Both the position numbers and the translations under genes were made by a program. The notes beneath the pieces were generated by a model. That model made no database searches, was not told the origin of the DNA, and saw only the letters and a program-made list of their open reading frames with translations. A stretch of DNA of 25,646 nucleotides from a virus: the IMG/VR virus record IMGVR_UViG_3300022226_000019, positions 1-25,646 of that record; one strand, given 5' to 3'. This document shows positions 1 through 25,646 of the stretch, piece after piece; the stretch's first letter is position 1; every line of letters begins with the position of its first letter.

Positions 1-1826
1 CCCGTTAGGAGGGTCGCGCCATCGCCCGCGCACCGGTTGCCGCGCACCTGCACGTCGGGCACGCTGTCGATCTTGATCATCGAGGTCTCGGTGGCGCCGT
101 CGAGCTGGTTGAAGTCGACGTCGACCTGGGTGAAGTAGTCGGCCGTCCCGTCGACGTTGATGTTCTCGGCCACATTGTCGCGCATGCGAAGATAGGCCCA
201 GGTCGAGCTGGTTCCACCGCCGGTGATCTCGATCTCGCCGCTCGGGACGTAGTTGTCGGACAGGTCCATGTAGTCACCACCGACAGACGTCGCCGCGCCG
301 CCCACCAGTACGTCGATGCCGCCATCGAAGACTTTGTTGCGGGAGATGTCGAGCACGTCGAGGGCGCCCGAGCCCCCAGTGAACCCCTGGTCGGCGTAGT
401 CGATGTCAGCCACCGCGCTCCCTCTGAGCTCGCACTCTGTCACGCGGACTTGATAGTGGCGCCCGGTCTCGTTGGGGCATCGGGGTAGCAGCTGAATGCC
501 GCTGGCAACAGGGTCCGTCATTCGGAACCGACGGATCTCGAGGTCGACGTTCTCTGCTGTAATGCCGCCGCCGTTGACCGACTCGACGTCCTCGATGAGA
601 ACAAACTGGCTGTTCTCGTCAATATAGGCCGCCACGCCGGCACCATTGACCTGGCAGTTGCGCCACCGGATGTTTCGCTCCTGCCCGCCATCAATGCCCG
701 TGACCGCGGAGCCCTGGGCGAAGGTGCCGTTGGTCGTGATGCCGCCGCACTGTTCAAACCTACACGCCGTGATGTCGACATCTTCGGTCGCGCCGAGGAT
801 GTTGATCCCGTAGTCCAGGCCGTCGTAGAAGTAGCACCCCTCGATGCGGACGCCGTAGCAGCTCCCGAGACGAATGCCGTTCAGCTTCATCCCGGTGAAC
901 TTGCAGCCAATGAACTGAAGGTTCCGGCAGAAGATGCCAGAAAAGAACACGGGGTTTACGCCGCTTGCTGACGTGCTGCCGATAAACTCAACGTTCTCGA
1001 ACCGCAGATTCTCGATAGCAGTGATGGCCGAAAGGGTCGCCGACGCCGCCGTGGCGTAGTCCTCGCGGACGTGCTTGTTCAGGTTGTGGGTGAGCCCCGC
1101 GATCGTGTCGATGACATGGAGCTCCCCCTTTGTTTCCTGGTTGCAGTAGGTGCCCGTGTCGTGGAGCGCCACCAGGGAGCCCGCCGACCCAACCGAGAAC
1201 GAGGTGGTGTCTACCGACTCGTCCTTGTAGCTGGCGTCCCCGCTGAGTGCCCGGCCCGTCCCAAGCACCCCGTGCGCGGTGATGTACTCGGTGCCCGTGT
1301 TGCCGGTGAACTTCAGCTTGCCGTTGCGGACAAAGAAACCATCGGGGACTGAGTCGAGGTCGAGGGATGAATCACAGAGCCAGGTCAGGCCGGCCAGGTC
1401 GATCCCGCCCCGCGACGCAGCCACCGCCGCGTCGATAGCGGCCTGCACCTCGGCTGTCTCGTCCGACAGCCCGTCGCCGACGCCGCCGTGGTCGACCGGG
1501 CTTTCCGCGTAGGCCCCCTCGTCGGTGGCCGTGATGTGGGCCCAGATCCCGTCCTCGGTCCAGATGGTGACGTCGGAGCTGTCGGTCAGCTTGAATGTGT
1601 AAGCCCCGTCCTTGAGCAGCCAGATCTGGTGCGTGGTGCGCCCGTTGCCGTCAAAGACGATCGGGTTGGCATTGGCGTTGGTGGCTGCGTCCCGATCTGT
1701 CAGCGACGGATATGTCGCCTTGTCCACGACCGTGCCGGTCTCGTACGTGTAGAGCTTTGCGCCCGCGAGGGCCAGGTTGCCGGCGTCGTTGAGGGCGCGG
1801 AGGATGGGGTGGGGTACGTTGCTCAT
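1..1826 (-). CDS. Tailspike / beta-helix tail protein, P22 gp9-like head-binding N-terminus (partial, C-terminus beyond the window)
   Basis: An open frame starts at ATG 1826 and runs without a stop to the left edge, giving 608 visible codons. Residues about 1-105 resemble the P22-tailspike head-binding domain, with a segment containing NPIVFDGNGR (54-63) followed by a W-L-x-x-G-x-Y-x-F-x-L strand pattern. Residues 111-149 match the typical entry into a pectate-lyase-like right-handed beta-helix (GGVGDGLSDETAEVQAAID). From about residue 280 there are irregular short repeats rich in N, G, C and I/V of the form I-x-x-C-x-F, as expected for stacked helix rungs. In this family the protein binds and often cleaves surface polysaccharide. 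The start codon overlaps the stop of the upstream 914-aa gene (ATGA), so it is the last visible cistron of the late operon. The catalytic residues and trimerisation end cannot be judged because the gene is truncated. Confidence 0.85.
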   Translation of the reverse strand, partial: MSNVPHPILRALNDAGNLALAGAKLYTYETGTVVDKATYPSLTDRDAATNANANPIVFDGNGRTTHQIWLLKDGAYTFKLTDSSDVTIWTEDGIWAHITATDEGAYAESPVDHGGVGDGLSDETAEVQAAIDAAVAASRGGIDLAGLTWLCDSSLDLDSVPDGFFVRNGKLKFTGNTGTEYITAHGVLGTGRALSGDASYKDESVDTTSFSVGSAGSLVALHDTGTYCNQETKGELHVIDTIAGLTHNLNKHVREDYATAASATLSAITAIENLRFENVEFIGSTSASGVNPVFFSGIFCRNLQFIGCKFTGMKLNGIRLGSCYGVRIEGCYFYDGLDYGINILGATEDVDITACRFEQCGGITTNGTFAQGSAVTGIDGGQERNIRWRNCQVNGAGVAAYIDENSQFVLIEDVESVNGGGITAENVDLEIRRFRMTDPVASGIQLLPRCPNETGRHYQVRVTECELRGSAVADIDYADQGFTGGSGALDVLDISRNKVFDGGIDVLVGGAATSVGGDYMDLSDNYVPSGEIEITGGGTSSTWAYLRMRDNVAENINVDGTADYFTQVDVDFNQLDGATETSMIKIDSVPDVQVRGNRCAGDGATLLT

Positions 1827-4567
1827 GGTGTCGCCTCTGTCTGAACGGCCGCCGAGGGCTCCATCTCTTCGTCGAAGGCGACGTCAGCCGTCAGCTGCGT
1901 CAGCAGGCGGTTCCACTCCGCCGTCTTCACGCCTGGCTCGGGGTCCACCAGGCGCATGAACGCCTTCGCTTTATCACGCTCGGTGAAGATCCGCGCCAGC
2001 TTTCCGCGGTGCCACAACAGGGCCCAGGCCTCCACCGCCTCGGGGAAGTTGCGGACGACATTGGCTGGCATCAGGCGCGTCACAAGGTCCATAACGCCCA
2101 GCCGGGGGGCTGTCGCTGACCCCGTGGCCAGGTTGCGCGAGGCGCGCAACAGGACAGGGGCGAGCTTCTCCAGCTGGTCGACCGCCTCTCTCTCGGCCCC
2201 CTGGCTGCCCATGGCGCGCAGGCGGGAGATGTTTTGGCGGATCAGCTTGGCGAACTTCGCGGGGTTGATCTCTACACCCCGGGCGGCCTGCTCGGCCGTG
2301 GGGGCGGCTTTGACCGCCAGCGCCTCGATGACGCCGCGCTCGAGTTGGCGCGTCAGGGCTGGCCCCTCTGCGCCGCTCTGCCGCAGGGCGCCGAAGAGGT
2401 GCGCTAGCTCGTCGGGGTCCGCGTTCAGGATGTCTCTGATCATCTGGCTGCCGCCGGCGAGGTCGCCCTCTTCAATCAGGCCCGTGCGGGGGATACGCCC
2501 CTTGCGGGAGCTTTTCGCCAGCTTGCCCAGCACCTTGTTTGCGAACGAGCTCTGCGTGGCCTCGATGGCGCGCTCGCGGGTCAGGTACGCGTCGCGTGCT
2601 TCCCGAAGAGCTTTGGCCGCCTGCTGAGGCAGCGCGTCGGAGAACTCGCCGGTGACATCGATCGTCTGCCCGCGGCCCGGAAGCGTTCTGCCCGGCCCCA
2701 CCACCACGAGCCCCTCTTCGGCTGGCGCCCTGCCGGCGATCTCGGTGGCTGGGTTCGTGCGGATCAGCTCGTCGAGGTCGCGTTCCAGTGCCTCTTTCAG
2801 GACCGTGTAGGCTCGCTTCAGGGTGGGGTCGGCTGCGTTGAATGCGGCGTCGCCCCAGTTATGGAGCGCGGCCTGCGTGTCCTTGATGGACCAGAACGCC
2901 CCGCCGGATATGGCGTTCCCGTGCCGGTCCACAAGGGATCCCGTGACTTCTTCCCGGATCTCCTGAGCGAGCGATGCTGCCATCTTCGACTCCGGGGACG
3001 CGGCTGCGCGGGGGAGGTTTTGGATCAGCTCGTCCGCCTCCTCCAGCACGTTGTCGAGACGCACGACGGGGCGGTCGCCGATCATGTCTATGGCGGCGCC
3101 GAACTCAGTGTTGCTGGCGGCGCGGTGGTTGGCGCGCAGCCCCTGCTGGACGTTGTGGTAGTTCTTCACCGCCCGCTTCGCGCGCACGCCCGCGGTGGCC
3201 GGGTCGAGCAGCTCGAGGTTGGTGTCGATCACCCTCTCGACGGCCCGCACCTGCTGCACCAGCTGGCGGTTGGTGAACCGGTTGAAGACCTCCGACGAGC
3301 CGGGCAGTCGCCGCAGGGCGTCACCAAATTGCACGAGGCTTCCGTGCATGGTGGCCTGGTCGAGCGCCAGGTCGATACCGAACTCGTCGGCCAGGGCCTG
3401 CGACTCCCGGGCGGCTTCGCCGGCCGGAACCAGATCAACCGCCCCTTTTTGGAGCCGGCCGGTCTCAGGGTTCACGGTCATCCTGCCGGCCACGGTGGGG
3501 CTGCGCTCCACGCCGGTCGCCGGGTCGATCTTCCGAGTGCCTCGTCCGATCACCTCCGCGCTGCTGGTCGGGACATCCGCCGCGCGAAGGCCTGCGCGCG
3601 CGACCCCGGTGATGCCCTCGCCCGCCATCCCTGCGCCCACGGCCACACCGAACTCACGGGCCCGTCCCCCCGTGCCCTGCACGTCACCGAGGCTCGGTCC
3701 GGGCAGGGTCTCGTCCAGGCCCTGGCGGGCTATGTTCGACAGCGCGTCGACCGCTCCCCCGACGCCCATGGCGGCCGTGGTGCTTCGGGTCCTTCCGAGA
3801 GTGATGCCCGCGGCGATCATTCCAGGGATTGCCTCGATCAGGTCGGGCGAGATGTCGACGAGGTCCTTCAACGTGTTGGTGAAGTTGATATCGCGCTCGT
3901 CCCAGATCAGCGGGTCCTCGCCCGGCTTGAAGATGATGATCTGGTCGAGCCCCTCCTCCCCGTACACGGGGAGCACGTTCTCGGGCCCGTAGCGATGGCC
4001 GAGGAACCCGAACTTACCCTGCGGCGTAAGCTTCACGTTCCCAAAGAAGCGGTCGTCGAGCTCAACGCCCCGCGCGTTCTTCTCCAGCTCGTCGAGCGCC
4101 GCGGCGTGCTCTTTGCGCGCGCGGTCGATCCTCTGCATGAGCAGCGGCGAGGCCGAGACGATGGTGGACTCAGCGCCGCCCTCGCCCGTGCCGATAGGGT
4201 CCTCCACCCCGAACGCGACGTTCCTGAACCTCCCAATGTCGAAGCGCCTCTTCAGTGCCGGGAACCCCTCCTCGTCGGCCTCAATCCCCAGGGCGGACAC
4301 GCGCTGGCGGTCGAACATCGGGGTGACGCGCGCACCGGGATTGGCCTTCTCGACAGCGGCTCGCTCGGCACGCACCAGGTCCCGGAGTTTGTCGGCTAGG
4401 GGCCGGTCGAAGATAGAGCGCATGCGCTGCTCTGTGTCGGTCCGGGGGACATCAAACCCCGCGACGGGGCCTGTCGGGGCTTGCGACTCGGCCTGCCCCG
4501 AGCGTTCACGCACCCCGCGGGCCAGGCGCTCCGCTGCGGTCTCTGCTTCCTGGGCGGGGTTGGCCAT
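1823..4567 (-). CDS. Large ejection / internal virion protein (914 aa)
   Basis: A 914-residue, charged, mostly helical protein (rich in A, R, E and L) lies immediately upstream of the tailspike, in the slot held by the largest DNA-ejection protein (gp16) in P22-type phages. It is longer than P22 gp16. Around residues 245-285 there is a hydrophobic and glycine-rich stretch containing IPGMIAAGITLG and AAMGVGGAV that could insert into or contact a membrane. The rest is polar helix, including a charged segment near residues 130-170. No enzymatic motif such as a lytic transglycosylase catalytic Glu context was recognised with confidence. The start is ATG 4567, one base after the previous stop; the stop overlaps the tailspike start. 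The role is inferred from position and composition, not from a clear family match. Confidence 0.75.
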   Translation of the reverse strand: MANPAQEAETAAERLARGVRERSGQAESQAPTGPVAGFDVPRTDTEQRMRSIFDRPLADKLRDLVRAERAAVEKANPGARVTPMFDRQRVSALGIEADEEGFPALKRRFDIGRFRNVAFGVEDPIGTGEGGAESTIVSASPLLMQRIDRARKEHAAALDELEKNARGVELDDRFFGNVKLTPQGKFGFLGHRYGPENVLPVYGEEGLDQIIIFKPGEDPLIWDERDINFTNTLKDLVDISPDLIEAIPGMIAAGITLGRTRSTTAAMGVGGAVDALSNIARQGLDETLPGPSLGDVQGTGGRAREFGVAVGAGMAGEGITGVARAGLRAADVPTSSAEVIGRGTRKIDPATGVERSPTVAGRMTVNPETGRLQKGAVDLVPAGEAARESQALADEFGIDLALDQATMHGSLVQFGDALRRLPGSSEVFNRFTNRQLVQQVRAVERVIDTNLELLDPATAGVRAKRAVKNYHNVQQGLRANHRAASNTEFGAAIDMIGDRPVVRLDNVLEEADELIQNLPRAAASPESKMAASLAQEIREEVTGSLVDRHGNAISGGAFWSIKDTQAALHNWGDAAFNAADPTLKRAYTVLKEALERDLDELIRTNPATEIAGRAPAEEGLVVVGPGRTLPGRGQTIDVTGEFSDALPQQAAKALREARDAYLTRERAIEATQSSFANKVLGKLAKSSRKGRIPRTGLIEEGDLAGGSQMIRDILNADPDELAHLFGALRQSGAEGPALTRQLERGVIEALAVKAAPTAEQAARGVEINPAKFAKLIRQNISRLRAMGSQGAEREAVDQLEKLAPVLLRASRNLATGSATAPRLGVMDLVTRLMPANVVRNFPEAVEAWALLWHRGKLARIFTERDKAKAFMRLVDPEPGVKTAEWNRLLTQLTADVAFDEEMEPSAAVQTEATP

Positions 4568-4568
4568 C

Positions 4569-6053
4569 TCACCGACCCCCGCTGTCCAACCGGTCGATCT
4601 CCTCCAGGTAGCCGGTCTCGTCGATGTAGCCCTCGGAGAACAGGATCTCGAGCTGGTCGCGGTAGCGCGGGATGCCCTCTCTGTTCAGCGTGTCGATCCT
4701 GATCTGGATGTCGGGTGCCTCGCGGCCCTGGGCCGAAGGGTTGTTCAACAGGCCGTCGACCTCGCCGATGATCTCGTCTTCTGTCATGAGGGACGCGCCC
4801 TTGCTGGCGAGAACGCGGCGGTTGAGCCGGACTCTGCGCATCAGCATATTGACGCGCTGATCGAGCGCCGCCGTAAACTGGGTCCACGACTTCTTCGGCC
4901 AGACTCCGCCGATACCGCCGCCGGCCATCGTCGGGAAGGTGTCTCGGAGCATCTCCAGCTCTTTGAACGCGGCCTGCGCACCAGTGATGTCTTTGCGGTA
5001 CAGGTTGAAGAGGTTCTCGGCGACGTTGAACGCCTCCTCCATGGCCTTCAGGTGCTCCGTCGACCCGGTCGATGGGTTGAAGCCTACCCGCTCCCCGAGG
5101 GCCGTGAGGGCCGCCTTGCCGCGGCCCACGATCGTGAAGTGCTCTGGCTTGGCCAGGCTCTTCAGGGTCCGCAGCTCGGCGAGTTGCTGCAGGGAGTTTT
5201 TGGTCTCGAGTTGGATCCTCTGCGTCGCGGTCTTCCCAAGGGGGTCGGGACGGCCCTCGCGGGCGAACGACTCGCGCTTCGTCTGGAGCTCGCGAGCCGC
5301 CATGCGGAGGGCGCCGGGCCACTCGTCGGGAAACTGGCGCCGGGCCACGTCGGGGTTGAGACTGCGCAGCTCGCCGGGGTGGCGCTCGGACAGGATCTCT
5401 GCCGCCCGCTTCGACTCCGCTCGGCCCGCGAAGTTCAGCTCGCTCTTCTCGTCGGCCGGGTCGAGCAGGTCGATGCGCTGCTGGGCGCGGAGCAGTCCCT
5501 CGTTCAGGGGTTCCAGCATGCGGTCGCGGCGCACCTGGGGGAGGGCGGCGTTGTCGGCCGCGGGGTCCTTCAGGTGCAGCATGATGTCGGACGTATCGAA
5601 TCGGCCGAGCTCGGGGAGGTCGGCGTCGCCGATCAGGCCGCGGCTCCGCAGCTGGAGCAGCCGGGTCTTTTCGGCCATCCACCGACCCTGCATGGCCTGA
5701 GGGGTCTGCTCGGACTGGACGCTCTGAATGGACTGAGAAAGGGCGCGTTGGGTCTTCAGATCGAGGGCGTCGCGGGACTCGCGCCCGCTCTTCTGGAGTT
5801 TCTCGATGTCCACCACCTCGTCGGTGAGGCCGAGCTCCAGCATGGGGCCGAAGTTGCCATTCACCAGAGCCTCTCGCCGAGCCCCTTCAATCATCTCCCG
5901 CTGCCGGCGCTCGTGGGCCAGCTTCTGGCGGTGGGCGTCCATCTGCACCCGCTGCATCTCCAGCTGCGAGCGTTGCGCCGCGCGGTTGGCGATGTTGTTG
6001 AGGATCTTGCCGGTGTCGATCCACCGGATCTTGTCGAGGACGTTTATGCTCAT
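4569..6053 (-). CDS. Ejection / internal virion protein (494 aa)
   Basis: A 494-residue hydrophilic, largely alpha-helical protein with a probable coiled coil at residues 20-65 (rich in Q, R, E and M). It contains many charged helices throughout, one glycine-rich loop (AGGGIGGVWPKK) in the second half, and an acidic C-terminal tail. It lies between the Ala/Gly/Gln-rich 371-aa protein and the 914-aa protein. This three-gene series corresponds in position to the gp7-gp20-gp16 ejection set of P22, whose members leave the capsid with the DNA. ATG 6053 overlaps the stop of the upstream gene (ATGA). The assignment rests on gene order, size and composition; no domain was recognised. Confidence 0.7.
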   Translation of the reverse strand: MSINVLDKIRWIDTGKILNNIANRAAQRSQLEMQRVQMDAHRQKLAHERRQREMIEGARREALVNGNFGPMLELGLTDEVVDIEKLQKSGRESRDALDLKTQRALSQSIQSVQSEQTPQAMQGRWMAEKTRLLQLRSRGLIGDADLPELGRFDTSDIMLHLKDPAADNAALPQVRRDRMLEPLNEGLLRAQQRIDLLDPADEKSELNFAGRAESKRAAEILSERHPGELRSLNPDVARRQFPDEWPGALRMAARELQTKRESFAREGRPDPLGKTATQRIQLETKNSLQQLAELRTLKSLAKPEHFTIVGRGKAALTALGERVGFNPSTGSTEHLKAMEEAFNVAENLFNLYRKDITGAQAAFKELEMLRDTFPTMAGGGIGGVWPKKSWTQFTAALDQRVNMLMRRVRLNRRVLASKGASLMTEDEIIGEVDGLLNNPSAQGREAPDIQIRIDTLNREGIPRYRDQLEILFSEGYIDETGYLEEIDRLDSGGR

Positions 6054-7165
6054 GCCGGTGCCTGTGTTCCCGCGCCGCCGGCGCTGCCGGCAGCCTTGCC
6101 GCCAGCCTGGATGGCATCGCTGAAGAGCGATCCGCCGATCTCGGTGAGCTGCCCTGCGGTGTTGGCGAACGCCGCCGTGCCGCTACCTGCGAAGGGGACG
6201 AGCGCGTTGTTGATGCCCTGCTGAAGCCCGAAGGTCTGCAGCCCAAGGTTGCCGCGCTGGCCCGCGAGGCCCGCGAGCGCCTGCCCTAGGCCGCCTTGGA
6301 GCCCGGCCTGCTGTTGCCCGAACGCCCCCAGCAAAGAGGCCAGGCTCTGGCCCTGGTTGACCGACATGTTCGCAAGCTGGGAGCCCATGTTCGTGGAGAT
6401 GTTCGCGGCCTGAGTCCCCGCGCCGAACTGCATCCCCGCGAGCTGCGAGAGGGCGTTGGCGTTAATGCCCTGGGCCGACAGGCCCGCCTGGAGCTCGCGC
6501 CCCGCCTGGTTCTGGAGCAGGTTCGCCTGTAGCTGGTCGGCCGCCGACGCCGACGCGAACTGCCGATTAAAGGCCTCGCCCGCGCGGGTGGCCGCGAGCC
6601 CTTGGCTGAATCCCGCCAGCTCCTTGAGGGCCTTGCCGCTGACGCGGCCACCGGAGGCGGAGGCCTTGGCGTCGAGGGCCCTCTTTCCCTGCTCAAGCTC
6701 AAACTGGAACCCGGCGTCCTGAGAGATATCGAAGCCGCCGTCCGCGAGGGCGGCCAGCCTGGAGCCTCCGCCGAGAACGTTGCGGGTGCCGACTGGGCCC
6801 ATGCCGGCAAGGTCGCTCAGGGTGCCGCTGCCGGATCTGAGCCCCTGAAGGATGGAGCCCTGCGCGAAGTCGCGGGCCCCCGTGAGATCATCCCTGCCGC
6901 GGCCGAAGAAGCCCGCCAGGGCGTCTCGGCTGCTGGACAGTGTCTCGTCAAGAATGCCGGACACCCGCCCCGTCGTGTCCTCTAGAATGCGTCCTTGCTC
7001 AAGCGTGGCGTTGCGGGCCGCCTGCTCGGCCAGCGTCAGATCCATCTGATCCGCCCGCTGGCCCATCTTCAGGGCATTCATCTGCTCCTTGGCCGCTTCG
7101 GAGCCGAGAATTCCCTGGGCGCCTGCGCCGCCGCCGATCGCGAGTGCTGGGAGGATCTGGGGCAT
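6050..7165 (-). CDS. Ala/Gly/Gln-rich DNA ejection-type protein (371 aa)
   Basis: The protein is extremely rich in A, G, Q, S and L with almost no aromatic residues. It starts with a glycine-rich hydrophobic N-terminus (residues 1-22, including ALAIGGGAGAQGILG) and has long low-complexity helical stretches such as QQQAGLQGGLGQALAGLAGQ near residue 290. This composition is typical of small podovirus pilot/ejection proteins and of virion proteins that wrap the internal core. It is the first of three consecutive ejection-type genes. ATG 7165 lies 3 bases after the TAA of the GNAT gene, and its stop overlaps the next start. Similarity search is unreliable for such low-complexity sequence, so the call depends on position. 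Confidence 0.7.
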   Translation of the reverse strand: MPQILPALAIGGGAGAQGILGSEAAKEQMNALKMGQRADQMDLTLAEQAARNATLEQGRILEDTTGRVSGILDETLSSSRDALAGFFGRGRDDLTGARDFAQGSILQGLRSGSGTLSDLAGMGPVGTRNVLGGGSRLAALADGGFDISQDAGFQFELEQGKRALDAKASASGGRVSGKALKELAGFSQGLAATRAGEAFNRQFASASAADQLQANLLQNQAGRELQAGLSAQGINANALSQLAGMQFGAGTQAANISTNMGSQLANMSVNQGQSLASLLGAFGQQQAGLQGGLGQALAGLAGQRGNLGLQTFGLQQGINNALVPFAGSGTAAFANTAGQLTEIGGSLFSDAIQAGGKAAGSAGGAGTQAPA

Positions 7166-7168
7166 GCG

Positions 7169-7633
7169 TTACACCTCTACCGTGTACAGTTTCTCGTCAA
7201 GCCGAAATCCCTCGGACTCGAGCAGGGCCTTGACACCCCGGCTCCCGAGTTGTTGCTTGGACCCCGCCGCCACGCGCTGGCAGCCCACCAGCTTGGCCCA
7301 CCGCTTCAGCACATGGATAAACTCACGGGCCAACCCGTTGCGCCGGTGGGGCTTCCTGATCCACACGGCCGTCTCTGTCGCGGTGCGGTGGGTGGGGTTG
7401 TAGTACGCCGGGCAGACGACCGCTGTCATGAATCCCACGGGCTCTTTGTCGAGCTCCGCGATGATGCACAGCCTGTCGTCGTGCTCGAAGCAGCTGGCGA
7501 ACCACAGGGCCCAGCTCTCCACCGACTCTTCCCACCGGGGCAGCGAGCCTTCGCGGCCTGCGATGTGGAACTCCGACGCCATCGCCATCAGGGTCGGGAG
7601 GTCGTCTACGTCTGCAATGCGGGTACGGTTCAC
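7169..7633 (-). CDS. GNAT-family N-acetyltransferase in the virion operon (154 aa)
   Basis: Residues 1-20 (NRTRIADVDDLPTLMAMASE) form the usual GNAT strand-1/helix-1 opening. Residues 57-74 give the beta-hairpin (CIIAELDKEPVGFMTAVV), and residues 89-107 contain the acetyl-CoA pyrophosphate loop RRNGLA (97-102) after a W-I strand. The family transfers an acetyl group from acetyl-CoA to an amine; the substrate here is unknown. The GTG start at 7633 overlaps the stop of the preceding gene (GTGA), which fixes the start and excludes the longer upstream extension of the same frame. GNAT genes inside the tail/ejection cluster are known in other podoviruses, so it may modify a virion or host protein or be carried in the particle. 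Confidence 0.85.
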   Translation of the reverse strand: MNRTRIADVDDLPTLMAMASEFHIAGREGSLPRWEESVESWALWFASCFEHDDRLCIIAELDKEPVGFMTAVVCPAYYNPTHRTATETAVWIRKPHRRNGLAREFIHVLKRWAKLVGCQRVAAGSKQQLGSRGVKALLESEGFRLDEKLYTVEV

Positions 7634-8259
7634 GGGAATGCCTCCGGTGTTCCTAGGCCTTCGGCCTGGTATTTGAATCCCGCCCCGATGAAGTAGCACT
7701 CTTCGGGGTACGTGTCCGCCGCGTCCCCACCGAGCCTGGCCGTGCCGACGACAACAGGGTCGCCCTTTCTGAGGTTGGCGCCATCCAGGGCTGAGAATTC
7801 CGTAGTAACTCTTTTGTTGGTCACCTCTGGTGTCGGTGCCGTCGCGTACAGCAGGGTCTCGCTCATGGATCCGTTCGCGTTGGGGATAGCGGCCGCGTAC
7901 CGCAGACGGACATCGCCCGCCGCCGCGTCGTCTGGCATCCAGACCATAAACGGGATGATGTCGGTGCCGTCCTTGTAGTTGTTGGGCAGGGTCCGACCGC
8001 CATACCAGACCGACGTGGAGCTCGGGCTGAGGTTCCAGAACCGGATTGTCCCCGTCGGGTTGCTCTGGGTGTACGCCGCCAGCTCCTGCATCTCCATGGC
8101 CGCCATGAACTGTACCGCCCAGAGCTTTTTGTTGGTGTCCCACCCGAGCGTCGAGAAGACGCGGTCGAGGAACTCTCGCCAGTCGCGCGTGGGGTGCCCG
8201 GTCTCGATGTCGACCATGGGCCCGTTGCGGATAGGGAACCGGGGCCGCCACTTGCTCAC
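7630..8259 (-). CDS. Virion-associated protein of unknown function, beta-rich (209 aa)
   Basis: A 209-residue protein directly after the gp10-like tail hub. The first about 60 residues are polar and partly helical. The rest alternates short beta strands with aromatic and glycine turns (for example GTIRFWNLSPSS, DIIPFMVWMPDDAAAGDVRLRY, CYFIGAGFKYQAEG), suggesting a beta-sandwich or jelly-roll domain. The VWMPDD followed by G-x-V-R-L-R pattern is reminiscent of small receptor-contacting or structural domains seen in marine phage virion proteins, but I cannot name a family. By position it could take the place of a tail needle (P22 gp26), although it lacks the long coiled coil of gp26. The GTG start overlaps the upstream stop (GTGA). 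Confidence 0.65.
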   Translation of the reverse strand: MSKWRPRFPIRNGPMVDIETGHPTRDWREFLDRVFSTLGWDTNKKLWAVQFMAAMEMQELAAYTQSNPTGTIRFWNLSPSSTSVWYGGRTLPNNYKDGTDIIPFMVWMPDDAAAGDVRLRYAAAIPNANGSMSETLLYATAPTPEVTNKRVTTEFSALDGANLRKGDPVVVGTARLGGDAADTYPEECYFIGAGFKYQAEGLGTPEAFP

Positions 8260-9683
8260 CGGTCGGTCCTCTCTACGTCGATAAACGCGTCGACGATATG
8301 CAGCTTCGCGTTGGCCGCGGTGCGGCCACGGAGGTGGCGGTTACGAAAGCCACCCAGGCGCCAAAACTCGACGCGGGTCCTGCGCTCGCCGATCACGCCG
8401 GTGCCGCGGTAGAGCCGGTTGCTCCAGAGCCCGCCCTGGTCGTCGCTCCAGTCGAGACCGATCTGGGGGGCTGTTTCGCCAGAGCCAACGACCCCCCGCT
8501 CGACCTCGTAGCGCAGTCTCCGCATCAGGGAGTATTTGCCGCCAAACGTCACCATGGGGTGGACCCACTCGCGCAACACCCTGTCGCCGTCGTCGGTGTA
8601 GGTGTTGAGATCGAGCTCGTAGAGTTGGCCGTTTTCGAAGTCGCCTACGATGTTTTTGTTCCACTGGAAGATGTGGTGCTGCGCCCGCCACCGCCCGTCG
8701 GACTTGCCGCCGTCGCTCGTATTGTAGCTGCTGCGCTCGTGCCACCTACCTGTGCTGACATCGAAGACCAGCGAGGCGTCCCTGAAGTTGAGGCAGTAGA
8801 ACGTGTGGCCGCGCTGCGCGTACACGAACGCCGTGGCCGTCTGGGGCGATGCTAACTCGGCGATGCGATCGTCGATCGCCAGCGTGGACACCGCCTGCGG
8901 CTGACCGCCGGACTCGACGTACACCCGCAGGTCGTCGCCGAGCCAGTAGACCCGGTTGTCCGCCTTGGCTACAGAGTGTGGCGCTATCAGCCCGCGCTCG
9001 AGAAGCCCGGCGCCTGTGCGCTGAAACGGGAAGTCAGGGTCGCCCACGTTGACGTAGTTCTCGATGGTCCGCTCTTTGAAGATCTTCACCTCACGGTGGT
9101 CAGAGATGATCGAGACCAGGTTGTCTGGGGCCGAGTCGGCAGAGGTGAAGTTGAGGGCACCCCACCCCAGCATCCCGTCGCCGGATGCGCCGTCCTCCAC
9201 GTCCGACACGTTGAACTGCTGCGATCCGTAGAGCCCCGCTATCGCGAAACCGTCCTGGTACGCAGCGCCAGCCCCCCTCCATGGATCTTGTGGGTTGCGG
9301 TTCTGTACGCCGTCGTCCCTGGAGACGACAAAGAGGCCCGCCTCGCAGTTTATGAGCGCGTGGTACTTGCCGTGATCGATGAAGACAGTGTCGCCGCCCG
9401 GGATCTCCCCCAGGTCCGTGGACTCACCCGTGACCGCGTAGGCGTACACCCTGTTGCCGATCACCGCGATGATGTCGCCAGCCAGGCGCGTCAGTCCACG
9501 ACAGGGGCCCCTGGCCTGCTCGTCTCCCCAGGGCACCAGGCCTGGCGTGCCCATGATCGAGAACGGGGACGCCGACCCCTGGGGGTTGGGGTGGATGAAG
9601 CAGTTGACCAGATTCTCCAGGGAGACGGCCTTGCTCCGCCCCACCGCAGACTGGGTTGCGAGCGGTAGCCGTACCTCGGGCAT
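8256..9683 (-). CDS. P22 gp10-like packaged-DNA stabilisation / tail hub protein (475 aa)
   Basis: The length (475 aa) is close to that of P22 gp10 (about 470 aa). The N-terminus carries the family opening of a short strand, the motif LENLVNCFIHPNPQGSASP (22-40) and a GTPGL segment where the family usually has a TPGL motif. Repeated strand-turn-strand units follow (GLTRLAGDIIAVIGNRVYAY, VYWLGDDLRVYV, HTFYCLNFRDASLVFD), as expected of the beta-propeller-like hub. In P22 this protein plugs the portal vertex with gp4 and gp26, holds the packaged DNA and connects to the tailspikes. The ATG at 9683 overlaps the stop of the gp4-like gene by one base (TGATG), so the two partner proteins are translationally coupled. 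Confidence 0.88.
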   Translation of the reverse strand: MPEVRLPLATQSAVGRSKAVSLENLVNCFIHPNPQGSASPFSIMGTPGLVPWGDEQARGPCRGLTRLAGDIIAVIGNRVYAYAVTGESTDLGEIPGGDTVFIDHGKYHALINCEAGLFVVSRDDGVQNRNPQDPWRGAGAAYQDGFAIAGLYGSQQFNVSDVEDGASGDGMLGWGALNFTSADSAPDNLVSIISDHREVKIFKERTIENYVNVGDPDFPFQRTGAGLLERGLIAPHSVAKADNRVYWLGDDLRVYVESGGQPQAVSTLAIDDRIAELASPQTATAFVYAQRGHTFYCLNFRDASLVFDVSTGRWHERSSYNTSDGGKSDGRWRAQHHIFQWNKNIVGDFENGQLYELDLNTYTDDGDRVLREWVHPMVTFGGKYSLMRRLRYEVERGVVGSGETAPQIGLDWSDDQGGLWSNRLYRGTGVIGERRTRVEFWRLGGFRNRHLRGRTAANAKLHIVDAFIDVERTDR

Positions 9684-10045
9684 CAGTAACTCTTGCTTCT
9701 CACTCGTGCGTGCTTTTTGCCCCCGTGCATCTGGGACTGCAGCTCGCGGTAGCCCTCACCGCCCCCGGCCACAATCGTCTGCGGCACGGACGTCCCCAGA
9801 AACAGCGCGGCGCACTTCCACGCCATGTACTTCTGCAGGGGCTCCTGGGCCCACGCGGGGATGTCTGCGGTGGAGGTGCCGTCCCCGAAGGGGATCTGGA
9901 GGTCCTTCTGGAGCTGCGCGTGAACAGACTCCCAGCGTTCCTTGACCTCCGCGGCATCCTCCGCCGCAGCTGATTGCCCCGCGCCGACCACCCCGAGCTC
10001 AATGAGCGTCTTGGTGGCCAGCTCGTCTGCGGTCCAGCTGGCCAT
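9683..10045 (-). CDS. P22 gp4-like head-to-tail adaptor (120 aa)
   Basis: A short helical protein with the family-typical N-terminus TADELATKTLIELGVVGAGQ (5-24), an acidic helix, the motif IPAWAQEPLQKYMAWKCAA (61-79), and a basic C-terminal tail (GGKKHARVRSKSY). P22 gp4 attaches under the portal ring as a dodecamer and is the first head-completion factor; this copy is somewhat shorter than P22 gp4. The gene lies directly before the gp10-like gene, the same order as in P22, and shares a TGATG junction with it. The ATG start lies 6 bases after the upstream stop. Confidence is high because motif, size and gene order agree. Confidence 0.8.
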   Translation of the reverse strand: MASWTADELATKTLIELGVVGAGQSAAAEDAAEVKERWESVHAQLQKDLQIPFGDGTSTADIPAWAQEPLQKYMAWKCAALFLGTSVPQTIVAGGGEGYRELQSQMHGGKKHARVRSKSY

Positions 10046-10051
10046 CTAACT

Positions 10052-10504
10052 TCAGACGGCCAGACCCATGCGGCGGGCGCCGCGCTGGCGCTCGAGCTTG
10101 GCGGCGCGCTCGCGCACCAGCTTCAGGTCGTCCTCGATCTCCTTGCCGCTCGCCTTGAGGGTGCCGGAGTGAACGTGGACAACGCACTTCTCGTAGAAGG
10201 GGTGGCTGCGGGGGACCTCGACCTCTTTGCCCTTCTCAAAGACGATGCCGGGGGCGTCCGGGTTTGCTTCCGACGGGGGTGGCCCTACCACGCGGAACTT
10301 GTCCGCGAGGGTGGCCTCTTCGTTGATCTCCTTCTCGCGCAGCGCGAGCTCGGTCTTCTGCTGTTCGAGCATCTGCTCGCGCAGGTAGTTGGGGAGGAAG
10401 GGGTCGTCGGGGATCTTGGTCTTCGGCGCTGCGGCCTTGAGGCGAACCGCGATGTACGCCTTCTTCTGCTCTGCGGTCATGCCCGGGTACGTGAACTTGG
10501 CCAT
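10052..10504 (-). CDS. Conserved-position virion or head protein, unknown function (150 aa)
   Basis: A 150-residue charged protein between the capsid gene and the gp4-like adaptor. The first about 75 residues are helical and rich in K, E and Q (AEQKKAYIAVRLKAAAPK, then REQMLEQQKTELALREKE). A short beta segment follows (DKFRVVGPPPSE, GIVFEKGKEVEVP), and a second basic helix ends the protein (DDLKLVRERAAKLERQRGAR). ATG 10504 is chosen because GGAG lies 6 bases upstream on the minus strand; an in-frame ATG six codons earlier lies upstream of that ribosome-binding site and is less likely. The gene follows the strong hairpin at 10553-10586, so its mRNA may be less abundant than that of the capsid gene. 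No family recognised; a head accessory or joining role is only inferred from position. Confidence 0.65.
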   Translation of the reverse strand: MAKFTYPGMTAEQKKAYIAVRLKAAAPKTKIPDDPFLPNYLREQMLEQQKTELALREKEINEEATLADKFRVVGPPPSEANPDAPGIVFEKGKEVEVPRSHPFYEKCVVHVHSGTLKASGKEIEDDLKLVRERAAKLERQRGARRMGLAV

Positions 10505-10552
10505 GGTGCTCTCCAGAGGCATGAGCCTCGGTTGGGTTCCTCCGAGTTGATT

Positions 10553-10586
10553 GAGGGGCCGGACCTCGGAGGTGGCCCGGCCCCTC
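10553..10586 (-). terminator. Strong GC hairpin just after the capsid gene (terminator or processing site)
   Basis: A perfect 10-bp stem (GAGGGGCCGG at 10553-10562 pairs with CCGGCCCCTC at 10577-10586) encloses a 14-base loop that contains a further small stem (ACCT/AGGT). It begins 10 bases after the capsid stop on the transcribed strand. There is no run of T after it, so it is not a classic intrinsic terminator. Partial termination, or protection of the capsid mRNA 3' end, would raise capsid yield relative to downstream genes. Confidence 0.6.
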
Positions 10587-10596
10587 TGCGTCAGTC

Positions 10597-11664
10597 CTAG
10601 CTATCCGCTACGCCCGACACGAAACCAGTCAGCACGCCGTGCTGCACGCTGTTGTACGTCGGCTTGGCAACGCCGCGGATCTCGGCAATGCCGACGCCGC
10701 GCTTGTTGCCGTAGTCGAACGTGTCGTCGATGGGGTGAGTTTTCTCTCCCCACGCGACGATGATCGCCTGCGCTCCACACAGGTAATACGGCTCCACGTC
10801 GATGCCGCTGTTGCCGACGCCGCTGATGACGGAGATCTCGGGGATCTCTCGAATCAGGACGTTGCGCCACAGGAGGTCGCCGCCGCGGAAGAGCGGGTTG
10901 GAAACGCCGCGGTTGCGGGCCTCGCGGTTCGCCTGAAGCATCGCCGTGTCGTTCTCGAGGTCGCGCATCCCGAGCGAGCCCACGAACATCACGTAGAACT
11001 CTTCGTCCTCCGCGACCTTCACGGGGCGGATGTGCGGGTCCGCGGTCTTGATGCGACGCTGCGCCAGCGACACGATGCCCGTATCGAGCGTGTCATTGGT
11101 GCTGTCGACCTCCGCCAACGCGGCGGAGTGGTCATTCGACGCGTTGTTGCTCACCGCGTTGCCGAACAGGTAGCGGTCGGCATTGGCGGCCAGGTGCGCG
11201 TCCTTCTCGGCTTCGGAGGCCGAGGAGTACGCCTCGACGCCGTCGACGTTGGGCGAGCCGAGCTTCTCGATGATCGCATCGCGGAGCTTCTCCATTGCCC
11301 AGTCCTTCAGGGCGAACTTGGCGCCCTTCAGGAGATCGAGCTGCGTCTTCTTGGCCTCCATCTTCCCGTGGACCACCGCGTTGCGGAGTTGGTCGACGGT
11401 GACCTTGTAGCCGCGGTTGATGAACTGCTCTTCGTTGCCTTCGAGGGTATCGTCCCCCGTGACACCGGCGTTCTGGAGACGCTGCAGAATCGAGACCGTG
11501 ACGTCGTCACCGGCCTTCGCGGTGAGGTCCATCACCGTCTGGATGATGGAGTTTTGGTCCATGCCCATGAACCGCTTGAAGCGGTTGTCACGGACGTACT
11601 CGACGAAAAACTTCTTCGCCCACTGGTCAACTTGGTTGGCAGCGGCGACAGTTGTGACTGTCAT
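10597..11664 (-). CDS. Major capsid protein, N4-gp56 family (355 aa)
   Basis: The sequence carries the hallmarks of the N4-gp56 coat family. The N-terminus contains QWAKKFFVEYVRDNRFKRFM (15-34); then NSIIQTVMDL with a basic, glycine-containing strand; then the signature VTGDDTLEGNEE followed by VTVDQLRNAV and a K-T-x-x-D-L helix. The middle contains a loop with QRRIKTADPHIRPVKV, and the C-terminus is beta-rich (PYYLCGAQAIIVAWGEK). The family has an HK97-type fold. It is expressed directly after the scaffold with a 29-base gap. Its start ATG 11664 is preceded by a GGAAGG sequence that sits in the loop of a small hairpin. It is the most abundant structural product expected in this window. Confidence 0.92.
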   Translation of the reverse strand: MTVTTVAAANQVDQWAKKFFVEYVRDNRFKRFMGMDQNSIIQTVMDLTAKAGDDVTVSILQRLQNAGVTGDDTLEGNEEQFINRGYKVTVDQLRNAVVHGKMEAKKTQLDLLKGAKFALKDWAMEKLRDAIIEKLGSPNVDGVEAYSSASEAEKDAHLAANADRYLFGNAVSNNASNDHSAALAEVDSTNDTLDTGIVSLAQRRIKTADPHIRPVKVAEDEEFYVMFVGSLGMRDLENDTAMLQANREARNRGVSNPLFRGGDLLWRNVLIREIPEISVISGVGNSGIDVEPYYLCGAQAIIVAWGEKTHPIDDTFDYGNKRGVGIAEIRGVAKPTYNSVQHGVLTGFVSGVADS

Positions 11665-11669
11665 ATCTG

Positions 11670-11684
11670 GTGCCCTTCCGGCAC
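11670..11684 (-). promoter_or_regulatory. Small hairpin presenting the capsid ribosome-binding site
   Basis: On the transcribed strand the sequence GTGCC-GGAAG-GGCAC forms a 5-bp stem whose loop is the Shine-Dalgarno-like GGAAG, ending 5 bases before the ATG of the capsid gene. A loop-exposed ribosome-binding site could keep the start accessible for heavy translation. The pairing is visible; the effect is inference. Confidence 0.4.
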
Positions 11685-11693
11685 CTCATGGCT

Positions 11694-12530
11694 CTAGTGG
11701 GGCTGGAGCGGTGCTCCCTTGAGTGCGGTACTGAGGAGATCCTCATCCGCGATACCCCCGCCAATCGGCGCCGATGTGCCGACGCCCATAGCGCCAGCGT
11801 TCGAAGTAGGGATGGTTGCAACAGACCGGGGCCCTTTGCCCTGGTCACCTTCAATGCCCATCTCGGCACGCAGCCTGGCGCGTTCCTCCTCGCGGATACG
11901 CTCCCGCTCCTTCTCCGGGTCGAACGTAGCGGCTTCCGCCGCCCTCTTCTCGGCCTCGCGCCTGGCGAAGACCTGTTGCGCTGCCCACTCCGCGGGGTCG
12001 AGCTGGCGGTTGAGATTGGCCCCCAGCCGGGGGTCCTTCTGCACCATGACCTGAAACTCGCCTAGGAGATCCTCCCAGTCCGAGTACTTGGCCATGGCGT
12101 TCTCGACGCTCACGTCGAATCGCTCCGCCTTCTCTGCCGCGCGGCCCTTGGCCACCGCACGATCGATCGAGCCCTCAGGGTCCTCCCAGAAGGAAGGTTC
12201 CTGCACTGGCTCTCCGGGTTCCAAGCTGGCCGTCTGGCCCTCATGGTAGCCGCGCAACCGCGCGGCTTCGAGCTCTGCTGCTTGCCGAGCTTTTCGCTCT
12301 GCGGCGAGTGCGGCCTCGAGGCCGTCCTCTACCCTCGAGCTGCTTGGCTCTGGCTGTTGTCCCGTCTGCCCTTCTTCGCCCGTCGTGGCCGGCGGCGCCG
12401 TGGCTTCCGTGGACGCCGGCTGCGCTTCGACTGCTGGGCCGCCCTCCGGGGCCGGGCTCGGCTCGGGGGTTCCGCTCGCGGCGGGGGTTGCGTCACCGTA
12501 CAGTGCGTCGTGCAGCTGGTTGTCTTCCAT
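11694..12530 (-). CDS. Scaffolding protein (278 aa)
   Basis: A Pro/Ala/Glu/Thr-rich disordered N-terminal region (1-70) is followed by charged helices suited to coiled coils (EAALAAERKARQAAELEAAR near 75-94; DPEKERERIREEERARLRAE near 205-224) and a Gly/Ser-rich tail. Aromatic residues are few, one cluster being SFWEDPEGS. This composition, the size and the position between portal and coat are those of P22-type scaffolds, which co-assemble with coat and leave before DNA packaging. The start ATG 12530 has GAGGG five bases upstream. A sigma70-like promoter lies about 50 bases upstream. No protease motif was seen. Confidence 0.85.
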   Translation of the reverse strand: MEDNQLHDALYGDATPAASGTPEPSPAPEGGPAVEAQPASTEATAPPATTGEEGQTGQQPEPSSSRVEDGLEAALAAERKARQAAELEAARLRGYHEGQTASLEPGEPVQEPSFWEDPEGSIDRAVAKGRAAEKAERFDVSVENAMAKYSDWEDLLGEFQVMVQKDPRLGANLNRQLDPAEWAAQQVFARREAEKRAAEAATFDPEKERERIREEERARLRAEMGIEGDQGKGPRSVATIPTSNAGAMGVGTSAPIGGGIADEDLLSTALKGAPLQPH

Positions 12531-12579
12531 CGTTACCCTCAGGTGTGGTGGTGGCCCACGCGGGGCCGGTCAACGATGG

Positions 12580-12607
12580 TTTACAGACTGTCGCGCTGCG
12601 CTGTCAA
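12580..12607 (-). promoter_or_regulatory. Putative sigma70-like promoter for scaffold and capsid
   Basis: Read leftward, a consensus -35 box TTGACA (12607-12602) is followed after 16 bases by TGTAAA (12585-12580), 4 of 6 matches to the -10 consensus. It lies in the 84-base gap between portal stop and scaffold start, the widest gap in the central part of the operon, and would start transcription just upstream of the two genes needed in greatest quantity. A weak GGCCC/GGGCC hairpin (12553-12567) lies in the predicted leader. Confidence 0.45.
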
Positions 12608-12614
12608 CGAGCGT

Positions 12615-14759
12615 CTACTGGAGGGCCGAATCGTTGCCGATCCCGCGGCTCGGTTTGAGCGCGCCCTCCTCGATCGCCTCGGTCTCCACAATGAGCTTGG
12701 CGGTGGCCGCCTGGGCCTTGCCGGCCTCGATGACCACGGCCTCGGCCTGCGCGCCGGCCTTGTCGGCCTGGGCCTTCTTGAGCTCGGCCTCTGCTTCCAG
12801 CTTCGCAATCCGGGCGGCCATCTCTTGCATGGCGGCCTGCTGCTGCTGCTGCTGCTGCTGCACCACCTCGGGCGGGGGCGGCTCCTTCAGCTTCGCGATG
12901 AGTTGGCGGCGGTTCGCCAGGGGCGAACTCATAATGACCATCTCGATCCATGAGTCGGGGATCTGTTTGCCGGCGGTGGCCATCCGGTGCAGGAACTCCA
13001 GCAGGCGTTCGTGCTGCGCGGCCTGCACCGACGGGCTGGCGTCGACGACCTCGAGGCGGATATCGACGTCGAGCTGTGCGACGTCATGCTCGGTGAAGGG
13101 GTCCTTCGCTTGCGGGGCCTTCATCAGTGACCGGAGCGCGATGTCCGCGGGGTCGTCCGTTACCTCGAACCCCTGCTGGGCCTCTTGCTGCAGGCGCTGC
13201 GTCGCCATCTGCAGGACCTGGTCGTACACGCGGGCGGGGCCTGGGCCGAAGACCAGGGAGATCGCCTTCTGAGGGGTGTGCCCCTTGTCCATCAGGTCGA
13301 GGACACGCATGCCCTTCGTCATCTGCTGGTTGATGCGCACGAAGCGGTATCCCTCGTTCTCTTCGTCGTCGCGCACCCGGAGCCACATGTCCTCGGTCCA
13401 ATTTTGGCGTATGAGCCACCACACCTTCCGCTGGCTGCGCCAGTCGTAACGCTCCAGGTGCTGGAAGATCGGCCGCATCTTGAGCGTGCCGACCTCGCGC
13501 CTCTCAGAGAACTCGCGCGCCGAGCTCGCCGGGGCATCGCCGGGGCCGCCGAACCCGATCTCGTCCATATCCGCGCCGGTGGCCTGGTAGGCTTGGAACT
13601 GACCCATGGCCAGCGCCGAGCCATCGAGGATCTGCACGCGCCCCTCGGCTATCGCGTTGCGGTTCACCCGCAGCTTCCCGTCCGGCTTGGCGACCTCCTC
13701 CATGAACTCTTCGATGTCGTCGATCGCCTGGTCCTCGTACATCACCTGCTTTGTCGACAGGTGGTGCATCATCTTCGACCGCCGCTTGTTGCGTTCGTCC
13801 TGAGGGCTTCGCAGGCGCCGGCCCGCGCCGTAGCGGTTGCCGTCACGATCGACGTAGCCGGACACCAGCTCCATGGGATTGAATGGCCTGCCGCGGTCGT
13901 CTCGGAACGGAACCGGGAAGGGCTTGATCAGCCAGTCGGCCCGGTTGAAGTGCGCGCCCCAGATGGTGCGCCCGCCAGCCTTGTCCCACTCAGTCCAATA
14001 GCACTCGAAGATCTGCATGCGGCTGGTCTTGGAGTCGAACCACCGCCGCGGGGCGTCGTCGGCGGTGTCGCCGAGGAAGCTCAGCTGCGCGTCCGCGAAG
14101 TTGCCCTTGGCCGCCTCGATGACGTCGCGCTTGCCGCTGTACATGGGGTCGTCGTACAGGTCGTCGAGGTGGCGCCACACCACGATGCCCAGGTACTGCG
14201 CGTCCGAGAAGTCGGGCTTGCGTGAGTGTGGGTCGTACCAGATGCGGTCCCACTCCAGCTCGTCGATCGTCAGAATGACCCGCCGAGAGCCGTTGACCAC
14301 CTGCTCGATCACGCCGTGGATGTGCCCGCCGATGCCCTCGATCACCTGGTGCTTGGCTGTGTAGCTGCGCTTGTAGTCCCACTCGGTCTCGTCGGCCGCA
14401 AAGGCGAGCGCGTCCTCGGCGATGCTCGCGTCATCAGCATGAGCGGGCGTGCGCGGGTAGGCGCGCGGAGACCTGACCGTGGTGGCCTCGACGCCCAGCA
14501 GGAAGTCCAGCATGGGGCCCATCTTGTTGGTGGTCACGATGGGCTGGCCGCGGTCATCGAGATCCGCTTCCTCGTCGGACCGCCACTGCTTGTTGTCGTA
14601 GTAGTCTCTGTCGAGGGTGGCCTCGAGGCGGGCCTCGTGGGTGGCCTCTTCCCAGCCCTTGTACCACTCGATGCAGCGGATGAGGCGGCCGTCGTCGCCG
14701 ATGCGCTCGGATGATAGGTGATTCTCTGCCGCGTTGATGCGGCCGTCGGCCTGGGTCAT
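12615..14759 (-). CDS. Portal protein, P22 gp1-like (714 aa)
   Basis: The length matches P22 gp1 (725 aa). The N-terminus (DGRLIRCIEWYKGWEEATHE), the segment DRDYYDNKQW, then PIVTTNKMGPMLDFLLGVE, are typical of P22-type portals. Further on there is a D-R-I-W-Y-D-P-H-S motif, a W-x-D-K-x-G-G-R-x-x-W-G region, and a long wing/stem/crown. Residues 634-641 are eight glutamines encoded by eight identical CAG codons, followed by an Ala/Glu/Lys-rich helix (about 645-700) like the barrel that extends into the capsid in P22. The dodecameric portal is the DNA channel and docks terminase. I prefer ATG 14759, two bases after the upstream stop and with GGGAG upstream, over a 16-codon longer frame that overlaps the previous gene. 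Confidence 0.9.
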   Translation of the reverse strand: MTQADGRINAAENHLSSERIGDDGRLIRCIEWYKGWEEATHEARLEATLDRDYYDNKQWRSDEEADLDDRGQPIVTTNKMGPMLDFLLGVEATTVRSPRAYPRTPAHADDASIAEDALAFAADETEWDYKRSYTAKHQVIEGIGGHIHGVIEQVVNGSRRVILTIDELEWDRIWYDPHSRKPDFSDAQYLGIVVWRHLDDLYDDPMYSGKRDVIEAAKGNFADAQLSFLGDTADDAPRRWFDSKTSRMQIFECYWTEWDKAGGRTIWGAHFNRADWLIKPFPVPFRDDRGRPFNPMELVSGYVDRDGNRYGAGRRLRSPQDERNKRRSKMMHHLSTKQVMYEDQAIDDIEEFMEEVAKPDGKLRVNRNAIAEGRVQILDGSALAMGQFQAYQATGADMDEIGFGGPGDAPASSAREFSERREVGTLKMRPIFQHLERYDWRSQRKVWWLIRQNWTEDMWLRVRDDEENEGYRFVRINQQMTKGMRVLDLMDKGHTPQKAISLVFGPGPARVYDQVLQMATQRLQQEAQQGFEVTDDPADIALRSLMKAPQAKDPFTEHDVAQLDVDIRLEVVDASPSVQAAQHERLLEFLHRMATAGKQIPDSWIEMVIMSSPLANRRQLIAKLKEPPPPEVVQQQQQQQQAAMQEMAARIAKLEAEAELKKAQADKAGAQAEAVVIEAGKAQAATAKLIVETEAIEEGALKPSRGIGNDSALQ
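12837..12860 (-). repeat. CAG trinucleotide repeat (8 copies) in the portal gene
   Basis: Eight uninterrupted CTG units on the plus strand (CAG on the coding strand) encode Gln 634-641 of the portal. Use of a single codon throughout suggests expansion by slippage rather than selection on amino acids alone. Changes in copy number would stay in frame. Confidence 0.9.
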
Positions 14760-14761
14760 CG

Positions 14762-15403
14762 CTATCTCCCGTAGTCGCTGCGGTCGGAACCACCGGTGGC
14801 GCGCCACCGAAACTCCCTGACGATGGTCCGATTCTTCGAGGTGCTGATGGTGGCCTTGGCGGTCCCTGTTTTGGTCACGGTCGCGGAGTAGTTGACCGGG
14901 CCCGCCGGGGTGCCGGCCGTGCCGGCCGTGTCGTCGTCAACGTAGGTCTCGGTGCCCGCGGTGACCGAGAAGTACTCCGTGTAGATGCCGCTCGATGTCC
15001 CCTTCCAGACCCTGTAGGAGCCGAGCGCCGGCGTGCCGGCCCACGCGTCCCAGGTGAGAGTGACGTCCTCCGAGCTCGGGGACGCGGTGACCTCGTCGGA
15101 CCAGGCGACCTCGTTGCTGTCGGCGTCGAGGACCGCGACGCGGTAGTAGTAGGTCCCGCTGGCGGATCCCGCGGCGAGCGCGGCCGCGAGCGAGGCGACT
15201 GTGGCGCTCGTCTTCTCCGTGAGCGTCGGCCCGCTCGGATCCCAGCTCACCCCCCAGATGTACTCCCCCGAGCCAAGGTTGGCCGCCCACTCGTAGTTGA
15301 TCTTGTCGTCCTCGTGCTTCGCCGTCGTGAGCACCCGGTCGAGCGCGCTGGGGTACCACTCTCTACGGTCGATGCGGTCCAGGTATTTTGGGCTCGTCGT
15401 CAT
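14762..15403 (-). CDS. Fn3/Ig-like domain virion protein (213 aa)
   Basis: The N-terminal 60 residues are polar with several tryptophans (YEWAANLGSG, YIWGVSWDPS). Residues about 81-158 have a fibronectin-III-like pattern: GTYYYRVAVLDADSN, then W-S-D-E-V, then a strand SYRVWKGTSSGIYTEYFSV and TETYVDDDT. A basic, Ser/Thr-rich C-terminus follows. Such domains commonly decorate capsids or tails and bind carbohydrate weakly. The gene lies between large terminase and portal, 18 bases after the terminase stop, with AGGAAGGA five bases before ATG 15403. Head decoration is a plausible role, but the sequence does not settle it. Confidence 0.65.
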   Translation of the reverse strand: MTTSPKYLDRIDRREWYPSALDRVLTTAKHEDDKINYEWAANLGSGEYIWGVSWDPSGPTLTEKTSATVASLAAALAAGSASGTYYYRVAVLDADSNEVAWSDEVTASPSSEDVTLTWDAWAGTPALGSYRVWKGTSSGIYTEYFSVTAGTETYVDDDTAGTAGTPAGPVNYSATVTKTGTAKATISTSKNRTIVREFRWRATGGSDRSDYGR

Positions 15404-15421
15404 CTCGTCCTTCCTACACTG

Positions 15422-17092
15422 CTAGACCCGCCGCCAGCCACCCCTTCTTCGGGTGGTCCCGGCGCGCCGGCGCGTCCACCGATCACGCTTGCGCGGGTCG
15501 TACGCTGGCTCGGCCTTCTGGCCCTTGGGGTCGAAGAGATCGACGCGCGACGTTCCAATCGCCAGCGCGTCGAAGGCGTCGTCGAACTTCACCGAGGGGA
15601 ACCCGATGATCTGCTCTACGATTCTAGCCACCCACGGGTACTCGGCTTCGTCAGGGAAGATCACGCGCCCGCTGCGCGACCACGCCTTCAGCGGAAGCGC
15701 CCGGGTGCCCTTGTCGGTCGAGGAGGCGATCCACGAGTCCTCGTCCACCGGGCCGAAGACGCGCTGCTCGTGCATCGTCTGCATGATGAGCGGCTCGGTC
15801 GCGCGCCGGATCTGGCCCTTCTCGGCGAAGAAGAACTGCGGGCGGTACTGCGCAAAGAACCGGACCAGCCACTGCACCCACTCGCCGGCCTCGACCTGGC
15901 CGTGCTCCCAGTCGAGCACGTAGAGGTTGCCGTCGGGGGCGAAACCCAGGACGCCGATCTCGGTGGGGTCGGGGACGTGGTTGGCCTTCTCTTTGTCGGT
16001 CACCGCGAGGTCCGCCGTGACGATGATGCGCATGTGCTCGAGCGCGGGCCGGTGGACGTAGGTGTAGTCCGGGTGGTTTGGTGGCGGCTCTCGGGTCGTC
16101 CACCGCTTCTGGAACCACTTCCGCTTCAGGAAGATGCCCTCCTTCGGGGTCGGGTCCTGCTGGTACTGGGCTTGCCAGTCGCGTGCCTTGCCTCCCTCGT
16201 ACAGCTCCTGACGCAGCTCCTGCAGGTACCAGATGGGGAACCCGTCGAGCTCCTCGTCCTCCGCCGGCTCGTAGTCGGGGTCGGGGTTGGTTCCCGGCCA
16301 CAGGGCTTCCTCGTTCTCCGGGTCCTCAGGGTTCTCGTTGAGGATCGCGGGCATCTTCACGACGTGGAACGCGCCCGCGTGGTAGATGAAGTCGTCGACC
16401 TGCTCCCATTCCTTCTCGGGCGGCATCAGGTGTCCCGCGATGTCGTCCTCGTGCCACCGGGTCATGATCAGCAGGATGTTCATCGGGCGCTGGATGCGCT
16501 GCCGCATGTCGCCGTAGTACCAGTTGATCACGCGCTTGCGGTCCTTCTCGGACTCGGCCTTGTTGCGGCCGCCGTGGACGTCGTCGAGCACGAGCAGATG
16601 GGCCCCGCGGCCGATGGCGGTGCCGCCGGCGCCGACGGTGAAGAAGATCGCGCCCTCCTCGAAGCGCCACTTCCCCGCGGCGTCTTTGTCCTTGCGGATG
16701 CGGGCGTCAAAAAGCTTCTGGTACTCGGGCGACCGTACGATGTCGCGCACGTCCGAGCCGATCTCTCCCGCGAGGTCGTCGGTCGCCGACGCCGCGATCA
16801 CAAACCGCTTGGGGTGGCGGCCCAGGTACCAGGCGGGGAACCGACGGGATGCCAGCTCGGTCTTCGAGTGACGCGGGGGGAGGTGGACCGCGACCTTCCG
16901 AACGCGCTTGCCGCAGTGGGGACACTTGGCGCGCGACTCCAGGCGTTCGAGCCACTCGCAGATCACCCGGTGGTGCCAGCTCGATCGCCAGTCCTCGTAG
17001 GTGAACTCGGTGAACTTGAGGAGCGAGCCCCGGGCCCCCTCGCGTCGGCGGCCCTCTTCTAGGATCGCTTCCGCGTCCCCGGGCGCCTGCAC
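15422..17092 (-). CDS. terL: Terminase large subunit (556 aa)
   Basis: The ATPase half shows a Walker A-like PPRHSKT (72-78), Walker B LLVLDD (166-171) and the coupling motif TRWHEDD (211-217). The RNase H-like nuclease half shows D361 in a T-A-D-L-A-V strand, E424 in FFAEKG and the terminal D-D-A-F-D-A-L acidic pair (504-510). A CPHC knuckle (57-60) precedes Walker A. The protein pumps DNA through the portal and makes headful or specific cuts. The GTG start at 17092 shares one base with the TAG of the previous gene. The small subunit is not adjacent but about 4.2 kb upstream. The C-terminus is very basic (R-R-R-A-G-T-T-R-R-R). Confidence 0.95.
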   Translation of the reverse strand: MQAPGDAEAILEEGRRREGARGSLLKFTEFTYEDWRSSWHHRVICEWLERLESRAKCPHCGKRVRKVAVHLPPRHSKTELASRRFPAWYLGRHPKRFVIAASATDDLAGEIGSDVRDIVRSPEYQKLFDARIRKDKDAAGKWRFEEGAIFFTVGAGGTAIGRGAHLLVLDDVHGGRNKAESEKDRKRVINWYYGDMRQRIQRPMNILLIMTRWHEDDIAGHLMPPEKEWEQVDDFIYHAGAFHVVKMPAILNENPEDPENEEALWPGTNPDPDYEPAEDEELDGFPIWYLQELRQELYEGGKARDWQAQYQQDPTPKEGIFLKRKWFQKRWTTREPPPNHPDYTYVHRPALEHMRIIVTADLAVTDKEKANHVPDPTEIGVLGFAPDGNLYVLDWEHGQVEAGEWVQWLVRFFAQYRPQFFFAEKGQIRRATEPLIMQTMHEQRVFGPVDEDSWIASSTDKGTRALPLKAWSRSGRVIFPDEAEYPWVARIVEQIIGFPSVKFDDAFDALAIGTSRVDLFDPKGQKAEPAYDPRKRDRWTRRRAGTTRRRGGWRRV

Positions 17093-17523
17093 TACGCGAC
17101 CCGGATGTTGATCTTGTGGTGCTCGATGCGCTCGGTGTGGCCGTCGAGCGTGAGCATGCAGCCCGTCGTGAACTTGATCCGCCCGTCGACGTAGGCCTCG
17201 TCGATCGTGAACACCACCGCCCGGTCCTCGCCGGCCTCGATGAGCCGGTCCTCGACGCCGTCGTACAGGTCGGTGTTGCAGAAGAAGATCCAGGTCTTCA
17301 GGTACTTCGGATCTTTGACGATGGTGATCGGCATCTCGTCGCCGGGTCCGCCGTAGCCGCTGTTGGCGACGTCGCAGATCTTCTGCACCAGCTCTTCGTG
17401 CTTCTCCCGAATCCTTTTCTCGAAGTCGGGGCGGATGCCCTTCGCCATGGTGGTGACGAGGGACATCGCCTCGAGCTTGTCTCGATCGTACGTCGAGAGC
17501 CTGGAGAAGCTGAGATCGCTCAC
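17092..17523 (-). CDS. Hypothetical protein before the large terminase (143 aa)
   Basis: A 143-residue protein with a helical first half (residues 11-50, charged, containing DFEKRIREKHEELVQKIC) and a beta-rich second half (TWIFFCNTDLYDG, DRAVVFTIDEAYVDGRIKF, GCMLTLDGHTERIEHHKINI). The GTG start at 17523 overlaps the stop of the upstream lipoprotein gene (GTGA); a longer in-frame extension to 17637 would overlap that gene fully and is rejected. Its stop overlaps the terL start by one base, so it is strictly coupled to terL. No family recognised; a packaging or neck accessory role is possible but unproven. Confidence 0.6.
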   Translation of the reverse strand: MSDLSFSRLSTYDRDKLEAMSLVTTMAKGIRPDFEKRIREKHEELVQKICDVANSGYGGPGDEMPITIVKDPKYLKTWIFFCNTDLYDGVEDRLIEAGEDRAVVFTIDEAYVDGRIKFTTGCMLTLDGHTERIEHHKINIRVA

Positions 17524-17819
17524 GGGTCGTCGGTTCCCGGCGCGGTACAGATACACAGTGACTCGACGCGGTCGGTGCAGCTCACGAGCCGTCCCTGCCC
17601 CACGCCGTACGCCGAGGCGCATTTTCCCGAGCCACACGCATCAAAGCACGAGACGCCGGGCTCCGAGCGGGTGTGAATGTGGTTGTGGATGTAGTCGGGC
17701 TCGCTGGAACGCTTGATGACGACTTGCGGGGCGGGGGCCTGCGTGGCGGGCCCCTCGCAACCGCTGCACGCCACCACCAGACCCGAGCACAGAGCCAGGA
17801 TGGTGGTGAGGCGCGTCAT
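17520..17819 (-). CDS. Small Cys-rich lipoprotein (99 aa)
   Basis: The N-terminus has a short basic start (MTR), a hydrophobic core and a good lipobox ending V-V-A-C18, so signal peptidase II processing and membrane anchoring are likely. The mature part has a Pro/Ala linker, a His-rich patch (YIHNHIHT) and at least six cysteines (CFDACGSGKCAS, VSC, LCIC), suggesting disulfides and an extracytoplasmic location. ATG 17819 overlaps the stop of the 303-aa exported protein (ATGA). Candidates are an outer spanin or a superinfection-exclusion lipoprotein, but no inner spanin or holin lies nearby, so I leave the function open. Confidence 0.6.
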   Translation of the reverse strand: MTRLTTILALCSGLVVACSGCEGPATQAPAPQVVIKRSSEPDYIHNHIHTRSEPGVSCFDACGSGKCASAYGVGQGRLVSCTDRVESLCICTAPGTDDP

Positions 17820-18727
17820 TGGTACTTGGTTTCCCAGGAGGTGATGTCGACCTCGCCGGTCAGGGCGGTGTCCTGCAGGAAGCGGAAGAACGGAACCATC
17901 ATCGCGCCGGTGTCGAGCGTGAACGCCGCCGTGGTCGTCGGGGCGACGCCGTCGATGGTGTAGGTCACCACGCCGGTGTCGCTGACGAGCACACACCAGG
18001 TGGTGGAGGTCGCGTCGGCGAGGGTGTCTGTGGTGTCCGTGGTCGTGGTCGCCGCGTTGCCGTCGATGGTCTCGATGTCGATGGTGCCGTCGGCGGCCGT
18101 GCATCCCAGCGCAGCGGCGTCCAGGTAGTCGTCGAAGCCGCCGCGGGCGGCGTCCACGTTACGGAACCCGAAATGGAGGTCGTCGGTTCCCGAGATGTCC
18201 TCCACGGAAAACGTCACGCACGTCTGGAACGCCTCATCTACGCCGACCACAAACGGCCGCCCGGTGGCGCCCATGGTGCCGGAAAACAGCTCGTAGCCGT
18301 CATCGGCGGTCTGATCGCCGCCGATATCCAGCGAGCTCGCGTCCATGTCGATATCGAGGGTCTGGGTGGCCAGGGGCTCGTACGCCAGCACCAGGCCGTC
18401 CTCGAAGTACGCCAGGTTGGTCAGCGTGGTGGACGTAGTAAGTCCGGCCGCGCTGTGAGTGTAGAGGCCCTCGCCATCGCCGTCGTCGAAGGTGGCGGTC
18501 CACGTCGGGCTCTCCTTCGCGACGCGCGCGAAGTCGCCCGAGACCTGGTACCAGTGGTCGCTCGAGTCCTGAAAGTAGCCGTGGGTGTCGGCGTACTTGT
18601 AGCCCATCGTCTTGTACGTCGCGGACGAGACCTGCCCGGCGATAGCGACCTGCAGGCCGGCTGTGATGGCGAGGGCAGCGAGGCACCCGGCCGCGAAGAG
18701 AAGGATCTTTTGGATGGTGTTCTTCAT
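17816..18727 (-). CDS. Exported beta-rich phage protein with signal peptide (303 aa)
   Basis: Residues 1-31 form a clear Sec-type signal or anchor: K4/K7, then a long hydrophobic stretch (ILLFAAGCLAALAITAGL) ending near AIAG. The remainder is acidic and rich in T, D, G and aromatic strands. The final 150 residues (CVTFSVEDISGTDDLHFGFR, WCVLVSDTGVVTYTIDGV, MMVPFFRFLQDTALTGEVD, W-E) have the strand order and tail expected of a concanavalin/lectin-like jelly roll, but this is a reading by eye. The start ATG 18727 is chosen because GGGGAG lies 6 bases upstream and the signal peptide begins there; the frame also extends farther upstream but without a plausible start. The coupled downstream gene is a lipoprotein. 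Confidence 0.65.
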   Translation of the reverse strand: MKNTIQKILLFAAGCLAALAITAGLQVAIAGQVSSATYKTMGYKYADTHGYFQDSSDHWYQVSGDFARVAKESPTWTATFDDGDGEGLYTHSAAGLTTSTTLTNLAYFEDGLVLAYEPLATQTLDIDMDASSLDIGGDQTADDGYELFSGTMGATGRPFVVGVDEAFQTCVTFSVEDISGTDDLHFGFRNVDAARGGFDDYLDAAALGCTAADGTIDIETIDGNAATTTTDTTDTLADATSTTWCVLVSDTGVVTYTIDGVAPTTTAAFTLDTGAMMVPFFRFLQDTALTGEVDITSWETKYQ

Positions 18728-18794
18728 GTCATGCTCCCCGGTGACGGGTTCAGGTTGAGGTTGCCCCTTCCTACCCCGCAGCGCCGATCGTTGT

Positions 18795-19469
18795 CTACGG
18801 CTGCGACCGCGAGTGGTTGACGGCCATCGTTCTGAGCAGGTTCGTCTGCGCCTTGTTGAGGTCGCCGAGCCTGAAGCCGATGGCCTTTGGCCCGTGCGCG
18901 TCGTGAACCACCTCACGAAAGGCGGGCGGGAGCGCGCTCAGGGGAAGAAGGAATCCCTGGGTCGGCTTCCCTTGCCGGAACGCCTCGATGTCCTCGGCCG
19001 ACATCATGTTGGCCGCGGTGCCCATCCCGACGGAGGGCTCCGGGACCGCGAGCCCCACGAGCTGGGTGGCGAGCTCGGTCACCTGGCGCGCCCGTTTCGC
19101 CTCAGGCGTGAGCCGCTTGCGCCGCCGCTTGCGGATAGGCTTCGAGAGATCCATCTGCGCCAGCTCGATGCCTTTTTGCTCCCCGCCGACCTCGTGCGAG
19201 ATCTCGCCGATCTCTATGCCCTTCAACTTGCCCTTCGCCTTGCCCTCGCCCAGGCGCGGGCCGGGTACGCGGGCGCGGGCCATCGCGGCGCCCTTGGCCG
19301 CCATAATCTTCTGCTGCGCGAGAGGGTCGGCCTGCATCGGCTGCTGCGGGGAGCGGCCCTTGGGCTGCCGATTTTCCCTACGCGGGCGCTGCCCGCTGCG
19401 CTCGAGAAAAGTCTGGGCGCCGATGTCGATGTCGCGGCCCAGCTGCCTGAGGGTGTCGCCTTGTCCCAT
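18795..19469 (-). CDS. Basic hypothetical protein (224 aa)
   Basis: A 224-residue protein whose first 130 residues are disordered and strongly basic (QRPRRENRQPKGR; KPIRKRRRKRLTPEAKRARQ near 110-130), which could bind nucleic acid. A helical C-terminal part follows (TELATQLVGLAVPEPS; SAEDIEAFRQGKP; LSALPPAFREVVHDAHGPK). The C-terminal segment has an E-V-V-H-D motif and a final N-H-S-R. No family recognised. It sits between two exported proteins but has no signal peptide itself. ATG 19469 lies 24 bases after the upstream stop with a weak GGGG upstream. Confidence 0.55.
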   Translation of the reverse strand: MGQGDTLRQLGRDIDIGAQTFLERSGQRPRRENRQPKGRSPQQPMQADPLAQQKIMAAKGAAMARARVPGPRLGEGKAKGKLKGIEIGEISHEVGGEQKGIELAQMDLSKPIRKRRRKRLTPEAKRARQVTELATQLVGLAVPEPSVGMGTAANMMSAEDIEAFRQGKPTQGFLLPLSALPPAFREVVHDAHGPKAIGFRLGDLNKAQTNLLRTMAVNHSRSQP

Positions 19470-19493
19470 GCCCCGGTCGTACCACGCGGGGGC

Positions 19494-20603
19494 CTAGAAC
19501 GTCACGCCGAGATGGCAGCTCATGTAGTCGACAACATTCACACCGCCGACGCTGACCTCAACCACAACGCCCTCCGAGCCGTCGCCGTCGATAGCGGTGC
19601 TGAGCGCCGCGCGCTTGTACGCAAACGGTTGCCCGCTCGTCAGCCCGTTTTCGCTGCTGTGGTCGGTGACCGATGACACGATCGCATCCGCACCAGGGAC
19701 GAACGCCGCCGCGCTGTAGGTCCACCCGGTCAGGTTGTGTTCGAGCAGCTTGATCGTGATTGTGTTCGACGCGCCAGCCATTCCGACGCACTCAAAGTCG
19801 GTCACCGTGAAGTCGCGGTTGCCGAAGTCCTCGTACTTGGCCCATCCGTAGTTGAAGGTGAAATTGAACGTACTGCCGCCCGTGCTGCTCAGGGTGTACG
19901 TGATCTGTCCGAGCCATTTCTTGTCGGTCTCACAATAGAGGTCAGTGGTCGCGGCGGTCGCCTGAATCTGGCACTGCGTTAGGTCGGCCGCCGTGCCGAT
20001 GATGACCTCGCTATCGGAAGCTGTCCTCACGCCCGCGTCGGTGATGCTCGTGCCGGTGACGGTAACCACGAGGTCGCTGCCATCGGTCGTGCCTGCACCC
20101 GATGCTACGAGGAACGCGTGCGCCGCCCACGGCTCGTCATCGGCGCCGTCGCCGAGCGTCTGCGTCAAGCTCGCTTGCGTGAGGTCGGCATCGGCGGCAG
20201 GTGCGTCGTAGAAGCCGCCCGTGTAGTTGATGCCGGTGTTGGCCGTCGCCAACGAGTACGACTTGTACACGACCGATCCCGAGCCCGTGATTGAGCCGGT
20301 CACCGCAAGGTCGCCCGTCACGGTGACGTTGCCTGTGAGCGTAGACACCCCCGTGACGCTCAGGGCGTCCGCCACCGTCAGGTCGTCGTTGACCGTGATG
20401 TCGTCGACCACGAGGGCGCCGGCGGTGGTGAGCTCAGCTCGAGAAGTGCCGTTCACCATGGTGTGCAGGTCGTTCGAATCCCGGTCCACGCAAAAACCGT
20501 CGGTCTGGCCGTATTTGAGCTGCTCCTGGCAGCTGTAGGTGTCGGGGCTGGCCTGGGCGCAGGCGACGGTCAGGGCAAGAGCGACGACGGGGAGAGCTTT
20601 CAT
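19494..20603 (-). CDS. Exported beta-repeat protein, fibre-like (369 aa)
   Basis: Residues 1-18 form a signal peptide (MKALPVVALALTVACAQA) that could be cleaved by signal peptidase I after AQA; a lipid attachment at C15 is less likely because position -3 is Thr. Residues about 55-110 hold repeated units of the type L-x-V-T-G-x-x-T (DITVNDDLTVADALSVTG, GNVTVTGDLAVTG), like the beta-stalk of phage fibres. The C-terminal half is beta-rich with single cysteines (QCQIQATAATTDLYC, FECVGMAG, MSCHLGVTF). A fibre-like protein with an export signal is unusual for a virion component. The start is ATG 20603; no strong ribosome-binding site is visible. Confidence 0.65.
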   Translation of the reverse strand: MKALPVVALALTVACAQASPDTYSCQEQLKYGQTDGFCVDRDSNDLHTMVNGTSRAELTTAGALVVDDITVNDDLTVADALSVTGVSTLTGNVTVTGDLAVTGSITGSGSVVYKSYSLATANTGINYTGGFYDAPAADADLTQASLTQTLGDGADDEPWAAHAFLVASGAGTTDGSDLVVTVTGTSITDAGVRTASDSEVIIGTAADLTQCQIQATAATTDLYCETDKKWLGQITYTLSSTGGSTFNFTFNYGWAKYEDFGNRDFTVTDFECVGMAGASNTITIKLLEHNLTGWTYSAAAFVPGADAIVSSVTDHSSENGLTSGQPFAYKRAALSTAIDGDGSEGVVVEVSVGGVNVVDYMSCHLGVTF

Positions 20604-20656
20604 GGTCCGTTACCTACAGCAACGCGGCACCCAGCGTCCACCAAACCAAAGCCTGC

Positions 20657-20672
20657 CCCCGGTCGACCGGGG
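20657..20672. other. Perfect 16-bp palindrome in the gap before the exported-protein gene
   Basis: CCCCGGTCGACCGGGG is self-complementary over 16 bases and lies 54 bases upstream of the 369-aa gene start. No T run follows on either strand. It could be a stem ending transcripts from the small upstream ORFs or a protein-binding site. In the surrounding stretch 20604-20874 (271 bases) I see no gene. Confidence 0.4.
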
Positions 20673-20832
20673 CTGACGACGTGGTTGGGACTCAGGGCAT
20701 CGAGGGGGGTGGTTCCACCGCCGGCTTTGGTGGCTACTGCCCAAAAGCAGGGGCTCTCTTCTTGGGGGAAGGGAGAAGCATCGCCGGCGGTGGAGCGAAG
20801 CTCATGCTCACGGACGCATTACGTCGTCAAGC

Positions 20833-20845
20833 GACAATTTTTGTC
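20833..20845. promoter_or_regulatory. Inverted repeat GACAA-TTT-TTGTC, possible operator
   Basis: A 13-base inverted repeat lies in an AT-richer patch of the otherwise GC-rich gap. It shares the arms GACA/TGTC with the palindrome at 22020-22034. It could be a regulator-binding site; no good promoter was found beside it. Confidence 0.25.
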
Positions 20846-20874
20846 ACCCGCAGCCCGCCGGAAAACCTCAGGTC

Positions 20875-21096
20875 TCACCGTCTGGACGGCTGGAAACCAG
20901 GGGTGTTGCTCAGGCGTGTAACAATTGCGGCCCCGCGCTCGTCCATCGAGAACCGCCTCCCGATGGGGTCCAGGGTCCGCCCGCCGAGTGCGAGCTCACG
21001 GACCGCCGGCGGGAGCGCGTGGATCCGCAGAGCGTATGCCTGCCGGACCGTCGCCAACTCGTCGCTCGTCAGCCCTCGGTCCAACACCACGGACAC
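20875..21096 (-). CDS. Possible small protein (73 aa)
   Basis: A 73-codon frame with GTG start and strongly G/C-ending codons like its neighbours. The product is helical (TSDELATVRQAYALRIHALP, then PAVRELALGG), followed by LDPIGRRFSMDERGAAIVTRL. It overlaps the end of the 94-codon ORF by 28 bases. No ribosome-binding site is obvious and no family is recognised. A shadow frame is possible, but neither strand here has a better candidate. Confidence 0.4.
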   Translation of the reverse strand: MSVVLDRGLTSDELATVRQAYALRIHALPPAVRELALGGRTLDPIGRRFSMDERGAAIVTRLSNTPGFQPSRR

Positions 21097-21353
21097 GTCA
21101 CCGGGTCATGCACCGCCCGGGGGTTGTGCCGCGCCCTCAACTCGAGCGCGTGCTTCCGCTGCCGGGGAGTCCAAGGACCTCGAGGCCGCTTCTCCTGGTA
21201 GCTGGGCTCTCGGATGGCCTCTACCAAGGGACCGTTTTCCCCAAATTTTTTGGATATGCGAGCGGAGTCAAATAACGATTGCGAGCTCCCCCGCGGTCGA
21301 GGGCGGCCACCCCCCGGTCGGCCCTCGGGGCCCCTTCTAGAGCGATTTCGCAC
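21069..21353 (-). CDS. Possible small protein with C-terminal CPWC motif (up to 94 aa)
   Basis: A frame starting at GTG 21353 inside the end of the small terminase gene and ending at 21069. The first 30 residues are low-complexity Arg/Gly/Pro and may be untranslated; a later TTG start near the segment LVEAIREPSYQEKRPRG is possible. The end reads RQRKHALELRARHNPRAVHDP followed by TCPWCWTEG, which resembles a small zinc-binding tail. Codon thirds are G/C-rich in the second half but the AT-rich stretch near 21245-21275 is unusual. The call is tentative. Confidence 0.35.
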   Translation of the reverse strand: MRNRSRRGPEGRPGGGRPRPRGSSQSLFDSARISKKFGENGPLVEAIREPSYQEKRPRGPWTPRQRKHALELRARHNPRAVHDPVTCPWCWTEG

Positions 21354-21936
21354 GTTTAGCCGCCTTTCGAGCTGGCCTGGCCTGTCCGCCGGTTAGGCGC
21401 TCGATCGCTGCATCGAGGTCGGCCTTGGGTAGGTCTACCGGCCGGGCCGCCGGCTGTAGGTCTTGACCCTGCAGGAGCCCAAGGCGCTGCAGCAGCAGTT
21501 TCACGGCATCGAGCTTGGGGTGTAGTTCGATTGTGACCCCGTGGCGGGTAGTGCTCAGCTTGCGTATGGCCGCCGTCGCCGTCGCCGGTAGCAGGTGGCT
21601 CGGGAGCGGGTAGACGCCGTCCCGGTCCCAAGTGCAGACCGTGGCGATGTCGGACGTGGCAATCGCCAGCGTCTCCCTGTCCAGGGTGGCTGCATCTAGT
21701 TCGAGCCGGGCCAAGCGCTCGGCCTGCAGCTTGGCCACCACCCCTTTGACCCGGGGGTCTCTCGATAGCCTATCACCGTGCTTAACCGTGTATCCTGCCT
21801 CACGAGCCGCCTGTGCTGCCGATCCGTACGCTGCGAGTGCATGGGCGAATGCCTGCTGCCGCGGCGATAGCGGCCTACTCAGGATAGCTGCCCTGGGGTC
21901 TGGGTGCTCGGTGTCTGGGGTGGTGCCTCGGGCCAT
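21337..21936 (-). CDS. terS: Terminase small subunit (199 aa)
   Basis: After a short polar leader the segment SPRQQAFAHALAAYGSAAQA (24-43), continued by AREAGY, is the helix-turn-helix DNA-binding opening of the terminase_2-type small subunit. Then come RLSRDPRVKGVVAKLQAERLAR (57-78), a Leu-rich helix, the segment IATVCTWDRDGVYPLP and a K-L-D-A-V-K-L-L-L-Q-R-L-G-L helix typical of the family, and finally a basic tail. It recognises the packaging site and presents DNA to the large subunit. ATG 21936 is preferred. An in-frame TTG at 22026 would add 30 residues but lies inside the palindrome and has no ribosome-binding site. It is the first gene of the leftward module. Confidence 0.8.
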   Translation of the reverse strand: MARGTTPDTEHPDPRAAILSRPLSPRQQAFAHALAAYGSAAQAAREAGYTVKHGDRLSRDPRVKGVVAKLQAERLARLELDAATLDRETLAIATSDIATVCTWDRDGVYPLPSHLLPATATAAIRKLSTTRHGVTIELHPKLDAVKLLLQRLGLLQGQDLQPAARPVDLPKADLDAAIERLTGGQARPARKAAKRAKSL

Positions 21937-22019
21937 GGTAGCTACTACGTAGTGCTGGCCGTGCCAAACCCAGTCAAGACACCGTGCGTCATGCCCCGAA
22001 GCCTGGCGATTTCGCTGGG

Positions 22020-22034
22020 TTGACAATCTGTCAA
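22020..22034. promoter_or_regulatory. Perfect palindrome TTGACA-ATC-TGTCAA at the strand switch, possible operator
   Basis: A 6+3+6 perfect inverted repeat lies between the small terminase gene and the rightward promoter. Each arm is also a consensus -35 hexamer, but no matching -10 box lies at the right distance on either strand. A dimeric repressor site is the simpler reading. Related TTGAC pentamers lie at 22044 and 22096 and, inverted, at 22133. Confidence 0.4.
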
Positions 22035-22095
22035 TCGGGCCACTTGACCGCCCGCTCGGGGTGCTCTTTTTTTCGCCTCAGGCCTATATAATGTA

Positions 22096-22124
22096 TTGAC
22101 GATTCCCGAACGGTCGTGTACTGT
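22096..22124 (+). promoter_or_regulatory. Sigma70-like promoter for the rightward module
   Basis: TTGACG (22096-22101), a 17-base spacer and TACTGT (22119-22124) match the bacterial -35/-10 layout, with an AT-rich stretch (22085-22095) just upstream that could act as an UP element. The predicted start falls near 22131, giving a short leader of about 25 bases that contains the first ACAGGAGCAAAC copy before ATG 22156. Confidence 0.55.
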
Positions 22125-22140
22125 CATCTAGAGTCAACCT

Positions 22141-22152
22141 ACAGGAGCAAAC
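22141..22152 (+). promoter_or_regulatory. Start-associated leader ACAGGAGCAAAC, copy 1
   Basis: Twelve-base element with GGAG 8 bases before ATG 22156. It is identical to the four other copies in the rightward module; the preceding bases are AACCT rather than AACC. Confidence 0.85.
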
Positions 22153-22155
22153 AGC

Positions 22156-22371
22156 ATGTTCAAACCCGACCCCAGCCACGCCACCTTGATGGCCATCGGC
22201 CGCCGCAAGCTTGCACGGTACCGCAAGGCCGCCGATGACGCGTCCTGTGAGCTGACAGCTGAGGACATCTGGGACCATATGACATGGTTCGCCACCACCC
22301 TGCCCGAATGCCCCTACCCGGACAATCGCGGCGGATGCGGTTGCGACTTTGACTGCCGGGGTGGCCGATGA
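22156..22371 (+). CDS. Small Cys-rich hypothetical protein (71 aa)
   Basis: The first gene of the rightward operon. Basic N-terminal half (RRKLARYRK at 16-24), an acidic helix (TAEDIWDHMTW) and a C-terminal cysteine cluster at 52, 61, 63 and 67 (C-x8-C-x-C-x3-C) that could bind zinc. No family recognised. ATG 22156 follows the shared leader element, and the TGA overlaps the ATG of the next gene (ATGA), so the second gene is translationally coupled and has no leader element of its own. Confidence 0.7.
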   Translation: MFKPDPSHATLMAIGRRKLARYRKAADDASCELTAEDIWDHMTWFATTLPECPYPDNRGGCGCDFDCRGGR

Positions 22372-22583
22372 TCATCGCCTGGCTCAACCGCACCCTGAAG
22401 GCTCGCGAGGCGCGCCAGCTCGACAACGGCCCGGGTCTGACCCAGGCCGAGATCGACGCGTGGATCGATACCCACGGTGAGGACTGCTCGATAGTCCGTT
22501 ACTGGGGGTGCGAGCGGTCCGAGCAGACCTACAGCGACTCAGACGAGTGTCCCACTACCATCAACTACCGGCTCGCCCGGTAA
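22368..22583 (+). CDS. Small hypothetical protein (71 aa)
   Basis: A short protein with a basic amphipathic N-terminus (IIAWLNRTLKAREARQL), then LTQAEIDAWIDTHGEDC and an acidic Cys/Ser region (YWGCERSEQTYSDSDECP). Three cysteines (40, 48, 61). No family recognised. It is started from the ATGA overlap with the preceding gene. The TAA stop is followed after two bases by the leader of the next gene, so there is no spare intergenic sequence. Confidence 0.65.
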   Translation: MIIAWLNRTLKAREARQLDNGPGLTQAEIDAWIDTHGEDCSIVRYWGCERSEQTYSDSDECPTTINYRLAR

Positions 22584-22585
22584 CC

Positions 22586-22597
22586 ACAGGAGCAAAC
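22586..22597 (+). promoter_or_regulatory. Start-associated leader ACAGGAGCAAAC, copy 2
   Basis: GGAG lies 9 bases before ATG 22602. The identity extends to the 16-base form AACCACAGGAGCAAAC, and the stop codon TAA of the preceding gene merges with its left end. Confidence 0.85.
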
Positions 22598-22601
22598 CCA
22601 A

Positions 22602-22943
22602 ATGGCACTGAAACCCCACACCGTCATCCACCCCGATGCCGCCCGTTACGAACGATGCGAGCCCATGCGCTGGCCTGACCGCTCCGGCAACGAGCGGCAG
22701 GCCCTCTCTCGCCGGCTTCGAGACCAGGCGCGCCAGGTAGCCGTTGCTCGATTCGAGGCGGCCGTCGAATCCGGGAGCCTGAGTCGAGCCAAGCCCCTTG
22801 ATCTCCTGCTGATGTACGAGACCGAACTGTCGCGCCTGGGCTTCGCCCCCCGTATGGAGTCGGGGGTGTCCCACATCATGACGTACAGCTTCGATGCCGA
22901 CGGCCAGGTTATCGGCTGGACCTACGAGCGGACCTATCGCTAG
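22602..22943 (+). CDS. Hypothetical protein (113 aa)
   Basis: A 113-residue soluble protein. The middle is helical and basic (SGNERQALSRRLRDQARQVA), followed by a second helix (KPLDLLLMYETELSRLGF). The end is a beta hairpin (IMTYSFDADGQVIGWTYERTY) suggestive of a small alpha/beta fold. No family recognised. It is preceded by the shared leader and followed 15 bases after its stop by a GC-rich hairpin. Confidence 0.7.
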   Translation: MALKPHTVIHPDAARYERCEPMRWPDRSGNERQALSRRLRDQARQVAVARFEAAVESGSLSRAKPLDLLLMYETELSRLGFAPRMESGVSHIMTYSFDADGQVIGWTYERTYR

Positions 22944-22958
22944 TCGCCTCAGGTCGGG

Positions 22959-22976
22959 CCCCCGCTCCGGCGGGGG
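22959..22976 (+). terminator. Intergenic hairpin CCCCCGC-tccg-GCGGGGG
   Basis: A perfect 7-bp GC stem with a 4-base loop lies 15 bases after the stop of the 113-aa gene and 26 bases before leader copy 3. No T run follows, so transcript processing, stabilisation or partial termination is as likely as full termination. Confidence 0.5.
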
Positions 22977-23002
22977 TCATTCCTGAGTCAACCAGCAAAC
23001 CC

Positions 23003-23014
23003 ACAGGAGCAAAC
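23003..23014 (+). promoter_or_regulatory. Start-associated leader ACAGGAGCAAAC, copy 3
   Basis: GGAG lies 8 bases before ATG 23018. The ten bases AGCAAACCCA occur twice here (22994-23003 and 23008-23017), as if the element had been partly duplicated. Confidence 0.85.
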
Positions 23015-23017
23015 CCA

Positions 23018-23869
23018 ATGTGCATTGATGTCCGAGCAATCGAACGGAGGGCCCTAGCGTCCCTGCCGAAACCCGGTGACACTCCCCTCAAATGGATCAG
23101 GCGGGTGACCGCCAAGCTCCAGATCCTGACCGGTGACAACAGCAAGCTTTTGAAAGCGCTCGACCTGATCGCCGACGAGTATGGCGATCGGTGGATCGAG
23201 CACGTTGACGGGATCGACGTCGCGCTGGCCCTGGCTCCGGCCAACGTCTCCGGCGTGATCGATGTGTGTGCCGGCGCTTCCCCGGGGTGTCGCGATGCCT
23301 GCATTTACGAAGCAGGCAACGGTCGGTATCCCAACGTCAAAGCAGCGCGGATCGAGCGTACCAAGCTGTTCGCCCACGACCGGGGCGAGTTTGCCGAGCG
23401 AATCGCGCACGACGTGGTTCTCGTGGCCACCCTGGCTCGGGCGCTAGGGGTGCCGGCGAATCTGCGGCCTAACATGCTGTCCGATCTGCCATGGGAGCGG
23501 ATCCGGCTCTTTTCGGACGGTTCAACGTTGCTCGATCTATGCCGGGCTTGGGGCGTGCGCATGTACGACTACACCAAGATCGCGGCCAGAGCGCGGCAGC
23601 AACCGTACCCGCTGACCTACAGTCGGAGTGAGCTGACCCCGGACAGCCTGGTGGCCGAGATGGTCGCGGCCGGAATCAACGTCGCGGTACCCTTCGCCAC
23701 GGTCCCCGAGTCTTACCTTGGTCTCCCGGTGATCGACGGCGACAAAACAGACCGGCGCCTGTCAGATCCCCCGGGGGTAATCGTCGGTCTGAAGGTGAAG
23801 CTACCCGGCGCCAAGGATCAGACCGGCTTTATCGTCCGGTCACACCCGTCATTGCGGATGGCGGCTTGA
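23018..23869 (+). CDS. Conserved phage protein with C-x6-C-x3-C motif, GP88/DUF7227-like (283 aa)
   Basis: Residues 76-119 contain the family-like core: VSGVIDVCAGASPGCRDAC (C84, C91, C95), then A-G-N-G-R, then A-A-R-I-E-R-T-K-L-F. Later blocks are NLRPNMLSDLPWE (148-160), MYDYTKIAAR (182-191), YPLTYSRSE (197-205), a GINVAVPF strand (219-226), PVIDGDKTDRR (237-247) and GVIVGLKVK (253-261) ending T-G-F-I-V-R. I recognise this series from uncharacterised proteins of many tailed phages. Alternating strands and helices suggest a barrel, and the three cysteines could bind metal or an iron-sulfur cluster. Biochemical function is unknown. It is preceded by leader copy 3 and followed by a UUCG-capped hairpin; it lies upstream of DNA methyltransferase genes. 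Confidence 0.75.
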   Translation: MCIDVRAIERRALASLPKPGDTPLKWIRRVTAKLQILTGDNSKLLKALDLIADEYGDRWIEHVDGIDVALALAPANVSGVIDVCAGASPGCRDACIYEAGNGRYPNVKAARIERTKLFAHDRGEFAERIAHDVVLVATLARALGVPANLRPNMLSDLPWERIRLFSDGSTLLDLCRAWGVRMYDYTKIAARARQQPYPLTYSRSELTPDSLVAEMVAAGINVAVPFATVPESYLGLPVIDGDKTDRRLSDPPGVIVGLKVKLPGAKDQTGFIVRSHPSLRMAA

Positions 23870-23880
23870 TGTCTGCCGGG

Positions 23881-23904
23881 GGCTCCCGACTTCGGTCGGG
23901 GGCC
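23881..23904 (+). terminator. Intergenic hairpin with UUCG tetraloop
   Basis: GGCTCCCGAC (23881-23890) pairs with GTCGGGGGCC (23895-23904) as a 10-bp stem with one T-G wobble, closed by the very stable C(TTCG)G loop. It lies 11 bases after the stop of the 283-aa gene and 19 bases before leader copy 4. The following bases are TTACGG, not a T run. Confidence 0.6.
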
Positions 23905-23923
23905 TTACGGGAACCATCAAACC

Positions 23924-23935
23924 ACAGGAGCAAAC
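23924..23935 (+). promoter_or_regulatory. Start-associated leader ACAGGAGCAAAC, copy 4
   Basis: The 16-base form AACCACAGGAGCAAAC ends one base before GTG 23937; GGAG is 6 bases from the start codon. This copy decides the GTG start of the downstream gene. Confidence 0.85.
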
Positions 23936-23936
23936 T

Positions 23937-24194
23937 GTGCCAAAGAACTACACCACTCATCTCACCCCCGGTGACCGCATTGCCTATACGGCGCGCTTTG
24001 TGCGCGATGTGTGCGGGGGCCTTCATTCGTCCGGCGCGATGCGCGGAACCCTGATCCGTCACGACGGCGAGCGCCTGGCCTGGGTCCATTGGGACGAAGA
24101 TCCGGCGGACGTCGAGACCATGGTAGCGGCGTGCAATATCGCCAAGGTCGGATCCGTCCGGTTCGCCGACGTACGCGCGGAAGGGGGCCGGTGA
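23937..24194 (+). CDS. Small hypothetical protein upstream of the methyltransferase (85 aa)
   Basis: An 85-residue mostly beta protein: THLTPGDRIAYTARFVRDVC, then a glycine loop, MRGTLIRHDGERLAWVHWDED, then VGSVRFADVRAEGG. The alternation of short strands with G-D-x-V/I and G-x-L-x-x-x-D turns suggests a small SH3- or KOW-like barrel, but no family was identified. The GTG start is fixed by the adjacent leader element. The stop TGA shares a base with the ATG of the methyltransferase (TGATG), so the two are translationally coupled and may act together. Confidence 0.65.
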   Translation: MPKNYTTHLTPGDRIAYTARFVRDVCGGLHSSGAMRGTLIRHDGERLAWVHWDEDPADVETMVAACNIAKVGSVRFADVRAEGGR

Positions 24195-25126
24195 TGCGAG
24201 TAGCAGACCAATTCGCCGGGTTCGGCGGATTCTCAACCGGCGCGGATCTGGCGGGGCTGTCCGTGGTGTGGGCGGCCAACCACAACCCCACGGCGGTTTA
24301 CGTCCATCAGACCAACCACCCCGGCGCGATCCACCTGTGCCAGGATCTGCATCAGGCTAACTGGCACGACATGCCACAGTTTGACCTGCTGCTGGCCGGG
24401 CCGTCGTGCCCGGGCTTTTCGAGCGCAGGTCAGCCGGGCCGGGCCCGATCGGCGGAGGTCAGGAAAAAGCACGACGACATGCGGGCCGATCCATGGGCGG
24501 TGATTTCGTGTGTCGAGGTCACCCGCCCGCCGGCGGTGATCGTCGAAAACGTGCCGCTCATCCGTTCGTGGCCGTTGCTCCCGAGCTGGCTCGATGCCTT
24601 CACCCGCCTCGGGTACACGGTGACGATTGAGAATTTGCTAGCCTCGCGGTGCGGCGCACCCCAACGTCGTAACCGGGTGTTTTTCTCGGCCGTGCGGCAC
24701 GGCTCGCTCGACCTGCGAAACCTCGAAGACGACACCGAAACCCCGATCGGGCCCTGCATCGATTGGGACAGCGCCGGCGACGGGAAGGGGTGGCTCGAAG
24801 TCGGCGCCGCTTCCGACGTGATCAAGGCGCGGATCGCCAAGGGCCGGCGCAACCACGGCCGGCGGTTCCTGACCCAGCACGTCACCGGCCATCGGGGCGT
24901 AGGTCTTGATGAACCGATCCGCACGATCACCACCAAGGCACAGTGGAACGTTGTGGACGGCGATCGTTACCGGTCACTCTCGAAGCGGGAAACAGCCCGC
25001 GCGATGGGCTTTCCCGACTCGTTCGTGATCCCGGCGGACGTCACAAAAGAGCAAGCGGTAAGGGGGCTGGGCAACGCGGTGCCTCCCCCGATGGCTCGTC
25101 GATTGATCGAGCGGATTGCAGGCTGA
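24194..25126 (+). CDS. C5-cytosine DNA methyltransferase (310 aa)
   Basis: Motif I DQFAGFGGFSTGADLAG (5-21) binds S-adenosylmethionine. Motif IV is AGPSCPGFS (68-76) with the catalytic Cys72, in place of the more usual PPCQ. Motif VI is VENVP (117-121), motif VIII QRRNR (157-161), then a short target-recognition region (about 165-240), motif IX (SKRETARAMGFPDSF) and motif X GNAVPP (293-298). All essential motifs are present, so an active enzyme methylating cytosine C5 is expected; the target sequence cannot be predicted. ATG 24194 (TGATG overlap) gives a full family-length domain; the longer open frame back to 24011 only adds residues antiparallel in function to the upstream gene. No restriction enzyme gene is visible, so protection from host restriction is likely. 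Confidence 0.93.
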   Translation: MRVADQFAGFGGFSTGADLAGLSVVWAANHNPTAVYVHQTNHPGAIHLCQDLHQANWHDMPQFDLLLAGPSCPGFSSAGQPGRARSAEVRKKHDDMRADPWAVISCVEVTRPPAVIVENVPLIRSWPLLPSWLDAFTRLGYTVTIENLLASRCGAPQRRNRVFFSAVRHGSLDLRNLEDDTETPIGPCIDWDSAGDGKGWLEVGAASDVIKARIAKGRRNHGRRFLTQHVTGHRGVGLDEPIRTITTKAQWNVVDGDRYRSLSKRETARAMGFPDSFVIPADVTKEQAVRGLGNAVPPPMARRLIERIAG

Positions 25127-25132
25127 CTGTGC

Positions 25133-25155
25133 GGCGCTGGTCTCAGGCCGGCGCC
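25133..25155 (+). terminator. Intergenic hairpin GGCGCTGG / CCGGCGCC
   Basis: An 8-bp stem with one T-G wobble and a 7-base loop (25141-25147), starting 6 bases after the methyltransferase stop and ending 19 bases before leader copy 5. No T run follows. This is the same arrangement as the hairpin at 23881-23904. Confidence 0.5.
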
Positions 25156-25174
25156 AATCCGTGAACCTACAACC

Positions 25175-25186
25175 ACAGGAGCAAAC
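25175..25186 (+). promoter_or_regulatory. Start-associated leader ACAGGAGCAAAC, copy 5
   Basis: The 16-base form AACCACAGGAGCAAAC ends one base before ATG 25188; GGAG is 6 bases from the start. It selects ATG 25188 over an upstream start in the same open frame. Confidence 0.85.
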
Positions 25187-25187
25187 A

Positions 25188-25427
25188 ATGAAACTCGGAC
25201 CCCTTTGCCTCTACCCGGACTGCGGCAACACCCGCCGCACCCGCGGGCTTTGCCACGGCCACTACCAGGTGTGGCGCGACCGCGCGCGCAAGGGTGTCGC
25301 GGCCGGTGATGCCGACCTGATCCGGCGGGGATTGTTGCTGCCGAAAGGACAGGGCGGATCGCCCTTGGTCGGCAACGGCGACGCGTTCCTCAAGGGCTCG
25401 ACCGTGCGAGGCACCGGCAGCCAATAA
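25188..25427 (+). CDS. Small zinc-finger-like protein (79 aa)
   Basis: Residues 7-26 read C-L-Y-P-D-C-G-N, then RTRGLCHGHY, a C-x4-C-x9-C-x2-H zinc-binding pattern (C7, C12, C22, H25). This knuckle, ending G-L-C-x-x-H-Y, is common at the N-terminus of phage HNH endonucleases and small DNA-binding proteins. A basic helix follows (VWRDRARKG) and then a Gly-rich tail; there is no HNH catalytic part, so it may be a DNA-binding relic or regulator. It lies between the two methyltransferase genes. Confidence 0.7.
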   Translation: MKLGPLCLYPDCGNTRRTRGLCHGHYQVWRDRARKGVAAGDADLIRRGLLLPKGQGGSPLVGNGDAFLKGSTVRGTGSQ

Positions 25428-25472
25428 CCACATTCAGGCAAGGCCGACAGGCCGACCCACACGGAGGCACCG

Positions 25473-25646
25473 TGAAAGCCTTAGATCTCTTTTGTTGCGC
25501 CGGCGGGGCTTCCGCCGGTTTGGCCCAAGCGGGTTTCGAGGTAACCGGCGTGGATATCGCTGACCGGCCCTCCTACCCGTACACCTTCATCCGGGGAGAC
25601 GCCCTCGACATGCCGATCGCATTCATCCGGCAATTCGACCTGGTCT
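25473..25646 (+). CDS. Second C5-cytosine DNA methyltransferase, N-terminal part only (cut by window end)
   Basis: From GTG near 25473 with GGAGG four bases upstream, the frame gives KALDLFCCAGGASAGLAQAG, then FEVTGVDIADRPSYPY and a FIRGDALDMP segment, and runs off the right edge. DLFCCAGGASAGL is motif I of C5 methyltransferases, and the acidic V-D-I with a following D-A-L is the cofactor pocket. The catalytic motif IV lies beyond the window. This product is clearly different from the first methyltransferase. Its ribosome-binding site (CACGGAGGCACC) is not the shared leader found before other genes of the module. The start position may be off by a base because it was counted by hand. Confidence 0.8.

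Follow-up and report, generated by a model that had tools for sequence, protein, structure and literature searches.

A repeated leader at translation starts in the non-structural module of a P22-like phage is probably a start-associated ribosome-binding sequence

Five genes in the rightward, non-structural module of a GC-rich record from an uncultured phage are preceded by the same leader, ACAGGAGCAAAC, which is probably a standardised translation-initiation leader of a non-structural operon and of the kind known in other phages as start-associated sequences (SAS). The window, that is, the whole stretch of DNA that was analysed, is a complete, linear IMG/VR entry with 66% GC and a length of 25,646 bases, and it probably represents part of a larger genome. 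Its end falls within the rightward module, and the five copies must be read as the count for an incomplete record.

The original prediction described a 12-base repeat at five rightward starts, and its positions and 1–4 base spacing were reproduced by a scan. There are exactly five copies of ACAGGAGCAAAC, all on the + strand, at 22141, 22586, 23003, 23924 and 25175. A mismatch scan turned up no further copy on either strand of the whole 25.6-kb record, even at 2 mismatches, and a reversed control pattern gave 0 matches in the record. The start codons behind the copies, at 22156, 22602, 23018, 23937 and 25188 (four ATG and one GTG), are separated from the motif by AGC, CCAA, CCA, T and A, respectively, spacers that vary both in length and in sequence. 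Upstream, AACC is found at all five copies with at most one extra pyrimidine before ACAGG, and the extended form common to all five is AACC(Y)0-1ACAGGAGCAAAC. The predicted identity of three copies over 16 bases also held: AACCACAGGAGCAAAC is exact in three, and the other two have AACC-T-ACAGG and AACC-C-ACAGG. Downstream of the leaders, the coding sequences differ immediately.

All of the genes concerned are on the + strand. Copy 1 (AACC-T-ACAGGAGCAAAC, 22136..22152) is located 3 bases before the ATG of a 71-aa protein (22156..22371) that opens the rightward module, and the stop codon of that gene contains, by an ATGA overlap, the start of a small gene without the leader (22368-22583). Copy 2 (AACCACAGGAGCAAAC, 22582..22597) is 4 bases before the ATG of a 113-aa protein (22602..22943) for which no relative was found among viral contigs. 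The third copy (AACC-C-ACAGGAGCAAAC, 22998..23014), 3 bases before its ATG, precedes a 283-aa protein of the GP88 family (PF17338, phrog_1617; 23018..23869) that is common in mycobacteriophages. Copy 4 (AACCACAGGAGCAAAC, 23920..23935) is 1 base before the GTG of an 85-aa protein (23937..24194), in whose stop codon a C5-cytosine DNA methyltransferase (PF00145; 24194..25126) begins by a TGATG overlap and without the leader. Finally, copy 5 (AACCACAGGAGCAAAC, 25171..25186) is 1 base before the ATG of a 79-aa protein (25188..25427) with an N-terminus that weakly matches an HNH endonuclease family. A second C5 methyltransferase (25472..25646), truncated where the record stops, has a GTG start and a leader, CACGGAGGCACC, that is not the motif.

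A listing of the leaders confirmed the claim that every rightward gene not started by an overlap has the repeat, except the last methyltransferase. The two other complete rightward genes (22368 and 24194) start inside the ATGA and TGATG overlaps and do not have the motif, and the GTG at 25472 is the one independent start in the fragment without the leader. As had also been claimed, the motif is absent from the leaders listed for the leftward (structural) genes, and the minus strand holds no copy. The gaps to the upstream gene at copies 1–5 are 219, 18, 74, 67 and 61 bases, exceeding 50 bp in four of five cases.

The virion genes of the record run leftward and the non-structural module runs rightward from 22156. 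From the leftward genes, which include the small and large terminase, portal, major head protein, head closure protein Hc3 and a tail fibre or spike, the virion is P22-like. By head protein, the nearest named phages are CBW1004C-Prop1 and the Pseudanabaena phages Pam5, Pan3 and Pam1 (37–42% identity). Both the P22-type portal, head protein and Hc3 families and these nearest isolates agree with the earlier assignment to a podovirus.

The five leaders could be ordinary Shine-Dalgarno (SD) sites that are alike by chance or base composition. As would be expected of a good ribosome-binding site (RBS), single occurrences of ACAGGAGCAAAC followed by a start codon are present in many contigs of viruses and bacteria. 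Because their frequency is close to what a good RBS would produce, single exact 12- or 16-mer matches elsewhere are uninformative as evidence. Against chance, an SD-anchored null was calculated in which AGGAG was granted and the base frequencies were those of 116 AGGAG-bearing leaders in GC-rich capsid relatives. The probability that five leaders would be identical at seven non-SD positions, among the six leaders that hold AGGAG, is ~2e-14. Furthermore, no 12-mer was found at three start-associated places among 25 capsid relatives. An origin by chance or composition is hardly credible. The flank identity, together with a duplex calculation in which AGGAG was the sole part to pair with the anti-SD sequence, as is the case for the cluster K consensus, bears out the original prediction that conservation exceeds the ribosome-binding core. 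Whole-gene duplication, which had been raised as another source of the repeats, was ruled out since the proteins of the five leader-bearing genes have no significant similarity to one another and are not paralogues.

If the leader is a standardised initiation signal, it would act as a strong, unstructured ribosome-binding site at each independent translation start of the non-structural operon. The flanks AACC(Y)ACA and CAAAC contain no G and, apart from the optional Y, no T, and would for that reason keep the site free of structure against a genomic GC content of 66%; the leader region is 75–85% A+C. In this fragment, with one exception, the leader is placed at the starts unable to rely on translational coupling, and the coupled genes do without it. 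In this manner, each independently translated unit could be given a uniform and strong initiation rate, and the exact identity of the copies would probably be kept by selection for that rate, perhaps together with copying of the leader at gene gain, for which the insertion of gene 14 between repeats in Corndog offers a parallel (PMC4351075). Structure prediction weakly supports a start region that is more accessible at the leaders, with a predicted unpairedness of 0.55 as compared to 0.43 at leftward starts (P = 0.023), a difference that is small and, because the five leaders are alike, partly circular. Against a tuned ribosome-binding site, pairing and accessibility need no exact flanks, and ordinary ribosome-binding sites vary. 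The capsid relatives at 45–59% identity also do without exact copies of the motif.

GC-rich stem-loops are predicted on the + strand ahead of copies 3, 4 and 5. With approximate bounds, the first, at 22956..22977, follows the stop at 22943 and precedes leader 3 (z = -4.0 for the region); the second, at 23877..23908, follows the stop at 23869 and precedes leader 4 (z = -5.3 for the region); and the third, at 25131..25155, follows the stop at 25126 and precedes leader 5 (z = -2.0 for the region). None has a U tract. Such an arrangement may be read as a composite of promoter and leader, as has been proposed for some extended SAS (ESAS), in which the stem-loops end the previous transcript. Strong hairpins before three copies are in keeping with this reading, as are the putative promoters held by the ESAS sites of Adephagia and a TTGACG-17-TACTGT candidate noted by eye just before copy 1. 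However, a search of 21900-25646 gave no consensus sigma-70 promoter, and there is no intergenic room for a promoter at copy 2, where the upstream stop and the start codon are separated by 18 bases. The hairpins themselves differ in sequence, have no U tracts, and are matched by comparable predicted hairpins between structural genes (z = -3.4 and -2.9). A composite of promoter and leader is very improbable, and the differing sequences and the similar hairpins among the structural genes also ruled out hairpin and leader as one conserved element. The hairpins are treated here as a predicted general feature of the genome that is not part of the leader and that may perhaps contribute to RNA processing or transcript ends. 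A search for known structured RNAs and tRNAs identified none.

With respect to the standardised initiation leader, its distribution among relatives indicates what it may belong to. Sixty GP88 orthologues (27–41% identity) have leaders unlike that of the record, several of which follow the RBS pattern typical of the virus concerned, and these unrelated leaders ruled out a leader bound to its gene. An exact copy was found in none of the 42 records with a related head protein (45–59% identity), which were searched whole. Relatives were also scanned for arrays of their own; among the 25 scanned, consisting of 21 of the 42 capsid-relative records (some only in part) and the four named phages, no 12-mer was present at three or more starts. 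With the leader absent from the 42 records and no array in the 25, a clade marker of the capsid lineage was ruled out. The relatives in which flank conservation was examined were those at 45–59% capsid identity, where exact copies are absent. Since the GP88 leaders are unrelated and the capsid relatives have no copies, the leader appears to belong to the virus and not to the gene or the capsid lineage. Searches with the 113-aa protein, methyltransferase, terminase and capsid identified no close relative in the non-structural arm. In bacterial genomes, 47 matches to the pattern were scattered over many phyla, and this scatter ruled out the RBS consensus of one host group.

A nearly identical array was identified in a second virus, a 51.9-kb IMG/VR record (locus L136, referred to here as G012) that was among the records holding one exact AACCACAGGAGCAAAC. 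Four adjacent non-structural genes of G012 are preceded by AACC-rich GGAGCAAA leaders. These score 12, 12, 10 and 10 on a 12-point flank scale, one of the four copies being the search match itself and the three others unselected; in the background of 1,266 SD-anchored leaders from 100 other loci, a score of at least 10 was reached once. The presence of the flanks in this non-homologous virus speaks against the notion that GGAG alone is conserved. Like the record, G012 presents the leader, which may be written AACC-AACCACAGGAGCAAA(A/C), at adjoining non-structural genes, has its virion genes mostly on the opposite strand from the array, and has GC hairpins predicted upstream of some leader copies. 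The two differ in their head-protein and terminase families, and AACCAACGGAG is present in two of the four G012 copies. No meaningful match was obtained in G012 for any of the record's proteins. Given the different head and terminase families and no detectable shared protein, the similarity of the leaders would be convergent or horizontally acquired.

G012 also bears upon the possibility that a trans-acting factor, either a phage protein or an RNA, recognises the leader and switches the translation of the leader-bearing genes together as a regulon by activation or repression. The positions unable to pair with 16S rRNA are invariant in all five copies, the motif is confined to one non-structural module and one strand, and such a factor was also left as a possibility for cluster K (PMC3203893), all of which would be consistent with a recognition site. 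No candidate factor was identified in this incomplete record, and a shared phage factor would be unexpected given that G012 has a nearly identical leader and no detectable protein in common with the record. A recognition site is considered unlikely. A broader proposal is that at least two unrelated viruses use the AACC-ACAGGAGCAAAC leader as a recognition element, with a trans-acting factor of phage or host setting non-structural translation as a group. This proposal is speculative as well as unlikely; if true, an extended Shine-Dalgarno sequence would mark the members of a translational regulon.

The leader may alternatively be a recombination joint, where short identity at gene borders lets cassettes of leader and gene come and go and the repeats are the footprints. 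The copies enclose one gene or one coupled pair at a time, the genes that follow them are not related to one another, and orthologues have different leaders. A parallel is found in gene 14 of Corndog, an insertion with 17-bp direct repeats on both sides that are single in relatives without the gene (PMC4351075). Against a joint, the spacer varies over 1–4 bases with the motif invariant and always on the ribosome-binding site, and no close relatives with and without a cassette were found. Recombination is a quite improbable account of the repeats.

The standardised initiation leader may best be considered alongside the start-associated sequences already described. In cluster K mycobacteriophages, the SAS is 5'-GGGATAGGAGCCC and occurs in 11–19 copies per genome (PMC3203893), as compared to five in the present fragment. 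Both are short, asymmetric RBS repeats with an AGGAG core and conservation beyond rRNA pairing, and both are found in one orientation within the non-structural arm, mostly before ATG and mostly in larger intergenic gaps. The record accordingly shows the features of the kind: an RBS repeat at unrelated genes, extra-core conservation, restriction to non-structural genes of one strand, and gaps that mostly exceed 50 bp. The original prediction of an independent SAS-type example in a podovirus fits with these features of position, strand bias, non-structural restriction, core and extra-core conservation. In sequence, AACC(Y)ACAGGAGCAAAC and GGGATAGGAGCCC have AGGAGC in common, whereas the flanks are AACC-ACA and CAAAC in the record and GGGAT and CCC in cluster K. 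Conserved 17-bp inverted repeats, which define ESAS upstream of about half of the copies, are absent from this P22-like podovirus, unlike cluster K. With another consensus and without a conserved inverted repeat of 17 bp, the leader is not the SAS of cluster K itself.

The SAS of Microbacterium cluster EF phages, 5'-GGGAAAGGACCCC (PMC7302621), is likewise an independent array of over-conserved RBS sequences and was reported to be little similar to that of cluster K. It differs from the present leader in sequence and in its association with a weakly conserved ESAS centred on GTAGAG, which was not seen in the record. Outside the actinobacterial phages, Citrobacter phage Mordin has an SAS-like 26-bp repeat, CCAACAATCCTAAACTGGAGAATCTA (PMC4611695). 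As in the record, an array of extended RBS leaders precedes small genes, in Mordin of unknown function; Mordin is a myophage, however, and its CCAACAATCCTAAACTGGAGAATCTA repeat is longer.

An array finder that requires an identical 12-mer at four or more starts with distinct downstream sequence recovered the published cases of Anaya (11 copies) and Mordin (15 copies). Besides the record, arrays were identified only in L016 (flagged again in a second copy of its record), L039, L190 and L210, or ~1% of a non-random sample of ~320 loci; the repeats of Anaya, Mordin, L016 and L039 are of other sequences than the present leader. The richest is L016, with nine copies of ACCGAGCGAGGAG leaders, most behind strong GC hairpins; in an alignment of these leaders, conservation stops at the start codon. 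The purpose of phage SAS has been a standing question since 2011, and it is now made testable in terms of whether the flanks matter for initiation or bind something. By comparison of leaders, the record appears to provide a further case of the SAS kind already reported in a few other phages, an independent one in a P22-like phage with flanks that are A/C-rich rather than G/C-bounded, and a second virus, G012, has almost the same leader on unrelated genes. Taken together, the record and G012, Mordin, L016 and L039 suggest a repeated origin of SAS-type leaders, which would be a property of the genome and not of the individual gene.

The small-terminase gene and the rightward module of the window diverge from each other, and between them lies a perfect palindrome (TTGACA-ATC-TGTCAA, positions 22021–22035) followed, from position 22049 onward, by a terminator-like stem with a run of T residues. 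This region is possibly an operator or a transcript end. A stretch of 733 bases without a clear gene (20604–21336) is flanked by two leftward genes. Two minus-strand ORFs overlap there (20875–21096 and 21069–21353), one of which contains a CPWC motif, and the pair could be a small gene that has been broken.

Elsewhere in the window, two C5-cytosine DNA methyltransferase genes are found near each other in one module (24194–25126 and 25472–25646), the second being cut by the end of the record. On the minus strand (10523–10598), the major head protein gene is directly followed by a strong stem-loop of 13 bp. A weaker stem predicted after this stem-loop would enclose the Shine-Dalgarno site of the next gene.

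With respect to the leaders in other viruses, those preceding four adjacent genes of the 51.9-kb IMG/VR record G012 (L444; record positions 48700–50640) are nearly identical to the leaders of the window, and no protein common to this virus and the window was detected. In another array, L039 (minus strand, 7494–13193 in reversed coordinates), the AGGAGGATAACC leader occurs seven times in exact form, alongside several copies that are nearly the same. The sequence upstream of these leaders is CA-rich, with TTTGATTCTATTTCA recurring farther upstream.

The L016 array is located on the minus strand of IMGVR_UViG_3300019889_000015 (record positions 56490–60905, approximately), a GC-rich virus of 62.5 kb with tape measure and integrase families. 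Exact copies of the ACCGAGCGAGGAG leader, nine in all, precede small genes of this virus, and most of the nine have strong GC hairpins upstream (GCGCGACAG...CTGTCGCG, then GTCCGACCGGAC or GCCCGACCGGGC). Compared to the array of the window, the L016 array is far richer and resembles the start-associated and extended start-associated sequences (SAS/ESAS) of phages.
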